From Paenibacillus pasadenensis DSM 19293 (GTDB lineage: Bacteria; Bacillota; Bacilli; Paenibacillales; Paenibacillaceae), in assembly GCF_000422485.1 (NCBI RefSeq), contig NZ_KE383848.1, positions 158,118 through 222,117 on the forward strand: a DNA stretch of 64,000 nt, read 5' to 3'. Position numbers and translations under genes: made by a program. The notes below the pieces were generated by a model, which was given only the letters and a program-made list of their open reading frames with translations, made no database searches and was not told the DNA's origin. How positions within the stretch are numbered: the stretch's first letter is position 1; each line of letters begins with the position of its first letter. Shown here piece by piece: positions 1-64,000 of this stretch.

Positions 1-20
1 CGCAGGACAGCCGCCATGGG

Positions 21-77
21 AGCCCTGCCGTGCGGCGCAGCCAGCTCGCCATGCTGAAGAAGCCCTGCCGTGCGGCG
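21..77. repeat. 17-bp direct repeat downstream of the dehydrogenase gene
   Basis: AGCCCTGCCGTGCGGCG occurs at 21-37 and again at 61-77, 40 bp apart, just past the stop of the minus-strand dehydrogenase gene. No coding role is apparent. The arms are direct, so this is not a terminator; it may be a small local duplication. Confidence 0.5.
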
Positions 78-103
78 TGGCCGGCCCGCCTGTGCCGCAC
101 TCC

Positions 104-1063
104 TTACAGCGCCGGCAGCCTCGCCATCGTCTGGCGCACGATCGCGCAGGAGCGCTCGAACAGCTGCCGCTCCGCCTCGTTCAGCCGCAGCTCCAGCACC
201 TCCTGGATGCCGCCGCGCGAAAGGATGGCCGGCACGCCGATGCCGATGTCCCGCTGCCCGTACTCCCCGTCGAGAATGGCCGACACGGCCATGATCCGAT
301 GGTCGTTGTTCAGGATCGAGCGGGCGATCGCGGTCAGCGCGGCGGCGATGCCGTAGTGGGTGGAGCCTTTGCCGAGCAGGATCTCCCAGCCCGCATTGCG
401 CGTGCGCAGCGCGATCTCGTCGAGGCTCAAGTCCCGGAACCGCTCGGGGTGCTGGGCCAGGATGTCCGCGAGCGGCTTGCCGCCGACCGTCACATGCGAC
501 CAGACGGGGAACTGGGACTCCCCGTGCTCGCCCATGACGTAGCCGTGCACGCTGCGCGGATCGACCGGCAGATGCTCGGACAGCAGCGTCTTCAGCCGGG
601 CGGTGTCGATCGAGGTGCCGCTGCCGACGACGCGCTCGCGCGGCAGGCCCGACAGCTTCCAGACGACGTAGGTGACGATGTCGACCGGATTGGCCGCCAC
701 GAGGAAGATGCCGTCGAAGCCGGTTCCCATGATGCGCTCGATCATGCCCTGATACAGCCCGTAGGAGGAGTCGAGCAGATCGAGCCGCGTGCGGCCGTCG
801 CCCGGATTCTCTCCCGCGCAGAGGAGGATGAGGTCCATGTCGCCGCATTCGTCCAGCGATCCGGCCCGCACCTTCGTGCGCGAGTGGCTGAAGTCCACGC
901 AGTGGGAAAGGTCCAGCGCCTGGGCTTGCGTCCGCTGCTCGCTCCGGCCGACGAGCAGGATCTCGTCGCATACCGACTGGTTGAGCATCGCGTAGGCGCA
1001 GCTCGCCCCGACCTGACCGGCTCCGATGATGGCGGCCTTGCGCAGTTTTCCCGTCATGTCCAT
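104..1063 (-). CDS. ldh: L-lactate dehydrogenase family NAD-dependent 2-hydroxyacid dehydrogenase
   Basis: Member of the lactate/malate dehydrogenase family, which interconverts a 2-keto acid (normally pyruvate) and its L-2-hydroxy acid with NADH in the cytoplasm. The 319-residue length is usual. Visible are the Rossmann motif GAGQVGAS (14-21) and the catalytic set D153, R156 and H180 (in GEHGE), with the same 3- and 24-residue spacings as D168/R171/H195 of classical LDH, plus R93 in the mobile loop. Oddity: the specificity loop reads ENPGDGRTR where most LDHs have ANQKPGETR, so the substrate-defining Gln102 position is Pro87. The fold and chemistry are secure; pyruvate as substrate is less so. 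The gene stands alone, and the terminator at 1278-1321 separates it from murG. Confidence 0.85.
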   Translation of the reverse strand: MDMTGKLRKAAIIGAGQVGASCAYAMLNQSVCDEILLVGRSEQRTQAQALDLSHCVDFSHSRTKVRAGSLDECGDMDLILLCAGENPGDGRTRLDLLDSSYGLYQGMIERIMGTGFDGIFLVAANPVDIVTYVVWKLSGLPRERVVGSGTSIDTARLKTLLSEHLPVDPRSVHGYVMGEHGESQFPVWSHVTVGGKPLADILAQHPERFRDLSLDEIALRTRNAGWEILLGKGSTHYGIAAALTAIARSILNNDHRIMAVSAILDGEYGQRDIGIGVPAILSRGGIQEVLELRLNEAERQLFERSCAIVRQTMARLPAL

Positions 1064-1277
1064 CCGCTCCTTCGCTCGGCTTCGGAGCCTCGCCCCGATT
1101 CGCCGGTATGGAACAAAATATGCCCGATCGCCCGTCCAGTGTCAAATAAATGTTAGCATAGATCACATAATCATCGAAAGGCCCGTACATAGCCGCGCCC
1201 GTGCGGCCGACCGGCCGCCGTCATCCAGCGAGGCGCCGCGCGCTGGGAGCTGCGCGAGGCGGATACGAGCCGGAGTC

Positions 1278-1321
1278 AAAAAGGCATCCTCCGCGTCCAG
1301 TCACGCAGAAGATGCCTTTTT
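1278..1321 (-). terminator. Intrinsic terminator after the murG-like gene
   Basis: An 11-bp inverted repeat, AAAAAGGCATC (1278-1288) and GATGCCTTTTT (1311-1321). The A and T runs on either side make it usable in both directions, but only the minus-strand rpiA-murG unit ends towards it. The rest of 1064-1428 is AT-richer leader DNA of the dehydrogenase gene (about 1140-1180) and featureless GC-rich sequence. Confidence 0.8.
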
Positions 1322-1428
1322 TGGAACGGACTCGTGCCTCGCGCGCAAGCAGCCGCGCCTCTCGCAACGACTCTCGGATCCAGCCGCGGCCCGCGGAGCC
1401 GCGCCTCCGGCTCGCATCGGCCCTCCGC

Positions 1429-2850
1429 TTACCCCCGGCGCTCCGCCGCGTCGCGGATGAGCCGGTGCAGCAGCGGCAGCGGATCGGCCGGAGCGGCCGC
1501 CGCCATGCGGGCGTCCAGCTCCGGGCCGCTGTCCGCAAGAGCGCGCAGCTCCTGCATCAGCGTGACGGTGGACAGCTTCTCCTCCGGCAGCACCCGAGCC
1601 AGACCGGCCGCCTCGAACGAGGCGGCGTTGCGGATCTGGTCGCCGCGGCTCTGCGCCAGCGTCAGCGGCACGAGCAGCATCGGCTTGCGCAGCGCGAGCA
1701 GCTCGAAGATCGCGTTGGCTCCGGCCCGCGAGAGCACGGCGTCCGCCAGCGCCAGCACGTCGGGCAGCTCCTCGGACAGGTACTCGAACGAACGGTAGCC
1801 GTCCGTGGCCTCCATCAGCTCGGAGCCGCCGCCGTCCGCTTCCTCGGAGCCGCCCGTCCCGGCCGGCCTCGATGCCTCTGCGCCTGTCGCGGAGCGTCCG
1901 TCCGCCGGAGCCGCCGGCCCCAAATCTCCGCCTGCGGCGGGGGCGATCGGCGCGCCGCCGATGCGGACGATCGGCCCGCTCGGCTGGAGGGCCGGATCCC
2001 GCGGAGCGGCTCCCGCCGCCGCTTGAGCCGGCGCCTGCCCTTTGCCGCGCAGATGCACGACCTGCCAGCGCGGCAGCAGCTCCGGGAGCGCCTCGTAGAT
2101 CGCCTCGTTGAGGCGGCGCGAGCCGAGGCTGCCGCCCATGACGAGCAGCACGGGGCGGCTGCGGTCGAAGCCGCACAGCCGCCGGCCGCGCTCGGCGTCG
2201 CCGCTGTACAGCTCCGGACGCACGAGCGGGCCGGCCTGCACGACCTTGGCGCTTTTGATGTAGGCGGCCGTTTCCGGGAATGTCGTGCAGACGGCCGTCG
2301 CGCACGGAATCGCGATCCGGTTGGCGAGGCCCGGCGTCACGTCGGACTCGTGGATGATCGCCGGCACGCGGTTCAGCTTGGCGGCCAGCACGACCGGCAC
2401 GCTGACGAAGCCGCCCTTGGAAAAGACGACATCCGGCTTCAGCTTCCGGATAAGCGAGGCCGCCTGCACCAGCCCCTTGCCGACGCGCAGCGCGTCGGTG
2501 ACGTTTTTGCGGTCCCAGTAGCGCCGCAGCTTGCCGGTCGAGACGGAGTGGTACGTCACGCCGTCGATCGGCTCGATCAGGGAGCGCTCGATGCCGTCCC
2601 GCGAGCCGATGTAGTGCACGCTCCAGCCGTCCGCGAGGAGGCCGGGGATGAGCGCCAGATTGACGCTCACATGGCCCGTCGTGCCGCCGCCGGTGAGCAC
2701 GATGCGCTTGCGCTTGCCGCGGCTCGGCAGCGCCGTTCCGCCCCGATGGCCGGCTTCATCGCGCTCGGCATCCGCGCCCCGGAGCTCCATGTCGGCGCGC
2801 TCCGCCTCCGCGACTGGCGCGCCCGCCGCTTCCTTTCGGTTGTGCTCCAT
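1429..2850 (-). CDS. MurG-like UDP-N-acetylglucosamine glycosyltransferase with a low-complexity insertion
   Basis: GT28 protein of the MurG family, which adds GlcNAc from UDP-GlcNAc to undecaprenyl-diphospho-muramoyl-pentapeptide (lipid I to lipid II) at the inner membrane face. Family features are the N-terminal loop TGGGTTGHVSVNLAL (about 54-68), FSKGGFVSVPVV, HESDVTPGLANR, the C-domain start LLVMGGSLGSRRLNE, and FEYLSEELPDVLALADAVLSRAGAN cited here only as its key residues E, D and SRAG. At 473 residues it is about 110 longer than typical MurG: an acidic 50-residue N-terminus and a Gly/Ala/Pro-rich insertion at about 277-345, in the C-terminal domain. A second start at 2790, with GGAG nine bases upstream, would remove 20 residues. 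It follows rpiA by 3 bases and lacks dcw-cluster neighbours, so it is probably a second MurG paralogue. Confidence 0.82.
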   Translation of the reverse strand: MEHNRKEAAGAPVAEAERADMELRGADAERDEAGHRGGTALPSRGKRKRIVLTGGGTTGHVSVNLALIPGLLADGWSVHYIGSRDGIERSLIEPIDGVTYHSVSTGKLRRYWDRKNVTDALRVGKGLVQAASLIRKLKPDVVFSKGGFVSVPVVLAAKLNRVPAIIHESDVTPGLANRIAIPCATAVCTTFPETAAYIKSAKVVQAGPLVRPELYSGDAERGRRLCGFDRSRPVLLVMGGSLGSRRLNEAIYEALPELLPRWQVVHLRGKGQAPAQAAAGAAPRDPALQPSGPIVRIGGAPIAPAAGGDLGPAAPADGRSATGAEASRPAGTGGSEEADGGGSELMEATDGYRSFEYLSEELPDVLALADAVLSRAGANAIFELLALRKPMLLVPLTLAQSRGDQIRNAASFEAAGLARVLPEEKLSTVTLMQELRALADSGPELDARMAAAAPADPLPLLHRLIRDAAERRG

Positions 2851-2853
2851 GCG

Positions 2854-3540
2854 CTAGCCCCGTTCCCAGGCTTCGCGCCGCAGGACGCGCACGCCCTCCG
2901 GTCCGGCGATGTAGGCGGCATCGGCCATGCCGACGAACAAGCCGGTCTCCAGCACGCCGAGCAGCCCCTTGAGCTCGCGGTCGAGCGCGCCGGGATCCTC
3001 GATCAGGCCGAAGTCGCAGTCGAGCACGTAGTTGCCGTTGTCGGTGACGACCGGCTGGCCGTCCCGCTCGCGGCGCACGGCGCGGCAGCCGGCGGCCTCG
3101 ACGCGGCGCGCGGTCGAGCGCCAGCCGTACGCGGCGATCTCGACCGGCACGGTGAACGCGCCGAGCTTGCCGACCGCCTTGGACTCATCGGCGACGATGA
3201 CGAGCCGCTTGGACACGGCCGCCACCATCTTCTCGCGGAAATGCGCCGCGCCGCCGCCCTTGATGAGCGCCAGCTCCGGCGTCACCTCGTCCGCGCCGTC
3301 GATCGTGACGTCGAGCGGCTCGAGCTCCGACAGCTCCGCAAGCGGAATGCCGAGCTCGAGCGCCAGCTTCTCGGTCGCGTCCGAGGTCGGCACGCCCGTG
3401 AAGCGCAAGCCTTCCTCCTTCATGCGCCGTCCCAGCTCCAGAATCGTATAGTAGACGGTCGATCCCGTTCCGAGTCCGACCTTCATGCCGCTCGCGACCG
3501 CTTCGGCCGCCTGGATGCCCGCCGCCTGCTTGAAATTCAT
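2854..3540 (-). CDS. rpiA: Ribose-5-phosphate isomerase A
   Basis: Interconverts ribose 5-phosphate and ribulose 5-phosphate in the non-oxidative pentose phosphate pathway. RpiA motifs seen are GLGTGSTVYY near the N-terminus, the active-site segment TIDGADEVTPELALIKGGG with its catalytic Asp and Glu, and FREKMV, then the later lysine-containing ADESKAVGKLG. About 228 residues, the normal size. The start at 3540 is chosen because GGGAGG lies eight to nine bases upstream; a longer upstream reading to 3642 would run over the promoter. First gene of a two-gene minus-strand unit with the MurG paralogue, 3 bases apart. Confidence 0.95.
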   Translation of the reverse strand: MNFKQAAGIQAAEAVASGMKVGLGTGSTVYYTILELGRRMKEEGLRFTGVPTSDATEKLALELGIPLAELSELEPLDVTIDGADEVTPELALIKGGGAAHFREKMVAAVSKRLVIVADESKAVGKLGAFTVPVEIAAYGWRSTARRVEAAGCRAVRRERDGQPVVTDNGNYVLDCDFGLIEDPGALDRELKGLLGVLETGLFVGMADAAYIAGPEGVRVLRREAWERG

Positions 3541-3613
3541 CGTTTCGTTTCCTCCCGATTCGTTGGTCTGTCCGCACGGGTCAAGCTCTTCGCGCGTCAC
3601 CTGTCTCTTTCGC

Positions 3614-3642
3614 ACATTAGACGGTTCCGAAAGCCTTGTCAA
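3614..3642 (-). promoter_or_regulatory. Sigma-A promoter of rpiA
   Basis: On the minus strand, TTGACA (3637-3642), a 17-base spacer, then TAATGT (3614-3619), about 70 bases before the rpiA start. A consensus -35, optimal spacing and a 4/6 -10 make this a convincing housekeeping promoter. Confidence 0.8.
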
Positions 3643-3728
3643 ATGCGAACAAGCCCTTTTGCCGCCGCCCGCGCGAACTTTTTCTGCGGCGGCCGGCCCG
3701 CGGCCCCTGCTATCCGGCCGGCCAAGTC

Positions 3729-3737
3729 TGGTATACT
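3729..3737 (+). promoter_or_regulatory. Extended -10 promoter of cardiolipin synthase
   Basis: TGGTATACT fits the extended -10 form TGnTATAAT with one mismatch, about 75 bases before the TTG start. No recognisable -35 lies 17 bases upstream, as is common with extended -10 promoters. Confidence 0.5.
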
Positions 3738-3812
3738 GGAAGATGCCGGCTTCTCCCGCCTTCCGCGGGCTGCGGAGCCGCCACTTGAATCTCCAGACAG
3801 GCGGGTGCCGAG

Positions 3813-5258
3813 TTGATCTACTTCCAGCAGGCCTATTCCCTTTTTTATGTGCTCAATATCGTTCTGGCCATCGCGGTCATCTTCCTCGAGAGGCGCAACA
3901 TCGCCTCGACCTGGGCATGGCTGATGGTCCTTTATTTCCTGCCCGGCATCGGCTTCGTGCTCTATCTGCTGCTCGGGCAAAACCTCAGCCGCCGCAAGAT
4001 CTACAAGTTCAAGCTGAGCCAGCTCAAAAATGCCCGCCAGCGGCTGAAGACGCAGCAGCGCATCGTCGAGAAAGGATTGTATTCCTTCAACGACCCGCTC
4101 ATGACCTATTACCAGGATATGGTCTACATGAACCTGGTATCGAGCGACGCGCTGTTCACGCAGGACAACGAGGTCGAGGTGTTCACCGACGGCGAGCGCA
4201 AGTTCGACTCTCTGCTGCGCGACATCGAGGAAGCGACGCATCATATCCATCTGATGTATTACATCATCCGGGCGGACAAGCTCGGCAAGCGCGTGCTGCA
4301 CACGCTTTGCCGCAAGGCGGAGGAGGGCGTCGAGGTGAGGCTCATCTACGACGACATCGGCAGCATCCGGCTGAATAAGAAATACTTGCGCATGCTGCTC
4401 CGGGCCGGCGGCCAGGTAGGCGCCTTCTTCCCGTCGAAGATCTTCTTCATCAATCCCCGGCTCAACTACCGCAACCATCGCAAGATCGTCGTCATCGACG
4501 GCAAGATCGGCTATGTGGGCGGATTCAACATCGGCGACGAGTACGTCGGCAAGGTGAAGCGCTTCGGCTTCTGGCGCGATACGCATCTGCGCATCCAGGG
4601 CGGGGCGGTGGCGCAGCTGCAGGGCCGGTTCCTGCTCGACTGGAGCCTCGCCTCGACGCAGCCCTTCCTGACCGACAGCCGCTACTATCCGGCGCCGGAG
4701 GCGGGCGGCAGCGTCGGCATGCAGATCATCTCCAGCGGCCCGGACTCCGAGTGGCAGCATATCAAGAACGGCTACATCAAGATGATCAACTCGGCCAAGA
4801 TGTCGGTGATGCTGCAGACGCCGTACTTCGTGCCGGACGACAGCCTGCTCAGCGCGCTCAAGATGGCCGCTCTGTCCGGCGTCGACGTCAAGGTGATGCT
4901 GCCGAGCAAGCCCGACCATTTCTTCGTCTACTGGGCGTCGCACTCGTACTTCGGCGAGCTGCTCTCGGCGGGCGTGAAGTGCTATCTGTACGAAAACGGC
5001 TTCCTGCACGCCAAGACGCTCGTCGTGGACGGCAACATCGCCTCCGTCGGCACGGCGAACATCGACATCCGCAGCTTCAAGCTGAACTTCGAGGTCAACG
5101 CGTTCATCTACGACTCCGCGACGGCCATGCGGCTGCAGCGGATTTTCCAGGACGACCTGCTCCATTGCCGGGAGCTGTCGCTGGAGGATTACGATTCCCG
5201 CTCGCTCTGGAACAAGTTCAAGGAATCGGTCAGCCGGCTGCTGTCGCCGATCCTCTGA
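3813..5258 (+). CDS. cls: Cardiolipin synthase, phospholipase D superfamily
   Basis: Condenses two phosphatidylglycerols into cardiolipin and glycerol at the membrane. Two N-terminal membrane segments (about 8-24 and 33-54) are followed by two PLD domains with full HKD motifs: H222-x-K224-x4-D229 and H399-x-K401-x4-D406. The length of 481 residues is typical of bacterial ClsA-type enzymes. The start is a TTG at 3813 with a weak GGCGGG upstream; the hydrophobic segment begins right after it, supporting that choice. The next gene has its own promoter 10 bases after the stop. Confidence 0.94.
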   Translation: MIYFQQAYSLFYVLNIVLAIAVIFLERRNIASTWAWLMVLYFLPGIGFVLYLLLGQNLSRRKIYKFKLSQLKNARQRLKTQQRIVEKGLYSFNDPLMTYYQDMVYMNLVSSDALFTQDNEVEVFTDGERKFDSLLRDIEEATHHIHLMYYIIRADKLGKRVLHTLCRKAEEGVEVRLIYDDIGSIRLNKKYLRMLLRAGGQVGAFFPSKIFFINPRLNYRNHRKIVVIDGKIGYVGGFNIGDEYVGKVKRFGFWRDTHLRIQGGAVAQLQGRFLLDWSLASTQPFLTDSRYYPAPEAGGSVGMQIISSGPDSEWQHIKNGYIKMINSAKMSVMLQTPYFVPDDSLLSALKMAALSGVDVKVMLPSKPDHFFVYWASHSYFGELLSAGVKCYLYENGFLHAKTLVVDGNIASVGTANIDIRSFKLNFEVNAFIYDSATAMRLQRIFQDDLLHCRELSLEDYDSRSLWNKFKESVSRLLSPIL

Positions 5259-5267
5259 CGCGAGGTA

Positions 5268-5276
5268 TGGTATAAT
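5268..5276 (+). promoter_or_regulatory. Extended -10 promoter of the B12-sensor operon
   Basis: TGGTATAAT (TGn plus a perfect TATAAT at 5271-5276) directly after the cls stop and 31 bases before the chosen start. No good -35. It implies independent transcription of the B12-binding protein and kinase genes. Confidence 0.7.
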
Positions 5277-5306
5277 AGAGTCTTATCCACAGAAAGGATG
5301 GTTCCC

Positions 5307-6392
5307 ATGTCCCTGGACGTTACCGCCGTCGGCAAGGCCATCCTGGATCAAGAAGACCGCCTTGCCGAGCGGATCACCCGCCTGCAATACGAGCGTCAGC
5401 CCGAGCTGCAGCAGAAATTCGGCGAGATCGGCTGGATCAAGACGAAGCAGGATACATCCTATACGCTCAAGTACCTCGCCGAGAGCATCCACCTCGAAAG
5501 CCCGCTGCTGTTCTCCAGCTACATGACCTGGCTGAGGGTGCTGCTGCAGCAGTACCAGGTCTGCACCGAGGACCTGTACGTCAACATCCTCTGCTTCCAG
5601 GAAGTGCTGCGGCAGGAGCTGGACGAGGAGACGTACCGCTATGCCACCCCTCATCTCGAGGCGGCGCTGCGCCAGCTCGGCTCGGATGCCGAGCAGCAAG
5701 GCTCCTATCTTGAGGAGAGCGGCATGGCCGCGGAAGCGACCGCCTATACCGAGCTGCTGCTGGAAGGCCGCCGGGCCGAAGCGAGCCGGCTCGTCATGGA
5801 TCTCGTCGATGGCGGCGTGCCGCTGCAGACGATCTATCTGGACATTTTCCAGCAATCGCAGTACGAGATCGGCCGGCTCTGGCAGACGGGCCGCATCACG
5901 GTCGCCCAGGAGCATTACTGCAGCGCGGCTACGCAGCTCGTCATGTCGCAGCTGTTTCCTTACCTGTTCAACCAATCCCGCAAGGGACTGAAGCTCGTCT
6001 CGGCCTGCGTCGGGGGCGAGCTGCATGAGATCGGCCTGCGCATGGTGACGGACATCTTCGAGCTGAACGGCTGGGATACGTACTATGTCGGGGCCAACGT
6101 GCCGGCGCGCTCGCTCATCGAGCTGCTCAAGGACTACAAGGCCGACGTGCTCGCGATCTCCTGCACGATGACCTATCACGTCAGCCTCGCCCGCGAGCTG
6201 ATCGCCGCCGTCCGGCAGGATCCGGACATCGGCGGCATCGTCGTCCTGGTCGGGGGCTATCCGTTCAATACCGACCGGGAGCTCTGGCGCGCGATCGGCG
6301 CGGACGGATATGGCCGCGACGCCGAGCAGTCCGTGCGTGTGGCGACGGAGCTGACCGGCCGAAAGGGGCGATCAGGCGCATGCCAGGCATGA
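5307..6392 (+). CDS. Cobalamin-binding sensor protein with a CarH-type W-x9-EH motif
   Basis: Numbering from the start at 5307 (second ATG; AAAGG nine bases upstream overlaps the first ATG at 5298). Residues 1-150 are helical and of unrecognised family. About 150-215 match the helical cobalamin cap domain and contain W192-x9-E202-H203, the signature of CarH/LitR-type adenosylcobalamin photoreceptors. About 228-350 are a Rossmann-like B12-binding domain with E238-x-H240-x-x-G (lower-ligand His), the S/T segment ISCTMTYH and VGGYPF. There is no MerR DNA-binding domain. The gene overlaps the hybrid kinase gene by 13 bases, so the two are translated as a pair. Inference: it senses light or B12 and passes the signal to that kinase. 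It could instead be a B12-level sensor without light response. Confidence 0.85.
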
Positions 6393-8479
6393 ATGCGGCT
6401 CCGCCGCAAGACCATCGGGTTGTCTCCCTGCTGTGCAAGCGGACGGGAGAGATCGCGCAGATCATCCGGGACGATTTCGGGCTTGCCCCTCATCTGGACG
6501 GGGGAGGCAGCGTCTTTTCCTTGATGGACGAGCAGAACCGGCTCAAGTTCCAGGATTTCCTGCTCCGGCTGGAGCGGGACAAGGCCGTCTACAACTGGGA
6601 GCTCAACCTGACGCTCGGAGGGCGCACGGAGCTGTTCTACTTCAACGGCGGCGTCGTGGACGACCGGCTGCTCGTCGTCGGCGCGACCTATCATCCGGGC
6701 TACTCTTATTTCTACGACGAGCTGACCAAGATCAACAACCAGCAGATGGTGACGCTGCGCGAGACGATCAAGAAGCTCTCGGGCCAGGTCGTCGAAAAGA
6801 TGGAGCAGGAGCTGCGCGCCTTCGACGAGTTCTCGGCGCTCAACAACGAGCTCGTCTCGGTGCAGCGCCAGCTCGCCAAGACGAACATCGAGCTGAAGCT
6901 CGCCAAGGAAAGCGCCGAGCAGGCGAACCGCTCCAAAAGCGTGTTCCTCGCGACGATGAGCCACGAGATCCGTTCTCCGATGAACGGCATCATCGCGATG
7001 AGCGAGCTGCTGGCGCAGACCGAGCTGAGCGGACAGCAGCGGGAGTCGGTGTCGATCATCCTGGACTCCGGGCAGCTGCTGCTGACGATTCTGAACGACA
7101 TCCTCGACCTGTCCAAGATCGAGGCGGGCGAAATGAGGCTCGATCGCGCCGAGTTCGACCTGCGGGCGGCGGTCCAGCATACGCTGGGGCTGCTGCAGTC
7201 CCGGGCGAAGCTGCAGCGGACGGCGCTGCGGACCTACATCGATCCGCGCATCCATCCGGAGGTGCTCGGCGACGGGGGACGGTTCCGCCAGATCCTGCTC
7301 AACCTCGTCGGCAACGCGGTCAAGTTCACGCAGGACGGCGAGGTGGAGACGCGCCTGTTCCTGCTGTCGCGCAGCGGCGGCCGGCAGCGGCTGCGGCTCG
7401 AGGTGCGGGATACCGGCATCGGCATTTCCGAGGAGCATGCCGGCAAGCTGTTCACGCCTTTTTTCCAGGTCGACCATTCCCTCACCCAGCGCTTCAGCAG
7501 CACGGGCCTCGGGCTCTCGATCACCAAGCATCTCGTGGAGCTGATGGGCGGGCAGATCGCCGTGGAAAGCAAGCTCGGCGAAGGCTCGGTGTTCGGCATC
7601 GAGCTGGAGCTGGAGCAGGCCGCCTCCCCTGCGGAGCCGGCGAACGGAGGGCGCTCCGCGGCGCGCAGCCGGCTGAAGGCCAAGGACAGCCGCTCCGTCA
7701 TCCTGCTGGCCGAGGACAATCCGGTCAACCAGCATGTCGCTACGCTTCAGCTGCGCAACCTCGGCTTCGAGACCGTCGTCGTGGCGTCCAATGGCGAGGA
7801 GGCGATGGAGCTGTGGCGCCAGCATGAGCCGAGCCTCATCCTGATGGACAACCAGATGCCGCTCATGAGCGGCTTGGAGGCCGCGGCTGCCATCCGCGAG
7901 GAGGAGCGGCGCCAAGACATGCCGCGCGTGCCGATCGTCGCCTTGACGGCCGGCGCGCTTGCCTCCGAGCGCAGCAAGGCGTTCGAGGCCGGCATGGACG
8001 CCTTCCTGACGAAGCCGGTCACGCTCGACAAGCTGGCCGCCGCGCTGCTGGAATGGCTGCCCGATGCCCAAGGGCAGCAGGAGCTGCGGCAGCCGGGAGC
8101 GGACGAGGCCGAGGGGGCGGAAGCGGCGGAGCTGATCCACGTTGCGACGCTCGAGGACATCGCTCCGCGGCCCTGGAGCGCGGACGACCGCTCGATGCTG
8201 GAGCATCTGCTTGCGCTGTACGAGCAGGATACGCCGGCCAAGCTGCAGCAGCTTCGCGAGGCCGCCGCGCTGGACGAGCACGACCTCATGGAGCGGCTGG
8301 CGCACAACGTCAAGTCGGCCTCGCTCAGCATCGGTTTTGCCGGCGTGGCGAAGCTCGCCCTGGAGCTGGAGCAGAAGGCGAAGTATGGAGCCGGCGGCTA
8401 CGAGCCGGAGCTTGCGCTGCTGGAGCTGCGCTACGGCGAGTCTTGCGCGGCTTGCCGGGGGCTTTTGGAAGAAGCATAG
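6380..8479 (+). CDS. Cytoplasmic hybrid histidine kinase (PAS-like, HisKA, HATPase, REC, Hpt)
   Basis: A 699-residue soluble hybrid kinase. A PAS-like N-terminal region (about 15-110) leads into a coiled coil (about 115-185), then HisKA with phospho-acceptor H195 in [10 protein letters not shown], HATPase_c with N308/N312 ([11 protein letters not shown]), DTGIGIS and GLGLS, a receiver domain with D490 (LILMDNQMP) and K545, and a C-terminal Hpt domain with H642 ([14 protein letters not shown]). No transmembrane segment is present, so input must come from the PAS region or a partner; the overlapping B12-binding protein is the obvious candidate. The start at 6380 has AAAGGGG upstream; 6389 is an alternative. 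The phosphorelay's final response regulator is not in the window. Confidence 0.93.
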
Positions 8480-8510
8480 AAATGGATTGCGGCGCCTCCG
8501 ATCGGGGTAA

Positions 8511-8526
8511 GTCTCTACCAAGAGAC
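8511..8526 (+). other. Small hairpin in the leader of the stress-protein gene
   Basis: GTCTCT-acca-AGAGAC, a perfect 6-bp stem ending six bases before the AAGGAGG ribosome site (8532-8538) of the next gene. With no T-run it is not a standard terminator. A GGGGTAA (8504-8510) just upstream resembles a sigma-B -10, but no convincing -35 was found. Confidence 0.4.
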
Positions 8527-8546
8527 CCGACAAGGAGGCGTTTTTC

Positions 8547-9083
8547 ATGGCGATTCGATATGTAGGGGTGTATGAGCGGGATGCGCAGGCCGAGCAAGCG
8601 CTCGGCGAGCTGCAGCGCGCGGGGTTCAGCCGGGACGAGCTGTCGGTGCTGACGCGAGACAGGGAGCGGTATGACGGCGTGCTGGACGAATCCGGAACGA
8701 TGGCGCCCGAAGGCATCGCCGCAGGCGTGACGACCGGCGGCCTCGCCGGCGGCACGGTCGGCTTGCTGGCCGGCCTCGGGGCGCTGGCCATCCCGGGCAT
8801 CGGCCCGATCATCGCGGCCGGTCCGATCGTCGCCGCTCTTGGAGGCGCGGCTGTCGGCGCGAGCACGCTCGGCATCGTCGGCGGGCTCGTCGGCATGGGC
8901 TTCGCGGAGAGCGAGGCCAAGCGCTACGAGAAAGAGGTGCAGGACGGACGCATCCTTGTCTTCGTCGAAGCGGCTCCGGAGGATGCGCGCGATGCGATCG
9001 GCATCCTGGGCGCTGCCGGCGCGCTGCGCACCGAGCGCGTCGACGACGAGCCGCGCGCCGGCGGCGATGTGACGCTGCTCTGA
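8547..9083 (+). CDS. General stress protein, YflT/17M-like fold with glycine-rich membrane segment
   Basis: A 178-residue protein. The N-terminal 40 residues (MAIRYVGVYERDAQAEQALGE and following) match the start of general-stress YflT/GSP-17M domains. The centre (about 58-120) is a long Gly/Ala-rich hydrophobic stretch like glycine-zipper membrane inserts, and the C-terminus returns to a charged domain (KRYEKEVQDGRILVFVEA) typical of the second half of this fold. No enzymatic motif is visible and the role is unknown beyond stress association in relatives. AAGGAGG lies eight bases before the ATG. It is followed by a strong terminator. Confidence 0.75.
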   Translation: MAIRYVGVYERDAQAEQALGELQRAGFSRDELSVLTRDRERYDGVLDESGTMAPEGIAAGVTTGGLAGGTVGLLAGLGALAIPGIGPIIAAGPIVAALGGAAVGASTLGIVGGLVGMGFAESEAKRYEKEVQDGRILVFVEAAPEDARDAIGILGAAGALRTERVDDEPRAGGDVTLL

Positions 9084-9124
9084 TCGCCGGAGCGGAGGCG
9101 GCAGCGATCGCACGAAGCTGAACA

Positions 9125-9171
9125 GGGCTGTCCGAAGATCTCCATCCTGAGATCTTTGGACAGCCCTTTTT
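9125..9171 (+). terminator. Intrinsic terminator of the stress-protein gene
   Basis: An 18-bp stem with one G-T pair: 9125-9142 pairs with 9149-9166 around the loop CATCCT, followed by TTTTT (9167-9171). Confidence 0.92.
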
Positions 9172-9322
9172 GCGAGCAGGATCGGGTAGGAAGACGAGAT
9201 TACATGGCTTGCAGCCTCTCCGAGCCGGACGCTGCAGAAGGATTGCGTTCGCGCTCGAGCAGCTGCCGGACGCTGCCTCGACCTTCTCGCCTACGGCCGC
9301 CGCACAGAGCCGTCAGTCAGCT

Positions 9323-10447
9323 CTACGCCTTCGGCGCTTCCAGGTTGACGACATCCCCGCTGTAGGACACCGTCGCCTTGAGCAGCTCGGTGAACAGCGC
9401 GAGCGGCACGGTCAGCCGGCCTTTGCCGTCTACGACAGGGGCCGCCCCGAGCCGGACCGGAGCCGACTTGTCGACGCTGTAGCTGTCGAGTCCTTTGGAT
9501 ACGGCGGTCCACGTGTCGCCCTTGCTCAGCTCAAGCGTGCTCGTCGCGGCGGTCCACTTCGTCTTGTAGCCGAGCGCTTCGGCGACCTGGCGCGCCGGAA
9601 TCATCGCGACGCCGTCCTTGCTTTGCGTCACGCCGATGCCTTCGAGAGGCTGGCCCTGCACCTGAACGGCGAGCACGGGCTCGGGCGAGCCGGCTTCCGG
9701 CAGCGCGATCGGGAATTCCGGAGCTCCGGTCGCATACGGCGCGATCTCGTAGGGCTGGAACACGACGCGCGCCTTGCCGCCCGAGATATAGAACGGCTGG
9801 TCCTCCTTCACGCCCGCGAATCCGTCCTCGAAGTACAGCTCGGGATGGGCCGCGATCTGGCGCTTGATTTCCTTGTCGACATGCTCGGCGTAGTCCTCTC
9901 CGTAAAGCGTCGCCAGCGTCATGTACGAAGCCTCGGCGCCGTTCGCGACGTTGTACGTATCGATGCGGCTGATGCCATGGGCGCCTCCGCTATAGATGTA
10001 GGTATTCAGCTTCAGGGAGAGGAAGCCCCCGTCCACGAGCGACTCGCTGCGGGCGGCGGAGAACTGCAGCTTGATCTCATGCTTATGGAATGGATAAGAT
10101 TCCTTCTGCGACGACGCCCGATCCTCCTCCGCCTGCCTGGCCACCGCCTCGAGGTCTTTCAGCGCGGCGCTTTCGAGGATGCCGTTCAGCTGCTGCTGGA
10201 ACTTGGCGTCCTTCAAGCCGCTCACGACCGGGATGTACAGGGAGGCCTCGTAGGCTTTCGTGCTGCGGACGATCTTCTTGACGGAAACGGCCGGGTGTAC
10301 GGCTGTCTCGGCCGGCGCCGGCGTCGCGGCTGCGGCCGCGGCAGACGGGGCGTGGGAGCCGAGCGCCGCGCCTCCGAACAGGGCCGTTCCGGCCAGAGCG
10401 AGCATCAGCCTCCGGGCATGCTTTCCTTTTTGCGTACGAACGTTCAT
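9323..10447 (-). CDS. Secreted RsiV-like DUF4163/DUF3298 protein with copper-amine-oxidase-type stalk domain
   Basis: Signal peptide (positive start, hydrophobic about 14-32, Ala-rich cleavage zone), then DUF4163/DUF3298 with the hallmark NTYIYSGGAHGI. That module is the extracytoplasmic half of the anti-sigma factor RsiV, which senses lysozyme in Bacillus. The C-terminal 100 residues (ARQVAEALGYKTKWTAATST, then RLTVPLALFTELL) are a copper amine oxidase N-terminal-like stalk repeat common in Paenibacillus exported proteins. No cytoplasmic sigma-binding segment exists, so it is not itself an anti-sigma factor. The start at 10447 is set by GGAGGAGG eight bases upstream; a start at 10465 would ignore it. 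A possible ECF-type promoter lies upstream. Confidence 0.82.
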   Translation of the reverse strand: MNVRTQKGKHARRLMLALAGTALFGGAALGSHAPSAAAAAATPAPAETAVHPAVSVKKIVRSTKAYEASLYIPVVSGLKDAKFQQQLNGILESAALKDLEAVARQAEEDRASSQKESYPFHKHEIKLQFSAARSESLVDGGFLSLKLNTYIYSGGAHGISRIDTYNVANGAEASYMTLATLYGEDYAEHVDKEIKRQIAAHPELYFEDGFAGVKEDQPFYISGGKARVVFQPYEIAPYATGAPEFPIALPEAGSPEPVLAVQVQGQPLEGIGVTQSKDGVAMIPARQVAEALGYKTKWTAATSTLELSKGDTWTAVSKGLDSYSVDKSAPVRLGAAPVVDGKGRLTVPLALFTELLKATVSYSGDVVNLEAPKA

Positions 10448-10497
10448 GATGCATTCCTCCTCCAACCGTGGTTGCCTTTTCTTCTCTTCTCTTATCC

Positions 10498-10526
10498 TAG
10501 ACTGCTTCGGCCGCCATAAGGTTACA
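10498..10526 (-). promoter_or_regulatory. Possible ECF-sigma promoter of the RsiV-like gene
   Basis: On the minus strand TGTAACCTT (10518-10526), then GTCTA (10498-10502) about 16 bases on, resembling the AAC and CGTC elements of extracytoplasmic-function sigma promoters. There is no good sigma-A match. GTTAC/GTAAC also forms a short inverted repeat at 10521-10536. Suggestive only. Confidence 0.3.
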
Positions 10527-10668
10527 GAAGGGTAACGTTTTGTCGAACGCCGTCAGCGGGGATCGGTCGAGGCGCCGCTTGCGCCGCGCGGCGTTCGGTT
10601 CAGATGGGGCGCGGAAGGGTAAAGTAAGGCTGTATCTTAGGAACCTTCAGGCAAAGGAGAGAATCATC

Positions 10669-11202
10669 ATGGCAAAGGTAGCTTTTTTGCTCGGACCCCA
10701 GTTCGAGGACAGCGAGATGCAGGCCCCTTATGAGGCGATCCGGGCGGAAGGTCACGAGACGGTAATCATCGGCCTCAAGGCCGGAGAGAAGCTTGAGGGC
10801 AAGCAGGGCAAGGCCAGCTATACGACGGAGCTTGGCATCGCCGACGCGAAGCCGGAGCAGTTCGACGCGGCGGTCATTCCCGGGGGCTCCTCTCCGGAAG
10901 CGCTCCGCAACGACCCGTCGATCCAGTCGTTCGTACAGCGGCTCGACGAGGAGAAGAAGACGATCGCGGCGATCTGCCACGGTCCGCAGATTCTCATCAG
11001 CGCCGGGCTGGCGAAAGGCCGGACGCTGACCTGCTATCCGCCGCTGCGGGACGATCTGGCGAATGCCGGCGCCCACTATGTCGATCAGGAGGTCGTCGTG
11101 GAAGGCAATTTCGTCAGCTCCCGCACGCCGGAGGACGAGCCGGCCTTCATCCGCGAGACGCTCAAAAGCATCGGCTCCCGCGTCAAGCAGTCGTCGCGCT
11201 GA
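10669..11202 (+). CDS. DJ-1/PfpI family protein (general stress protein 18-like)
   Basis: A 177-residue PfpI/YfkM-type protein of the class I glutamine amidotransferase-like fold, whose members act as glyoxalase/deglycase-type or chaperone-like stress proteins. The nucleophile elbow AAICHGPQILISAG gives C103 followed by H104, and E16 in FEDSEMQAP is the conserved acidic partner. The start at 10669 is fixed by AAAGGAGA nine bases upstream; the frame is open further upstream but nothing conserved lies there. Monocistronic, with its own terminator. The exact substrate cannot be read from sequence. Confidence 0.92.
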   Translation: MAKVAFLLGPQFEDSEMQAPYEAIRAEGHETVIIGLKAGEKLEGKQGKASYTTELGIADAKPEQFDAAVIPGGSSPEALRNDPSIQSFVQRLDEEKKTIAAICHGPQILISAGLAKGRTLTCYPPLRDDLANAGAHYVDQEVVVEGNFVSSRTPEDEPAFIRETLKSIGSRVKQSSR

Positions 11203-11217
11203 GCACGCGCATTCCCG

Positions 11218-11258
11218 CCGCCGGACAAGCCGCTTCCTGCTGCTGTCCGGCGGTTTTT
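11218..11258 (+). terminator. Intrinsic terminator of the pfpI gene
   Basis: CCGCCGGACA (11218-11227) pairs with TGTCCGGCGG (11244-11253), followed by TTTTT. Confidence 0.88.
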
Positions 11259-11370
11259 CGCGTTCATTTGCATGGAGGAGGCATTTTGGGTACGATGGAG
11301 AAAGCTGTAGAGGCGCGGCCGAAAAGCAAGGCTGGCGCGCCTATTTTCCAAAGGGAGTGCCGATGCCCGT

Positions 11371-11868
11371 ATGAACCTGTCGATCCAGATCTCGCCGCTG
11401 TGGTCCTTGCTTATCCCGTTGCTCGGAGGGCTGGCGGTCATCATGGTGCGCGTCCGTTCCACCCGCAAGCCGACGACCTTGCGCAAGATCCTCATTCCGC
11501 CCCTCGGCATGGCGACCGGTTTTTTGATGTTCGTCGTTCCCGAGACGCATATACCGCTCCTCTGGGCGCTTTGCGCTTTCGCCGTCGGCGCTCTGCTGTT
11601 CTCCATCCCGCTTATCCTGACGTCCAAGATGGAGTTTGTCGGCGAAGATGTCTACTTGCGCCGCTCCAAGGCGTTTTTCTTTCTGATCCTTATTCTGCTG
11701 GCGATTCGTCTGGTGCTTCACGACGTCGTCGAGCAGTACGTTTCGGTGCTGCAGACCGCCTCGCTGTTCTTCCTGCTGGCGTTCGGCATGCTCGTGCCTT
11801 GGCGGCTCGCGATGGCGTACAAGTTCCGCCAGCTCCACCGGGATCGTGCCGGCGCTTCGCTGTCCTGA
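11371..11868 (+). CDS. ccdC: CcdC-like integral membrane protein (DUF1453)
   Basis: A 165-residue protein with four or five hydrophobic spans (about 8-26, 42-57, 61-84, 100-116, 125-142) and the family's conserved SKMEFVGEDVYLRRSKAFF loop and MLVPWR segment. It matches the CcdC family linked by name to cytochrome c maturation in Bacillus, though the molecular role is unproven. AAGGGAG lies 13 bases upstream, slightly far; the nearer ATG at 11363 is out of frame. No ccdA or ccdB neighbour is present. A terminator follows and overlaps the bioB stop. Confidence 0.8.
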   Translation: MNLSIQISPLWSLLIPLLGGLAVIMVRVRSTRKPTTLRKILIPPLGMATGFLMFVVPETHIPLLWALCAFAVGALLFSIPLILTSKMEFVGEDVYLRRSKAFFFLILILLAIRLVLHDVVEQYVSVLQTASLFFLLAFGMLVPWRLAMAYKFRQLHRDRAGASLS

Positions 11869-11959
11869 CTGCGGCGGCGTCTGCTCCTGCGCAGGACGAG
11901 GCGGGCCCTGTCCGGTTCCTTCCGAGCCGATCGCCTGGGACTTGCCCGGGCAGGCCGGG

Positions 11960-11997
11960 CCGTGCTTTTCTGGATTTCAGAAAAGCACGGCTTTTTT
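11960..11997 (+). terminator. Intrinsic terminator of ccdC
   Basis: CCGTGCTTTTCTG (11960-11972), loop GATTT, CAGAAAAGCACGG (11978-11990), then CTTTTTT. A perfect 13-bp stem; the last T is the first base of the convergent bioB stop codon. Confidence 0.93.
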
Positions 11998-13076
11998 CAT
12001 CGGCGGACAGCGCCGCTCGGGACAGCCGGCAGCGGTTTGCCCTGGGCGATCCATGCGGCTTCGACATCCGGGGCGATGCGTTCGGGCTCGAAGCCGAGAT
12101 CCTCGAGCATGTCGAGATCGCGGCTCCACTCCTGACCGGCCGTCGTCAAGTAGTCGCCGAGGAAGATCGAGTTGGCGGCGTATAGCGCCAGCGGCTGCAG
12201 CGAGCGGAGCGTCAGCTCGCGTCCTCCGGCGACGCGGATCTCCTTGTCCGGACAGACGAAGCGCAGCAGCGCCAGCAGGCGCAGCGCATCTGCGGGAGAG
12301 ACGCGCTCGCTGCCGCCCATCGGCGTCCCTTCGACCGGATGGAGGAAGTTGACCGGAATCGAGTCCGCCCCAAGCTCTCGCAAGGCGAATGCCATCTCGA
12401 TCCGATCGTCGATCGTCTCGCCGAGGCCGGCGATGATCCCGGAGCAGGGAGAGAGGCCCGCTTCCCGGACTCGGTCCAGCGTCTGCAGCCGGTCTTCATA
12501 GCTGTGCGTCGATACGACCTGGCCATGATGCGCGGCGCTCGTATTGAGGTTATGGTTGTAGCGCTGCACGCCCGCCTCGCGCAGCTCTGCGGCCTGCTCG
12601 GCCGTCAGCTGGCCGAGGCAGGCGCAGATCTTGAGCGGCAGCTCCGCCTGGATGGCCCGGACCGCCTCGGCTACCCGCGCCGTCTCCCGTCGGCTTGGGC
12701 CGCGGCCGGAGGCGACGATGCAAAACGTGCCGACGCCTTGGGCATACGCTTTGCGGGCGGCTTCCAGCATCGCCTCGGGGCGGAGCAGCGCATAGCTGGC
12801 GATGTCGGCGCTTGAGACGATCGACTGGGAGCAGTACCCGCAGTCCTCTGGACAAAGCCCGCTTTTTGCGTTCAGGATGCGGTTCAGCTTGACCTTCCGG
12901 CCGAAATGATGGCTGCGAACGCGGAAAGCGGCCTGGAGCAGCGGCAGCAGCTCCAGGCGGTCGGCTTCCAGGACAAGGCGCGCCTCCTCGCGCGAGGGCG
13001 GACTCCCGGCAAGCGCTTTGTCGGCGAGCTTTTCCCAGAGGGACGGGCCATCGGCAGCGGAAACGGGATGCGGCAT
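11997..13076 (-). CDS. bioB: Biotin synthase
   Basis: Radical SAM enzyme that inserts sulfur into dethiobiotin, the last step of biotin synthesis. The SAM [4Fe-4S] motif is C75-x3-C79-x2-C82 (CPEDCGYC). Further BioB landmarks are the Cys in CIVASGRGP, YNHNLNTS, and the [2Fe-2S] ligands around CSGIIAGLGE and IRVAGGRE with its conserved Arg. The 359 residues include a 20-residue N-terminal extension. GAGGAGG lies just upstream, and a BirA-type operator covers the promoter. No other bio gene is adjacent. Confidence 0.96.
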   Translation of the reverse strand: MPHPVSAADGPSLWEKLADKALAGSPPSREEARLVLEADRLELLPLLQAAFRVRSHHFGRKVKLNRILNAKSGLCPEDCGYCSQSIVSSADIASYALLRPEAMLEAARKAYAQGVGTFCIVASGRGPSRRETARVAEAVRAIQAELPLKICACLGQLTAEQAAELREAGVQRYNHNLNTSAAHHGQVVSTHSYEDRLQTLDRVREAGLSPCSGIIAGLGETIDDRIEMAFALRELGADSIPVNFLHPVEGTPMGGSERVSPADALRLLALLRFVCPDKEIRVAGGRELTLRSLQPLALYAANSIFLGDYLTTAGQEWSRDLDMLEDLGFEPERIAPDVEAAWIAQGKPLPAVPSGAVRR

Positions 13077-13091
13077 GGGGAACCTCCTCTT

Positions 13092-13128
13092 TTGGTTAAC
13101 CGATATTATATATTTTTTAGTTAACTAA
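13092..13128 (-). promoter_or_regulatory. BirA-type biotin operator over the bioB promoter
   Basis: Two GTTAAC-centred half-sites, TTGGTTAACC (13092-13101) and TTAGTTAACTAA (13117-13128), flank AT-rich DNA. On the minus strand this contains TATAAT between the arms. That is the layout of Firmicute biotin operators bound by the BirA repressor/ligase, so bioB should be repressed by biotin. Confidence 0.8.
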
Positions 13129-13174
13129 TAACAGCTATTGTAGCAGCAACTTCCATAACCTGTAAAGGCGTCGA

Positions 13175-13237
13175 TTGACTTTAGGAGGCTTGAATGCTAA
13201 GCTGAAGTCAACGTGTTAGATTGTATGCAATGTATAG
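13175..13237 (+). promoter_or_regulatory. ohrR promoter region with two inverted repeats
   Basis: TTGACT (13175-13180) is followed 17 bases later by TAAGCT, a weak -10. TTGACTT (13175-13181) and AAGTCAA (13205-13211) form a 7-bp inverted repeat. Downstream, TTAGATTGTATGCAATGTAT (13216-13235) contains ATTG-TATG-CAAT and resembles the TTGTA/TACAA-rich OhrR operator of Bacillus. Autoregulation by OhrR is inferred. Confidence 0.5.
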
Positions 13238-13253
13238 AGGGGGAGTCCATCCC

Positions 13254-13820
13254 ATGACACCTTCACGTCCGCCGCGCCCGAGCGCCGATCAGCCAGGCGC
13301 GGCGGGCCGGGCCCCGAGCCCTTCCTCGGAAGGGCTTGGAACCGGCGCAGCAGCAGGAGCGCTCCCGCTGGATCTCCAGCTCTGCTTCGCCCTTTACGCC
13401 TGCTCCAAGGAAGTGACGAGGCTGTATCGTCCGCTCCTGCAGGAGCTGGGCATCACGTACACCCAATATGTGACGCTGCTGGCGTTGTGGGAGCAGGACG
13501 GGCTGCCGGTCAAAGGCCTGGGCAGCCGGCTTTATCTGGACTCCGGGACGCTCACGCCGCTGCTCAAGAAGCTGGAGGCGGCCGGGCTCGTGAATCGGAT
13601 CCGGGACGGAGCGGACGAGAGGGTGCTGCGGGTGTACTTGACGGAGCAGGGACGGGCGCTGCAGATGCAGGCCGCGAACATCCCGCAGGAGCTGTGCCGC
13701 GTGCCCGGCATCGACCTGCAGGAGCTGGAGGAGCTGAGGGTTCGGCTGCAGTCGCTCCATGGACGGATTCATCATCAGGTTGAGGAGGAGAGTTCAGATG
13801 GCTATCGTCACGAACCATAA
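13254..13820 (+). CDS. ohrR: OhrR-type MarR family organic-peroxide sensor
   Basis: Winged-helix repressor that senses organic hydroperoxides through an N-terminal cysteine. Numbering from 13254, C44 in DLQLCFALYACSKEVTRLYR aligns with the reactive Cys15 of B. subtilis OhrR; the following LGITYTQYVTLLALWE, the recognition helix SGTLTPLLKKLEAAGLV and the wing DERVLRVYLT are characteristic. A second Cys (C50) is nearby. A Pro/Ser/Gly-rich extension of about 35 residues precedes the domain. The start at 13254 has GAGGGGGAG eight bases upstream. It overlaps gpx by 23 bases, so the regulator and a thiol peroxidase form one operon in place of the usual ohrR-ohr pair. Confidence 0.88.
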   Translation: MTPSRPPRPSADQPGAAGRAPSPSSEGLGTGAAAGALPLDLQLCFALYACSKEVTRLYRPLLQELGITYTQYVTLLALWEQDGLPVKGLGSRLYLDSGTLTPLLKKLEAAGLVNRIRDGADERVLRVYLTEQGRALQMQAANIPQELCRVPGIDLQELEELRVRLQSLHGRIHHQVEEESSDGYRHEP

Positions 13821-14334
13821 GCTTGAAACGCTCGGAGGAGAACCGGCGCAGCTGGCCGACTACGAGGGCAAGGTGCTGCTCGTCGTCAACACGGCCAGCA
13901 AATGCGGGCTGACGCCGCAGTACGAGGAGCTGCAGGCGCTGTACGAGAAGTACAAGGATCAAGGCTTGGTCGTCCTTGGCTTTCCAAGCAATCAGTTCGG
14001 CGCTCAGGAGCCGGGCTCCTCGGATGAGATCGAGGGCTTCTGCAAGGTGAACTACGGCGTCAGCTTTCCGCTGTTCGCCAAGACGGATGTCAACGGCGCG
14101 AACGCCCATCCGTTGTTCCGGCAGCTGACGGCGTCAGCTCCGTTCCAAGGCTTCGACGACTCCGACAAAGGCCGCCGCTTCGCCAGCATGTTCAGCCCGG
14201 AGCAGCTGGAGAGCGACGACGTGAAGTGGAACTTCACCAAGTTTCTGATCGCACGCGACGGCTCGATCGTCGGCCGCTTCGAGCCAAGCGTACAGCCGCT
14301 GGATATCGCCCCGGCTATCGAGAAGCTGCTTTAG
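13798..14334 (+). CDS. gpx: Glutathione peroxidase family thiol peroxidase
   Basis: A 178-residue non-selenium GPx/BsaA-type enzyme that reduces hydroperoxides, in bacteria generally with thioredoxin as electron donor. The peroxidatic residue is C36 in NTASKCGLTPQY, the catalytic Gln is Q70 in FPSNQFGAQEPGS, the Trp/Asn pair lies in VKWNFTKFL, and C82 in FCKVNYGVSFP is the probable resolving cysteine. The start at 13798 is fixed by GAGGAGGAGAG inside the end of ohrR. Translationally coupled to OhrR, so induction by organic peroxide is inferred. The window's trxA lies 44 kb away. Confidence 0.94.
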   Translation: MAIVTNHKLETLGGEPAQLADYEGKVLLVVNTASKCGLTPQYEELQALYEKYKDQGLVVLGFPSNQFGAQEPGSSDEIEGFCKVNYGVSFPLFAKTDVNGANAHPLFRQLTASAPFQGFDDSDKGRRFASMFSPEQLESDDVKWNFTKFLIARDGSIVGRFEPSVQPLDIAPAIEKLL

Positions 14335-14476
14335 GCGGACGAGCCGACGCTTTGCTTTCGAGGCTCCGCTCTGCGAATCGAGCCGCGGATGCCGGCACCG
14401 AGCCGCGGGCCGACTGGACCTTCGGGCGCGCTCAAGAGCAATCCGGACGTCCGGACGGACGGTCTTGCATCTCCCT

Positions 14477-14502
14477 GCCCCCTTATATCAGGGGGCTTTT
14501 TT
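14477..14502 (+). terminator. Intrinsic terminator of ohrR-gpx
   Basis: GCCCCC (14477-14482), loop TTATATCA, GGGGGC (14491-14496), then TTTTTT. A TACAAT (14506-14511) right after it may be the -10 of glnS, though no clear -35 accompanies it. Confidence 0.85.
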
Positions 14503-14547
14503 GTGTACAATAGTAGGATATAGGTCATAGAAAGGTTGGGTGGTCGC

Positions 14548-16212
<1,665 letters not shown>

Positions 16213-16290
16213 TCTTTCCAACATGATGAAGAAGCCGTCCTTTCCCGCGATGAAGCTTGCGGCGATCGGGCGGCTTTTGGTTATTCGCGG

Positions 16291-16330
16291 CGGAAGCCTC
16301 TGCTCTCTAGAGCAGAGGCTTCCGTTTCTT
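16291..16330 (+). terminator. Intrinsic terminator of glnS
   Basis: A perfect 16-bp inverted repeat, 16291-16306 with 16309-16324 (CGGAAGCCTCTGCTCT and its complement), followed by TTTCTT. Confidence 0.88.
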
Positions 16331-16368
16331 CTCTCCATGAGAGGGTCTAGCTTTCTCCTCTGAACATG

Positions 16369-16397
16369 AAAAAAGCGGCCCCGAAGGGCCGCTTTTT
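16369..16397. terminator. Bidirectional terminator between glnS and the SLH gene
   Basis: AAAAAA, GCGGCCC (16375-16381), loop CGAA, GGGCCGC (16386-16392), TTTTT. The GNRA-type tetraloop and flanking A/T runs let it work on both strands; its main client is the minus-strand SLH gene. Confidence 0.9.
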
Positions 16398-16414
16398 GCT
16401 GGCATAAGGAAGGA

Positions 16415-18007
16415 TTAGTTCGAGAGGCCAGCGATCGGCAGATAGCGTGCGATCATCGTTGCCGCTTCAGCACGGTTAGCAAAGGCGTTTCCTGCGATCG
16501 CAGTCGAGGATTGGCCGTTCACGATGCCGGCTTTCACAGCAGCGGCGACCTCAGCTTTTGCCCATCCGAGGATTGCCGTATCCTTGAATCCAGCCAGAGC
16601 TGCGTTTGCATCCGCATCCGACAGCTTGATGGATTTTCCGGCGTACTCCGTCGCGCGAACGACGATAGCGGCTACCTCTTTACGAGTGATTGGCGCGTTC
16701 GGGTTGAAGTTGCCTTTCTCGTCCCCAATGACCAGGCCGATTTCAGCAGCAGCAGCTACCGTACCGGCATACCATTTGGTGGAGATCACGTCGTTGAACT
16801 TGTAGGTCGACGACGTTACAGGCTGTACTCCCAGCGAACGGATGACCAGCGCTGCGAATTCCGCACGCGTGATGCCGCGTTTCGGCTCGAACAGGTTTTT
16901 GCCCGTGCCTTCAACGATCAGCTTCTCGGAGAGGGACTCGACAGCGTTCTTGGACCAGAACGGCAGCGCGTCATTGAAGCGAGCCGTCTTGCCTTGAATC
17001 ACCGTGTAGATGGAGGAACCGTCACGCTTCAGCGTAGCGATCGTCTTGTCGTCTGCCTTGGCGAACGTGCTAGGCACGAAGCTCAGCTCTTTCGCGGTCG
17101 GGTTGAACAGGACGCCTGCAGCGCTTGGCGTAGCGGCCGAAGTCAGAGGAATCGTACGTTGTACGAGTTGTCCAAACTTCTCGATCGGAAGCTCCTTGCC
17201 GCCGCCGACAGCTACAACTTTGAAGTCGTAAGCGTCAGCCAGCTGCGTCGCGCCGACTGCTTTCACGGCATCGTTGACGGCTTTCGCCGCATCGCCTTCA
17301 AGCTTCTTCATTTCCACGCGGATGACCAGATCTTTCAGCTCGACCCCGAGGGATTTCGCCAGATCAGCCAGTTTCAGCGCAGCAAGCGGAAGCGTGATGG
17401 ATACGCCGGCATCGTTGTAGATGGTCAGCGTCTTGCCGCTCAGCAGAGCGTCAGCAGGCAGATAAACCGTGTCCGTAGTCGTTTTGATACGGGCGTTTTC
17501 GTCTGCTGCCAGAGCTGCGATCAACCGGTCGCGGTTAACTTTACCGTCAGCACCGATGATGTCGCCCGTTGGAGGAGTGATGCCGCCGCCCCATCCGCTG
17601 CCACCGCTCATGATGTTGTCTACACGACCGTATACGACACCTCCAACAACGCTTTTGTCAGCGTATTGAAGGCTGTAGTAAGTCGAGTTTGCAACGGTAG
17701 AATCGATGGTGTAATGATAGCGACCATTGGTGTATGTACTGTACGTCGCATACACCGTGGTTCCAACCGTATCGTTCTCGCCGTAGACTTGAATCGCGAT
17801 GCGGTTCAGCCCATCGACGTACACATCGCCGTTCACATAAGTATCACGGTCGACATACACGGTACCTGTTACGCGGTTGTCCTTAGCGGAAAGACCGGTA
17901 AAGTTAGAAGCCGCGAATGCTAGAATCGGAGACAGAGCGGATACCATCATCATGAAGACGAGCAAAGCCGCAGTCTTTTTTGTTACAAGCTTTTTCATAA
18001 TTTTCAT
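16415..18007 (-). CDS. SLH-domain cell-surface (candidate S-layer) protein
   Basis: Exported 530-residue protein with a signal peptide (KKLVTKK, hydrophobic core, cleavage near LAFAAS at about 32). An N-terminal region rich in Thr/Tyr/Gly (about 33-140) looks beta-rich; the middle (150-335) resembles no family I can name. Three S-layer-homology domains occupy about 341-395, 402-460 and 472-526, with ITRAE, ITRKE and ANRAE in the motif positions; they bind pyruvylated secondary cell-wall polymer. Next to a WsfB-like glycan ligase and rml genes, it is the likely protein acceptor of the glycan. Expression looks strong and structured: AAAGGAGG, a leader ORF whose stop overlaps this start, and a long leader. 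ATG at 17998 is an alternative start. Confidence 0.9.
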   Translation of the reverse strand: MKIMKKLVTKKTAALLVFMMMVSALSPILAFAASNFTGLSAKDNRVTGTVYVDRDTYVNGDVYVDGLNRIAIQVYGENDTVGTTVYATYSTYTNGRYHYTIDSTVANSTYYSLQYADKSVVGGVVYGRVDNIMSGGSGWGGGITPPTGDIIGADGKVNRDRLIAALAADENARIKTTTDTVYLPADALLSGKTLTIYNDAGVSITLPLAALKLADLAKSLGVELKDLVIRVEMKKLEGDAAKAVNDAVKAVGATQLADAYDFKVVAVGGGKELPIEKFGQLVQRTIPLTSAATPSAAGVLFNPTAKELSFVPSTFAKADDKTIATLKRDGSSIYTVIQGKTARFNDALPFWSKNAVESLSEKLIVEGTGKNLFEPKRGITRAEFAALVIRSLGVQPVTSSTYKFNDVISTKWYAGTVAAAAEIGLVIGDEKGNFNPNAPITRKEVAAIVVRATEYAGKSIKLSDADANAALAGFKDTAILGWAKAEVAAAVKAGIVNGQSSTAIAGNAFANRAEAATMIARYLPIAGLSN

Positions 18008-18102
18008 TTCACCTCCTTTCGAGAAAATAAATGGAAATCAAAAGGGCAGTAAGAATCCTTGTGATTCTGCGCTTGCAGATCACTGTTCTTGAAGCTATGC
18101 AA
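18004..18102 (-). CDS. Predicted 32-residue leader peptide overlapping the SLH start
   Basis: On the minus strand AAGGAGG (18110-18116), eight bases, then a TTG (18100-18102) opens 32 codons (MHSFKNSDLQ to FSRKEVK) whose TGA overlaps the SLH ATG as ATGA. The SLH ribosome site lies inside its last codons. The product shows no signal peptide or known family. The overlap suggests translational coupling or attenuation of SLH synthesis. Tandem translation starts are known upstream of Brevibacillus wall-protein genes; here the upstream frame is separate. The good ribosome site and exact overlap are the only evidence. Confidence 0.5.
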   Translation of the reverse strand: MHSFKNSDLQAQNHKDSYCPFDFHLFSRKEVK

Positions 18103-18135
18103 CTCGTTTCCCTCCTTAATGCCTTTAGTAGAACT

Positions 18136-18191
18136 CTTTCTCGGGAGTCCTGCAGAGATAAAAGCTATTATAAGCAAGAATCCCGAGAAAG
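18136..18191 (-). promoter_or_regulatory. SLH gene promoter inside an 11-bp inverted repeat
   Basis: CTTTCTCGGGA (18136-18146) and TCCCGAGAAAG (18181-18191) are perfect complements, 34 bases apart. Between them, on the minus strand, lies a perfect TATAAT (18167-18172); the upstream arm covers the -35 zone, where TTTTCT is a poor match. This is a plausible operator. The transcript would carry a leader of about 150 bases. Confidence 0.6.
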
Positions 18192-18261
18192 AAAAGGGTC
18201 TTTGTGGTAATTTTGTAAAACTATCGGGTATTCGGTAGTATCCTGTCGATGAGTGTTAAAA

Positions 18262-20748
18262 TCAGGACGCTATGAGCTGATTAACCAGCTTTTCCTCGTT
18301 TGAATCCGCTTGAATCAATTTCTCTTTCAGAGCGTCATCCTTCTGTCCCAGCTTTTCCAAGGAAGCGATGTAATAGCGGACAGCAGAGCGCGAGGTTCCC
18401 GCAACCGTCTGAGCTTCTTGAGATTCATCGGCTGGGGTGAGAGCATCGCCGATAGACGGTTTCAATACTTCTACCGCTTCTGCAAAACGTCCGGAGTGGA
18501 AGTCGACTTGTCCCATCGCTTGGCGGATGGTCGTCGAGATGTCGAAGCGGCGGCCTTGCAGCTGCTCCGGCGGCAAATCCTTGAGCTTGTCGGTCCTCGA
18601 TACGACTTCCTCGTAAAGCTCGGAGGCGCGACCCCAGCTCTGTTCGTAAGCAGGATCTTCATTGCCGTGTTCATTCAAGCCGAGATCGGCATACTGCTTG
18701 ATTCCCATTTCGTAGAGCGTAATATCCCATGGGAACTTGACCAATCCGTCTTCGATGATCGCGATCGCTTCCTTTACGTTTCCGGCCAAAAGACGGTTGT
18801 TGTATTCAGCCTGTATGATTTGACGCTGGTACGGGTCATGAAGTTGCGCTTTTTGAAGATTTTTTTTAGCTTGGTCTAAATAGTCGGCATTTTGCGTCTG
18901 CTGATAGACTTGCGTCAGCCAATCGGCCTTGACCAAATAGTATTGGGTATTGGAGGGGGAAAGCGAGATCGCTTTGTCCAAAGCCGGAAAAATCTGGTCA
19001 ATCGACGCTTGTTGCTGAGCAAGGGCGCGCGCCTTATCGAACTGGATATAGGAAGCATAGAACCGGTAGGCGAATACGCCGACAAGAATGGTCAAGGCAG
19101 CCAATACAGTCGGATAGAGTCGATTGAAGGCGGTCTTTTTCAAAGTGAGTTTAGGCAGGGACAACTCCTTGTCGTAGACGCCGATCATGCTGCCGAGAGA
19201 GAAGAAGACGATGGCTGCGATGGAAATATAGCTCATGTCGAAGTCGAAGAAGCTATGAAGCAGGATGGAAACGGTGAAAATATAGTAGATGAGCTGGCTG
19301 CCGCGCTTCTCCGGATGGCGGATCCAGCTGCGGACGAACAGGAAGTAAGCGAGCGCGAACACTGCGAGGTGAAGAAGCAAGCCGATCCAGCCTGTTTCGA
19401 CGAGCAATTGAACGAGATAGCTGTGGGCCTGGTTGCTGGTATAAGGGTTCGACTGATATTGCTGGTAAAGGGCTTGCCAGCCGCCCCCTCCTGCTCCGAA
19501 CAGCGGGTAATCGGCCGCGATGTCCAGGCCGTTTTCATAAAACGTCGCCCGCTCGAGCACGCTATGCTGCTTGAAGCTGATGTTTTCCAGACGGTTGGCC
19601 AGGTTGGAGGGGAGCAGGTCCCGCACGGCGGAACTGGACAGGACGAGCGCGGCTCCTATGACGGCTAGAACAATCATTGCGGCTGGAGCGGCGAGATAAG
19701 AGATCTTGCGCCTCGAAAATGATTCAAGGCTGCGTTCTAAAGCAGGCTCGATCCACCGATTGACTGCGAGCACAAGGAGCATGGCGACGAGAGAAGCGCC
19801 GAGGAGAGCGCCCCAGCCCGCCAGAGCTTCCGAGCTGAAGAGCGGCATCAGCTTTTCAGGTGGGATCTGAGATCCGCCTTCGTTGAAACGGAGCACTTGC
19901 TGAGCAATCGTGAAGGCTTTTGACTCGATGACGCTCAGTACGGCAAAGGAAACGCCGACGGTGATGAAAAGATGCAAGACGTAAACAAGCTGTTTGCTGA
20001 CCTTGAGAAACGGCATCGTCAGCAGGACGGCTGCCGGAATGACGACCAGCGCGGCGCGCGAGTAGGTCAGCATGAACGACACGAATACCGGGACGAGCAT
20101 GAACGCATGGATTCCGATCCAAAGGCGCTTTTTCGCATGAGTCGTGTAATAGGCTGCCGCCAGCAGGATGGCGATCAGCAAGGCGGCATATGTATTCGGG
20201 TACTGGAAGACAGAGGTCATCCGATACGTGCCGAGCTGGAACCAGAGCGCGTCGGGGTACCAATACTGGCCGAACAGGTTGAGGATGCCGAACCAGACGA
20301 GCACGTAGCTGGTCAGGATCAGAATGGTCTCGAGCGCAACTCTCGTAAAGCGGTTGTCGTTATAATAGAGACCGAAGACAAAGAAGGAAGCGAGCAGGCA
20401 GCTGACCATCATCATGATGTTGGCTGTATTGTCGGAGGCGGCTCCGATAGATGAGATGGCGAAGCTGAGCGGGAGCAGCCAGATGGCGATGGACAGGATC
20501 GCTTTCCAGCTGTTCATGGTCCAGACCTTGAATAGGTGCACGGACATGAGGAGCACGAAGCAGAGGGAGTAGATCGAGGCGCCGATCAGCTTCTTCTCGA
20601 AGTTGAAGTCATACCCGTTGAATAAGCCGGCTTTGAACGTATACATCAGGAAGAAAATGGCCGCCATGAGAATCGCTGCCCACTTTAGCAGGGATAAGTC
20701 AGATTCTTCCTTTTTGATGTACTTGGGTGGTGAAGGTTGTCGATTCAT
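18262..20748 (-). CDS. O-antigen ligase/polymerase-family membrane protein with C-terminal TPR-like region (WsfB-like)
   Basis: An 828-residue protein with about 12-14 membrane spans in residues 20-555 and a soluble helical-repeat tail (about 590-820; repeats such as ALDKAISLSPSNTQYYLVKADW). The Wzy_C/WaaL-like extracytoplasmic segment includes FGAGGGGWQALYQQY, NQAHSYLVQLLVETGWIGLL and MLTYSRAALVV. Such proteins move an undecaprenyl-linked glycan onto an acceptor; WsfB of the Paenibacillus alvei and Geobacillus S-layer glycosylation loci has this architecture. Position directly upstream of the SLH gene supports O-glycan transfer to it. AAGGAG precedes the ATG. Composition is intermediate between the GC-rich flank and the AT-rich cassette, from which it diverges over 111 bases. 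Confidence 0.85.
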   Translation of the reverse strand: MNRQPSPPKYIKKEESDLSLLKWAAILMAAIFFLMYTFKAGLFNGYDFNFEKKLIGASIYSLCFVLLMSVHLFKVWTMNSWKAILSIAIWLLPLSFAISSIGAASDNTANIMMMVSCLLASFFVFGLYYNDNRFTRVALETILILTSYVLVWFGILNLFGQYWYPDALWFQLGTYRMTSVFQYPNTYAALLIAILLAAAYYTTHAKKRLWIGIHAFMLVPVFVSFMLTYSRAALVVIPAAVLLTMPFLKVSKQLVYVLHLFITVGVSFAVLSVIESKAFTIAQQVLRFNEGGSQIPPEKLMPLFSSEALAGWGALLGASLVAMLLVLAVNRWIEPALERSLESFSRRKISYLAAPAAMIVLAVIGAALVLSSSAVRDLLPSNLANRLENISFKQHSVLERATFYENGLDIAADYPLFGAGGGGWQALYQQYQSNPYTSNQAHSYLVQLLVETGWIGLLLHLAVFALAYFLFVRSWIRHPEKRGSQLIYYIFTVSILLHSFFDFDMSYISIAAIVFFSLGSMIGVYDKELSLPKLTLKKTAFNRLYPTVLAALTILVGVFAYRFYASYIQFDKARALAQQQASIDQIFPALDKAISLSPSNTQYYLVKADWLTQVYQQTQNADYLDQAKKNLQKAQLHDPYQRQIIQAEYNNRLLAGNVKEAIAIIEDGLVKFPWDITLYEMGIKQYADLGLNEHGNEDPAYEQSWGRASELYEEVVSRTDKLKDLPPEQLQGRRFDISTTIRQAMGQVDFHSGRFAEAVEVLKPSIGDALTPADESQEAQTVAGTSRSAVRYYIASLEKLGQKDDALKEKLIQADSNEEKLVNQLIAS

Positions 20749-20859
20749 GGTAAACTCCTTTTTAGTCGCAGGTGATATGGATGGAGTCTATTTTAAGACA
20801 TTTTGGTGCCAACCGCACTAGCCAATCTCTTGGGCAAATACAAGTAGTGAGGTAAAGGG

Positions 20860-22266
20860 ATGCAACAATTACCAAGACTAGAGGAGAAGTTCCTTGCAAT
20901 TTCTTTAATTTTCGGTATGCTTTTTATTTTTTTAACACCTCCATTTCAAGTGGCTGATGAAGATAGTCACTATAAAAAAGCTTTTCTAATTTCTGAATTT
21001 ATATTGCTCCCTTCGGTGGTAGATGGGAATATCGGCAACTATTTACCTAAAGAGCTTGTGTTGCTTGAAGAAAGTTTTCGAAGGTTTATTGGTAACAAAG
21101 AAGAAAAATATAGTTATATTGATCAGTACAATGATCTGAACACACCCGCTGATTTTTCCGAAAAAGTTTTTCAGAGTTACAGTACGTCGCAAACAAGTCC
21201 ACTTCTTTATCTTGGATCAGGTAGCGCAATTTTTTTAAGCAAACTATTTGTAAAACCTACTTCGTCAAATTCAGATAATTTCGCTACATATCTCTATGCC
21301 GGAAGAATAGGGAATCTACTATTATATACAACTCTAATTTACTTGGCGATAAAATATATCCCCTTCTATAAAAGAGTGATTGCTTTGCTGGGGCTTATGC
21401 CAATGAGTATGACTTTAGGGGCCTCTAATAGCTACGACGCTGTTGTTATAAGTGTCCTATTTCTAATTTTCTCTTTAATAATGCGGTACATATATTCATC
21501 GGATAAAAAAAATATTTCCAAGAGGGATGTTGTTCTATTATTCATTCTTTCTATTTTTTTGATTGAGCTTAAAACTGTCTATTATCCAATCTTACTGCTT
21601 ATATTTCTTGTTCCTAAAGAAAAGTTCGTAGACTTTAAGAGATCGATTGCCATCTGCTTTGTTCTTGGCGGTGGAGTATTCTCTCACGTAATATGGATGG
21701 GAGTATTAAAGATTGTGTTGCGATCCGCAACTCCAGGTTCAGGACAAGCTCAAGAACAGATTTCGTATATATTGCATAATCCGCTTGACTTTGCAATGGT
21801 TTTAGTTAGAACGTTTACTGAGTTGAGAATGTTTTATGTCAACAGCTTTGTCGGTAATTTTGGATGGCTAGATACGAATCTGCCTAGTTTGGTGGTTATT
21901 GGTTTTTTGATTGTTCTTATCCTTGTGGCATATTCTGATGGTATACATGTACATTTGCCGTTGATGCATAAGGTAGTTTTTGTTGGAATATTTCTCATGG
22001 TGGTTTTAATGATAGAATCCTCGCTTTATATTACTTGGACATCACATCCAGATATCGGGGGTATAGGGCATCCTATAGTTTCTGGTGTGCAAGGGAGATA
22101 CTTCATTCCCTGCATCCCTCTATTCTTGGTTCTGCTACACCGATCCAGAAAATCCGTCAAATTATTAGAAAGGAGAGCAATCTCTCTAGATTTCATAGTA
22201 CCCCTATACTCAATCTCGGTGCTTGCAATAACTTTATTCACATTGCTCCTAAGGTTCTGGATTTAA
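20860..22266 (+). CDS. DUF2142 polytopic membrane protein, probable GT-C glycosyltransferase
   Basis: 468 residues with about 10-11 membrane spans. The family hallmarks are the early extracytoplasmic ADEDSHYKKAF, with acidic residues in the position of the GT-C active site, and VQGRYFIPCIPL near the end. DUF2142 proteins occur in polysaccharide clusters and are thought to transfer sugars from polyprenyl phosphate outside the membrane. First gene of the AT-rich cassette; AAAGGG precedes the ATG. With the polyprenyl-phosphate sugar synthase and SMR-type flippase further on it could form a three-component glycan-modification system. Confidence 0.8.
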   Translation: MQQLPRLEEKFLAISLIFGMLFIFLTPPFQVADEDSHYKKAFLISEFILLPSVVDGNIGNYLPKELVLLEESFRRFIGNKEEKYSYIDQYNDLNTPADFSEKVFQSYSTSQTSPLLYLGSGSAIFLSKLFVKPTSSNSDNFATYLYAGRIGNLLLYTTLIYLAIKYIPFYKRVIALLGLMPMSMTLGASNSYDAVVISVLFLIFSLIMRYIYSSDKKNISKRDVVLLFILSIFLIELKTVYYPILLLIFLVPKEKFVDFKRSIAICFVLGGGVFSHVIWMGVLKIVLRSATPGSGQAQEQISYILHNPLDFAMVLVRTFTELRMFYVNSFVGNFGWLDTNLPSLVVIGFLIVLILVAYSDGIHVHLPLMHKVVFVGIFLMVVLMIESSLYITWTSHPDIGGIGHPIVSGVQGRYFIPCIPLFLVLLHRSRKSVKLLERRAISLDFIVPLYSISVLAITLFTLLLRFWI

Positions 22267-22290
22267 AATGATAAGTTGAGGATGAGTTTA

Positions 22291-23079
22291 ATGAATATTT
22301 TAAAAAAAAGAAGCCTCATTAATTTTATGAAGTATAGAAGTTTGATTTATTTATTGGTAGCTAAAGATTTGAAAGTGAAATATAAGCGTTCAGTGTTGGG
22401 GGTTCTATGGAGCTTATTAAATCCATTATTGACCATGCTTATTATAACAATAGTTTTCAGAGAACTTTTTCGCTTCAATATTGATAATTTTGCTGCCTAT
22501 GTAATAAGTGGACAGGTTCTATTTTCATTTTTGTCCGAATCAACAGGTCTAGCAATGTCCTCTATTTATACATCTGGGCAGATAATTAAGAAAGTCTACA
22601 TTCCTAAATATATTTTCCCTATAACCAAGACCACTTATTCCCTGGTCAATTTACTGTTTTCATTTTTGGCAGTATTGTTAGTTTGTGTTGTGACTAATGT
22701 GTCAATCAATTATACTATTATATTTAGTTTTGTGGCAATTATATATTTATATGTGTTCTGTCTTGGCCTTGGTATGTTATTGAGTAGCCTAGTTATTTTT
22801 TTTAGGGATATTGAACATTTTTATGGAGTCTTCCTCACTGCCTGGATGTACGCTACCCCCATTATTTATCCTATCAGTATCATGCCAGATCGTTTCATGT
22901 TCTTACTATATGCTAATCCACTTTACTACTACATAGAGTATTTTAGATTAGGATTGGTAAATGGGCAGGTACCTTCATGGGATTTAAATCTACACTGTAT
23001 ACTTTATTCTATTGGGACGTTAGCGTTGGGCGTGTATATATTCAACAAAAAACAGGATGAATTCATATTGCATATTTAA
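22291..23079 (+). CDS. wzm: Polysaccharide ABC exporter permease (Wzm/TagG-like)
   Basis: Membrane subunit of an ABC-2 type exporter for undecaprenyl-linked glycans. About 262 residues with six spans; typical is the amphipathic N-terminus (LLVAKDLKVKYKRSVLGVLW) that packs against the ATPase, then LLNPLLTMLI, and YANPLYYYIEYFRLGLVNG near the end. The start at 22291 has GAGGA eight bases upstream; TTG 22276 and ATG 22282 are in frame but badly spaced. Pairs with the ATPase gene 23 bases downstream. Confidence 0.93.
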   Translation: MNILKKRSLINFMKYRSLIYLLVAKDLKVKYKRSVLGVLWSLLNPLLTMLIITIVFRELFRFNIDNFAAYVISGQVLFSFLSESTGLAMSSIYTSGQIIKKVYIPKYIFPITKTTYSLVNLLFSFLAVLLVCVVTNVSINYTIIFSFVAIIYLYVFCLGLGMLLSSLVIFFRDIEHFYGVFLTAWMYATPIIYPISIMPDRFMFLLYANPLYYYIEYFRLGLVNGQVPSWDLNLHCILYSIGTLALGVYIFNKKQDEFILHI

Positions 23080-23102
23080 TGCCTTCCTGGGGGAGCTATA
23101 TA

Positions 23103-23840
23103 ATGACAACCGAATCAATTCGAGTTGAAGATGTATCAATGTGTTTTCATATGACAACGGAAAAGATAAGTACAATGAAGGAATATATAATCAAAAAACT
23201 TAAAGGGCAAATATCTTATAAAGAGTTTTGGGCTTTGCGAAATGTTAGTTTTTCAATTCAAAAGGGTGATATCCTGGGTGTTTTAGGCTTGAATGGAGCA
23301 GGGAAAAGCACATTGCTTAAAATGGTAGCGGGAGTCCTGAAACCTACAAGTGGAAATATATATGTGAACGGAAGTATGGCCCCATTAATTGAATTGGGAG
23401 CTGGATTCGATACAGAATTAACTGCTCGGGAAAATATTTATTTGAATGGTTCTATTTTGGGGCATAGTAAGAAAATGATGAAAAAACATTTTGATGAGAT
23501 TGTTGAATTCTCAGAGTTGCAAGATTTTTTGGATGTCCCGATAAAAAATTTCTCATCGGGAATGTATGCAAGGCTCGGCTTTTCAATTGCAACAATTACG
23601 AAACCTGAGATTTTAATCGTGGATGAAATACTATCAGTAGGTGACTTTAAATTTCAACAGAAATGCGAAAGTAAAATACAAGATATGATTAAAGAAGGGA
23701 CAACAATTATGTTGGTTACTCATTCAATCGATCAAATTAGAGCGTTATGTAACAAGGCGATTGTACTTGAGAAGGGAAGTTTGATTCAATCCGGCACAGT
23801 AGATGCTGTTAGTGATTTTTACTATTCAAAATATACCTAG
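23103..23840 (+). CDS. wzt: Polysaccharide ABC exporter ATPase (Wzt/TagH-like, no carbohydrate-binding tail)
   Basis: ATP-binding subunit driving export of the lipid-linked glycan. Numbering from 23103: Walker A GLNGAGKST (62-70), the SSGM signature NFSSGMYARL typical of O-antigen exporters, Walker B ILIVDEILSVGD, and a switch His in LVTHS. At 245 residues it ends after the nucleotide-binding domain, so the Wzt C-terminal module that reads terminal sugar modifications is absent and export should not need a specific chain cap. The start at 23103 has GGGGGAG eight bases upstream. Confidence 0.94.
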   Translation: MTTESIRVEDVSMCFHMTTEKISTMKEYIIKKLKGQISYKEFWALRNVSFSIQKGDILGVLGLNGAGKSTLLKMVAGVLKPTSGNIYVNGSMAPLIELGAGFDTELTARENIYLNGSILGHSKKMMKKHFDEIVEFSELQDFLDVPIKNFSSGMYARLGFSIATITKPEILIVDEILSVGDFKFQQKCESKIQDMIKEGTTIMLVTHSIDQIRALCNKAIVLEKGSLIQSGTVDAVSDFYYSKYT

Positions 23841-23847
23841 GTGAAGA

Positions 23848-24702
23848 ATGAAAAGGAATATAGTAAGGAAAATTCGATGGTTTTATATAAGATTCGGCAT
23901 CAAGATTACGAATTTAAAGGGTAACAAATGGTATGCTAAAAAGTTGTCTAATGAGCCGGACTTTTCAAAAGAAAGAATGAGTGAAGGAATCAAAATATCG
24001 ATTCTTCTACCTGTATATAATACTCCTTCACAATATTTAATTGAATGCATTGAATCAGTGATGGGGCAGGAATACAGTAACTGGGAATTATGTATTGCTG
24101 ATGATAATTCGAGTCAGCAGCATGTTAAAGAAATTCTTAGATATTACTCAAATAAAGATGATAGAGTTAAAGTGGAATTTAGAAATCGAAATGGGCACAT
24201 TTGTGAATGTACCAATACGGCTTTTGCAATGGCTACGGGGGAGTATTGCGCTTTGCTCGACCATGACGATTTGCTCCATCCTTTTGCTTTATATGAAGTG
24301 GCTAGAGCAATTCACTCATATCCTGAAGCTGTTTTGTTTTATACTGATGAAGATAAATGGTTGGACGGGAAGCGAATCAAACCATTCTATAAAAAAAAGT
24401 GGGGATATAAACACCTTATTGGAATCAATTTCATTTGTCACCTAGCTGTTTATAGAACATCTGCAATACGTCAAGTTGAAGGTTTTCGAGTAGGGACAGA
24501 AGGAGCTCAAGATTGGGACTTGGCTCTGCGTGTAATGGAACTTGAAGAGCCAGTCGTTCATATACCAAAGATCCTATATCACTGGAGAATATCCGAGTTC
24601 TCTACTTCGGGTGGAGAAAAGGCAAAGGATTATATAAAAAATGCGCAATATAAAGTGATACACGATGCGATGGAACGCATAACCAAGAAAGGTGATTTTT
24701 AA
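23848..24702 (+). CDS. Glycosyltransferase family 2
   Basis: Cytoplasmic GT-A fold transferase of 284 residues. SILLPVYNTPSQYLIECIES opens the nucleotide-binding half, ADDNSS and the DxD-like LLDHDDLLHP mark the donor/metal site, and EGAQDWDLALR the acceptor-side acidic motif. A basic helical N-terminus of about 45 residues precedes the domain. It resembles the rhamnosyl- and related transferases of O-antigen and S-layer clusters, but donor and acceptor cannot be assigned. Eight bases after the ATPase gene, one base before the next. Confidence 0.9.
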   Translation: MKRNIVRKIRWFYIRFGIKITNLKGNKWYAKKLSNEPDFSKERMSEGIKISILLPVYNTPSQYLIECIESVMGQEYSNWELCIADDNSSQQHVKEILRYYSNKDDRVKVEFRNRNGHICECTNTAFAMATGEYCALLDHDDLLHPFALYEVARAIHSYPEAVLFYTDEDKWLDGKRIKPFYKKKWGYKHLIGINFICHLAVYRTSAIRQVEGFRVGTEGAQDWDLALRVMELEEPVVHIPKILYHWRISEFSTSGGEKAKDYIKNAQYKVIHDAMERITKKGDF

Positions 24703-24703
24703 T

Positions 24704-26884
24704 ATGAGACTAAATATTCTTCTGAAAAAAAGCTATGCAACACTGAAATACGAGGGGGTACCAAGTTTTTCTAAAAAGACAACTTCATACATAAAGAGAA
24801 ATATACTAGGTAATAAAATAAAGCACAATCATTTCAAAGATATTCTTTTCATAAACGGATGCACCCTTCCGCATCCCTCGCGCTATAGAATTGACCATCA
24901 AATTGAACAACTTCATTTTAATAACTTTTCTGCGGATCAAGTGTACTATGAGAATTTGAAGCTTGAAGATGTTAAGTTTTACAGGGCTTTTGTATTCTTT
25001 AGATGTCCAGTGACAGATTTAATTGAGGATTTCATAAAAGAGGCTAAATACTATAATAAAAAATGCTTCTTTGATATTGATGATTTAGTAATAGATGAGG
25101 AGTATGTTTCAACTATAGCTCATCTGAAAACGATGAGACAGCAAGATTTGAAGCAGTATATGGATGGAGTCAATCGAATGAAGCGAACTATGCTTTTATG
25201 TGACTACATCCTAACTACGACTGAAGGAATGGCAAGAGAACTTAGAAAATTCAATCCACAAACATTTATTAACCGTAATGTAGCCTCTGAAAAAATGGTT
25301 GAGTTATCTTTAAAAGCTATTTCCCAAAAGAAACCTGACCCTCAAAAAGTAATTTTAGGATATTTCAGCGGAAGCATAACTCACAATGCTGATTTCAATA
25401 TGATAAAAGATACTATCATAGATATAATGGTAGATGATCCCAATGTTTACTTGAAGGTAGTAGGCTTATTGGATATACCAGAGGAATTCAATGCAATTCG
25501 GGATCGGATTCTTGTAGAAAAATTTATGGACTGGACCAAGTTGCCGCAGCTTATTGCTTCAGTTGATATCAATCTAGCTCCTGTAGAGGATACCATATTT
25601 AATCAAGCTAAGTCCGAAAATAAATGGACTGAGGCTGCCCTCGTCAAAGTACCTACTGTGGCTAGTAAAGTCGGAGCATTTGAAGAGATAATCGAATCTG
25701 GGACGACGGGCATTCTTTGTTCAAATCAGGAAGAATGGAAGCAATCTTTACTTAAACTTATTCGGGATGATCTAATGCGGAAAGAGATTGGCGGAATGGC
25801 TTTTAAAAAAGCTGTGAATTCTCATACAACTGTTCAAACAGGATATAGTCTTGTTGAATATTTTCAAACGCAGTTGAACGAATCCATCTTATTTGTTTTA
25901 CCCTCTACTCAAATAAGTGGCGGAGTGAATGTGGTTATTAAGCATTGTCACATTTTGAGGAATAATGGCATGGATGTAACTATTCTTTCCATGGGTGATT
26001 CGGAAGAGAATCTTGTAAACAAAGAAGGGTCTATAAATGTGATTTGTTGTCACAAAACACTAATACATGCTACATTCTCTAAAGCCGTTGCAACGCTATG
26101 GACAACATTAAGTTGGATAAATGGTTATTCAAAAATACTTCAGAAATACTATCTTGTCCAGAATTATGAAACTAATTTTTATGAGTACGGTAACGTGATG
26201 AAGATTTGGGCGAATTTAACCTATAATTCCCCTAATACTATATATATTACGATATCAAAATGGTGTAAGGATTGGTTAGAAAACCGTTTTAAGCAAACCG
26301 TAAAGTATGCTGCCAATGGAATTGATTTGAGTTTATTCAAAGAAACAGAGAGGGACTTTTCCGGGAAAGAAAAGATAAAAATTTTGATTGAGGGAAATAG
26401 CAGCGATTATTATAAGAATGTAGATGAAAGTTTCAGAATTTCCAATATGCTCGATAAAGGAAAATTTGAGATTTGGTACTTATCCTATAAGGGTGAACCG
26501 AAAGAATGGTACAAATATGATCGCTTCTTTCACCAAGTTCCTCATGAAAGAGTGAATGAAATTTATTCTCAATGCCATATTCTGCTGAAGTCCAGTCTAT
26601 TAGAAAGTTTCTCATATCCTCCTCTTGAGATGATGGCGACAGGAGGATTTGCTGTGGTAGCACCGAACGAAGGAAACATAGAATATCTGATCGACGGGGA
26701 GAATTCTTTGCTTTATCGGCAGGGTGATATCGAGCATGGATTGGAAATGATCGAAAAGATTTGCAATGACTCAGAATTACGAAAAAAAATTATTGATAAA
26801 TCAAGAATTACGGTGAAGGAACGAAGTTGGGGGTTATTAGAAAAGGACATAATGGATCTCTATCAAATTCGACAAAACGTATAG
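24704..26884 (+). CDS. Large protein with two tandem GT4-like glycosyltransferase domains
   Basis: About 726 residues comprising two GT-B modules. The first (about 45-385) has a degenerate early part with FFDIDDLVIDEEY, then GYFSGSITHNADF, KLPQLIASVDINLAP and a C-terminal ENKWTEAALVKVPTVAS. The second (about 400-720) has PSTQISGGVNVVIKH, NGIDLSLF, and the GT4 E-x7-E region LLESFSYPPLEMMATGG followed by EGNIEYLIDGENSLLY. Two active sites in one chain usually mean a bifunctional chain-building enzyme. The ATG at 24704, one base after the previous stop and nine bases after GAAAGGTG, is preferred to the GTG at 24692. Confidence 0.88.
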   Translation: MRLNILLKKSYATLKYEGVPSFSKKTTSYIKRNILGNKIKHNHFKDILFINGCTLPHPSRYRIDHQIEQLHFNNFSADQVYYENLKLEDVKFYRAFVFFRCPVTDLIEDFIKEAKYYNKKCFFDIDDLVIDEEYVSTIAHLKTMRQQDLKQYMDGVNRMKRTMLLCDYILTTTEGMARELRKFNPQTFINRNVASEKMVELSLKAISQKKPDPQKVILGYFSGSITHNADFNMIKDTIIDIMVDDPNVYLKVVGLLDIPEEFNAIRDRILVEKFMDWTKLPQLIASVDINLAPVEDTIFNQAKSENKWTEAALVKVPTVASKVGAFEEIIESGTTGILCSNQEEWKQSLLKLIRDDLMRKEIGGMAFKKAVNSHTTVQTGYSLVEYFQTQLNESILFVLPSTQISGGVNVVIKHCHILRNNGMDVTILSMGDSEENLVNKEGSINVICCHKTLIHATFSKAVATLWTTLSWINGYSKILQKYYLVQNYETNFYEYGNVMKIWANLTYNSPNTIYITISKWCKDWLENRFKQTVKYAANGIDLSLFKETERDFSGKEKIKILIEGNSSDYYKNVDESFRISNMLDKGKFEIWYLSYKGEPKEWYKYDRFFHQVPHERVNEIYSQCHILLKSSLLESFSYPPLEMMATGGFAVVAPNEGNIEYLIDGENSLLYRQGDIEHGLEMIEKICNDSELRKKIIDKSRITVKERSWGLLEKDIMDLYQIRQNV

Positions 26885-26899
26885 AGGATGAATGTTCAG

Positions 26900-27454
26900 A
26901 TGAAAATTATGGGCAATATAGGGTATAAAATAGGGGTCATTTTACTTCTAAGTTGTGTTCTCTATATTTATATTGCAAACATTGGGGTTGTTAGATCTTA
27001 TGTCGAACAACCGAAGGGTAATATGCCGGTTGGTGAAATTGTAAAAGGCATGCGAGTAGAACAAACTTTTTGGTCTGATAAATCTAATATCTCCGGTTTT
27101 TCGGTTAAGTTGGGGACATACGCTCGAATAAATCAATCTACTATAACATTTATCCTACAAGAGGATTCCGGAAAAGTGATTTATAAAAATACAGTTAAAG
27201 CAGATGGCCTATCTGACAACGCATATTACAAAGTGCGATTCCCTCCTGTTAAAAACTCGAAAAATAAGGAGTACCATTTGATATTAGAAACTAAAGATGC
27301 GAGTCCTGGGAATGCTATTACCGCCTACTCGAGCCAAGAGGATATTTATAAGGGTGGAATTTTGCTTATAGACGGAAAGAAAAGTTCTGCTGATCTAGTG
27401 TTTGAAATAGTTTTTAATGATACATTCTTGCAACGGAGTTTGTTTTTTTTATAG
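26900..27454 (+). CDS. Uncharacterised membrane-anchored extracytoplasmic protein
   Basis: About 184 residues: one N-terminal membrane segment (GVILLLSCVLYIYIANIGVV), then a soluble region with alternating hydrophobic pattern (EQTFWSDKSNISGFSVKLGT, TITFILQEDSGKVIYKNTV) that looks like a jelly-roll-type beta-sandwich, and a hydrophobic C-terminus RSLFFL. Similar sandwiches sit in extracytoplasmic loops of large GT-C and DUF2142-like proteins, so this may be a detached or truncated piece of one. No catalytic motif. The ATG at 26888 has its GAGG directly against it, so 26900 is preferred. Confidence 0.6.
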   Translation: MKIMGNIGYKIGVILLLSCVLYIYIANIGVVRSYVEQPKGNMPVGEIVKGMRVEQTFWSDKSNISGFSVKLGTYARINQSTITFILQEDSGKVIYKNTVKADGLSDNAYYKVRFPPVKNSKNKEYHLILETKDASPGNAITAYSSQEDIYKGGILLIDGKKSSADLVFEIVFNDTFLQRSLFFL

Positions 27455-27469
27455 AGGGGAGCTCGACTA

Positions 27470-28180
27470 ATGGCTAGAGTCCTTGCAATTGTTCCCGCAT
27501 TTAATGAAGAGAAGAATCTAATTTCTCTTTATCGGAAGCTTAAAAGTGTAGAACTCGAGGATCATACCTTCGATATAATTATTATTAATGATTGCTCTAC
27601 AGACAGGACGAAGGAAGTCTGTGATGTAAATGGAATCCCAGTTATTAATCTACCCTGCAATCTCGGCATTGGTGGGGCTGTTCAATCGGGATATAAGTAT
27701 GCACTTAAAAATGATTATGACATTGCACTTCAAGTGGATGGAGATGGGCAGCATGACCCGTCTTATATAACCAAATTAATTGCTCCAATTATTAACGGGG
27801 AGTCGGATATGGTCATAGGATCTCGTTATATTCAAAAACGAGGGTTTCAGTCATCAAAGATGAGGAGGCTGGGGATAAGGTATTTTACGTTGCTTTTGCA
27901 AGCAACTACAGGGCAAAAAATAACGGATCCAACTTCTGGTTTTAGAGCTTGCAATAAAAAAATGATTCGAGAGTTTGCGCGGTATTATCCTGTGGATTAT
28001 CCCGAGCCGGAATCTATTATGTTTTCTAAACGAAATCGCTTTGTTATCAAAGAAATCGCCGTAGAAATGAAGGCCCGAACAGAAGGTCATTCTTCAATTA
28101 CTTCTTTAAAGTCGGTTTATTACATGAGCAAAGTTTCTCTCGCTATAATTATTGATAAAATGAGAAAAGAAATGGTTTAG
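27470..28180 (+). CDS. DPM1-like polyprenyl-phosphate sugar synthase (GT2)
   Basis: A 236-residue GT2 enzyme of the dolichol/undecaprenyl-phosphate mannose or glucose synthase type: AIVPAFNEEKNL, IIINDCSTD, NLGIGGAVQSGYKYA, the QVDGDGQHDP metal site and ITDPTSGFRACNKK are all diagnostic. It makes a polyprenyl-phosphate monosaccharide on the cytoplasmic face, the donor for GT-C enzymes outside. Followed by DUF2304 and an SMR-like transporter, a common neighbourhood for this family. GAGGGGAG precedes the ATG. Confidence 0.9.
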   Translation: MARVLAIVPAFNEEKNLISLYRKLKSVELEDHTFDIIIINDCSTDRTKEVCDVNGIPVINLPCNLGIGGAVQSGYKYALKNDYDIALQVDGDGQHDPSYITKLIAPIINGESDMVIGSRYIQKRGFQSSKMRRLGIRYFTLLLQATTGQKITDPTSGFRACNKKMIREFARYYPVDYPEPESIMFSKRNRFVIKEIAVEMKARTEGHSSITSLKSVYYMSKVSLAIIIDKMRKEMV

Positions 28181-28190
28181 GGGATGGGAT

Positions 28191-28575
28191 ATGATTCCTT
28201 TTAAGCTTCAAATCATTTTGATCGCAGGGTCTTTTCTTTTTCTTTTGTTTGTTATTAATATGATTAGACGTTATAAACTTGAATTACGTTACTCCATGCT
28301 TTGGCTGATCTTGGGGATCATATTTCTAATTCTCGCTCTTATTCCCTCTTCCTTCTCAACAATCTCGAAGGTCATGGGAATAGAACTTCCTGTAAATGCC
28401 CTTTTCCTTATTACTATTTTCGGTAATATGATTATCAACTCTTGTTATTTCTAAGCAAACAATAAAGCTGAAGGAAATATCTCAGGAGATAGGGATTTTT
28501 AGACATGAATATGAGCGATTGAAAGAAATTAAGGAAGAATGTGATGCAAAGCATGATCAAGGGGACTTGGGTTAG
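28191..28575 (+). pseudogene. DUF2304 membrane protein gene interrupted by a frameshift
   Basis: The first frame (28191-28454) gives 87 residues with three membrane spans and stops after NMIINSCYF. The next frame, open from 28432 to the stop at 28573-28575, encodes LSTLVISKQTIKLKEISQEI and a coiled tail ending KHDQGDLG, exactly what the C-terminus of DUF2304 should look like. The reading frame therefore shifts between 28431 and 28454. It could be a true mutation, a base-calling error or programmed frameshifting; no classical slippery site is obvious. DUF2304 proteins accompany DPM1-like synthases, as here. Confidence 0.75.
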
Positions 28576-28915
28576 CTACTTTATTTTAATGCTCAATATC
28601 ATTTTTCTTGTTATGGGCCAAATGTTGTTTAAGTTTGGTCTAAACAAGATAGGTGGCGTCTCAATATTAACCGCTTGGAAAGCAGTCTTTAATCCATTTA
28701 TCTTTACTGGATTAATCCTTTATGTAATCGCGACTTTGCTTTGGTTTGTGGTGCTCTCTAGGCTACCCTTGGCAGTCGCCTATCCAATGCAAACCCTTGC
28801 ATATGTGCTTGGAATTATTATGGCAGTGTTGCTATTTCATGAACAGGTATCTTTAATAAAATGGTTCGGAATGCTGGTGATAATTGTAGGAGTAGTGCTT
28901 ATTGCATGGGAATAA
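28544..28915 (+). CDS. Small four-TM EamA/SMR-type transporter, candidate polyprenyl-phosphate sugar flippase
   Basis: 123 residues, four membrane spans, SMR/EamA-like (GQMLFKFGLNKIGGVS; LPLAVAYPMQTLAYVLGIIM with the conserved AYP). Close in layout to the ArnE/ArnF subunits that flip undecaprenyl-phosphate aminoarabinose. Beside a polyprenyl-phosphate sugar synthase it probably moves that lipid sugar outward. The start at 28544 has AAGGAAG eight bases upstream; it overlaps the shifted end of the DUF2304 gene by 32 bases. Confidence 0.8.
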   Translation: MQSMIKGTWVSYFILMLNIIFLVMGQMLFKFGLNKIGGVSILTAWKAVFNPFIFTGLILYVIATLLWFVVLSRLPLAVAYPMQTLAYVLGIIMAVLLFHEQVSLIKWFGMLVIIVGVVLIAWE

Positions 28916-28934
28916 AGCCATTTGGGAGGTACGC

Positions 28935-29678
28935 ATGAAAGGTATTATATTAGCTGGAGGCACAGGCTCACGCCTCTATCCCCTCACCAAAGTCACCAAC
29001 AAGCATTTGCTGCCCGTAGGCAAGTATCCAATGATCTTCCATTCCATCGCCAAGCTCAAGGAAGCCGATATCAAGGACATTCTCATCGTAACCGGCAAAG
29101 AGCATATGGGTGATGTGGTGAACTTACTAGGAAGTGGCCATGAATTTGGAGTTTCTCTCACCTACAAAGTTCAAGATCAAGCAGGGGGAATTGCTCAGGC
29201 GCTTGGATTAGCGGAGCACTTTGCAAACCGTGAGCAAATGGTCGTCATCCTAGGAGATAATGTTTTCTCCGACTCCATTGCCGAATATGCGAAAAATTTC
29301 CGCAAACAGAATAAAGGCGCTAAGATCCTCATCCAAGAAGTTCACGATCCGCAGCGCTACGGCGTGCCCGAACTTGATGGTGATCGGATTGTTTCCATCG
29401 AAGAAAAGCCGGCGCAGCCGAAGAGCAGCTATGCCGTTACAGGCATCTATATGTATGACAGCAAGGTGTTCGACATCATTAAAACTCTCCAGCCTTCCGG
29501 CCGAGGAGAGCTTGAGATTACGGATGTCAATAATGCCTATATCAAATCCAACTCTCTCTCATATGATATTTTAAGAGGATGGTGGACCGACGCGGGTACG
29601 CATGCCTCCTTGACCCATGCAAACGAACTGGCTAAAGATCTCGTTTTTGGGGAAGAGTTCGGCAAGCTCAAGCTTTAA
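28935..29678 (+). CDS. rmlA: Glucose-1-phosphate thymidylyltransferase
   Basis: Makes dTDP-glucose from glucose 1-phosphate and dTTP, the first step to dTDP-L-rhamnose. MKGIILAGGTGSRLYPLT carries the nucleotidyl-transfer signature; NKHLLPVGKYPMI and ILGDNVF (metal Asp) follow, then EEKPAQPKSSYAVTGIYMYD. At 247 residues it is the short RmlA form without the C-terminal regulatory extension. GGGAGG lies upstream of the ATG at 28935. Base composition rises sharply from here, marking the end of the AT-rich cassette. Confidence 0.95.
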   Translation: MKGIILAGGTGSRLYPLTKVTNKHLLPVGKYPMIFHSIAKLKEADIKDILIVTGKEHMGDVVNLLGSGHEFGVSLTYKVQDQAGGIAQALGLAEHFANREQMVVILGDNVFSDSIAEYAKNFRKQNKGAKILIQEVHDPQRYGVPELDGDRIVSIEEKPAQPKSSYAVTGIYMYDSKVFDIIKTLQPSGRGELEITDVNNAYIKSNSLSYDILRGWWTDAGTHASLTHANELAKDLVFGEEFGKLKL

Positions 29679-29710
29679 GCAGTGAGAAGAAGAGAAAGGA
29701 TGGTGTTTTC

Positions 29711-30262
29711 TTGAACGTTCACGAGACGAAGCTGCCAGGGTTGAAACTTATTGAGCCAGCCGTTCATGGAGATCACCGGGGCTTTTTTGTCGAAAGCTAT
29801 AACGAAGCCCGGTTTCATCAAAATGGCATCAAGCATGGCTTCATTCAAGACAATCATTCCCTTTCCGTAGAGGCGGGTGTCCTCCGCGGTCTTCACTATC
29901 AGCTCAACCCCAAAGCCCAAACCAAACTCGTCCGCTGCACAGCCGGCGCGATCTACGATGTTGTGGTGGACATCCGCAAAGGTTCTCCTACTTTCGGCCA
30001 GTGGCAAGGATTTATCCTGAGCGCTACCAACCATCGTCAGCTGCTCGTGCCGAAGGGCTTCGCGCATGGCTTCTGCACCTTGGTGCCGAACTCCGAGGTT
30101 CAATACAAGGTGGATGAATTCTACTCGGCGGAACATGATCGGGGCATTGCGTGGAACGATCCTGCGTTCGGAATCGATTGGCCGGTTCGTAAGCCGGTGC
30201 TCTCTGATAAAGACGGGAAGCATCCAGTTCTAGCAGATGCCGATATCAATTTCACCTTTTGA
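29711..30262 (+). CDS. rmlC: dTDP-4-dehydrorhamnose 3,5-epimerase
   Basis: Cupin enzyme, third step of dTDP-L-rhamnose synthesis. 183 residues with DHRGFFVESYNEARF, the catalytic His in GVLRGLHYQLNP, VRCTAGAIYDVVVDIRKGSPTFG shown in part only, FAHGFCTL and EVQYKVDEFYS with the conserved Tyr. The start is TTG at 29711, with AAAGGATGG nine bases upstream; the ATG at 29700 is out of frame and stops quickly. Middle of the rmlACBD operon. Confidence 0.95.
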   Translation: MNVHETKLPGLKLIEPAVHGDHRGFFVESYNEARFHQNGIKHGFIQDNHSLSVEAGVLRGLHYQLNPKAQTKLVRCTAGAIYDVVVDIRKGSPTFGQWQGFILSATNHRQLLVPKGFAHGFCTLVPNSEVQYKVDEFYSAEHDRGIAWNDPAFGIDWPVRKPVLSDKDGKHPVLADADINFTF

Positions 30263-30296
30263 AGGCTGATTCCAACGAGAAAGGAACGTTGCCACT

Positions 30297-31328
30297 GTGA
30301 AGCTGCTCGTTACCGGCGGAGCCGGATTCATCGGGAGCAATTTCGTGCTGTATATGGCCGAAAAGTACTCCGACTATGAAATCATCAATGTCGATGCTCT
30401 AACCTATGCAGGAAATTTGGAAAACCTCAAATCGGTGGAAGGCAATCCGAAGGTCCGATTTGTAAAAGCCGATATTACGAAGCGGGAAGACCTGGAGCCG
30501 CTGTTCCAATCTGGAGTAGATGTCGTGGCGAACTTCGCGGCGGAGTCCCATGTCGACCGCAGCATTCTTGAGCCGGATGTCTTCGTCAAGACGAATGTGC
30601 TCGGCACGCAGACGCTGCTGGAGCTGGCCAAGCAATACGGCGTGCAAAAGTTTGTGCAAGTCTCGACGGACGAGGTGTACGGCACGCTCGGAGAAACGGG
30701 CCTCTTTACCGAGGAGACGCCGCTCGCCGCCAACAGTCCGTACTCAGCCAGCAAGGCGGGAGCCGATCTTCTGGTGCGCGCTTACCACGAGACATTCGGG
30801 CTTCCGGTGAACATCACGCGCTGCTCGAATAACTACGGACCGTTCCAGTTCCCGGAGAAGCTGATTCCGCTCATGATTCAAAACGCGCTGCAAGACAAGC
30901 CGCTGCCCGTCTATGGCGACGGACTGAATGTGCGCGACTGGCTATATGTAGAGGATCATTGCAGCGCGATCGATCTCGTCATCCACAAAGGCGTCGACGG
31001 CGAGGTGTACAATGTCGGCGGACGGAACGAGCGGAACAACCTGCAGGTCGTGAAGACGATCCTTCAGGAGCTGGGCAAGCCGGAAAGCCTCATCCAGTTC
31101 GTCAAGGACCGTCCTGGACATGACCGGCGCTATGCGATCGACGCCGACAAGATCCGCAGCGAGCTTGGCTGGACGCCGAAGCATGACTATGAATCCGGCA
31201 TCCGAGCGACGATCCGTTGGTATTTGGACAACGAGGAATGGATGAAAGGCGTGCTCAGCGGAGCTTACCAGCAGTATTACGACACGCAATATGGAGATCG
31301 GCTGCAGCAGCCGGATAACAAATCATGA
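30297..31328 (+). CDS. rmlB: dTDP-glucose 4,6-dehydratase
   Basis: Extended short-chain dehydrogenase, second step of dTDP-L-rhamnose synthesis. NAD-binding TGGAGFIGSNF at the start, DALTYAGN, the AAESHVDRS loop, VSTDEVYG, and catalytic Y-x3-K in SPYSASKAGAD; NNYGPFQFPEKLIPL completes the family pattern. 343 residues, normal size. GTG start at 30297 with AAAGGA 12 bases upstream. Its stop overlaps the rmlD start by four bases (ATGA), indicating coupled translation. Confidence 0.96.
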   Translation: MKLLVTGGAGFIGSNFVLYMAEKYSDYEIINVDALTYAGNLENLKSVEGNPKVRFVKADITKREDLEPLFQSGVDVVANFAAESHVDRSILEPDVFVKTNVLGTQTLLELAKQYGVQKFVQVSTDEVYGTLGETGLFTEETPLAANSPYSASKAGADLLVRAYHETFGLPVNITRCSNNYGPFQFPEKLIPLMIQNALQDKPLPVYGDGLNVRDWLYVEDHCSAIDLVIHKGVDGEVYNVGGRNERNNLQVVKTILQELGKPESLIQFVKDRPGHDRRYAIDADKIRSELGWTPKHDYESGIRATIRWYLDNEEWMKGVLSGAYQQYYDTQYGDRLQQPDNKS

Positions 31329-32185
31329 GCGAATCGGCTATGAACATCCTGGTCACCGGCGCGAATGGGCAGCTGGGAAAAGAGCTTGCGCTCTGGCAAC
31401 CGGAGGATGGGCTAAACATCGTCGGTCTTGGCCGCGACGAGCTCGATATTACTTCGCTGGAGCAATGCCGGAAGGCCATGGAAGAGCTCAAGCCGGACGT
31501 GGTCATCCACTGCGCCGCTTACACGGCTGTCGATCAGGCGGAGACGGATCGGGACGGCGCCTATCGGGTCAACGCGGCGGGGACTCGCAACGTCGCCTTG
31601 GCGGCGAGAGAGGCGGGAGCCAAGCTCATTTACGTCAGTACGGATTATGTGTTCGATGGTCAAGCAGAGCGTCCTTATGAAGAGTACGACCTGCCGAATC
31701 CCAAGACGGTGTACGGGAAATCAAAACTGGCCGGGGAGCAGCTGGTGCAGTCGCTGCATGACCGCTGGTTCATCGTCCGGACGTCGTGGGTATACGGCAA
31801 GCATGGCGCTAATTTCGTCAAGACGATGCTGAGGCTCGGGGCGGAAAAGGATCGCCTTTCCATCGTGAGCGATCAGTTCGGTTCGCCGACGTATACGAAG
31901 GATTTTGCCGCGCTCCTGCTGGAGCTGGCGCGCTCGGAAGCTTATGGCATCTACCATGCCTCCAATACGGGCAGCTGCTCCTGGCATGAGTTCGCACAGG
32001 CGATTTTCGAGGAAGCCGGTCTGAAGGCGCAAGCCGATCCGTGCACGACGGAGGAATTCCCGCGCCCAGCGCCAAGGCCGAAGTTCTCCATCATGGATCA
32101 TGGGGCGATACGCGTCAACGGCTTCAACGAACTGCCGGAGTGGCGGGAGGCGTTGGTTCGTTTTCTGCAGGAATTAAAAGCGTAG
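31325..32185 (+). CDS. rmlD: dTDP-4-dehydrorhamnose reductase
   Basis: Final NAD(P)H-dependent step giving dTDP-L-rhamnose. 286 residues: NILVTGANGQLGKEL, HCAAYTAVDQAE, VSTDYVFDG and catalytic YGKSKLAGE; RTSWVYG and the sugar-side DQFGSPTYT are also diagnostic. Start at 31325 overlaps rmlB; 31340 is an alternative that begins right at the Rossmann strand. Last gene of the glycan operon before a strong terminator. Confidence 0.95.
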   Translation: MSESAMNILVTGANGQLGKELALWQPEDGLNIVGLGRDELDITSLEQCRKAMEELKPDVVIHCAAYTAVDQAETDRDGAYRVNAAGTRNVALAAREAGAKLIYVSTDYVFDGQAERPYEEYDLPNPKTVYGKSKLAGEQLVQSLHDRWFIVRTSWVYGKHGANFVKTMLRLGAEKDRLSIVSDQFGSPTYTKDFAALLLELARSEAYGIYHASNTGSCSWHEFAQAIFEEAGLKAQADPCTTEEFPRPAPRPKFSIMDHGAIRVNGFNELPEWREALVRFLQELKA

Positions 32186-32190
32186 AAACA

Positions 32191-32232
32191 AAAAGAGAGG
32201 CTCCGGGACTACGTCCTGGGCCTCTCTTTTTG
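32191..32232. terminator. Bidirectional terminator between rmlD and the convergent GT-C gene
   Basis: AAAAGAGAGG (32191-32200) pairs with CCTCTCTTTT (32221-32230), with T/A runs on both sides. It ends the + strand glycan operon and lies across the stop of the minus-strand gene. Confidence 0.88.
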
Positions 32233-33828
32233 CTTGAATTGCAGGAGCATCAAAGCTGCGAGTCCGAGCAGCAGCGCCAGGTTTGCCGCGCTGAGAGCAA
32301 CCGCGAGCGCATGCTCCCAGCCGACAAGCGAGCCACTGCCGAAGCCCCCGCTAAAGGCGCTGCCAGGAGAATCGTCTCGCCAACCGCCTGCCGAGGCATC
32401 TCGCCAAGGCTGGCCGCTCTCGGCAGCTGCACGCCCACGGCCGTCGAAGCCGCCATTGCCGAAGCCCTCGCTCCCATCAAAGCCGCTGCGACCGAGGCCG
32501 CCGCTGCCGTCAGAGCCGCCATGGCTTCTTTCGGCAAAGCCACGGCTCGTCGCGCTGCGGCCGCCCAGCCATTTCCCGCCCATCCCGCCGTTCAGCACCA
32601 TCCAGATGTTGAGCGCGGTAGAGAGGGTGAACCAGCCGGCGGCAAAAGACCAAAGGCGGCGCGGCGTCCAGCGACGTAGAGGATGGGGTGAGCCGGTGCC
32701 GGCGGCTGGTTCCGGGACAAGGACAATCCTCGGACTGGCCGTTGTGTCGAAAGCGGACGTTGTCTCGCGTCCCATCAAAAATGGAACCAGCACCAGGAAC
32801 AGCATCGCCGGAACACCGTACCGCTCGTGGATCTCGGTCGGGAGCATGAAGAAGGCCAGGTTGATGAAGGCGGAGGCCATCAGCAGGTGAACGGTGCGAA
32901 GCTGCTTCAGCAGCAGGACGTAGGCGGCGACGAAGGCGCAGGCCAGGCCGAGCAGGAGGAAGCCGAACGTCTTGTAGCTCATCCCGGCCGCCAAGGTGGT
33001 CGTGTCGTTCAAGGACGGATCTGTAAACAGGTGGTACCACAGGTTGAAGGCGTTCAGCGACAGCTGCGGGTACATGTCGGTCGCGCTCAAGTAGGCGGCC
33101 TGGACCATGTCGTCCAGCGTGCCGTTGGCGCTGAAACAGGCGGCTGTCAGCGCAAGCGGAGCCAGAAAGCCTGCCGCAAGCAGCAGCGGATGGGCAAAGT
33201 CCCGCCGCAGCATCCGGCGCAGCGCATACGCTCCGATAACAGGCGCGATGACGATCGCCTGGAACTTGCTGAGCAGAGCGATGCCGAGAAGCGCTCCCGC
33301 CAGAAACGGCTGGCCGACGAGCGCGAGCACGCCCAGCGCCATGAGCAGGCTATGGAAGACGTCAATTTGACCCCAGATCGCCCCGTCGGCGAGCAGCGCC
33401 GGATTCAGCGCCAGCGCTCCAAGCAGGAGCAGCTGCGAGCGCCGGGATAGCCGGCGGCGCAGGACGAGGGGCAGGATCGCCATGGCGAGCAGATCGAACA
33501 GGATCGGAAGCGCTTTGGAGGTCAGATGGGCCGTCTTGATCTCCAGCCCAAGGGCATTCAGCACATGGCCATAGCCCTCCAGGATCGCGATGAAAACGGG
33601 AGGGTAATTCTGCATGTCCGCATGCACGTAGGAAAGGCGGACGCCATGCTCCATCGCGCCTTGCATCCAGCGGATGAAGTACATTTGGTCGCCGACATAG
33701 CCGTTTGTATAGAGGCCGAGGAGCAAGCGAGCGGCAAGTCCGGCCAGGAACAGCCCGGCGGCCCATAGGCCGAAGGTCCGTGCGGACATCGGCTCGGCTA
33801 GAGAAGCGGCAGAGGAGGAAGAGGACAA
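32209..33828 (-). CDS. GT-C family membrane glycosyltransferase, Gpi18/mannosyltransferase-like
   Basis: About 539 residues with 10-12 membrane spans. After the first span the loop GYVGDQMYFIRWMQGAMEHG carries the acidic residue expected of GT-C enzymes; ADMQNYPPVF, WGQIDVFHSLLMALG and PTEIHERYGVPAML are typical of COG5542-type mannosyltransferases using polyprenyl-phosphate sugars. A Gly/Ser-rich, repeat-like segment of about 75 residues sits between the last two spans, probably outside the membrane. A TTG at 33826-33828, ten bases after AAAGGAGG, is the best start; the first downstream ATG is at 33789, and an upstream ATG would run into repeats. Convergent with rmlD; function in this glycan is unproven. 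Confidence 0.78.
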   Translation of the reverse strand: MSSSSSAASLAEPMSARTFGLWAAGLFLAGLAARLLLGLYTNGYVGDQMYFIRWMQGAMEHGVRLSYVHADMQNYPPVFIAILEGYGHVLNALGLEIKTAHLTSKALPILFDLLAMAILPLVLRRRLSRRSQLLLLGALALNPALLADGAIWGQIDVFHSLLMALGVLALVGQPFLAGALLGIALLSKFQAIVIAPVIGAYALRRMLRRDFAHPLLLAAGFLAPLALTAACFSANGTLDDMVQAAYLSATDMYPQLSLNAFNLWYHLFTDPSLNDTTTLAAGMSYKTFGFLLLGLACAFVAAYVLLLKQLRTVHLLMASAFINLAFFMLPTEIHERYGVPAMLFLVLVPFLMGRETTSAFDTTASPRIVLVPEPAAGTGSPHPLRRWTPRRLWSFAAGWFTLSTALNIWMVLNGGMGGKWLGGRSATSRGFAERSHGGSDGSGGLGRSGFDGSEGFGNGGFDGRGRAAAESGQPWRDASAGGWRDDSPGSAFSGGFGSGSLVGWEHALAVALSAANLALLLGLAALMLLQFKQKERPRT

Positions 33829-33894
33829 GGGCGGGGGCCCTCCTTTCGGCAGGAAGTGGAGATGTCCAAGAATCCGGCTTATATGTCGGCATCC

Positions 33895-33982
33895 GGAATT
33901 CGGCATCCGGCATCCGGCATGTGGAAGCCGGCATCAGGTACCCGGCATCAGGTACCCGGCATCCGGATGCCGGGTACCTGAT
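33895..33982. repeat. CGGCATC repeat cluster ending in a 36-bp perfect palindrome
   Basis: Between the GT-C and AraC genes, CGGCATCCGG-type units recur, then GCATCAGGTACCCG is repeated in tandem (33931-33944, 33945-33958). The block 33947-33982 is a perfect 36-bp palindrome centred at CATCC|GGATG with KpnI-like GGTACC in each arm. It lacks a T-run. It resembles a REP/BIME-type intergenic element or a strong cruciform; other copies cannot be checked here. Confidence 0.8.
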
Positions 33983-34012
33983 GATGTCGGAGAAAAAACG
34001 CGCGATGAATCC

Positions 34013-34876
34013 CTACTCCCGCCTCCGGTAAGCCCCGGGCGGCACGCCGTACTTTTCCCGGAACACCCGGTGGAAGTAGGTGTAGCTGCCGAAGCCCGCC
34101 TCGTCGGCGATCTGCTCGAGCGTGAGCTGGCTGCCGGCCATGAGCCGCAGCGCCAGCGCGAGCCGGACCTGCTGCGCGTACTGCATGATCGAGCCGCCGG
34201 TCTCCTGCTTGAACAGATGCACGGCGCGCGTCTTGCTGATGCCGACATGGGCCGCCGCCTCGTCGAGCGTGAACGCCCGCGTCGCGTGGGCTTCGACGAA
34301 GTGCTTGAGCTTCATCGCGAGCAGCGCGCCCGGACCGCCTTTGGCCGGCGCTTCGCGGATCGCGCGCTCCAGCAGCAGGCACAGCGCCTGCAGCAGCGCC
34401 GACAGGATCTCGGGGCTGCCCCCGTCGAGGCGCCGGCTCTCCAGCGCGAGCTGATGCCAGATGCCCTGGATCTTGCCGTCGTCGGCGATCCGGGCGCGGC
34501 GCGGGCGTGCTTCCTGCTGCCACCAGCGGTCGAGCCACGACCCGGTCGCCATGAAATAATAATCCGCGCTCGCTCCGTGGCCGGGCTCATCCCCACCAGG
34601 GACGATGTCGATCTCATACGCCTCGCCCGGCGGAAAAAGCAGCAGCTCCCCCGGCAGCACGGTCTCCATCCGGCCGCCCAGCAGGACGGACGCCTGGCCT
34701 TCGATCTGCAGACGGAACAGATAGCACTCGAGCCCGCCGCGCATCGACTGCTGGAACGGCTGCTCATGCCGCGAATAGTCGCACAGGACGATAGACACCG
34801 CGGGCGCATCCGCAGGCGCCAGCGGCTTGACCGCAGGCGCGCCGGGAGCCGGGAGCGGTCCGTTGTACCAGGACAT
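34013..34876 (-). CDS. AraC family transcriptional regulator
   Basis: 287 residues: an N-terminal cupin-like sensor (ECYLFRLQIEGQASVLLGG, LPGELLLFPPGEAYEI) and a C-terminal double helix-turn-helix (FTLDEAAAHVGISKTRAVHL; LTLEQIADEAGFGSYTYFHR, then FREKYGVPPGAYRR). Typical of sugar-responsive activators in Paenibacillus. AAAGGTGG lies upstream of the ATG. Divergent from the GH30-GH1 genes across 396 bases, so regulation of those beta-glucosidases is the natural inference. Confidence 0.88.
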   Translation of the reverse strand: MSWYNGPLPAPGAPAVKPLAPADAPAVSIVLCDYSRHEQPFQQSMRGGLECYLFRLQIEGQASVLLGGRMETVLPGELLLFPPGEAYEIDIVPGGDEPGHGASADYYFMATGSWLDRWWQQEARPRRARIADDGKIQGIWHQLALESRRLDGGSPEILSALLQALCLLLERAIREAPAKGGPGALLAMKLKHFVEAHATRAFTLDEAAAHVGISKTRAVHLFKQETGGSIMQYAQQVRLALALRLMAGSQLTLEQIADEAGFGSYTYFHRVFREKYGVPPGAYRRRE

Positions 34877-35272
34877 GGCGGGCAGCCACCTTTCTCAGGT
34901 AGGATTGGAGCGCCGAGCCGCGAGCGGCTTCAGGCTGGGGAATGCGGCGGCAGGCAAGGGCGTGGACGCGGAATCATCCGGTCGACCCTCTCTGGAATCG
35001 GTGGACGCCGTCGGACGAGAGGCCGTCGAAAGGATCCGTCCGGCCTGGGTCATAGCCGCATCTGCGCGAGCTCTCCTTCCAGACGGCGCAAGCCGGGAAT
35101 TTGTTTTGGACAAGGCTTATTCAGTATAGCCGATCCAGATGAATCCCAGATGAACGGCGGCGAGATTCTTCGAGATGACCAGATCGTTGAGGTTCCTAGC
35201 CAGATTGTTTCTACAAAGGATAAGGGCTCTCCTTTTATAATAAGGGCATAGGTTGAGGAAAGGATGAGCCCG
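34877..35272. other. Intergenic region between the AraC gene and GH30-GH1
   Basis: About 34877-35110 is GC-rich and holds nothing recognisable. 35110-35272 is AT-richer: a perfect TATAAT (35236-35241) is the likely -10 of the GH30 gene, without a convincing -35, and TAAGGGC occurs at 35221 and 35241 on either side of it as a possible activator or repressor site. The missing -35 is consistent with activator dependence. Confidence 0.45.
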
Positions 35273-36652
35273 ATGAACGAGCAGGCTGCAAGCGCATTCT
35301 TAACGACGGAGGCCGGAACGATCCGTCTCGTGCAGACCGCGAAAGACACCGGCGAACGGCTCGCCGAGCAGCCACGGCTGAGCTTCCGCGCCGACGAGAA
35401 CGGCCACGAGAGCCAACTGATCAACATTTACGACGACATCTCCTACCAGACGATCGAAGGCTTCGGCGGAGCGCTGACAGAGGCGTCTGCCGTGACGATC
35501 GCCAAGATGAGCCCGGCCCGCCAGCAGGAGATCATCGACGCGTACTTCGATCCGGAAAAGGGCATCGGATACACGCTCTGCCGCTCGCATATCCAGAGCT
35601 GCGACTTCTCCCTCGGCAACTATGCCTATGTGGAGGACGGCGACGACGAGCTCGCCACGTTCACGGTCGAGCATGACCGCGAGCAGATCCTGCCGCTCAT
35701 CCGCCGCGCGGCTCAGAAGGCCGGCCGCGAGTTCAAGCTGTTCTCCTCGCCGTGGAGCCCGCCTCCGTTCATGAAGACGAACGGCCAGATGAACCAGGGC
35801 GGCCAGCTGAAGCCGGAGTACCGCCAGGCGTGGGCCGACATGTTCGTGAAGTACGTGCAGGCGTACGAGGCGGAAGGCGTCAAGATCTGGGCGCTCAGCG
35901 TGCAGAACGAGGCCAAGGCGGTGCAGACCTGGGATTCCTGCGTGTATACGGCCGAGGAGGAAAAGGACTTCGTGCGCGACCATCTCGGTCCCGCGCTGCA
36001 GCAGGCTGGCTACGGCCACATCAAGGTGATGATCTGGGACCACAACAAGGAGCGCGTCTATGAGCGCGCGGTCGCCGCTTTCACCGACCCGGAAGCGTCG
36101 AAGCAGATCTGGGGCATCTGCTTCCACTGGTACTCCGGCGACCACTTCGAGGCGCTCTCGGCGGTGCATGACCGCTTCCCGGACAAGGCGCTGTTCTTCA
36201 GCGAGGGCTGCCAGGAGGGCGGCGTCCAGCTCGGCTCCTGGGCGACCGGCGAGCGCTACGGCCACGACATCCTCGGCAACCTGAACCACTGGACGACGGG
36301 CTGGACCGACTGGAACATCGTGCTCGACGAGCGCGGCGGTCCGAACCATGTCGGCAATTTCTGCGACGCGCCGATCATCGCCGACACGACGACCGACGAA
36401 ATCACTTATGAAAGCTCGTTCTACTACATCGCGCATTTCAGCCGCTACATCCGTCCCGGCGCGGTCCGCATCGGCAGCTCCCGCTACACCGACAAGCTGG
36501 AGCAGACGGCGTTCCGCAATCCGGACGGCACGATCGCACTCGTCGTGCTGAACCGCACCGACGCCGAGCTGCCGTACGTCGTGCGCCATCGCGGCCAGCT
36601 GGCCGACAGCTCGATTCCGGCGCACGCGATCCAGACGCTGCTGTTCCGCTAG
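35273..36652 (+). CDS. Glycoside hydrolase family 30 beta-glucosidase/glucosylceramidase-like enzyme
   Basis: Cytoplasmic (no signal peptide) retaining GH30 enzyme. Counting from the ATG at 35264, the acid/base is E216 in LSVQNEAKAV and the nucleophile E314 in ALFFSEGCQEGG; IEGFGGALTEAS and FKLFSSPWSPPPFMK are clan-A landmarks, and a short beta domain ends the protein. 35273 is chosen because AAAGGA lies eight bases before it; 35264 (three residues longer) is also possible. With the GH1 enzyme 71 bases downstream it probably hydrolyses imported beta-glucosides or beta-1,6-gluco-oligomers. Confidence 0.93.
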   Translation: MNEQAASAFLTTEAGTIRLVQTAKDTGERLAEQPRLSFRADENGHESQLINIYDDISYQTIEGFGGALTEASAVTIAKMSPARQQEIIDAYFDPEKGIGYTLCRSHIQSCDFSLGNYAYVEDGDDELATFTVEHDREQILPLIRRAAQKAGREFKLFSSPWSPPPFMKTNGQMNQGGQLKPEYRQAWADMFVKYVQAYEAEGVKIWALSVQNEAKAVQTWDSCVYTAEEEKDFVRDHLGPALQQAGYGHIKVMIWDHNKERVYERAVAAFTDPEASKQIWGICFHWYSGDHFEALSAVHDRFPDKALFFSEGCQEGGVQLGSWATGERYGHDILGNLNHWTTGWTDWNIVLDERGGPNHVGNFCDAPIIADTTTDEITYESSFYYIAHFSRYIRPGAVRIGSSRYTDKLEQTAFRNPDGTIALVVLNRTDAELPYVVRHRGQLADSSIPAHAIQTLLFR

Positions 36653-36723
36653 CCCGTTCGGACTTCGTCCGCAGAAGAAGCCCGGCACTGCGGCATCAAC
36701 CTACTTGATCAGGAGGAATTCCT

Positions 36724-38070
36724 ATGGCACGCATTTCTTTCCCGAAAGACTTCGTCTGGGGCACGGCGACCGCCTCGTACCAGATCGAGGGCGCTTATGA
36801 CGAGGACGGCCGCGGCCTGTCCATCTGGGACACGTTCGCCCGCACGCCCGGCAAGGTCGTGAACGGGGACACCGGCGACGTCGCCTGCGACAGCTACCAT
36901 CGCTACGAGGAGGACATCGCGCTGCTCAAGCAGCTCGGCGTGAAGTCCTACCGCTTTTCCATCGCCTGGCCGCGCATCTTCCCGCAGGGCACGGGCGAGG
37001 TCAACGAGAAGGGTCTGGACTACTACCGCCGCGTCATCGACGGCCTGATCGCCGCCGGCATCGAGCCGGCCGTGACGCTCTACCACTGGGACCTGCCGCA
37101 GGCGCTGCAGGACAAGGGCGGCTGGGACAACCGCGAGACGATCGATGCGTTCCTGGCGTATGCGGAGATCGTGTTCAAGGCATTCGGCGACAAGGTGAAG
37201 TCGTGGATCACGTTCAACGAGACGTGGTGCGTCTCGTTCCTCTCGAACTTCATCGGCGTGCACGCTCCGGGCCACACCGACCTGCAGCTGGCGACGAACG
37301 TCGCGCATCATTGCCTTGTGGCGCACGGCCGCGCCGTGCAGCTGTACCGCAGCCTGAACCTGCCGGGCCAGATCGGCACGACGCACAACCTGAGCTGGTC
37401 CGAGCCGTATACGACGCGGCCGGAGGACGTGGAGGCGGCGCGCCGCTCGCGCGCCTGGGGCAACGAGTGGTTCCTCGAGCCGACGCTGAAGGGCTCCTAC
37501 CCGCAGTTCATGGTCGAGTGGTTCCGCGGCAAGGGCATCGAGGTGCCGATCCTCGAAGGCGACATGGAGACGATCGGACAGCCGATCGACTTCATCGGCG
37601 TGAACTTCTACACCGGCGGCTACACGCGCTACAAGAAGGACAGCGGGCTGTTCGACAGCGAGGACGTGCAGGTCGGCTTCGACCAGACGTTCATCGGCTG
37701 GAACGTATACCCGGAGGCGCTGTACAAGGTGCTGAGCTGGCTGCATGAGGAGTACGGCGACATCCCGATCTACATCACGGAAAACGGCGCCTGCACCGAC
37801 GACCATGTGGCCGAGGACGGCGGCGTGCACGACGCCCAGCGCGTCGACTACTACCGCAAGCACTTCATCCAGTGCCAGCGCCTCATCGACTCCGGCGTGC
37901 CGCTCAAGGGCTACTACGCCTGGTCGCTTCTCGACAACTTCGAATGGGCCGAAGGCTACGCGAAACGCTTCGGCATCGTCCATACCGATTACGAAACACT
38001 GGAACGCACGCCGAAAGACAGTTATTATTTTATACAGAAGGTCATTTCGGAAGGCGGGTTCGACGTTTAA
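36724..38070 (+). CDS. bglA: Glycoside hydrolase family 1 beta-glucosidase
   Basis: 448-residue cytoplasmic GH1 enzyme hydrolysing cellobiose-type beta-glucosides. The N-terminal signature FVWGTATASYQIEGA, acid/base E166 (TFNE) and nucleophile E353 (YITENG) are intact, as are the substrate residues Q20 and H121 (LYHWDLPQ) and the aglycone-side WSLLDNFEWAEGY. No phosphate-binding 6-phospho motif is evident, so unphosphorylated substrates are likely. AGGAGG eight bases upstream. The next gene's ATG directly abuts its stop. Confidence 0.95.
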   Translation: MARISFPKDFVWGTATASYQIEGAYDEDGRGLSIWDTFARTPGKVVNGDTGDVACDSYHRYEEDIALLKQLGVKSYRFSIAWPRIFPQGTGEVNEKGLDYYRRVIDGLIAAGIEPAVTLYHWDLPQALQDKGGWDNRETIDAFLAYAEIVFKAFGDKVKSWITFNETWCVSFLSNFIGVHAPGHTDLQLATNVAHHCLVAHGRAVQLYRSLNLPGQIGTTHNLSWSEPYTTRPEDVEAARRSRAWGNEWFLEPTLKGSYPQFMVEWFRGKGIEVPILEGDMETIGQPIDFIGVNFYTGGYTRYKKDSGLFDSEDVQVGFDQTFIGWNVYPEALYKVLSWLHEEYGDIPIYITENGACTDDHVAEDGGVHDAQRVDYYRKHFIQCQRLIDSGVPLKGYYAWSLLDNFEWAEGYAKRFGIVHTDYETLERTPKDSYYFIQKVISEGGFDV

Positions 38071-39207
38071 ATGAACATCCAGGATTCGGCGGCGCAGGCG
38101 TCGCCGTCTCCGGACAAGGGCGGCAGCGGGGCCTCGCAGGGCTCCGCTGCCGCTTCTGTCCGGGCGACAGTGAGCGTGCATATCGTGACATACAACAGCG
38201 TGGACGACATCGAGGGCTGCCTCGCCTGCGTCCGCGCCCAGAGCTACCCGATCGAAAAGATCGTCGTGCTGGACAACGCGTCCGACGACGGCACCCCGGA
38301 GCTCCTCGGCCGCATCGGCGAGGGGCTCGACGTCGTGCTCAGCCCGGTGAACACCGGGTTCGCCGGAGGGCAGAACCGGGCGCTCGCGCGTTCGGACGCC
38401 GACTATGCGCTCGTGCTCAACCCGGACGTGCGGCTGCATCCGGATTATGTGCGGCGGCTCGTCGAGCGTCTGGAGCGCCGCCCGGAGGCGGGCAGCGCGA
38501 CGGGCATGCTCGTGCGGCAGCCGGCAGAGGGGCTGGCCGGCGCCGGGCGCAACGGTGCCCCTGGCATGGGGGTCGCCGAGGGCGGAATTGCGGCGCCGGG
38601 CGCGGCCGGCGACGGGGAATCGCCGCCGGCGGTCCAAGCCTGGCTGGACCGCCTGCCGGCGGAGGCGCTCATCGACAGCACCGGGCTGGCGATGGACGCG
38701 GCGCGCCAGGCGCGCGACCGCGGCGCCGGCGAGCCTGCGTCCGCCTGGCTGGAGGCCGGCGAGACGTTCGGCGTCTCCGGCGCGGCGGCGCTGTACCGCC
38801 GAAGCATGATCCGGCATGTCTCCCTCGGCGGGGAGTTTTTCGACGAGACGTTTTTTGCCTATAAGGAGGACGTCGACGTCGCCTGGCGCGCCCGCCGGCT
38901 CGGCTGGGTCGCGCTCTACGCGCCGGATGCCCGCGCGCTGCACGCGCGCGGCTGGAAGGAGGGCGGACGGACGTCGGTGTCGGCCTTCGTCCGCCGGCAT
39001 TCCTATCAGAACCGCTTCTACACGCTCGTCAAGAACGAGCGCGAGTGGAGGCGGCTGCCGGCGATCGCCGCGATCGAACTCGCCAAATTCGGGTATATCC
39101 TGCTCAGGGAGCGCGATCTGCTCCGCTGCTGGCCGGAGATCATGCGGAGGCTGCCGGAGATGCGCGCGAAGCGGCGCGAGCTGCGCAGCCGGCCGGGACG
39201 CGGGTGA
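38071..39207 (+). CDS. Glycosyltransferase family 2, rhamnosyltransferase-like (WbbL type)
   Basis: 378 residues. VSVHIVTYNSVDDIEGCL, VVLDNASDDGT, NTGFAGGQNRALARS and LVLNPDVRLHPDY are typical of WbbL/rhamnosyltransferases, with the acceptor motif FDETFFAYKEDVDVAWRARR. Two low-complexity additions stand out: a Ser/Ala/Gly N-terminus (1-30) and a Gly/Ala/Pro loop at about 155-195 before the acceptor half. The ATG abuts the GH1 stop with only AAGGCGGG some 12 bases upstream, so it may be read through from the glucosidase operon. It probably works with the rmlACBD product. Confidence 0.88.
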   Translation: MNIQDSAAQASPSPDKGGSGASQGSAAASVRATVSVHIVTYNSVDDIEGCLACVRAQSYPIEKIVVLDNASDDGTPELLGRIGEGLDVVLSPVNTGFAGGQNRALARSDADYALVLNPDVRLHPDYVRRLVERLERRPEAGSATGMLVRQPAEGLAGAGRNGAPGMGVAEGGIAAPGAAGDGESPPAVQAWLDRLPAEALIDSTGLAMDAARQARDRGAGEPASAWLEAGETFGVSGAAALYRRSMIRHVSLGGEFFDETFFAYKEDVDVAWRARRLGWVALYAPDARALHARGWKEGGRTSVSAFVRRHSYQNRFYTLVKNEREWRRLPAIAAIELAKFGYILLRERDLLRCWPEIMRRLPEMRAKRRELRSRPGRG

Positions 39208-39223
39208 AATCCATTCTTTTCTA

Positions 39224-39284
39224 GCAACATTTTGTTGCAACTCTCGTCTAACGAATAGATGGGAGTCTCCTTTTTTGGTACAAT
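39224..39284 (+). promoter_or_regulatory. Promoter and inverted repeat before the WsfP-like gene
   Basis: GCAACA-TTT-TGTTGC (39224-39238) is a short palindrome, possibly an operator. TGGTACAAT (39276-39284) is an extended -10. If transcription starts about seven bases later, the GTG at 39285 cannot be the start codon. Confidence 0.5.
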
Positions 39285-39320
39285 GTGAGAGAAAAGAACG
39301 ACTATATTGCACGAGCGGTG

Positions 39321-40754
39321 ATGCGAATGCTTCGAAGAAACCAGCGTTTTCTGACGCAAATGTACGTGCTGTCCGATCTGGCGGTCATGCTCGGCCTGTT
39401 CCTGGGCGCCTACTGGATCAAATTTCATAGCGGGCTGCTCGTCTACTACAATACCGTGCCTCTCAAAACTTATCTGGTATGGAGCACCGTCTACGCGTTC
39501 GCGGCCGTGCTGATCGGCTTCTATACGAGCTTCTACACGCCCAAGCGGCGCAAGAAGTTCTCCCATGACCTGCTCAAGATCTTCCAGGTGCAGACGCTGA
39601 GCCTGCTGCTGCTGCTCAGCCTGCTGTTCATCACCAAGGAAGTGCATATCTCCCGCGAGTTCCTGGCGATCTTCTTCGCCTTCAACCTCGTCGGGCTGGG
39701 GCTTTACCGCTACGCGCTGAAGCGGACGCTGACCGTGCTGCGCCGCCGCGGCCTCAACAAGCGCTACGTGCTCATCCTCGGGGCGGGCAGCGTCGGCCGC
39801 AGCTTCCATGACCAGCTGAGCCTGTACCCGGATCTCGGCTACGAGGCGTACGGCTTCCTCGACGACTTCCACGAGGAGCACGACGCGGCCGTGCTGCGCC
39901 GATACGCGGGACGCCCGCTTGCGCCGATCGTCGGCCGGCTGGACGAGCTGGAGCGGCTGCTCGCGGACAATCCGACGATCGACGAGGTCATCCTGGCGCT
40001 GCCGCTCGAGGCGCATTCCAAGTACGGCGAGCTCATCCAGACCTGCGAAAAGGCCGGGGTGAAGACGCTGATCATCCCGGACTACTTCGACCTGCTGCCG
40101 GCCAAGCCGTTCTTCGACAACTTCGCCGGCATGCCGCTCATCAACATCCGCGACGTGCCGCTCGACGAGATGGGCAACCGGATCGCCAAGCGCACGTTCG
40201 ACATCGTCTTCTCGCTGACGGCGCTGATCGCGCTCTCGCCGGTCATGCTGCTGATCGCCCTCGGCATCAAGCTGACGTCGCCGGGACCGGTGCTGTTCCG
40301 CCAGGAGCGGGTCGGCCTGAACCGCCGTTCGTTCGCGATGCTCAAGTTCCGCTCCATGCGGGTGAGCACGGACGCGGACGCGAGCCGCACCTGGACGGTG
40401 GAGAACGATCCGCGCCGCACGCGCTTCGGCACGTTCCTGCGGAGCACGAGCCTCGACGAGCTGCCGCAGTTCCTCAACGTGCTGCGCGGCGAGATGAGCG
40501 TCGTCGGCCCGCGGCCGGAGCGCCCGTTCTTCGTCGACCAGTTCCGCGAGGAGATTCCGCGCTACATGGTCAAGCACCACATCCGTCCCGGCATTACGGG
40601 CTGGGCGCAGACGAACGGCCTGCGCGGCGACACGTCGATCGACGAGCGCATCCGCCACGATCTGTTCTACATCGAGAATTGGAGCTTCTTCTTCGATATC
40701 CGGATTATTTTCAAGACCGTGCTGAAAGGACTCATCCATAAAAATGCATACTGA
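39321..40754 (+). CDS. wsfP: Undecaprenyl-phosphate hexose-1-phosphate transferase (WsfP/WbaP-like)
   Basis: Initiates glycan assembly by moving a hexose 1-phosphate from a UDP-sugar to undecaprenyl phosphate. About 477 residues: four N-terminal membrane spans, a CoA-binding-like Rossmann domain (LILGAGSVGRSFHDQL), a fifth hydrophobic segment FSLTALIALSPVMLL and the cytoplasmic sugar-transferase domain with GPVLFRQERVGLNRRSF, KFRSMR, DELPQFLNVLRGEMSVVGPR and RPGITGWAQTNGLRG. WsfP of the Paenibacillus alvei and Geobacillus S-layer loci is such a protein. Start 39321 is uncertain (39327 and GTG 39285 also in frame). It overlaps the next gene by 11 bases. Confidence 0.92.
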   Translation: MRMLRRNQRFLTQMYVLSDLAVMLGLFLGAYWIKFHSGLLVYYNTVPLKTYLVWSTVYAFAAVLIGFYTSFYTPKRRKKFSHDLLKIFQVQTLSLLLLLSLLFITKEVHISREFLAIFFAFNLVGLGLYRYALKRTLTVLRRRGLNKRYVLILGAGSVGRSFHDQLSLYPDLGYEAYGFLDDFHEEHDAAVLRRYAGRPLAPIVGRLDELERLLADNPTIDEVILALPLEAHSKYGELIQTCEKAGVKTLIIPDYFDLLPAKPFFDNFAGMPLINIRDVPLDEMGNRIAKRTFDIVFSLTALIALSPVMLLIALGIKLTSPGPVLFRQERVGLNRRSFAMLKFRSMRVSTDADASRTWTVENDPRRTRFGTFLRSTSLDELPQFLNVLRGEMSVVGPRPERPFFVDQFREEIPRYMVKHHIRPGITGWAQTNGLRGDTSIDERIRHDLFYIENWSFFFDIRIIFKTVLKGLIHKNAY

Positions 40755-41739
40755 AATCCAGCAGACTCCGGGCGGCATCCGCTCCCCGGAAGCGCCTGGT
40801 TCCGAAGCAGCCGGCCCCGTGCCGGCTGCTTCTGTAGGGGACCGGGTATCCGTCATCATTCCGACGCGCAACGCCGGGCCGGACCTCGAGGAGCTGCTGT
40901 CGCGGCTCTCGCGGCAGACGCTGCCGCCGTACGAAATCATCGTCATCGACACGGAGTCGACCGACGGCACGCCCGAGCGGGCGATTCGCGCCGGCGCCCG
41001 CCTGCTGTCGATCGCCCGCTCGGAATTCGACCATGGCGGAGCGCGCAACCGGGCGGCCGCCGTGGCAAGCGGCTGCATCCTGCTGTTCATGACGCAGGAC
41101 GCGATGCCCGCCGACGAGCGGCTCGTCGAGCAGCTCGCCCGCTCCGTCGGAGATCCGGGCGTCGGCTACGCCTACGCCCGCCAGCTGGCCCGGCCGGAGG
41201 CCGACCTGCTGGAGCGCATGTCGCGGGAGCATAATTACCCGGCGCAGTCGAGGCTCAAGAGCCGCGAGGACCTGTCCGAGCTCGGGCTCAAGACGTTTTT
41301 CTGCTCCAACGTCTGCGCGGCGACGCGCCGCGAGACGTTCCGGACGATGGGGGGATTCGCGGAGCCGACCTTTTTCAACGAGGATCTGTTCCTGGCCGGG
41401 CGCATGGTGCTGAAGGGCTACCGCATCGCCTACAACGCGGAGGCGCAGGTCGTCCACTCCCACGCCTATACGCCGGGGCAGCAGTTCAAGCGATTTTACG
41501 ACAACGGCACGTCGATGGCCGAGCAGGCGTGGATCCTGCCGTATGCCGGCGTCGGCAAGGAAGGCTCGTCGCTCGTCAAGGCGCAGCTGAAGGCGCTGGC
41601 GCAAGAAGGGCAATGGGGAAAAATGCCGCGGCTGGTGGCGGACAACGCCGCCAAGCTGATCGGCTACAAGCTCGGCATCCATCATCGGCGCCTGCCGGAG
41701 CGGCTGAGGCGGGCGTTCAGCATGTACCGTCCGGGCTGA
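40744..41739 (+). CDS. Glycosyltransferase family 2, RfbF-type rhamnosyltransferase
   Basis: 331 residues. SVIIPTRNAGPDLEELLSRL, VIDTESTDGT and especially IARSEFDHGGARNRAA, the hallmark of rhamnosyltransferase RfbF-type proteins, then FMTQDAMPAD as donor/metal motif and FFNEDLFLAGRMVLKGYRI as acceptor motif. It starts inside the last codons of the WsfP gene, so the two are coupled: this enzyme may add the first rhamnose to the WsfP-made lipid-linked sugar. Confidence 0.9.
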   Translation: MHTEIQQTPGGIRSPEAPGSEAAGPVPAASVGDRVSVIIPTRNAGPDLEELLSRLSRQTLPPYEIIVIDTESTDGTPERAIRAGARLLSIARSEFDHGGARNRAAAVASGCILLFMTQDAMPADERLVEQLARSVGDPGVGYAYARQLARPEADLLERMSREHNYPAQSRLKSREDLSELGLKTFFCSNVCAATRRETFRTMGGFAEPTFFNEDLFLAGRMVLKGYRIAYNAEAQVVHSHAYTPGQQFKRFYDNGTSMAEQAWILPYAGVGKEGSSLVKAQLKALAQEGQWGKMPRLVADNAAKLIGYKLGIHHRRLPERLRRAFSMYRPG

Positions 41740-41794
41740 GGACGCCCGTGACGCTCGCAAGGGCGCCGGGAGCGGAGAAGAAGGAGCGTTGGCG

Positions 41795-42526
41795 ATGGAA
41801 GAAGACATGAGGGAGCGGCATGCGGCGCGCATCCAAGGCGAGCTGCTGCCTGGCTTGGATGTCGTCAGCGTGAAGAGCTGGGAGCCGGTGCAGGTGCGGC
41901 GCGCGCCGCAAGGGTGGAAGACGCTCGGCTGCGGCAATTATGCCGCCGTCTTCGCCTATCCGGGCGACAGCCGGCTGGCGGTCAAGGTGTACGCGCCCGG
42001 CCGGGACGGCTGGGAGGCGGAGCGGCAGGTGTACCGTCTGCTTGGCGAGCACCCGGCGTACGGCCGCTGCTTCGCCTCCGGCGAGCATGGCGGCAAGCGC
42101 TGGCTGCTGCTGAGGCGGCTGCACGGCAAGACGCTGTACGACTGCCTGCTGCAGGGCGTGCCGATTCCGGAGCAGGCGATCCGCGACGTGGACGCCGCGC
42201 TCGACTATGCGGTCAGCCGGGGGCTGCGGCCTCACGACGTGCACGGAAAAAACGTCATGGTGCAGGACGGACGGGGCATCGTCATCGACGTCTCGGATTT
42301 TCTCAAGCAGGAGAGCTGCGAGATGTGGAGCGACTTGAAGCGGGCCTATCGCTATGCGTACAAGCCGCTGCTCGGGCGCAAGCCGTTCCCGGTGCCCGGC
42401 TGGGCGATGGACGGCCTGCGCTCCGCTTATCGTCGAATCCGCCGCCGGAGCAAGGAGCAGCCATGCCGCGATGTCCTGGACGAGACAAAAGCCCCTCCGG
42501 ACGGAGGGGCTGTGTCGAAGCCATGA
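41795..42526 (+). CDS. Protein-kinase-fold protein beside the glycan genes
   Basis: 243 residues with a complete kinase catalytic set: Gly-loop-like LGCGNYAAVFAY, ATP-lysine in AVKVYAPG, helix-C Glu in WEAERQVYRLL, the catalytic loop HDVHGKNVM (Asp, Asn) and metal Asp in IVIDVSDF. The short C-lobe is closer to Kdo-kinase/RIO-like bacterial kinases than to Hanks-type receptor kinases, and there is no membrane segment. It could phosphorylate a sugar, lipid-glycan or protein. ATG at 41795 has AAGGAG eight bases upstream. It sits 55 bases after the rhamnosyltransferase, possibly in the same operon. Confidence 0.72.
   Translation: MEEDMRERHAARIQGELLPGLDVVSVKSWEPVQVRRAPQGWKTLGCGNYAAVFAYPGDSRLAVKVYAPGRDGWEAERQVYRLLGEHPAYGRCFASGEHGGKRWLLLRRLHGKTLYDCLLQGVPIPEQAIRDVDAALDYAVSRGLRPHDVHGKNVMVQDGRGIVIDVSDFLKQESCEMWSDLKRAYRYAYKPLLGRKPFPVPGWAMDGLRSAYRRIRRRSKEQPCRDVLDETKAPPDGGAVSKP
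42486..42511 (-). terminator. Terminator of the DsbA-like gene, inside the kinase gene end
   Basis: AGCCCCTCCG-GA-CGGAGGGGCT (42490-42511); on the minus strand the stem is followed by TTTTG. It overlaps the last codons of the convergent kinase gene. Confidence 0.65.
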
Positions 42527-42587
42527 GCCGAGGCGGCTGCGCAGGGGGACTGCGTCGCCGCTCTTAGGTGCTGGCGGCAGGAAGCGG

Positions 42588-43229
42588 CTAGCCGAGCAGC
42601 TGGCCGAGCCTCCGCAGCAGAAGCAGCAGCTCGGAGTGGGGATAGGCGCCGGAGAGGGCGTACTGCCCTTCGAAAACGAACAGCGGCACGCCGCCCTGGC
42701 CGATCCGGCGGCCGAGCTCCAGCATCGCCTCCATCTCCACCCGTCCGTCGCCCTGCTCGAGCCGGTCGGCCAGTCCGTCGGCCTCCCAGCCGGCCGCTGC
42801 TCCGGCTTGAGCGACGATCTCCAGCTCGCCGATGTTCTCGCCTTCCTCGAAGTAGCGCCGGGACAGCTCGTCCACGAACGGGCCTTGCGCGGCGGCGGGC
42901 GTCAGCGCCAGCGCCTGATGGGCGAGGCGCGTCGAGGGCAGCGTGGCGATGCGCTCGAAGCGAAAGTCGAGGCCGACCGCCTGGCCGTCGCGCGCGACAT
43001 GGCGCAGCGTGCGGGTGAGCGCGGCCTGGCCGCCCCCGAGGCGCTGGGCCATCGCCTCGCGGAAAGGCAATCCTTCCGGCGGCACGGAGGGATGAAGCAG
43101 GTACGGACTGAAGCGGACGGATGCCTCTCGGCCTTCCGGAGGCTGCCACTCTCGCAGCGCCAGCTCGAGATGGCGGCGCCCGATGCGGCACCAAGGGCAG
43201 AGAAGGTCATGGTAGACTTCGATGAGCAA
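42588..43229 (-). CDS. DsbA family oxidoreductase, FrnE-like
   Basis: About 213 residues, thioredoxin fold with a helical insert. The active site is C11-PW-C14 in YHDLLCPWCRIG and the cis-Pro loop is GQGGVPLFVFEGQYALSGAY, as in FrnE/polyketide-type DsbA proteins and 2-hydroxychromene isomerase relatives. No signal peptide, so cytoplasmic. The start is a TTG at 43227-43229 with GGAGG six bases upstream; the longer frame to 43340 adds unconserved residues. Function is likely thiol-disulfide exchange or a glutathione/bacillithiol-type isomerase. Confidence 0.85.
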   Translation of the reverse strand: MLIEVYHDLLCPWCRIGRRHLELALREWQPPEGREASVRFSPYLLHPSVPPEGLPFREAMAQRLGGGQAALTRTLRHVARDGQAVGLDFRFERIATLPSTRLAHQALALTPAAAQGPFVDELSRRYFEEGENIGELEIVAQAGAAAGWEADGLADRLEQGDGRVEMEAMLELGRRIGQGGVPLFVFEGQYALSGAYPHSELLLLLRRLGQLLG

Positions 43230-43450
43230 GGGCGGCCTCCTTTCCCGGGGCCGGCGGCCCGCGATCGTTCCTTCTAGTATGAACCAAGCGGACGGCGGCT
43301 TCAATGCTTGGCCGCCCGGAAGGTGCGCGAGCGGCGTCATGCGGGCTCGTCTGGCCTGCTTGTGAGCGTCGGGTCAGCGGGGACGGGAGGGCAGACGCCG
43401 TTGGCGTCGTTCCTGCCGGTCGAATCGAGAGGCGCAGCGGCAGACAAGCG

Positions 43451-43505
43451 CAAAAAGACCCCGAAGCCCGCCGCCGTAAAGCGGTGGACGAGGTCCTTTT
43501 GCCGC
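43451..43505 (-). terminator. Terminator of the small membrane protein gene
   Basis: CAAAAAGACCCCG (43451-43463) pairs imperfectly with CGAGGTCCTTTTG (43489-43501), with an inner CCGCCGC/GCGGTGG stem. On the minus strand it ends GGTCTTTTTG. It could act on both strands. Confidence 0.6.
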
Positions 43506-43590
43506 TGGAGCCCGGTTCGGAACCGGGACTCCGCCATCCGATAAGCGATTGCTGCCGGAAGCCGGACTGCGGAAGGAGCGCGGCGCGGAC

Positions 43591-43857
43591 TCAGCCGGTC
43601 TCTTCCTCGTACGCCTCCAGCAGCTCCCGGCCTTGCTCCAGCTGCTTGCGCAGGACGAGCAGCCGCAGATGGCCGTCCTCCTCCGCGGTGCGCGTGCGCA
43701 CGCCGTTGCTCTTCAGATGCGCCTCCAGCCGGTACAGCTTGTCGATCCTCGCCTTGCTCTCGCTGCGCAGCAGCGTCCAGCGCTTGCCGGACGCGATCGC
43801 CGCGTACACGACCGCGCCCGCCGCCAGTACGATGATCGCCGCCCATACATACGTCAT
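43591..43857 (-). CDS. Small single-pass membrane protein of unknown function
   Basis: 88 residues: one N-terminal membrane span (YVWAAIIVLAAGAVVYAAIA) and a charged, probably coiled-coil cytoplasmic tail rich in Arg/Leu/Glu (LRLLVLRKQLEQGRELLEAY). Start 43857 (ATG) with GAGGTGG about 9-11 bases upstream; GTG 43869 lies on the ribosome site itself. I do not recognise a family. It diverges from the DUF72 gene. Confidence 0.65.
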   Translation of the reverse strand: MTYVWAAIIVLAAGAVVYAAIASGKRWTLLRSESKARIDKLYRLEAHLKSNGVRTRTAEEDGHLRLLVLRKQLEQGRELLEAYEEETG

Positions 43858-43971
43858 CCGATGCACCACCTCGATCGATAGGGATCCGTCCTACACGGTT
43901 ATTCTATTCCGGTAGAGGGTCCAGACATGACAACGCTCTGCCGCCAGGCGGAATGGAAGGAGGAGAGGCCT

Positions 43972-44844
43972 ATGATTACGATCGGACTTGCCGGCTGGGG
44001 CGACCACGACTCGCTGTACCGGACGCGGGAGGCGGCCAAGGCCAAGCTCGCCGCATACAGCCGGCTGTTCGGCACCGTCGAGGTGGACAGCAGCTTTTAT
44101 GCCGTCCAGCCGCAGCGCAACATGGAGAAATGGACAGCCGAGACGCCGGAGGACTTCCGCTTCGTCGTCAAGGCGTACCAGGGCATGACCGGGCATAGCC
44201 GCGGGGCGATTCCCTATCCGGACGAGGAGGCGATGTTCGCCGACTTCAAGCTGGCGCTGACGCCGATGCGGGAGAGCGGCAAGCTGAGCTGCGTGCTGTT
44301 CCAGTATCCGCCGTGGTTCGCCTGCACGCGCGAGAGCGTCGAGACGCTGCGCAAGGCGAAGCGGCTCATGGAGGACATTCCGTGCGCGCTGGAATTCCGC
44401 CATCAAAGCTGGTTCGTGCCGCAGATGCGGGAGCGCACGCTCGGCTTCATGCGCGAGGAAGGCTGGCGCCACAGCGTCTGCGACGAGCCGCAGGCGGGCG
44501 AGGGCTCGATCCCGATCGTCGAGGCCGCCACGGACGAGAGCCATACGCTCGTCCGCATGCACGGCCGCCACGCGGAGGGCTGGCATTCCTCCGGACAGCC
44601 GAACTGGCGCGAGGTGCGGTACTTGTACCGCTACAGCCGCCAGGAGCTGGAGGAATGGGCGGAGCGGCTGCGCCGGCTGGAGGCGCAGAGCCGGACGGTG
44701 GAGGTCATTTTCAACAACAACTCCGGGGGAGACGCCGCGGACAACGCCCGCGAGCTGATGGCGCTGCTCGGCCAGACGCCGCCGCCGATTCCCGAGGAGC
44801 CGCCGGAGCGCGATCCCGGGGTGGAGCAGCTGGAGCTGTTCTGA
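43972..44844 (+). CDS. DUF72 family TIM-barrel-like protein (YunF-like)
   Basis: 290 residues with the DUF72 pattern: IGLAGWGDHDSLY, FGTVEVDSSFYAVQP, RFVVKAYQGMTGH, LFQYPPWF, ALEFRHQSWF, VRMHGRHAEGW and a late EVIFNNNSGGDAADNA. The family is widespread and predicted to be a metal-dependent barrel enzyme; its reaction is not established. GGAGGAG lies just upstream of the ATG at 43972; the frame extends further up without conserved content. Own terminator downstream. Confidence 0.9.
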   Translation: MITIGLAGWGDHDSLYRTREAAKAKLAAYSRLFGTVEVDSSFYAVQPQRNMEKWTAETPEDFRFVVKAYQGMTGHSRGAIPYPDEEAMFADFKLALTPMRESGKLSCVLFQYPPWFACTRESVETLRKAKRLMEDIPCALEFRHQSWFVPQMRERTLGFMREEGWRHSVCDEPQAGEGSIPIVEAATDESHTLVRMHGRHAEGWHSSGQPNWREVRYLYRYSRQELEEWAERLRRLEAQSRTVEVIFNNNSGGDAADNARELMALLGQTPPPIPEEPPERDPGVEQLELF

Positions 44845-44893
44845 GGCGGGGGCGGTTTGCTCGGGCATCGGCTTCGAGGACAGGAGGGAGGAA

Positions 44894-44927
44894 GGCTCTC
44901 GGCATGATTTTGCCGAGAGCCTTTTTT
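44894..44927 (+). terminator. Intrinsic terminator of the DUF72 gene
   Basis: GGCTCTCGGCA (44894-44904), loop TGATTT, TGCCGAGAGCC (44911-44921), then TTTTTT. Confidence 0.93.
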
Positions 44928-45083
44928 CGTCGCCCTTGCGGCTGGCTGAGACGCTGCGGCGGACTGGGCGTAGTTTGACGAGGGGGCTGTCCGGGCAAGC
45001 TGGAGTCTGTCGCATGAGCTTTCGGCACGGCGGAGCAGGCAGGTCTATACGAAGCTGCTATCCTGTGTTATCCTATGTGCCAG

Positions 45084-45130
45084 TTGTTAGCGCTTGCAAC
45101 GCTAACGGGAGCTAACAAACCTAACAAAAC
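45084..45130 (+). promoter_or_regulatory. Candidate LacI-family operators upstream of the mannan regulator gene
   Basis: GTTAGCG-CTTGCAA-CGCTAAC (45086-45106) is a 21-bp inverted repeat around TTGCAA. It is followed by AGCTAACAAACC (45110-45121) and CTAACAAAAC. The 12-mer AGCTAACAAACC recurs exactly at 50363-50374 before the ABC transporter operon, and GCTAACAAA recurs at 54454-54462 before the binding-protein gene. Probable autoregulatory and regulon operators of the LacI protein encoded next. Confidence 0.65.
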
Positions 45131-45152
45131 GGACGGCTTAGGAGGGATCTAC

Positions 45153-46484
45153 ATGGCGGAACGAGTCACGATGCAGGACATCGCCGATTATGTCGGGATG
45201 TCCAAATTCGCCGTCTCCAAGGCGCTTTCCGGCAAGGGCGGCGTCAAAGCGGAGACGCGCGAGCGGATCATCAAGGCGGCGATCCAGCTCGGCTACCGCT
45301 TTCCGCCCAAGGCAGCAGAAGGAGCGGAAGCAAATTCGAGATGGCCGGGAGCCTCCGGCGCGGGCAAGGGCGATGGCGAGGACCTGGCGCGAAGCTGGCC
45401 GTTCGGCCCAGCTGCCGCCATGGGCCATCCAGAGCCGTCCGGCGCCTCCGCTGCCGGCGGCCTGCCGCGCGGAGCCTCCGGCAGCGGCCAAGCATCCGGC
45501 GCCGCTGCCATCGGCGGCCAGCCGGGAGTGCCCGGCTTCCCCGCCGGCGAGGCGGGCCGCTTTTCGCCGGCGAGCTCCCGCGCGGCCTCGAACCCGGCCA
45601 TGACGCAAGCCGCGTCGGACGGGCTCGGCAGCCAGGTGATCATCCTCGTGCCCAACGTGCGCTTCCAGACGCGGCTGTCGTACTATTGGGGACGCATCAT
45701 CGAAGGCGTGCAGGAGGAGCTGGAGGAACGCGGCATCGGCTCGATCCTCATCACCGAGCAGGGCACGACGCGCTTCTCCTCCCTCATCAATCCCCGCGGC
45801 GTCATGGGGCTCGTCGGCGTCGGGTTCATCTCCTATCCGGTGCTGCTGGAGATCCGCAACCTCGGCATCCCGACGGTGCTCATCGACCACGAGGAGCCGC
45901 TCGTGCCGACGGACGTGCTGTCGATGAACAACTTCGAGTGGATGCGCCGCGTAGCCAAATATCTCTTCGGACTCGGCCACCGGCGGCTGCAGTTCGTCGG
46001 CAACCTGACCTACTCGCGCAGCTTTTACGACCGCTGGTTCGGCTTCCGCGCGATGATGGAGGAGCATGGCCTCAGCACGGACGGGCAGCATGACGGCCTG
46101 CTGACCGTGCGCGGGCACAACCGCTCCGAGATGACCGAGGCGCTGGAGCCGATGCTGCAGGAGCTGCGCCGCGAGGGAAGGATGCCGACGGCGTTCGCCT
46201 GCGCCAACGACTCGATCGCGATCTGCATCATGACGATCCTCGCGCGCATGGGCGTGTCCGTGCCGGAGGACGTTTCGGTCGCCGGATTCGACGACATCGA
46301 GGACGCGGCGCTGTCGAGCCCGACGCTGACGACGGTGCATGTGCACAAGCACGGCATGGGCCGGCGCGCGGTCGAGGCGCTGCTGCGCCGCGTGCAGCAG
46401 CCGTCGAGCCCGGTCGAGAAGGTGCTGCTGACGGGCGAGCTCGTCATCCGCGCCTCTACAGGAGCGGCGCGCGCCGATGGCTAG
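45153..46484 (+). CDS. LacI/GalR family transcriptional regulator with a long linker
   Basis: 443 residues. Helix-turn-helix at the N-terminus (VTMQDIADYVGMSKFAVSKA, then GYRF hinge) and a periplasmic-binding-like effector domain from about 160 (SQVIILVPN, VLIDHEEP, CANDSIAI, EDVSVAGFDDIEDA, LTTVHVHKHGMGRRA). Between them lies a 105-residue Gly/Ala/Pro/Ser-rich segment (about 53-159) absent from normal LacI proteins, replacing the short hinge. ATG at 45153 with AGGAGG upstream. Its last eight bases overlap the sensor kinase gene. Likely represses mannan-utilisation genes until a manno-oligosaccharide binds. Confidence 0.9.
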   Translation: MAERVTMQDIADYVGMSKFAVSKALSGKGGVKAETRERIIKAAIQLGYRFPPKAAEGAEANSRWPGASGAGKGDGEDLARSWPFGPAAAMGHPEPSGASAAGGLPRGASGSGQASGAAAIGGQPGVPGFPAGEAGRFSPASSRAASNPAMTQAASDGLGSQVIILVPNVRFQTRLSYYWGRIIEGVQEELEERGIGSILITEQGTTRFSSLINPRGVMGLVGVGFISYPVLLEIRNLGIPTVLIDHEEPLVPTDVLSMNNFEWMRRVAKYLFGLGHRRLQFVGNLTYSRSFYDRWFGFRAMMEEHGLSTDGQHDGLLTVRGHNRSEMTEALEPMLQELRREGRMPTAFACANDSIAICIMTILARMGVSVPEDVSVAGFDDIEDAALSSPTLTTVHVHKHGMGRRAVEALLRRVQQPSSPVEKVLLTGELVIRASTGAARADG

Positions 46485-48381
46485 GCTCTGGAGCGCGCTG
46501 CGCCAGCAGCTGGAGCCGCTGCTGCATCGGCTGGAGACGAGGCTGCTGCTCGTCTACTTCCTGCTCGTGCTGCTGCCGATCGCCGTCATCACCTACGTGT
46601 CGGCTTCGCACAACTTTGCGACGATCGAGCAGAACACGGTCACCTACGCCTCTCAGGTATCGGACCGGATGCTGAACTCGCTCGACGATTACATCCACGA
46701 CATGAAGCAGATCGCCATCATTCCCGCCTATCTCGACGAGATCCAGAGCGGGCTCGAGCGGTCCAACCAGTTCTACGCCACGCGCGCGAGCGAAGGGGGC
46801 GGCGCGGACCCGTGGCTCGAGGCGGGGCTCAAGCTCAGCATCCAGCGCGAGGTGGAGAGCAGCATCTATTTCATGAATAACCTCAAGAAAGGCTCCAGCA
46901 ACGTCTATCTGTTCGACCGGCAAGGCAATCCTTATACGGCGGTCAAGAGCGGAGGCGTGCGCAGCGACCTGAAGGAGGTGTACGAGCGCTGGCGCCAGCT
47001 GGCCGAGCCGAAGAACGGCACGCCGGTGCTCGTCAGCACGCAGGCGGTCACGAGCAGCGCGAACAGCAGCAAGCAGTACGTGTTCACCGTCGTCCGCGAC
47101 ATCATCACGACGTCGTTCCGCTCGGTCGGGCTGATCGCCGTCGACGCCAACATCAGCGTCATCGAGGACATGGTGCGCGACCTGGACGAGGCGACGCGCG
47201 GCACGACGATCATCGCCGACGAGGGAGGCACGGTCATCTACGACAGCGAGAAGCGCTACCTGGCGGAAAACCTCGGCTCGGCGCCGCTGCTCGCCGAGGC
47301 GCGGGGCAGCGCGGGCAGCTACCGCACCTCGGTCGACGGCGAGGAGCAGCTCGTCATCTACCGGCAGTCGCCGGACACCGGCTGGAAGCTGCTCATCACG
47401 ATCCCGCAGCGGCATCTGGTCGAGGACGCGGTGCGCAACCGCAACTTCAGCCTGATCGCCGCCGGCGTCGCGATGGCCGCGGCGATGGCGCTGACCGTCG
47501 TGCTCATCCTGGCGCTGACCAAGCCGCTGCGCTCGCTCGTCAGCCTCATGAAGCAGGTGCAGGGCGGCAACTTCGAGGTCAGCTTTCCGGTGCGCCGGCG
47601 GGACGAGGCGGGCATGGCCGGCCAGGCGTTCAACCGCATGATCGCCCGCACGCGGGAGCTGATCGACAACATCTACCGGATCGAGCAGCGCAAGACCGAG
47701 GTGCAGCTGGAGAACCTGCAGCGGCAGATCAACCCGCACTTCATCTACAATACGCTGGAATCGATCCGCATGACGGCCGTGCTGAGCGACGCCGACGAGG
47801 TCGGGCGGATGGTGCAGCTGCTCGGCGAGCAGCTGCGCTACAGCCTGCATGCCGGCTCCGCCGCCGTGCCGGCCCAGCGCGAGTGGGAGCATCTGGAGCA
47901 GTACGTCGAGCTGATGAACTACCGCTACGGCGGCGAGCGCTTCCGGCTGACGCTGAGCGCCGAGGCGCGAGCGGCGGACGCGAGCGTCATGAAGCTGATT
48001 TTCCAGCCGATCGTGGAAAATGCCGTGCTGCACGGCTACGACGACTCGCGCGAGCGGCTGACGATCGAGATCGACAGCTGGATCGAGGGCATGGACCGGG
48101 TCGTGCGCATCCGCGACGACGGCCGCGGCATGCAGCCGGAGGTGCTCGCCCGCGTGCGGGCCGAGCTGGCGTCGGCCGCGGCCCCTTTGGACGAGGAGTC
48201 CGGCGGCATCGGGCTGCGCAACGTGCAGGAAAGGCTGCAGCTGCGCTACGGCCCGGGCTACGGGCTGCAGCTGGCCAGCGAGCCGGGCGCCGGCACGACC
48301 GTCACGATGAGGATTCCCCAGATTCAGGCTATGGACGCTCCGGCAGAAGGAGAGAAGAGAGGAGAGGGAGCCGATGCTTAA
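46477..48381 (+). CDS. YesM-type sensor histidine kinase
   Basis: 634 residues: membrane span about 22-42, a large extracellular sensing region (dCache-like, about 45-320), second span about 325-347, HAMP (KPLRSLVSLMKQVQGGNFEV), then the His_kinase domain with H421 in LQRQINPHFIYNTLESIR and an HATPase with IVENAVLHG, DDGRGM and GIGLRNVQERL. This class senses carbohydrates, often via the ABC binding protein, and pairs with YesN-type regulators; here the gene overlaps its partner by eight bases. Downstream target is presumably the manno-oligosaccharide operon. Confidence 0.94.
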   Translation: MARLWSALRQQLEPLLHRLETRLLLVYFLLVLLPIAVITYVSASHNFATIEQNTVTYASQVSDRMLNSLDDYIHDMKQIAIIPAYLDEIQSGLERSNQFYATRASEGGGADPWLEAGLKLSIQREVESSIYFMNNLKKGSSNVYLFDRQGNPYTAVKSGGVRSDLKEVYERWRQLAEPKNGTPVLVSTQAVTSSANSSKQYVFTVVRDIITTSFRSVGLIAVDANISVIEDMVRDLDEATRGTTIIADEGGTVIYDSEKRYLAENLGSAPLLAEARGSAGSYRTSVDGEEQLVIYRQSPDTGWKLLITIPQRHLVEDAVRNRNFSLIAAGVAMAAAMALTVVLILALTKPLRSLVSLMKQVQGGNFEVSFPVRRRDEAGMAGQAFNRMIARTRELIDNIYRIEQRKTEVQLENLQRQINPHFIYNTLESIRMTAVLSDADEVGRMVQLLGEQLRYSLHAGSAAVPAQREWEHLEQYVELMNYRYGGERFRLTLSAEARAADASVMKLIFQPIVENAVLHGYDDSRERLTIEIDSWIEGMDRVVRIRDDGRGMQPEVLARVRAELASAAAPLDEESGGIGLRNVQERLQLRYGPGYGLQLASEPGAGTTVTMRIPQIQAMDAPAEGEKRGEGADA

Positions 48382-49885
48382 GGTCGCCGTCGTGGACGAC
48401 GAGGAGAAGATCCGCCTCGGCCTGGCGAAAATCATCGAGCGCACCGGCCCGTACGAAGTTGTCGGCGTCTGGGCGAGCGCGCGCGAGGCGCTCAGCAACC
48501 TTGACGCCTCCGGGGCGGAGCTGCTCATCACCGACATCCGCATGCCGCAGATGGACGGGCTGCAGCTGATCGACGAGCTGCGGGAGCGCGGCAGCCAGAT
48601 CGCGGTCGCCGTGCTGAGCGGCTACAACGACTTCGCCTACGCGCGCGAGGCGCTGCGCGGAGGAGTGGAGGACTATCTGCTCAAGCCGGTCAACCAGGAC
48701 GAGCTGGCGCGGCTGCTTGAGCGCATCGCCGAGAAGGTCGGCGTGTCGCGCAGCCGTCAGCCGCTGCATGCGGAAGCGCTCATCGAGCTGCTGCTCGCCG
48801 CCGATGCGAAACGCATCCCGGAGCCGGTCATGCAAACGGCCTGCGCCCAGCTCGACGAGCTCGGCTCCATCCGCGGCATGTATGCGTTCGTCGTGCTGCA
48901 CGCCGCGCCGATGCCGGACGGCGAGCGGATTGCCGAGGCGCTGGCGGCGCTGCGGCGCGAGCATCGCCTGCTGCTGCGCGAGGCCGGCCCGCCGGCCGTG
49001 CTGCTCGCGCTCCGGCACGGCGACCACGCCGACACGCCGCGCGAGCTCGCCGTCACGCTGCTCGGCCGGCTGCCGCTATCGGCCGAGCCGAGGGGCGGCA
49101 TCAGCGGCGTGCACTCCGGCGCCGCCGCGCTCGCGCGCGCCTACGGCGAGGCGGAGGCGGCGCTGCTGCAGGCGTGGTATGCCGGCAGCCCTGCCGGCAC
49201 GGCCGTATCCGCGGCCGCTTCGACGCCGGGCCGCATGCCGGCGGCCGCGCAGATGCCCGGCGCCGCGCGGCCCGACGAGCAGGAGCTGCGCGCCGTGCTG
49301 CAAGCCGCCGATCTGGAACGCGCCGCCGCCATCGCCGAGGAGTGGCTGGGCGCGGCGGAGCAGCGCCGCCTGAGCTGGGCGGAGCTGGATGCCGCCGCCG
49401 CCACGCTGCTCGGCGTGCTGGACGACAGCCTCGCGGGCCAGCCTGGTCCGCAGCCGGGCAGTCGGCCGCAGCCGATCCGCAGCCGCAGCTGGGACGCTTA
49501 TGCGGCCGCGCTGCGCCAGGAGCTGCAGCAGCGGCTGGCGCTGCTCGGCGAGCTGAAGCATCAGAGCCGCGCGGTCGAGGCGGTCAAAGCTTATTTGCAG
49601 GAGCATTATGCCGATGAGCTGGACCTGCAGCGGCTGGCCGAGCTCGTCCATCTGACGCCGAGCTATCTGAGCAAGCTGTTCCGCAGCGAGACAGGCGAGA
49701 CGATTACCGACTATGCGATTTCCGTGCGGATCGAGGTCGCCAAGCGGCTGCTCAAGGACCGCCCCGAGCTGAAGACCTATGAGGTGGGCGAACGGTCCGG
49801 CTACGCGGACCCCGCGTATTTCACCAAGGCGTTCAAGCGCGTCACGGGCAAGACGCCGAAGGAGTACCGGGACAGCGCGCGCTAA
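48374..49885 (+). CDS. YesN-type response regulator with AraC DNA-binding domain
   Basis: 503 residues. Receiver domain with D54 in LLITDIRMPQMDGLQLID and K103-type Lys in YLLKPVNQDEL, a variable middle with a Pro/Ala-rich stretch (about 270-300), and a C-terminal AraC double helix-turn-helix (LDLQRLAELVHLTPSYLSKL; YEVGERSGYADPAYFTKAFK, then TGKTPKEYR). Third gene of the LacI-YesM-YesN operon, an arrangement putting a soluble sugar repressor and a membrane sensor under one control. Activation of the transporter genes downstream is inferred. Confidence 0.94.
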   Translation: MLKVAVVDDEEKIRLGLAKIIERTGPYEVVGVWASAREALSNLDASGAELLITDIRMPQMDGLQLIDELRERGSQIAVAVLSGYNDFAYAREALRGGVEDYLLKPVNQDELARLLERIAEKVGVSRSRQPLHAEALIELLLAADAKRIPEPVMQTACAQLDELGSIRGMYAFVVLHAAPMPDGERIAEALAALRREHRLLLREAGPPAVLLALRHGDHADTPRELAVTLLGRLPLSAEPRGGISGVHSGAAALARAYGEAEAALLQAWYAGSPAGTAVSAAASTPGRMPAAAQMPGAARPDEQELRAVLQAADLERAAAIAEEWLGAAEQRRLSWAELDAAAATLLGVLDDSLAGQPGPQPGSRPQPIRSRSWDAYAAALRQELQQRLALLGELKHQSRAVEAVKAYLQEHYADELDLQRLAELVHLTPSYLSKLFRSETGETITDYAISVRIEVAKRLLKDRPELKTYEVGERSGYADPAYFTKAFKRVTGKTPKEYRDSAR

Positions 49886-50523
49886 GCGGCGGTCGCTGCG
49901 CAAAAGAAGCTGCGCGGCGAGCGTCCGCAAGCGGCAGTCGCCTCAAGTATGCAAACAGTAGGAGTTAACCTTGCAAAGACCCTGGATGGGACAGGCGAAG
50001 CCTCCCTATACGGGGTCTGTTTACATATACGGTCAAACTTTGCGATTTCAAAACACGTTCCAGTTCCAGTCGATTCGAACGAAGTAAAAATGGGTTCGTG
50101 GCAAATCAGGTCAACCGGCATCCTCTCCGCGCCACCCGCAACTGCAAGCCGCCTCGTGGGAGCGCTGCCGGTTCGCTGATGCTGCCAGATTCTAACGACT
50201 TAGCAGGCGTCGTCAGCTTTTGTGAGGGGCAGCTATAGAGCGCCTAACGAGCTGATTCGTCGTAAGCTTTCGCAGCCGCCGATGCTGCCGCGCTTGCCGC
50301 GAAGCTACTCGGCCGAGCCGCCTATTCTGCAGCCGCGATGCCTCCGCTCCATCCCGATCTACAGCTAACAAACCACCCCGGCATGCTAACAGCCGCCTCC
50401 TGTTAGCACAATACAAGACAAAAAAACGAAACGCCGTCCATTCAGGACCCGCCGAGACGGGGCGTATAATGATAAGCACACTGAAAGCGGTCCCAACACC
50501 GGATGGAAAGCGAGGAACAACGG
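49886..50523 (+). promoter_or_regulatory. 638-base regulatory gap before the manno-oligosaccharide operon
   Basis: No credible gene. 49977-50018 folds into a nested hairpin: AGACCC/GGGTCT outside, GGGA and AGGC-GAA-GCCT-CCC inside, followed by GTTTAC, perhaps the terminator of the regulator operon. 50363-50374 is the shared 12-mer AGCTAACAAACC; GCTAACA (50385-50391) and TGTTAGC (50401-50407) form an inverted repeat over a 9-base spacer. TATAAT at 50465-50470 is the likely -10 (TTCAGG as weak -35). The operator pair sits 60-100 bases upstream of it, positioned for activation or looping rather than simple -10 occlusion. Confidence 0.6.
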
Positions 50524-51402
50524 ATGAACCAATTAAGCTATAAAGCGCAGCGGCGGCTGATCCTGTTCGGATTCCTGATCGTGCCCGTGGCGCTGTGCCT
50601 GACCTTCAGCTATTATCCGGCCGCGTCGCTGATCTACTACAGCTTCACGGACTGGACGGGAACCGGCTGGGACATGAACTGGGTCGGCCTGGACAACTAC
50701 AAGCAGATCTTCACCGAGCCCGAGGTGTTCCTGGCGCTCAAGAACAACGCCTATTACTTCGTCGGCGGCCTGATCCAGGTGGCGCTGTCGCTCTGGTTCG
50801 CCGTCATCCTGACGAGCCGGCTCAAAGGCCGCTACGGCTTCCGCGTCATGCTGTTCCTGCCGTACGTGCTGCACAGCGTCGCGACGGTCATCATGTTCAA
50901 GAACGTGTACCACCTCGACTACGGCTCGCTCAACTCCCTGCTGCGGACGATCGGCCTGGAGTCGTGGCAGCAGAGCTGGCTCGGCAACCCGCATCTGGTC
51001 AACGTCTCGCTGGCGTTCATCTCGATGTGGAAGTACATGGGCCTGAACATGGTCATCTTCATCGGCGCGCTGCAGTCGATCCCGAGCGACCTGTACGAGG
51101 CCGGCTCGATCGACGGCGCCTCCGGCTGGCAGAAGTTCCGCTACATCACCGTGCCGAGCATCAAGAGCGTGCTCTCGCTCATGCTGCTGCTGACGCTGAC
51201 CGGCGCGCTCGAGGCGTTCGACATCCCGTACATCATGATGCTCGGCGCGAACGGCACCTCGACCTTCGTCGTGCAGACCGTCGACACGGCGTTCAAGTAC
51301 CAGAGCTTCGGCCTGGCCTCCGCGATGGCCGTCGTGCTGCTGATCATCGTCATTTTCTTCATCATCATCCAGCGCAAAGTGCTGTTCCGGGAGGAGAGGT
51401 AA
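50524..51402 (+). CDS. Carbohydrate ABC transporter permease (MalF/UgpA type)
   Basis: 292 residues with six membrane spans. The cytoplasmic EAA loop reads DLYEAGSIDGASGWQKFRYI-TVP, the site where the ATPase docks. Family start pattern GFLIVPVALCLTFSYYPAASLIYYSFTDW is given by its key residues only. ATG at 50524 with GAGG about nine bases upstream; ATG 50503 lacks a ribosome site. No ATPase gene is in the operon, so a shared MsmX-like ATPase encoded elsewhere must energise it. Confidence 0.93.
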   Translation: MNQLSYKAQRRLILFGFLIVPVALCLTFSYYPAASLIYYSFTDWTGTGWDMNWVGLDNYKQIFTEPEVFLALKNNAYYFVGGLIQVALSLWFAVILTSRLKGRYGFRVMLFLPYVLHSVATVIMFKNVYHLDYGSLNSLLRTIGLESWQQSWLGNPHLVNVSLAFISMWKYMGLNMVIFIGALQSIPSDLYEAGSIDGASGWQKFRYITVPSIKSVLSLMLLLTLTGALEAFDIPYIMMLGANGTSTFVVQTVDTAFKYQSFGLASAMAVVLLIIVIFFIIIQRKVLFREER

Positions 51403-51405
51403 TCG

Positions 51406-52242
51406 ATGGATACGACCAAAAGCCCGCCGCTCTTCACGGCGTTCAAGTACCTGACGCTGCTGCTCGCGCTGTTCGTCGTCTTCTTCCCGATCTACTCGGT
51501 GTTCGTCGGCGCGTTCAAAACCCAGGCGGAATTCTACCAGAGCTCCGCGCTGGCGTTCCCGGCCGATTTCTTCCACTTCGACAACTTCAAGCGCGTCTAT
51601 GAGGTCGGCGATCTCGGGCTCGGCTTCCGCAACACGCTCGTCATCCTCGTCTGCGCGGTCGCCGGCAACGTCGTGCTCGGCACGATGGTCGCCTATGCGC
51701 TTGGCCGCTTCGACTTCAAGCTGAAGACGCCGATCATGGGCATGTACCTCGTCGCCCAGGTCATCCCGATGGTGACGACGCAGGTCGCGACGTTCAGCAT
51801 CATCCAGAACCTCGGCCTGTACAACACGATGGGCGCGCCGATCCTGCTCTACCTGGGCGCGGACGTGCTGCAGATCGTCATCTACCTGCAGTTCGTCAAC
51901 AGCATCCCGAAGGATCTCGACGAAAGCGCGATGATCGAGGGGGCGTCGCTGTTCCGCATCTACCGCTCGATCATCTTCCCGCTGCTCGGCCCTGCGACGG
52001 CGACGCTCGTCATCCTCAAGACGATCTCGATCTACAACGACTTCTACACGCCGTACCTGTACATGCCGTCGCAGAAGCTCAAGGTCGTCTCGACCGCGAT
52101 CTATTCGTTCGTCGGACCGAACGCGGCGCAGCTCAACGTCATCTCGGCGGGCATCCTCATCATCTTCATCCCGACCGTCGTGCTGTTCCTGTTCCTGCAA
52201 AAATACATCTTCGCCGGCGTCACGAACGGCGCGGTGAAATAA
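51406..52242 (+). CDS. Carbohydrate ABC transporter permease (MalG/UgpE type)
   Basis: 278 residues, six spans, with EAA loop DLDESAMIEGASLFRIYRSI-IFP and the N-terminal FFPIYSVFVGAFKTQAEF typical of CUT1 second permeases. Three bases after the first permease, GGAGAGG upstream. Together with that permease and the lipoprotein encoded last in the locus it should import beta-1,4-manno-oligosaccharides (substrate inferred from the adjacent enzymes). Confidence 0.93.
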   Translation: MDTTKSPPLFTAFKYLTLLLALFVVFFPIYSVFVGAFKTQAEFYQSSALAFPADFFHFDNFKRVYEVGDLGLGFRNTLVILVCAVAGNVVLGTMVAYALGRFDFKLKTPIMGMYLVAQVIPMVTTQVATFSIIQNLGLYNTMGAPILLYLGADVLQIVIYLQFVNSIPKDLDESAMIEGASLFRIYRSIIFPLLGPATATLVILKTISIYNDFYTPYLYMPSQKLKVVSTAIYSFVGPNAAQLNVISAGILIIFIPTVVLFLFLQKYIFAGVTNGAVK

Positions 52243-52282
52243 GAAGCGGCTTCTCGGCCGCGCCACAAGGAGGCTTCATCCG

Positions 52283-53266
52283 ATGACGACACAAGCGAAG
52301 GCGGCCGGTTCGGCCGCCGCAGCGGCAGAGCTCGGCTACATCGCCGGCATGACCTGGGGCTGGACCGGCGTGCGAGGCACGTGGGAAGGGCCGGAGGCCG
52401 ACTTTTCCCTGAGCGAGATGGCCAAGCTGAACGTCGGCTGGACCGCCGTCACGCTCGGCGCCCTGCAGGCGACCGCGCAATCGACGGAGATCGAGTATTG
52501 GAACGAGCCGACGGTCGCCGACGACGAGGTGCGCAGCGCGATCCGCCGCGCCAAGGCGCTCGGGCAGAAGGTCTGCCTGAAGCCGGTCGTCAACGTCGCC
52601 GACGGCACCTGGCGGGCGCACATCAACTTTTTCGACATGGATATCCCCGGCGAGCCGACCTGGGGCCAGTGGTTCGAGTCGTATGCGCGCTTCATCCTCC
52701 ACTATGCGGACATCGCTCGCGAGGAAGGCTGCGAGATGCTGTGCATCGGCTGCGAGATGGTGCAGGCCGACAAGCGCGAGGCCGAGTGGCGAGCGCTGAT
52801 CGCCCAGGTGCGCGAAGCCTACTCCGGCCTCGTCACCTACAACTGCGACAAGTACCAGGAAGGCAACGTCAAGTGGTGGGACGCGGTCGACCTCATCTCC
52901 TCCAGCGGCTATTATCCGATCGACCAGTGGGAGGAGCAGCTGGACCGCATCGAGGCGGCGGTCGCGCCGTATGGCAAGCCGTTCTTCTTCATGGAGGCGG
53001 GCTGCCCGAGCCGCGACACGTCGCCGGCGCGGCCGAACGACTGGTCGTTGGCCGGCCGCCCGGACGGAGAGGCGCAGCGCGCCTACTACGAAGCGATGTT
53101 CGGGGCTTGCGGCCGGCGCGAGTGGGTGCGCGGCTTCGTGCTCTGGGACTGGCCGGCGCGGCTGTACGCGGCGCCGGACGCGGCGGCGAACGACGACTAC
53201 TGCATGTACGGCAAGCCCGCGGCGCAGACGGTGAAGGACTTTTACGGCAGCAGGAGGGAAGGCTGA
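52283..53266 (+). CDS. Glycoside hydrolase family 113 beta-mannanase-like enzyme
   Basis: 327-residue TIM-barrel hydrolase without a signal peptide. The layout matches GH113: GMTWGWTGVRGTW near the start, WTAVTLGALQAT, VCLKPVVN, acid/base E158 in LCIGCEMVQAD, and nucleophile E238 in FFFMEAGCPS, then FVLWDWPA near the end. GH113 enzymes hydrolyse beta-1,4-mannan and manno-oligosaccharides; a cytoplasmic location suggests trimming of imported oligomers. AAGGAGG precedes the ATG. The next gene starts on the base after its stop. Confidence 0.85.
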   Translation: MTTQAKAAGSAAAAAELGYIAGMTWGWTGVRGTWEGPEADFSLSEMAKLNVGWTAVTLGALQATAQSTEIEYWNEPTVADDEVRSAIRRAKALGQKVCLKPVVNVADGTWRAHINFFDMDIPGEPTWGQWFESYARFILHYADIAREEGCEMLCIGCEMVQADKREAEWRALIAQVREAYSGLVTYNCDKYQEGNVKWWDAVDLISSSGYYPIDQWEEQLDRIEAAVAPYGKPFFFMEAGCPSRDTSPARPNDWSLAGRPDGEAQRAYYEAMFGACGRREWVRGFVLWDWPARLYAAPDAAANDDYCMYGKPAAQTVKDFYGSRREG

Positions 53267-54481
53267 ATGGACAAGCAGGCATGGCTGCATGAGCTGCAGC
53301 AGGAGCTGCAGGACAACATCCTCGGCTTCTGGCAAACGCATGCGCTCGACGAGCTTCATGGCGGCTTCATCGGCGAGATGGACAGCTCCGGCAAGGTGAA
53401 TCCCGAGGCGGACAAGTCGCTCGTGCTGAACGCGCGCATCCTGTGGACGTTCGCGGCGGCGCATCGGCGCACGAAAAATCCGCAGCATCTGGCGCTGGCC
53501 GAGCGGGCGCTGGAGCAGCTGCGGACGGTGTTTTACGACGAGCTTCACGGCGGCTTCTACTGGATGGCGACGCCGGACGGACGGCCGAGCGAGGACAAGA
53601 AGCAGGTATACGGCCAGTCGTTCGTGCTGTATGCGCTGGCGGAGTATATGCTGGCGACGGGGAGCACGGCCGAGCTGCCGCTCGCCGAGGAGACGTACCG
53701 GCTGCTGGAGCGCTGGGCGCATGATCCGGTCCACCGGGGCTACATCGAGGCGCTCGCGCGCGACTGGAGCGAGACGGACGACCTCAGCCTGAGCGGCAAG
53801 GACCTGAACGAGCGCAAGTCGATGAATACGCATCTCCATGTGCTGGAAGGCTATACGAACCTTTATCGCGTCTGGCCCTCGGACGGACTGCGGGATCGGC
53901 TGCGCGAGCTGATCGAGCTTCATCTGGAGCGGATCCTCGACGGGGAGACGGGACATTTCAAGCTGTTCTTCGACGACGAGTGGAATTCGGCGACGCGCGA
54001 CGTCAGCTACGGCCACGACATCGAGGGCAGCTGGCTGCTGTGCGAGGCCGCGGAGGCGCTCGGCGATCCGGAGCTGCTGAAGCAGACGGAGCGGGCGGCG
54101 CTGCAGATGGCCGAGGCGACGCTGCTTGAAGGCGTCGACGAGGACGGCGGCGTGTTCAACGAGCTGCATGAGGACGGGCGGCTCGACGACAGCAAGGACT
54201 GGTGGCCGCAGGCGGAGGCGATGGTTGGCTTCCTGAACGCCTTCCAGCTGAGCGGCGAGGAGCGTTATGTGCAGGCGGCCGAGCGCAGCTGGAGCTTCAT
54301 CCGGCAGCATGTGCGGGACGAGGACGGCGGCGAATGGCATTGGCAGGTATCCCGCGACGGCCGGCCGGATCGGACCCAGGTCAAGATCGGCGCCTGGAAA
54401 TGTCCGTACCATAACGGACGCGCCTGCCTGGAGGCGCTGCATCGTCTGGAATCGCTAACAAAGGAAGATGCGTTAGCATAA
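53267..54481 (+). CDS. Cellobiose 2-epimerase-like AGE family enzyme
   Basis: 404 residues of the N-acylglucosamine 2-epimerase/cellobiose 2-epimerase (alpha/alpha)6 barrel family. HGGFIGEMDSSGKVN, KSLVLNARILWTF, LHGGFYWMATPDGRP, VYGQSFVLYALAEY, MNTHLHVLEGYTNLYRVW, DVSYGHDIEGSWLLCEAA and WWPQAEAMVGFLNAF carry the catalytic His residues of cellobiose 2-epimerase. Beside a GH113 mannanase it most likely converts mannobiose to mannosyl-glucose for a phosphorylase; no GH130 gene is in the window. AGGAGGG precedes the ATG. Its last codons contain a candidate operator for the next gene. Confidence 0.9.
   Translation: MDKQAWLHELQQELQDNILGFWQTHALDELHGGFIGEMDSSGKVNPEADKSLVLNARILWTFAAAHRRTKNPQHLALAERALEQLRTVFYDELHGGFYWMATPDGRPSEDKKQVYGQSFVLYALAEYMLATGSTAELPLAEETYRLLERWAHDPVHRGYIEALARDWSETDDLSLSGKDLNERKSMNTHLHVLEGYTNLYRVWPSDGLRDRLRELIELHLERILDGETGHFKLFFDDEWNSATRDVSYGHDIEGSWLLCEAAEALGDPELLKQTERAALQMAEATLLEGVDEDGGVFNELHEDGRLDDSKDWWPQAEAMVGFLNAFQLSGEERYVQAAERSWSFIRQHVRDEDGGEWHWQVSRDGRPDRTQVKIGAWKCPYHNGRACLEALHRLESLTKEDALA
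54454..54477 (+). promoter_or_regulatory. Candidate operator before the binding-protein gene
   Basis: GCTAACAAA (54454-54462) and GTTAGC (54472-54477) within the end of the epimerase gene, the same half-sites as upstream of the regulator and the permease genes. TACAAT (54534-54539) further on is a plausible -10, so the binding-protein gene may have its own regulated promoter, which would explain its position last. Confidence 0.55.
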
Positions 54482-54605
54482 TCGGAAACAAGAAATGACA
54501 ATGGAGTTCATTTTTCGGCCTGGAGCCAGGCGGTACAATGGACTTGTAAGCGATAACAACATAGCGAACCGATAACCAATCCTTACGACTCAGGGGGAAA
54601 ACGAG

Positions 54606-55928
54606 ATGAAAAAACCGCTTCTGGTTACGATGACGGCAGTCCTGTCCCTGTCCATGCTGGCCGCTTGCGGCAGCAACAACAACGAGGGCAATGCGAATAC
54701 GGCGGGCAATACGTCCGGCAGCGCGAATACGGCCGCGAACGAAGGCGGCTCCGGCGGCGAGGCGAAGCTGAGCGGCACAATCAAGATGCTGACGCACCGC
54801 ACGGACTACATCAACGACGGCACGATGGAGCGCTACCTGAAGAAATTCCAGGAGAAGTATCCGGACGCGAAGGTCGAGTTCGAAGGACTGACCAACTACG
54901 CGACCGACATCAAGACGCGCCTGACGACGGGCGAGACGGGCGACGTGCTCATGATTCCGAGCGGCATGCCGGCCTCCGACCTGCCGAAGTACTTCGAGCC
55001 GCTGCCGGACAGCATGTTCGACGACGTCTACTTCGCCGACAACTCGGCGTTCGAGGGCAAGCGCTACGGCATCACGACCGGCGTCAACACGCAGGGCATC
55101 GTCTACAACAAAAAGGCGTTCGAAAAAGCCGGCATCGCCAAGGCGCCGACGACGCTTGACGAGCTGTATGACGCCGCCAAGAAGCTGAAGGAAGCCGGCA
55201 TCATCCCGCTGTACATGAACTTCGGCGCGCAGTGGCCGATGGGCTCGTGGGGCGACGGCTCGGCGTTCTACGTGGCCGGCGACGCCGACCTGACGACCAA
55301 GATGGCCGCCGATCCGGCGCCGTTCCAGGAGGGCAACGCCTGGGGCATCCTGGCCAAGATCGGCCGCGACTTCATCAAGAACGGCTGGGTCGAGAAGGAT
55401 CTGTACACGAACAACTGGGAAATGTCCAAAGGCGAGATCGCTTCCGGCAAGGCGGCGATGTACTTCCTCGGCAACTGGGTCATCCCGCAGGTCATCGGCG
55501 CCGGCGCGGCGTCCGAGGACATCGGCTTCGTGCCGTTCCCGTATGACAACAGCGGCAAGCTGAACGCTCCGCTCGGCGGCGACTACATGATGGGCGTGAG
55601 CGCGAACAGCAAGAACAAGGAGCTGGCGATCGCCTGGACGGACTTCTTCGTCAAGGAATCCGGCTACGTGGCCGACTCCGGCTTCATGCCGATCCTCAAG
55701 TCGGAGAAGGCGGAATCGCCGCAGCTGGCCGAGTTCCAAGCCGCGAACCCGACCTTCATCGAAGGGCTGCCGAACAATGACAAGTTCGCTGAGATCGCCA
55801 ACAAGGCGCAGATCGGCATCGGCACGGGCAACTACATCCAAGATCTGCTCCTGTCCAAGGACCTGAAGGCTGGCCTGGATGAGCTGAACAAGAAATGGGC
55901 GAAAGCGAAGACGGATCTCGGGTATTAA
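54606..55928 (+). CDS. Carbohydrate ABC transporter substrate-binding lipoprotein
   Basis: 440 residues, CUT1-type binding protein. Signal peptide with lipobox SMLAAC (lipidated C21), then a Gly/Asn/Ala/Thr-rich flexible tether (22-52) and the two-lobed binding fold (GTIKMLTHRTDYINDGTMER, TTGETGDVLMIPSG, NTQGIVYNKKAFEKAGI, IASGKAAMYFLGNW). Anchored outside the membrane, it hands sugar to the two permeases and may contact the YesM sensor. AGGGGG lies 11 bases upstream of the ATG. A 124-base gap with TACAAT and GATAAC repeats separates it from the epimerase gene. Confidence 0.95.
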   Translation: MKKPLLVTMTAVLSLSMLAACGSNNNEGNANTAGNTSGSANTAANEGGSGGEAKLSGTIKMLTHRTDYINDGTMERYLKKFQEKYPDAKVEFEGLTNYATDIKTRLTTGETGDVLMIPSGMPASDLPKYFEPLPDSMFDDVYFADNSAFEGKRYGITTGVNTQGIVYNKKAFEKAGIAKAPTTLDELYDAAKKLKEAGIIPLYMNFGAQWPMGSWGDGSAFYVAGDADLTTKMAADPAPFQEGNAWGILAKIGRDFIKNGWVEKDLYTNNWEMSKGEIASGKAAMYFLGNWVIPQVIGAGAASEDIGFVPFPYDNSGKLNAPLGGDYMMGVSANSKNKELAIAWTDFFVKESGYVADSGFMPILKSEKAESPQLAEFQAANPTFIEGLPNNDKFAEIANKAQIGIGTGNYIQDLLLSKDLKAGLDELNKKWAKAKTDLGY

Positions 55929-55957
55929 GAGCTCCGAAAGAACGGAACCAAAAAGCA

Positions 55958-55987
55958 AGCAGCGGACCGCGCGGTCCGCTGCTTTTT
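55958..55987 (+). terminator. Intrinsic terminator of the mannan operon
   Basis: A perfect 26-base palindrome, AGCAGCGGACCGC (55958-55970) with its complement (55971-55983), followed by TTTTC. Confidence 0.88.
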
Positions 55988-56133
55988 CGTTCGAATTGAT
56001 CCGCTTGCGTCCGCTGCGAAGACGACGCTTTGTCGTTCGCATCGTCAGTTCTGCCCACGGCTAAATCGCAGCAGGATGCTTGATCGAGCAGCAGGGGGGT
56101 TTACAAAGTTGTATACGGTTGAAAGAAGTTGTG

Positions 56134-56271
56134 TATAATAAAGGTAACTTAAACGAAGAGAGAGCGCGCCAACGCTCTCTCCGTGCACAAACTTGGATGG
56201 AAATCCTCCAGTAACTGCCTTGCCAGAGAATAACCCGTTAACCAGGCGCTAACTTGGACGGGTTATTTTCG
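56134..56271 (+). ncRNA. Putative antisense antitoxin RNA converging on a small toxin gene
   Basis: TATAAT (56134-56139; TTGTAT 19 bases upstream as a poor -35) would start an RNA near 56146. It has a 5' hairpin GAGAGAGCG-CGCCAA-CGCTCTCTC (56158-56181), a middle containing ATCCTCCAG, and a terminator AATAACCCGT (56229-56238)/ACGGGTTATT (56258-56267) followed by TTCGTTTT. It contains no credible ORF. Its 3' part is complementary to the end of the minus-strand toxin gene and that mRNA's tail, and its CCUCC could pair with the toxin ribosome site GGAGG. This is the layout of type I toxin-antitoxin RNAs such as RatA. Boundaries are estimates. Confidence 0.55.
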
Positions 56272-56337
56272 TTTTAAGTAGGTGAGCAGAGCGAGGAGAA
56301 ACATCCCCAGCATGGTCACTTCCTGAAGCGAAAACAT
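56263..56337 (-). CDS. Small hydrophobic peptide, putative type I (holin-like) toxin
   Basis: 24 residues, MFSLQEVTMLGMFLLALL followed by TYLKRK: a single membrane helix with a basic end, matching the pattern of short holin-like toxins (Hol_Tox type; compare the LMI-FG-F-IALLT core of relatives). GGGAGG lies eight bases before the ATG at 56337; ATG 56343 is too close to it. In the leader, CCTCC-AGTCG-GGAGG (56346-56360) forms a hairpin that would hide the ribosome site. TTTTCA-N17-TATATT (56443-56471, minus) is a plausible promoter giving an mRNA of about 215 bases that ends at the terminator shared with the convergent RNA. Confidence 0.62.
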   Translation of the reverse strand: MFSLQEVTMLGMFLLALLTYLKRK

Positions 56338-56415
56338 AGGCATCACCTCCCGACTGGAGGCTACCTTTTCCGTCCAAGCGTTGTGCTTCCAGCCAGATGA
56401 CTGATGCCGCCGAAT

Positions 56416-56471
56416 TTGTTTGATTCCGCCCTCCGGTGGTAAAATATAGAGGCGATAAACGGCAGTGAAAA
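56416..56471. promoter_or_regulatory. Overlapping divergent promoters of the toxin and the aldo/keto reductase
   Basis: Minus strand: TTTTCA (56466-56471), 17 bases, TATATT (56443-56448) for the toxin. Plus strand: TTGTTT (56416-56421), 18 bases, TAAAAT (56440-56445) for the reductase. The two -10 elements overlap, so the promoters should exclude each other. Confidence 0.5.
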
Positions 56472-56496
56472 CAAAGCGCAAGGAGGCGTTCTCATC

Positions 56497-57333
56497 GTGA
56501 CGGTACGACTTCAAGGGCTTGGCGATACGGTCGAGCTGCACAACGGCGTGCGGATGCCGAGGCTCGGCCTCGGCGTCTGGAAGGTGACGGAGGAGGGCCA
56601 GGTCGAGCAGGCGATCCGGGACGCGGTCAAGGCCGGCTACCGCAGCATCGATACGGCCAAGGCTTACGGCAACGAGGAAGGCGTCGGACGGGCGATCCGC
56701 GAGTGCGGGGTGCCGCGCGAGGAGCTGTTCATCACGACGAAGGTGTGGAACAGCGATCAAGGCTACGAGAGCACGCTGCAGGCGTTCCAGGACAGCCTGG
56801 ACAAGCTGGGCCTCGACACGCTCGACCTATACCTGATCCACTGGCCGGTCAAGGGCAAGTACAAGGACACCTGGCGCGCGCTGGAGCAGCTGTACAAGGA
56901 CGGCAAGGTGCGCGCGATCGGCGTCTGCAACTTCCACGTCCATCATCTCGAGGATCTGCTCCAGGACGCCGAGATCAAGCCGATGGTCAATCAGGTCGAG
57001 TACCATCCGCTGCTGACCCAGGTCGAGCTGCGCCAGTACTGCCAGGACCAGGGCATCGTGCTGGAGGCGTGGAGCCCGCTCATGCAGGGCAATCTCGACG
57101 TGCCGCAGATCCAGGAGCTGGCCGCCAAGCACGGCAAGACGCCGGCGCAGATCGTGCTGCGCTGGGATCTGCAGAACGGCGTCGTCACCATTCCGAAGTC
57201 GACGCATGAGAAGCGCATCCGCGAAAACGCCGATGTGTTCGACTTCGAGCTGTCCCACGAGGACATGGCGCTGCTCGACGGGCTCGATCAGGGCAAGCGC
57301 TTCGGCCCGGACCCGGACAACTTCAATTTCTAG
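56497..57333 (+). CDS. Aldo/keto reductase
   Basis: 278-residue NADPH-dependent reductase of the AKR5-type (YvgN/2,5-diketo-D-gluconate reductase-like). The tetrad is complete: D52 and Y57 in SIDTAKAYGNE, K82 in ITTKVW and H115 in LYLIHWPVKG. The coenzyme loop is VVTIPKSTHEKRIRENADVF. Start is GTG at 56497 with AAGGAGG ten bases upstream. Likely role is detoxification of methylglyoxal and other aldehydes, as for close Bacillus relatives; the substrate is not readable here. Confidence 0.94.
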   Translation: MTVRLQGLGDTVELHNGVRMPRLGLGVWKVTEEGQVEQAIRDAVKAGYRSIDTAKAYGNEEGVGRAIRECGVPREELFITTKVWNSDQGYESTLQAFQDSLDKLGLDTLDLYLIHWPVKGKYKDTWRALEQLYKDGKVRAIGVCNFHVHHLEDLLQDAEIKPMVNQVEYHPLLTQVELRQYCQDQGIVLEAWSPLMQGNLDVPQIQELAAKHGKTPAQIVLRWDLQNGVVTIPKSTHEKRIRENADVFDFELSHEDMALLDGLDQGKRFGPDPDNFNF

Positions 57334-57417
57334 AACGGCCGATGAGCAGCGAGCCGGGGCGGGATCGAGGAGTAGCCGCGGCCCCCGGCGAGCATGCTAA
57401 CGGAAAGGGAGGGCCTA

Positions 57418-57452
57418 TTGACAGCCTCAACTGTAACTGGTATTATTACAGT
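57418..57452 (+). promoter_or_regulatory. Rrf2-gene promoter with palindromic operator over the -10
   Basis: TTGACA (57418-57423), 17 bases, TATTAT (57441-57446), a near-consensus promoter. ACTGTAA (57430-57436) and TTACAGT (57446-57452) form a perfect 7-bp inverted repeat over a 9-base spacer that brackets the -10. This is a classic repressor site, most likely bound by the Rrf2 protein encoded next. Confidence 0.85.
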
Positions 57453-57475
57453 ACGAAACGGGGTGGCCGTCTCGC

Positions 57476-57901
57476 ATGAACAGTGAATTCACGATTGCCG
57501 TCCACAGCCTCGTCTATCTGGCTTACGTCCCGGAGCGCAGCGCCTCGAGCGAGGCGATCGCCGAGAACGTCTGCACCAATCCGGCGAGGGTCCGCAAGGT
57601 GATGGGCTACCTGAAGCGCTGCGGCTACGTGGCGACGAGGGAGGGCTCCGGCGGAGGCTACCGCTTGACGGCGGAGCCGTCGCAAGTGACGCTCAACGAC
57701 ATTTACCAGGCGATCGCGCGCGGCTCGCTCATGCCGAACTGGTGCTCGGGCGATCCCGATTGCGAATGCCTCGTCGGCTCCAACATGCAGGAGGTCATGA
57801 ACGGCATCTTCTGCGGAGCGGAGCAGCGGCTGGAGAGTTACTTCCAGGGGCTGACGATCGCCGGGGTGCTGGAGCGGATCCATCGCTGCGAAACCTGCTG
57901 A
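57476..57901 (+). CDS. Rrf2 family transcriptional regulator
   Basis: 141 residues: winged helix (FTIAVHSLVYLAYVPERSAS, NPARVRKVMGYLKRCGYV, GSGGGYRLTAEPSQVTL) followed by the Rrf2 dimerisation helix and a cysteine-rich segment (PNWCSGDPDCECLVG, IFCGAEQ, HRCETC at the end). The Cys spacing differs from the IscR/NsrR cluster ligands but could support thiol-based or metal sensing, as in YwnA/HypR-type regulators. GGGGTGG precedes the ATG. Thioredoxin follows 67 bases later without an obvious terminator, so redox control of trxA is plausible. Confidence 0.9.
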   Translation: MNSEFTIAVHSLVYLAYVPERSASSEAIAENVCTNPARVRKVMGYLKRCGYVATREGSGGGYRLTAEPSQVTLNDIYQAIARGSLMPNWCSGDPDCECLVGSNMQEVMNGIFCGAEQRLESYFQGLTIAGVLERIHRCETC

Positions 57902-57968
57902 GGCTTGGTGAAAGCTGCTGTGGGCGGAGAACCGACTTTATTTTTTCAAATCGAAAGGATGATCGAAC

Positions 57969-58280
57969 ATGGCAGTAGCCCTGACGAAAGAAACCTTCAA
58001 CGAGAGCGTACAGAACGGCGTCGCGCTGGTCGACTTCTGGGCCCCTTGGTGCGGACCTTGCAAAATGCAGCTTCCGATCGTGGAGGAGCTGAGCACGGAG
58101 CTGGAAGGAAAGGCGACGATCGCCAAAATCAACGTCGACGAGCAGCCTGAGCTCGCTTCCCAGTTCGGCGTCATGAGCATCCCGACGCTGATCCTGTTCA
58201 AGGACGGCCAGCCGGTCGACAAGATGGTCGGCGTGCAGAGCAAGGACGCCCTGAAAAACAAGATCCAAGGCCAGCTGTAA
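57969..58280 (+). CDS. trxA: Thioredoxin
   Basis: 103 residues with the redox pair C28/C31 in FWAPWCGPCKM and the cis-Pro loop SIPTLILFK; KINVDEQPELASQFGV is typical. General cytoplasmic disulfide reductant, also the usual donor for GPx-type thiol peroxidases such as the one at 13.8 kb. AAAGGA lies eight to nine bases before the ATG. Probably cotranscribed with the Rrf2 gene. Confidence 0.97.
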   Translation: MAVALTKETFNESVQNGVALVDFWAPWCGPCKMQLPIVEELSTELEGKATIAKINVDEQPELASQFGVMSIPTLILFKDGQPVDKMVGVQSKDALKNKIQGQL

Positions 58281-58364
58281 GCATAGCCTGATCGGGCGGA
58301 TGCATGCCGCTGTGCGACGGCTCCAGCCGAGCTCGGCGGACGGAAGCTCCGCCTGCGATACATC

Positions 58365-58406
58365 AAGCCCCCGCGGCACGCCTTGAGGCGACCGCGGGGG
58401 CTTTTT
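58365..58406 (+). terminator. Intrinsic terminator of trxA
   Basis: AAGCCCCCGCGG (58365-58376) pairs with CCGCGGGGGCTT (58392-58403) around a loop that itself holds GCCT-TG-AGGC; TTTTT follows. Confidence 0.92.
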
Positions 58407-58446
58407 CGGCTTTTGTCCTAACCCGAGGGCGATTCGTGCGCCGCGA

Positions 58447-58980
58447 TCAAGGCGCAGGGCCTGACGCTGCGGCGGCCTCCGAGCGGGATTTGCCGGGGCG
58501 CAGCGCGGCGAGCCTTGGAAGGACGAGCGCGTCGAGTCCGAAGCGCCCGGCGTTGCGTCCGCCCGTGACGAGCAGGAAGCCGATCAGGATCAGCCATGGG
58601 TTGAGGCTGAGCGCGCCGGCGAACAGGAACGAGAAGTTCATGACGAGGCCGAAAAACGCCCCCGCCGTCGTGAACAGGCCGAGCAGCAGCGACAGGCCGA
58701 CGAGCAGCTCCCCCCAGCTGACGAGCAGGCTGAACAGCCCGAGCTGCGGCGATACGAAGTGTTCCAGGAACGAGACATAGGTCGGATAAAGCACCTCGTT
58801 CGTGCCGCTGCGCAGGACGGGATTGGCGATCGCATGCTGCACGAAGCCGCCGGCGCTGAACGCTTCGTCCCCGGTCAGCTTGCCCCAGCCGGAGCGCGTC
58901 CAGTTCCATCCTGCGTACAAGCGAAGCAGCAGCAGCGCGGCTGCTGCCGCCAGGTTGGTTCTCCACCATCGAAATGCCAT
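58447..58980 (-). CDS. DoxX family membrane protein
   Basis: 177 residues, four membrane spans. RLYAGWNWTRSGWGKLTG, FLEHFVSPQ, GELLVGLSLLLGLFTTAGAF and LNPWLILIGFLLVTGGRNAG follow the DoxX/YqjF pattern; FVSFLEH-type acidic/His residues are conserved. Some DoxX proteins partner with thiol or sulfur oxidoreductases, and trxA is convergent here, but no defined role can be given. ATG at 58980 with AAAGGGG upstream. Confidence 0.88.
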   Translation of the reverse strand: MAFRWWRTNLAAAAALLLLRLYAGWNWTRSGWGKLTGDEAFSAGGFVQHAIANPVLRSGTNEVLYPTYVSFLEHFVSPQLGLFSLLVSWGELLVGLSLLLGLFTTAGAFFGLVMNFSFLFAGALSLNPWLILIGFLLVTGGRNAGRFGLDALVLPRLAALRPGKSRSEAAAASGPAP

Positions 58981-59210
58981 GAATAGTCCCCTTTCATGAT
59001 GCGGCTGGCGAGCCGCGTCCATTTCGGCCTTTGAAGGCCGTCACTTCCGAATCCTCACCTCCATGGGCTTCATCGTATCATCGAGGCGCATGGGGAAAGG
59101 ACGGGGAAAAAGCTCGGATTTCGGGTGCAATTTTATTCATATCGAAGAAGATGAGTGCGAGAAATGTCGAAATTGACTTCATGTATCGCGATATTCGGTC
59201 GCGCATGCAC

Positions 59211-59239
59211 AAAAAGGCCCGCCGGAAGGGGCGGGCCTT
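59211..59239 (-). terminator. Intrinsic terminator of the amidohydrolase gene
   Basis: AAGGCCCGCC (59214-59223), loop GGAAGG, GGCGGGCCTT (59230-59239). On the minus strand the stem runs into TTTTT (59211-59215). 58981-59210 otherwise shows only the short leader of the DoxX gene. Confidence 0.9.
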
Positions 59240-59261
59240 GTCGTTCCGTTACTCGGTTCCG

Positions 59262-60605
59262 CTAAGCCTGGATCGGACTGCGCTTCAGCAGCCGCTTGAT
59301 CGCGCGGTCGGCCTCATGCAGGGTGACGTCCTTATCGACGGTGAGCATGACGCCGCGATCCATGACGATGCGGCCGTCGACGATCGTCGTCTCTACGTCG
59401 GCCCGGGTCGCCGAGTAGACGATGCGCGAGATCGGATCGACGTCGAACGAAGGAAACGTATGGAACTGGTTCAGGTTGAGGATCGCCAGATCGGCCTTTT
59501 TGCCGACCTCGAGGCTGCCGATCTCGTCCGCCATGCCGACGGCGCGCGCGCCGCCGATCGTCGCCATGCGGAACACGCTGCGCGCGTCCATCGCCGTCGG
59601 GCCGTGGCGCGGCTTGTGGATGAGGGCGGCGAGGCGCATCTCGTTGAACATGTCGAGGTTGTTGTTGCACGGAGCGCCGTCGGCGCCGAGGCTGACGCTG
59701 ATGCTCGTGTCGATCATCTCCGGCACGTCCGCGAAGCCGGAGGCGAGCTTCATGTTGGAGCCCGGACAGTGGCTCACATGCACGCCGCGCTCGCGGATGA
59801 TGCGCTTCTCGTTGTCGTCGAGCCAGATGCAGTGCGCCAGGATGAGGCGGTCCGTCGCGAGTCCGATGTGGTCGAGATAGGCGATGTTGCGCATGCCGGT
59901 CATCTGCTCGACGAGCTCGATCTCGCCCTGGTTCTCCGAGGCGTGCGTATGCACGTTGACCTGATACTGGTCCGACAGGCGGGCGACCTCGCGCAGCAGC
60001 TCGTCGGTGCAGCTGATGACGAAGCGCGGCGAAAAGGCGTAGCGGATGCGGCCGTTGTCGTGGCCATGCCATTTTTCGAGCAGGTCGACGCTCTCCTGCA
60101 GCGACGCTTCCGTCTCCTCCTGCAGCGGCAGCGGGATGTCGGCGCCCTTGCGGTCCATCATCACCTTGCCGGAGAGGGCGCGGATGCCGCTCTTCGCGAT
60201 CGCCTGGAACGCCGAGTCCGTATGATGGACCGTCTCCATGTCGACGATCGTCGTCGTGCCGCTCTGCAGCAGCTCGCCGAGCCCCAGCATCGCCGAATAG
60301 TAGATGGATTCCTCGTCATGCGCCGCCTCGAGCGGCCAGATGCGCTTGCGCAGCCAGTCGAGCAGCTCGAGGTCGTCGCCTTTGCCGCGGAACAGCGTCT
60401 GGCACAGATGGATGTGCGTCTGGATGAAGCCGGGGATGACGACGCGGCCGCTCGCGTCGATGACGCGGTCCGCCTGGGACGGATCGAGGCTCGGACCGAT
60501 CGCCGCGATGCGGTCGCCCTGGATGAGCAGGTCGCCGTGCATAATCTCCTCGGTGCGGTTCATCGTCACGATCTGAGCGTTCTGAATTAGGATCGTTGGG
60601 GACAT
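59262..60605 (-). CDS. Amidohydrolase, deaminase of the SsnA/MtaD/guanine-deaminase type
   Basis: 447 residues, metal-dependent TIM-barrel deaminase. Metal ligands H64-x-H66 (TPGFIQTHIHLCQ region), HTHASE, the His of LILAHCIWLD and the Asp of SLGADGAPCNNN; the closing segment IGSLEVGKKADLAILN is typical. The family deaminates purines and adenosine-like compounds (5'-deoxyadenosine, S-adenosylhomocysteine, guanine, 8-oxoguanine). A guanine-type riboswitch in its leader argues for a purine-base substrate such as guanine. ATG at 60605 with AAGGAG 11 bases upstream; GTG 60617 overlaps that site. Confidence 0.9.
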   Translation of the reverse strand: MSPTILIQNAQIVTMNRTEEIMHGDLLIQGDRIAAIGPSLDPSQADRVIDASGRVVIPGFIQTHIHLCQTLFRGKGDDLELLDWLRKRIWPLEAAHDEESIYYSAMLGLGELLQSGTTTIVDMETVHHTDSAFQAIAKSGIRALSGKVMMDRKGADIPLPLQEETEASLQESVDLLEKWHGHDNGRIRYAFSPRFVISCTDELLREVARLSDQYQVNVHTHASENQGEIELVEQMTGMRNIAYLDHIGLATDRLILAHCIWLDDNEKRIIRERGVHVSHCPGSNMKLASGFADVPEMIDTSISVSLGADGAPCNNNLDMFNEMRLAALIHKPRHGPTAMDARSVFRMATIGGARAVGMADEIGSLEVGKKADLAILNLNQFHTFPSFDVDPISRIVYSATRADVETTIVDGRIVMDRGVMLTVDKDVTLHEADRAIKRLLKRSPIQA

Positions 60606-60626
60606 AGCAGCTACCACTCCTTGGTC

Positions 60627-60728
60627 AAAAAAAATAGCCGCGAAAAATACGCCGAGGGCCTATTTTTCGTAGCTAGAAATTTACGGTTTCCGGTAGAGAC
60701 CCTGAGCCCCATTGCTCAGGATATACGA
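60627..60728 (-). promoter_or_regulatory. Purine riboswitch (guanine class) with terminator/antiterminator
   Basis: Minus strand: P1 arms UCGUA (60724-60728) and UACGA (60667-60671); P2 CCUGAG/CUCAGG; the invariant J2/3 GUCUCUACC and L3 AACCGUAAAU; and C before UACGA at the specificity position (C74 class, guanine rather than adenine). Downstream, CGAAAAAUA (60661-60669) can pair perfectly with UAUUUUUCG (60641-60649), an antiterminator that takes the P1 3' arm. The alternative AAAAAUAGGCC/GGCUAUUUUU (60627-60667) is a terminator with a long U-run. Ligand binding should therefore switch the gene off. Confidence 0.9.
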
Positions 60729-60758
60729 AAGGATGCGCATTTATGCGGTTGTGGAACC

Positions 60759-60788
60759 AGAATACTTCATCGGCCGCTGGACTGTCAA
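60759..60788 (-). promoter_or_regulatory. Sigma-A promoter of the riboswitch-controlled gene
   Basis: Minus strand TTGACA (60783-60788), 18 bases, TATTCT (60759-60764), about 30 bases before the aptamer; the leader to the ATG is about 147 bases. Confidence 0.8.
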
Positions 60789-60914
60789 GGGAGTGTGAGG
60801 TAAGCTGACGCCGCTCCGCGGCCGCTCGCCGATCTTTTTCCAGCTTCATGAACGGCCGATCCGGTTAAAGACGATCAACAACCAAAATCGACTCCAGACA
60901 GGGGGAATCGCTCC

Positions 60915-61076
60915 ATGCCGTTTCTGGCCGTTCTGCTCATTCTCGTCGGACTGTTCTTCGGCATCGGCGGGCTGTTCGACTTGTTCGTCGGCACGCTGAA
61001 GCTCGTCTTTTATGTCATCGCGATCCTGTTCCTCGGCGGCGGCATCATGATGCTGCTGCGCAAAATCCGCAACTGA
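60915..61076 (+). CDS. 53-residue two-helix membrane protein
   Basis: MPFLAVLLILVGLFFGIGGL begins a first membrane helix; the second runs LKLVFYVIAILFLGGGIMML and the protein ends LRKIRN. GGGGGA lies about ten bases upstream of the ATG and a terminator follows the stop, so a real small gene is likely. Similar tiny Gly-rich membrane proteins are common in Paenibacillus; function unknown. Confidence 0.7.
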   Translation: MPFLAVLLILVGLFFGIGGLFDLFVGTLKLVFYVIAILFLGGGIMMLLRKIRN

Positions 61077-61114
61077 TCCCGGGCCGTCCCCTGCAGCGGG
61101 ACGGGCGGACAGAG

Positions 61115-61155
61115 AGCTTTCTTCGCCGCATGAGACGGCGAGGGAGGCTTTTTTT
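61115..61155 (+). terminator. Intrinsic terminator of the small membrane protein gene
   Basis: AGCTTTCTTCGCCG (61115-61128) pairs, with three G-U pairs in the RNA, with CGGCGAGGGAGGCT (61136-61149), then a run of Ts. A second short hairpin, CCGTCCC/GGGACGG, lies just upstream (61084-61104). Confidence 0.82.
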
Positions 61156-61243
61156 CGTTTCCAGGACGATCCAATCTATCCATCTCTAAATCCGCGATGA
61201 TAGAATAGGAGGGAAGATGGTAGACGAGAGGAGCCGATCCTAG

Positions 61244-62509
61244 ATGAATAGCAAGAGACAAGCCGCTTGGGCGGCGAAGCTGGGCCTCGCGGCCCTGCTG
61301 CTGGCCGCTCCCGGCGTCGCCGGAGCCGCCGCGGCGTCGGCCGCGCCGCCGGCTGCTGCCGCGGAGTTCCAGCTGGTGGCGCTGGGAGATTCCATTACGG
61401 CCGGATTCGAGCCGAACGTCGATTATGCGAAGCAGCAGCCGTACGGCTATGCGGACCGCCTGTACGAGCAGTCGCTGCTTCACGGCCGCGCTTCGTTGGC
61501 CAACTACGGCCTGGTCGGCTTGAAGTCCGAAGGGCTGAAAGCGTTCGCCCAAGCGGTGGCCGCAGGCCAGCCGATCGCCGGAGAGGCGATTCAGAGCGGG
61601 CTGCCGGACTATCGCGCGGACGAGTTCGGACAGAAGGCGTCCGAGATCCGGGCCGAGCTGGCCGGCGCCGACGCGGTCGCGGTGACGATCGGCGGCAACG
61701 ACGTCTCCTCGCTGCTGAACGATGCCGCCTCGATGACGGATGAGGCGCTCGAGGCCAAGGTCGCCGAGCTGCTGGGACAGTACAGCCTCAACGTCTCGGC
61801 TTCGATCGACGCGCTGCTGTCGGTCAACCCGTCGCTGCGCCTCTACATCGCGGATCAATACCAGCCGGTGCCGATGCTGGCGGGCAAGGATCTGTACGCC
61901 AAGCTGAACAAGGCGACGGCCGCGTTCACGGCCAACCTCGACGCGCTGGCCGCCGGCTACAAGGCCAAGGGCGCGAATGTGACGGCGGTGCATGTCGCGG
62001 ACGACTTCGCCGGCCGCGAAGGCATGCTTACGCATATGGTGTCCGCGCGCGACTTCCATCCGACGCAGGCGGGCTACGCCGTCATCGCCGGGGAGTTCGG
62101 CCGCGCGGTGTGGGGCTCCTATACGGAGCTTGCCGCTCCGGCAGCCGGCTCGCCGATGAGCATCTACGTCTCCGGCAAGGCGCTGAACACGCCGTACAAG
62201 CCGGTGCTCAAGCAAAGCGTCAACTATGTCGCCATCCAGGACATCGTGAACGCCGTCGGCGCGACGACGGCATGGGATGCCAAGACGTCGACCGCCAACA
62301 TCAAGTACGGCTCCCGCACGGTCGGCGTGAAGATCGGATCGCCGACGGTGACCGTGGACGGCGCGCCGGTCAAGGTAAGCTCTCCGGCCTACATGCAGAA
62401 GGTCGGCGCCGAAGGCAAGACCTATGTGCCGCTGGCGACCGTCGCCCAGGGACTCGGCTTCTCGGTCGTCTACAGCCCGAAGCTGAAGACGGTGTTCATC
62501 AATCCTTAA
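61244..62509 (+). CDS. Secreted GDSL/SGNH hydrolase with copper-amine-oxidase-type stalk domain
   Basis: 421 residues. Ala-rich signal peptide (about 1-35). SGNH hydrolase: block I LGDSITAGF with S50, block II Gly (NYGLVGLKSEGL), block III IGGNDVSS with N152, and block V with H272 in RDFHPTQAGY. This class deacylates lipids, esters or acylated glycans. From about 310 a copper amine oxidase N-terminal-like stalk repeat (VNYVAIQDIVNAVGATTAWD, TYVPLATVAQGLGFSVVY) probably binds the cell surface. An extended -10 TGATAGAAT lies at 61198-61206 and GAGGAG before the ATG. Confidence 0.9.
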   Translation: MNSKRQAAWAAKLGLAALLLAAPGVAGAAAASAAPPAAAAEFQLVALGDSITAGFEPNVDYAKQQPYGYADRLYEQSLLHGRASLANYGLVGLKSEGLKAFAQAVAAGQPIAGEAIQSGLPDYRADEFGQKASEIRAELAGADAVAVTIGGNDVSSLLNDAASMTDEALEAKVAELLGQYSLNVSASIDALLSVNPSLRLYIADQYQPVPMLAGKDLYAKLNKATAAFTANLDALAAGYKAKGANVTAVHVADDFAGREGMLTHMVSARDFHPTQAGYAVIAGEFGRAVWGSYTELAAPAAGSPMSIYVSGKALNTPYKPVLKQSVNYVAIQDIVNAVGATTAWDAKTSTANIKYGSRTVGVKIGSPTVTVDGAPVKVSSPAYMQKVGAEGKTYVPLATVAQGLGFSVVYSPKLKTVFINP

Positions 62510-62539
62510 GCGGCGGATCGCCATGATCGCCGGAACGTG

Positions 62540-62589
62540 AAGTCCGCCCCGCTTTTCCTGGCTGAAGGAGAGGAGGGGCGGACTTTTTG
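62540..62589 (+). terminator. Intrinsic terminator of the GDSL hydrolase gene
   Basis: AAGTCCGCCCC (62540-62550) pairs with GGGGCGGACTT (62576-62586), then TTT. Confidence 0.88.
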
Positions 62590-62667
62590 GCCGTCCTGAT
62601 CCGATTCATGCCGTCCGTCGTTGTCCATCAGGAAGAGAAGCTTGCCGAAAGAAAGGGGTGCAGCAAA

Positions 62668-63927
62668 ATGCGCGGACGCGTAAAGGGGATGCTCGCGGCA
62701 TGGCGACGGCGGCATGGGCGGAAGCTCGCCTGGCTCCATTCGTGGAACGGCTGGCTCGTGCTGCTGCTCGCGCTGTCGGGCTTGATGCTGCTTGGAGGCT
62801 GGTGGAGGGGCGTGCTCGGCGAGGGCCGGGTCTGGCTCAAGGGAGCCCATATCGGACTTGGACTCGCGCTGCTGCTGCCGATCACCGGCTACATCCTGCT
62901 GCTGCCGAAGCACTGGAGGCAGCTGCGCGGCAAGCCGGGGCAGCGGGCCAACGTCGCGCTCGTGCTGGCGCTGCTCGCCGGCTGGATCGGATCCGGCCTC
63001 GCGCTGTGGGCGCATCGCCTGCTCGGTCCGGGCTGGGCCAATCCCGCCCTGCTCGTCCATGACGCGCTCACCTGGATCGGCCTGCCGTACATCGCGTACC
63101 ATTCCATCACGCGGCTCAAGTGGCTCAAGGAGCCGGCCCGCCGCACGGTGAAGCCGCCCGAGAGCAGCTCGGCCGGCCGCGGCGGGCTGCATCCGGCCGC
63201 CGCGCCATCGCCGCTGCTGACCCGGCGGGCCTTCCTGCGCGCGGCGATCGGCGCGGGACTGGCCGTCGCCGCAGGGCCGTCGTTCCTGCAATGGGCCGGC
63301 CGCGCGCTCGGCTCCATGGGCGGCAGCTCGGCGGGCGAGCTTGCCCGGCAAGACGGCAATCGGCTGCTGCCGGCGCCGGAGCCGCAGCCGGGCTCGATTC
63401 CTTTGCCCGGAGGCGGGGCGAAGGGGACTTTCCGCGTCTATACCGTGACGCCGCTGCCGACGTTCACCAACGCGGACTGGTCGTTCCGCATCGACGGCCT
63501 CGTCGACCGGCCGGAGAGCTGGACATGGGAGCAGTTCGTGCGGCTGCCGCGCGACGTGCAGGTCAGCGACTTCCACTGCGTGACGGGCTGGTCGGTCTAC
63601 TCCAACACCTGGGAAGGCATCCCGCTGCGGAGGCTGCTGGAGCAGGCGGGCGTGCGGAGCGGAGCGCGGACGGTGAAGCTCTACTCCGGCGACGGCGTCT
63701 ACGCCGACTCGCTGACGCTGGAGCAGGCGATGGAGGAGGACGTGCTCGTCGCCGTGCTGCATGACGGACAGGCGATCCCGAGCCCGCTCGGCGGCCCCGT
63801 GCGGCTCGTCGTGCCGCGCATGTACGCCTACAAGTCGGTCAAATGGCTGAGCCGGATCGAGCTCATCTCCGGCGAGCATACCGGCTACTGGGAGGAGCGC
63901 GGCTACAGCAAGGACGCCTGGGTGTGA
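62668..63927 (+). CDS. Molybdopterin oxidoreductase fused to a b561-like membrane domain
   Basis: 419 residues. Four or five N-terminal membrane spans (about 25-150) hold histidines H24, H61, H131 and H145 suited to bind heme b. A TRRAFLRAAIGAGLAVAAG segment (185-203) resembles a twin-arginine signal-anchor before the soluble sulfite-oxidase/YedY-like domain (about 250-410), in which C304 of DFHCVTGWSVYSNTWEG is the molybdenum ligand. So a YedY-like catalytic unit and a YedZ-like heme anchor appear in one chain. Role is probably a periplasmic-face reductase; the substrate is unknown. ATG at 62668, AAAGGGG upstream. Confidence 0.87.
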   Translation: MRGRVKGMLAAWRRRHGRKLAWLHSWNGWLVLLLALSGLMLLGGWWRGVLGEGRVWLKGAHIGLGLALLLPITGYILLLPKHWRQLRGKPGQRANVALVLALLAGWIGSGLALWAHRLLGPGWANPALLVHDALTWIGLPYIAYHSITRLKWLKEPARRTVKPPESSSAGRGGLHPAAAPSPLLTRRAFLRAAIGAGLAVAAGPSFLQWAGRALGSMGGSSAGELARQDGNRLLPAPEPQPGSIPLPGGGAKGTFRVYTVTPLPTFTNADWSFRIDGLVDRPESWTWEQFVRLPRDVQVSDFHCVTGWSVYSNTWEGIPLRRLLEQAGVRSGARTVKLYSGDGVYADSLTLEQAMEEDVLVAVLHDGQAIPSPLGGPVRLVVPRMYAYKSVKWLSRIELISGEHTGYWEERGYSKDAWV

Positions 63928-63951
63928 AAAAAGCCTTCCCGAAGGGAAGGC
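63927..63951 (-). terminator. Terminator hairpin at the window edge
   Basis: AAAAAA (63927-63932), GCCTTCCC (63933-63940), loop GAA, GGGAAGGC (63944-63951). The T-run is on the minus strand, so it probably ends a minus-strand gene lying beyond 64000; for the oxidoreductase it would be only a stem. Confidence 0.6.
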
Positions 63952-64000
63952 TCGATGCGCGAAGAATGAGGGCTCTTCGAGGAGGTCAGCGCTTCGTGGA

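Follow-up and report, generated by a model that had tools for sequence, protein, structure and literature searches.

A candidate lipid-linked-sugar decoration module in an S-layer-glycan-type gene cluster of Paenibacillus pasadenensis, with a broken DUF2304 gene and an undescribed jelly-roll domain

A 64,000-nt stretch of Paenibacillus pasadenensis DSM 19293 (genome G000, contig C3; hereinafter the window) probably encodes an ABC-exporter-dependent, rhamnose-containing glycan cluster of the S-layer glycosylation (slg) type that brings its own transmembrane decoration module. Its parts belong to known kinds but are combined in a new way, and they include one undescribed domain, hereinafter designated BS188. 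Gene content, homology, fold, co-occurrence, fusions and a frameshift are directly established. An earlier sequence-only reading had proposed a lipid-linked-sugar system with a flippase and a GT-C enzyme, and this is still the best reading given the protein families, the GT-C fold and the co-occurrence. That reading nevertheless took the role of DUF2304 to be undescribed and missed both the frameshift and the BS188 gene.

Layout of the cassette

The genes considered are the following.

16415–18007, − strand: SLH-domain surface protein (PF00395 1.5e-29, 3 stretches)
18262–20748, − strand: O-antigen-ligase-like protein with TPR, candidate WsfB-like oligosaccharyl:protein transferase (PF04932 Wzy_C 3.8e-16, TPR_14)
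20860–22266, + strand: DUF2142 polytopic protein, candidate GT-C glycosyltransferase (PF09913 2e-62)
22276–23079, + strand: Wzm-like ABC-2 permease (PF01061 2.3e-19)
23079–23840, + strand: Wzt-like ATPase of 253 aa without a Wzt_C domain (PF00005 2.4e-22; PF14524 absent)
23848–24702, + strand: GT2 glycosyltransferase (PF00535 3.3e-26)
24692–26884, + strand: two-domain GT1/GT4-type glycosyltransferase (PF00534/PF13692, 2 stretches)
26888–27454, + strand: BS188, N-terminal TM helix and jelly-roll domain, 188 residues, candidate glycan-holding module (AF2 fold, fusions; no Pfam or NCBIfam match)
27470–28180, + strand: candidate GT2 polyprenyl-phosphate sugar synthase, DPMS/GacI-like, no predicted TM (PF00535 7.8e-25)
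28191–28575, + strand: DUF2304 (GacJ/WpsB-like) gene, frameshifted (frame A 28191–28454, 87 aa; tail in the +1 frame, 28429–28575)
28541–28915, + strand: SMR/EamA-like four-TM protein, candidate flippase, ArnE/ArnF-like (EamA PF00892 7e-8, over cut-off)
28935–32185, + strand: rmlA, rmlC, rmlB and rmlD, dTDP-L-rhamnose genes (PF00483, PF00908, PF16363/PF01370, PF04321)
39285–40754, + strand: polyprenyl-phosphate hexose-1-phosphate transferase (PHPT), candidate WsfP-like initiator (PF02397 1.8e-71, PF13727)

Positions 20860–28915 form a one-strand run of almost abutting genes in the order DUF2142, Wzm, Wzt, GT2, two-domain GT, BS188, GT2 synthase, DUF2304 and SMR/EamA, followed by rmlA, C, B and D. 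The DUF2142 gene thus heads the same cassette, as had been claimed, and its candidacy as a GT-C is backed by the fold of a homologue (below). On the opposite strand, the Wzy_C+TPR ligase-like gene lies before DUF2142, and the SLH protein gene before that. No GtrA flippase was found among the cassette genes scanned. The run has 35.4% G+C against 63.3% in the rest of the window, and a search of seven genomes of the same genus found no DUF2142; both observations suggest that the run was likely gained from outside.

Published rules for slg clusters place the glycosyltransferases centrally, wzm/wzt upstream, the rml genes downstream and a low G+C content in the center (PMC2943079). All of these features recur in the window, which also holds a PHPT initiator (PF02397) and a Wzy_C ligase (PF04932 with TPR), the domain combination described for Paenibacillus alvei WsfB (PMC2943079). 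By its gene order, the cassette therefore has the layout of an slg-type cluster, and an SLH protein adjoins it.

The interval beyond the rml genes holds a 565-aa protein with 9 predicted TM helices, a Gly/Ser-rich stretch and no Pfam match (32209–33906, − strand). Between the rml genes and the PF02397 transferase (35264–38070) lie two ORFs that we take to resemble the glycoside hydrolases GH30 and GH1.

The GT2–DUF2304–SMR triad and its broken member

The synthase candidate has 0 TM segments by hydropathy count and carries DGDGQHDP at residue 90, which supplies the DxD motif of a GacI-type enzyme. Its best PDB match is the Dol-P-Man synthase 5mlz (1.3e-16), and its NCBIfam matches, both under cut-off, are AglJ (1.1e-21) and, second, PpgS (4.7e-21). 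A DUF2304 gene follows directly downstream (PF10066 at 28191), as in a GacI/GacJ-type pair. The adjacent GT2, DUF2304 and SMR genes of the sequence-only reading are all present (PF00535, PF10066, PF00892), but the second of them is frameshifted. The ORF at 28191–28454 matches PF10066 at 3.1e-17 over model positions 2–78 of 106, while model positions 64–105 match another frame (C3:186498–186623, window 28381–28506), the +1 frame being open over 28429–28575. Alignment with six intact relatives shows the window gene to be short by a net 11 bases within its third TM helix, and none of the 54 full-length DUF2304 matches in relatives has an internal stop. Because of this 11-bp loss, the three-gene set includes one broken gene: the 87-aa product differs from an intact GacJ-type protein with three TM helices and a C-terminal helix, and function in this strain is not assured. 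The gap could be an assembly error. A programmed frameshift is unlikely by reasoning, as the two frames overlap only in 28429–28454 and a jump there would, given the 11-base gap, leave TM3 about 4 codons short. A second GT2–DUF2304–SMR set lies on the same contig (C3:329429, locus L074) with an intact DUF2304 in a 140-aa open frame; it is divergent from the window set, with identities of 48% for GT2, 23% for DUF2304 and 46% for SMR.

DUF2304 is also carried by Rv3632. That protein assists the synthase PpgS (PMC9671496), and DUF2304 is typical of the GacJ-like proteins encoded directly downstream of GacI homologues (PMC8327497). GacI/GacJ and WpsA/WpsB produce GlcNAc-P-C55, and WpsB is an activator of WpsA that raises the yield (PMC10821137). 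The supposed novelty of DUF2304 in such gene sets thus fails, since a GacJ/WpsB-type activator of GacI/WpsA synthases is already in print in these sources (PMC8327497, PMC10821137; for Rv3632–PpgS, PMC9671496). An AlphaFold model published for lactococcal WpsA/WpsB has WpsB residues 93–115 in contact with the synthase (PMC10821137); the 87-residue product of the window would be without this modeled docking part.

To place the triad among relatives, we took the surroundings of 54 full-length DUF2304 matches; 47 of the 98 genomes, G000 among them, have a DUF2304 score over cut-off. Under a strict spacing rule, a GT2 gene lies directly upstream in 52/54 loci and an SMR gene directly downstream in 38/54, which confirms the co-occurrence of DUF2304 with SMR-type partners that the sequence-only reading had proposed as a check. 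The two GT2 'misses' (L056, L059) do show a GT2 under a looser table, and the 16 loci without SMR become 14 once the over-extended ORFs of L075 and L080 are credited as SMR; SMR is also missing from L039, whose cassette is near-syntenic with that of the window. The seven HMMs used gave 0 matches among 8092 reversed ORFs. With GT2 and SMR at these frequencies, the neighborhood is not a matter of chance, and relatives regularly carry GT2–DUF2304–SMR as a triad. Neobacillus dielmonensis (L142) and Bacillus sp. OK048 (L149) carry GT2, DUF2304, SMR and a fused BS–DUF2142 gene in a row.

Natural swaps fit the roles proposed for the triad members. A PF03706 (MprF-flippase-like) protein stands directly behind DUF2304, in the SMR slot, at L072:5850–6836 and L099:12531–13496, and PF03706-type proteins have been proposed as glycosylation flippases (PMC5898192). 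At L093:5570–7169, in a cassette otherwise like that of the window, DUF2304 is missing, the GT2 protein has 314 aa with 2 predicted TM segments, and two EamA/SMR genes follow; this swap would fit DUF2304 as a detached membrane anchor.

Some loci differ in what precedes the triad: a large DUF7657/DUF7654 membrane protein at L045:8082–10517 and, at L041:3585–6300, a 707-aa 12-TM protein with no Pfam match, adjoined by a 189-aa lipoprotein-like gene. Partial DUF2304 matches, covering the N-terminal half only, occur in five genus genomes (G000, G001, G005, G006 and G007; at L095–L098, G007:C1:1878133–1878300 and G000:C27:7913–8068), with an ABC ATPase gene nearby in four of the fetched loci.

In ArnE/ArnF, a four-TM SMR architecture is used to flip single sugars. 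The window protein scores best in NCBIfam against ArnF (1.8e-13; 51 bits against a cut-off of 99) and ArnE (1.2e-10; 41.6 against 92), both below the curated cut-offs, and the protein belongs with EamA/SMR rather than with GtrA- or Wzx-type flippases. It matches the SMR family PF00893 under cut-off (0.0033) and an EmrE profile at 0.035, too weakly to place the acidic TM1 residue of EmrE. These faint SMR/EmrE similarities would also suit a drug or metabolite transporter that merely happens to lie nearby; we regard this as very improbable, because the gene stands directly behind GT2–DUF2304 in so many loci, because its best NCBIfam matches are ArnF and ArnE, and because other loci fill the same slot with a pair of EamA/SMR genes or with PF03706.

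The DUF2142 protein and a route for a lipid-linked sugar

The DUF2142 homologue of L142 (673 residues) was modeled with AF2 (pLDDT 82, pTM 0.81) and its fold compared by VIA-align. Its DUF2142 part (residues ~220–673) aligns with ALG12 at Z 18.6 (rmsd 4.7, 323 residues aligned), Pmt4 at Z 15.8, AftB at Z 15.6 and ArnT at Z 14.9, the alignments to the GT-C enzymes spanning 312 to 343 residues; a shared arrangement of helices can by itself give helical proteins a Z as high as 13, but the matches here are nearly all GT-C enzymes. Foldseek alone gave weaker matches (mycobacterial Emb chain 7.6e-4, ArnT 0.019). D33, E34 and H37 are invariant in 6 proteins, and D/E/H is invariant in 42 homologues; the loop with this acidic motif is presumably external. 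Judged by the model, DUF2142 folds as a GT-C and carries the acidic motif expected of one.

Linkage between DUF2142 and DUF2304, the second co-occurrence proposed for checking, was also found. Among the best 80 of 262 DUF2142 loci from a scan of the genome contigs collection, 26 have DUF2304 within the fetched locus (up to 10 kb) and 20 have it within 1.5 kb on the same strand. No DUF2304 match was found in the other 54 of these 80, DUF2142 occurs conversely in only 4/54 DUF2304 loci, and a PMT-type protein takes its place in L062, so that DUF2142 appears as one partner among several. Across 98 genomes, DUF2142 is over cut-off in 6, DUF2304 in 47 and both in 5; co-occurrence at this level is too small to tell, and physical linkage is the evidence.

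In the route we propose, the soluble GT2 would load polyprenyl phosphate with one sugar at the cytoplasmic face, where the GacJ/WpsB-type DUF2304 membrane protein would normally dock and activate the enzyme; the SMR/EamA protein would flip the lipid-sugar, presumably outward; and the DUF2142 GT-C would move the sugar, outside, onto what is presumably the Wzm/Wzt-exported glycan. Membrane-anchored BS188 may keep the glycan close to Wzm and DUF2142 as it emerges. With the synthase-docking end of DUF2304 lost, the module in this strain probably either works less well or draws in trans on the second GT2–DUF2304–SMR set of the contig, which is intact.

Decay could go further than this: the module might be a decaying pseudo-operon in which DUF2304 is broken, the synthase idle and the exported glycan undecorated. 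The net 11-bp loss, which removes TM3 and leaves the tail out of frame, would suit such decay, as would the absence of internal stops from all 54 full-length genes of relatives. We nevertheless hold it rather doubtful, because the GT2, SMR, DUF2142 and BS188 frames are all open, because a lactococcal wpsB mutant still yields product in lower amount (PMC10821137) and because an intact set is encoded on the same contig. A further alternative keeps the synthase active but gives its lipid-sugar another fate, as the base for a separate oligosaccharide that is built inside, then flipped and attached. This is the lactococcal precedent, in which GlcNAc-P-C55 made by WpsA/WpsB is extended by cytoplasmic glycosyltransferases before flipping and WpsJ attachment (PMC10821137), and lactococcal WpsJ and WpsI are described as DUF2142 proteins (PMC12599335); the window cassette moreover holds two further glycosyltransferase genes. 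Those genes, however, lie beside the genes for Wzm/Wzt, the exporter of the main glycan, and the place of the lactococcal Wzx flippase is taken here by a four-TM SMR protein, which makes an oligosaccharide route unlikely and argues for single-sugar decoration.

The proposed decoration module resembles several described systems in its logic. It shares with GacI/GacJ/GacK/GacL of S. pyogenes and WpsA/WpsB/WpsG/WpsJ of lactococci, as described, a soluble GT2 with a small DUF2304 membrane protein, a flippase and a GT-C (DUF2142 in WpsJ/WpsI). Unlike those systems, it has an SMR/EamA rather than a Wzx-type flippase candidate, a candidate ABC-exported S-layer-type glycan as acceptor, a broken DUF2304 and a separate BS188 domain protein. 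The logic of synthase, flippase and GT-C is also that of CsbB/GtcA/YfhO-type three-component systems (PMC8035078), but the window has neither a GtrA-type flippase nor a membrane-anchored GT-A synthase. The arabinogalactan GalN system of PpgS/Rv3632 (Cgp_0393) likewise relies on a partner-assisted polyprenyl-phosphate sugar synthase (PMC9671496), with another GT-C and acceptor and a flippase not identified in that account. ArnE/ArnF, the undecaprenyl-phosphate-Ara4N flippase, provides the best NCBIfam matches of the SMR protein, although the scores fall under cut-off and the window has one gene instead of two.

The slg cluster of P. alvei is closest in setting, with wzm/wzt, glycosyltransferases, rml genes, a PHPT and a Wzy_C+TPR ligase. 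WsfH and WsfD have been proposed there to add a branching glucose via a separate lipid carrier, and the account notes no flippase in the cluster (PMC2943079). The window differs in having an SMR candidate, DUF2304 and DUF2142, WsfH and WsfD being compared by their published description. By analogy, the SMR protein is a candidate for the slot noted as empty in P. alvei, with the same logic. The triad, widespread in the family of the window, would thus offer a candidate kind for the flippase missing from the published cluster (PMC2943079).

BS188, a jelly-roll domain in glycan cassettes

The gene just outside the stretch covered by the sequence-only reading encodes BS188, an undescribed domain and the most interesting item of the cassette. 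Neither Pfam (E up to 0.01) nor NCBIfam gave a match in the window protein, and Pfam gave none in the BS domain parts of L112, L128, L142, L146 and L189, an absence that is no proof of a new family. The AF2 model (pLDDT 89.3) comprises a helix at residues 3–32 and a beta domain. Its top fold matches are a phage phi812 baseplate protein (Z 14.7) and the capsid protein of the algal virus PBCV-1 (Z 14.4), followed by the lectin-like domain of Cwp84 (Z 11.6) and several carbohydrate-binding modules at Z 7.5 to 9.5, among them CBM15 (Z 8.4); values near 8 are common, and the fold alone is not evidence of function. No Wzt entry is among the 50 matches listed for the fold, which proves nothing on Wzt_C homology.

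Fusions tie the domain to two membrane partners. Because the iterated BS profile contains its own matches, the independent test is a profile built only from four stand-alone proteins (window, L039, L044 and L093). This profile finds the domain N-terminal to DUF2142 in L142 (1e-29), L149 (1.2e-27), L162, L161 and others, C-terminal to DUF2142 in L146 (7.5e-20), and ahead of an ABC-2 permease in L112 (2.1e-15), L161 (5.8e-13) and L128 (7.7e-11). With the iterated profile, the domain is present in 22 of the best 80 DUF2142 loci.

BS-seeded searches found the domain in 7 of 398 phylum genomes (E up to 0.001) and, at E up to 1e-6, in 7 of 295 genomes from the order to which G409 belongs and in 27 of 394 from the window's own family. 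Forty loci were taken and two dropped for want of a BS ORF of at least 70 aa (L249, L250). Nearby genes in the remaining 38 include both Wzm and Wzt in 30, DUF2142 in 16, DUF2304 in 13 and SMR in 12, counts that are not independent, since the loci are mostly glycan loci of one family. As a background, the Wzm profile matches 2/54 DUF2304 loci, both with a BS gene. Further BS–Wzm fusions occur in L187, L188, L236, L251, L252, L253 and L254.

The type of BS protein goes with the length of Wzt. Where BS is fused to Wzm or stands alone with a single TM helix, Wzt is short (at most 273 aa) in 18/18 loci; in the other 13 BS loci with Wzt, it is long (at least 370 aa) in 10 (Fisher p 6e-6, a value that ignores relatedness and rests on a grouping chosen after seeing the table). 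Pfam Wzt_C is present in 6/6 long Wzt proteins tested and in 0/4 short ones. Wzt_C is a cytoplasmic sugar-reading domain, and it is missing from the short Wzt proteins of BS cassettes, which suggests, without proving it, that BS188 is an outside substitute for Wzt_C. Large glycosyltransferases that appear to be cytoplasmic and have one predicted TM segment at most (L190, L245, L248) contain the BS domain too, as do the L243/L244 proteins; these occurrences do not fit a purely external role and count against the substitute reading.

Whether small GT-C enzymes need an extra protein to recognize the acceptor polymer has been asked in print (PMC8035078), and a tangible candidate for such a protein is BS188, which some genomes fuse to DUF2142 and others encode separately. 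Together with that of the flippase missing in P. alvei, two questions left open in print thereby become testable, with the warning that the DUF2304 gene of this strain is itself broken.

We put forward only tentatively that BS188 is an extracytoplasmic glycan-capture domain, joined to Wzm or to DUF2142 or tethered between them, through which the polymer leaving the exporter would be handed directly to the branching enzyme, as an external counterpart of Wzt_C. In the open-licence PMC literature we found no account of an extracytoplasmic carbohydrate-binding domain fused to Wzm, an absence of little weight. That BS188 instead plays a structural or docking part in the exporter and makes no contact with sugar is a serious possibility, if still short of probable: its closest folds are the baseplate and capsid proteins and not a sugar-binding module, but later matches do include the Cwp84 lectin-like domain and CBM15, the latter at a Z that is common, and the domain is also fused to GT-C and glycosyltransferase proteins.
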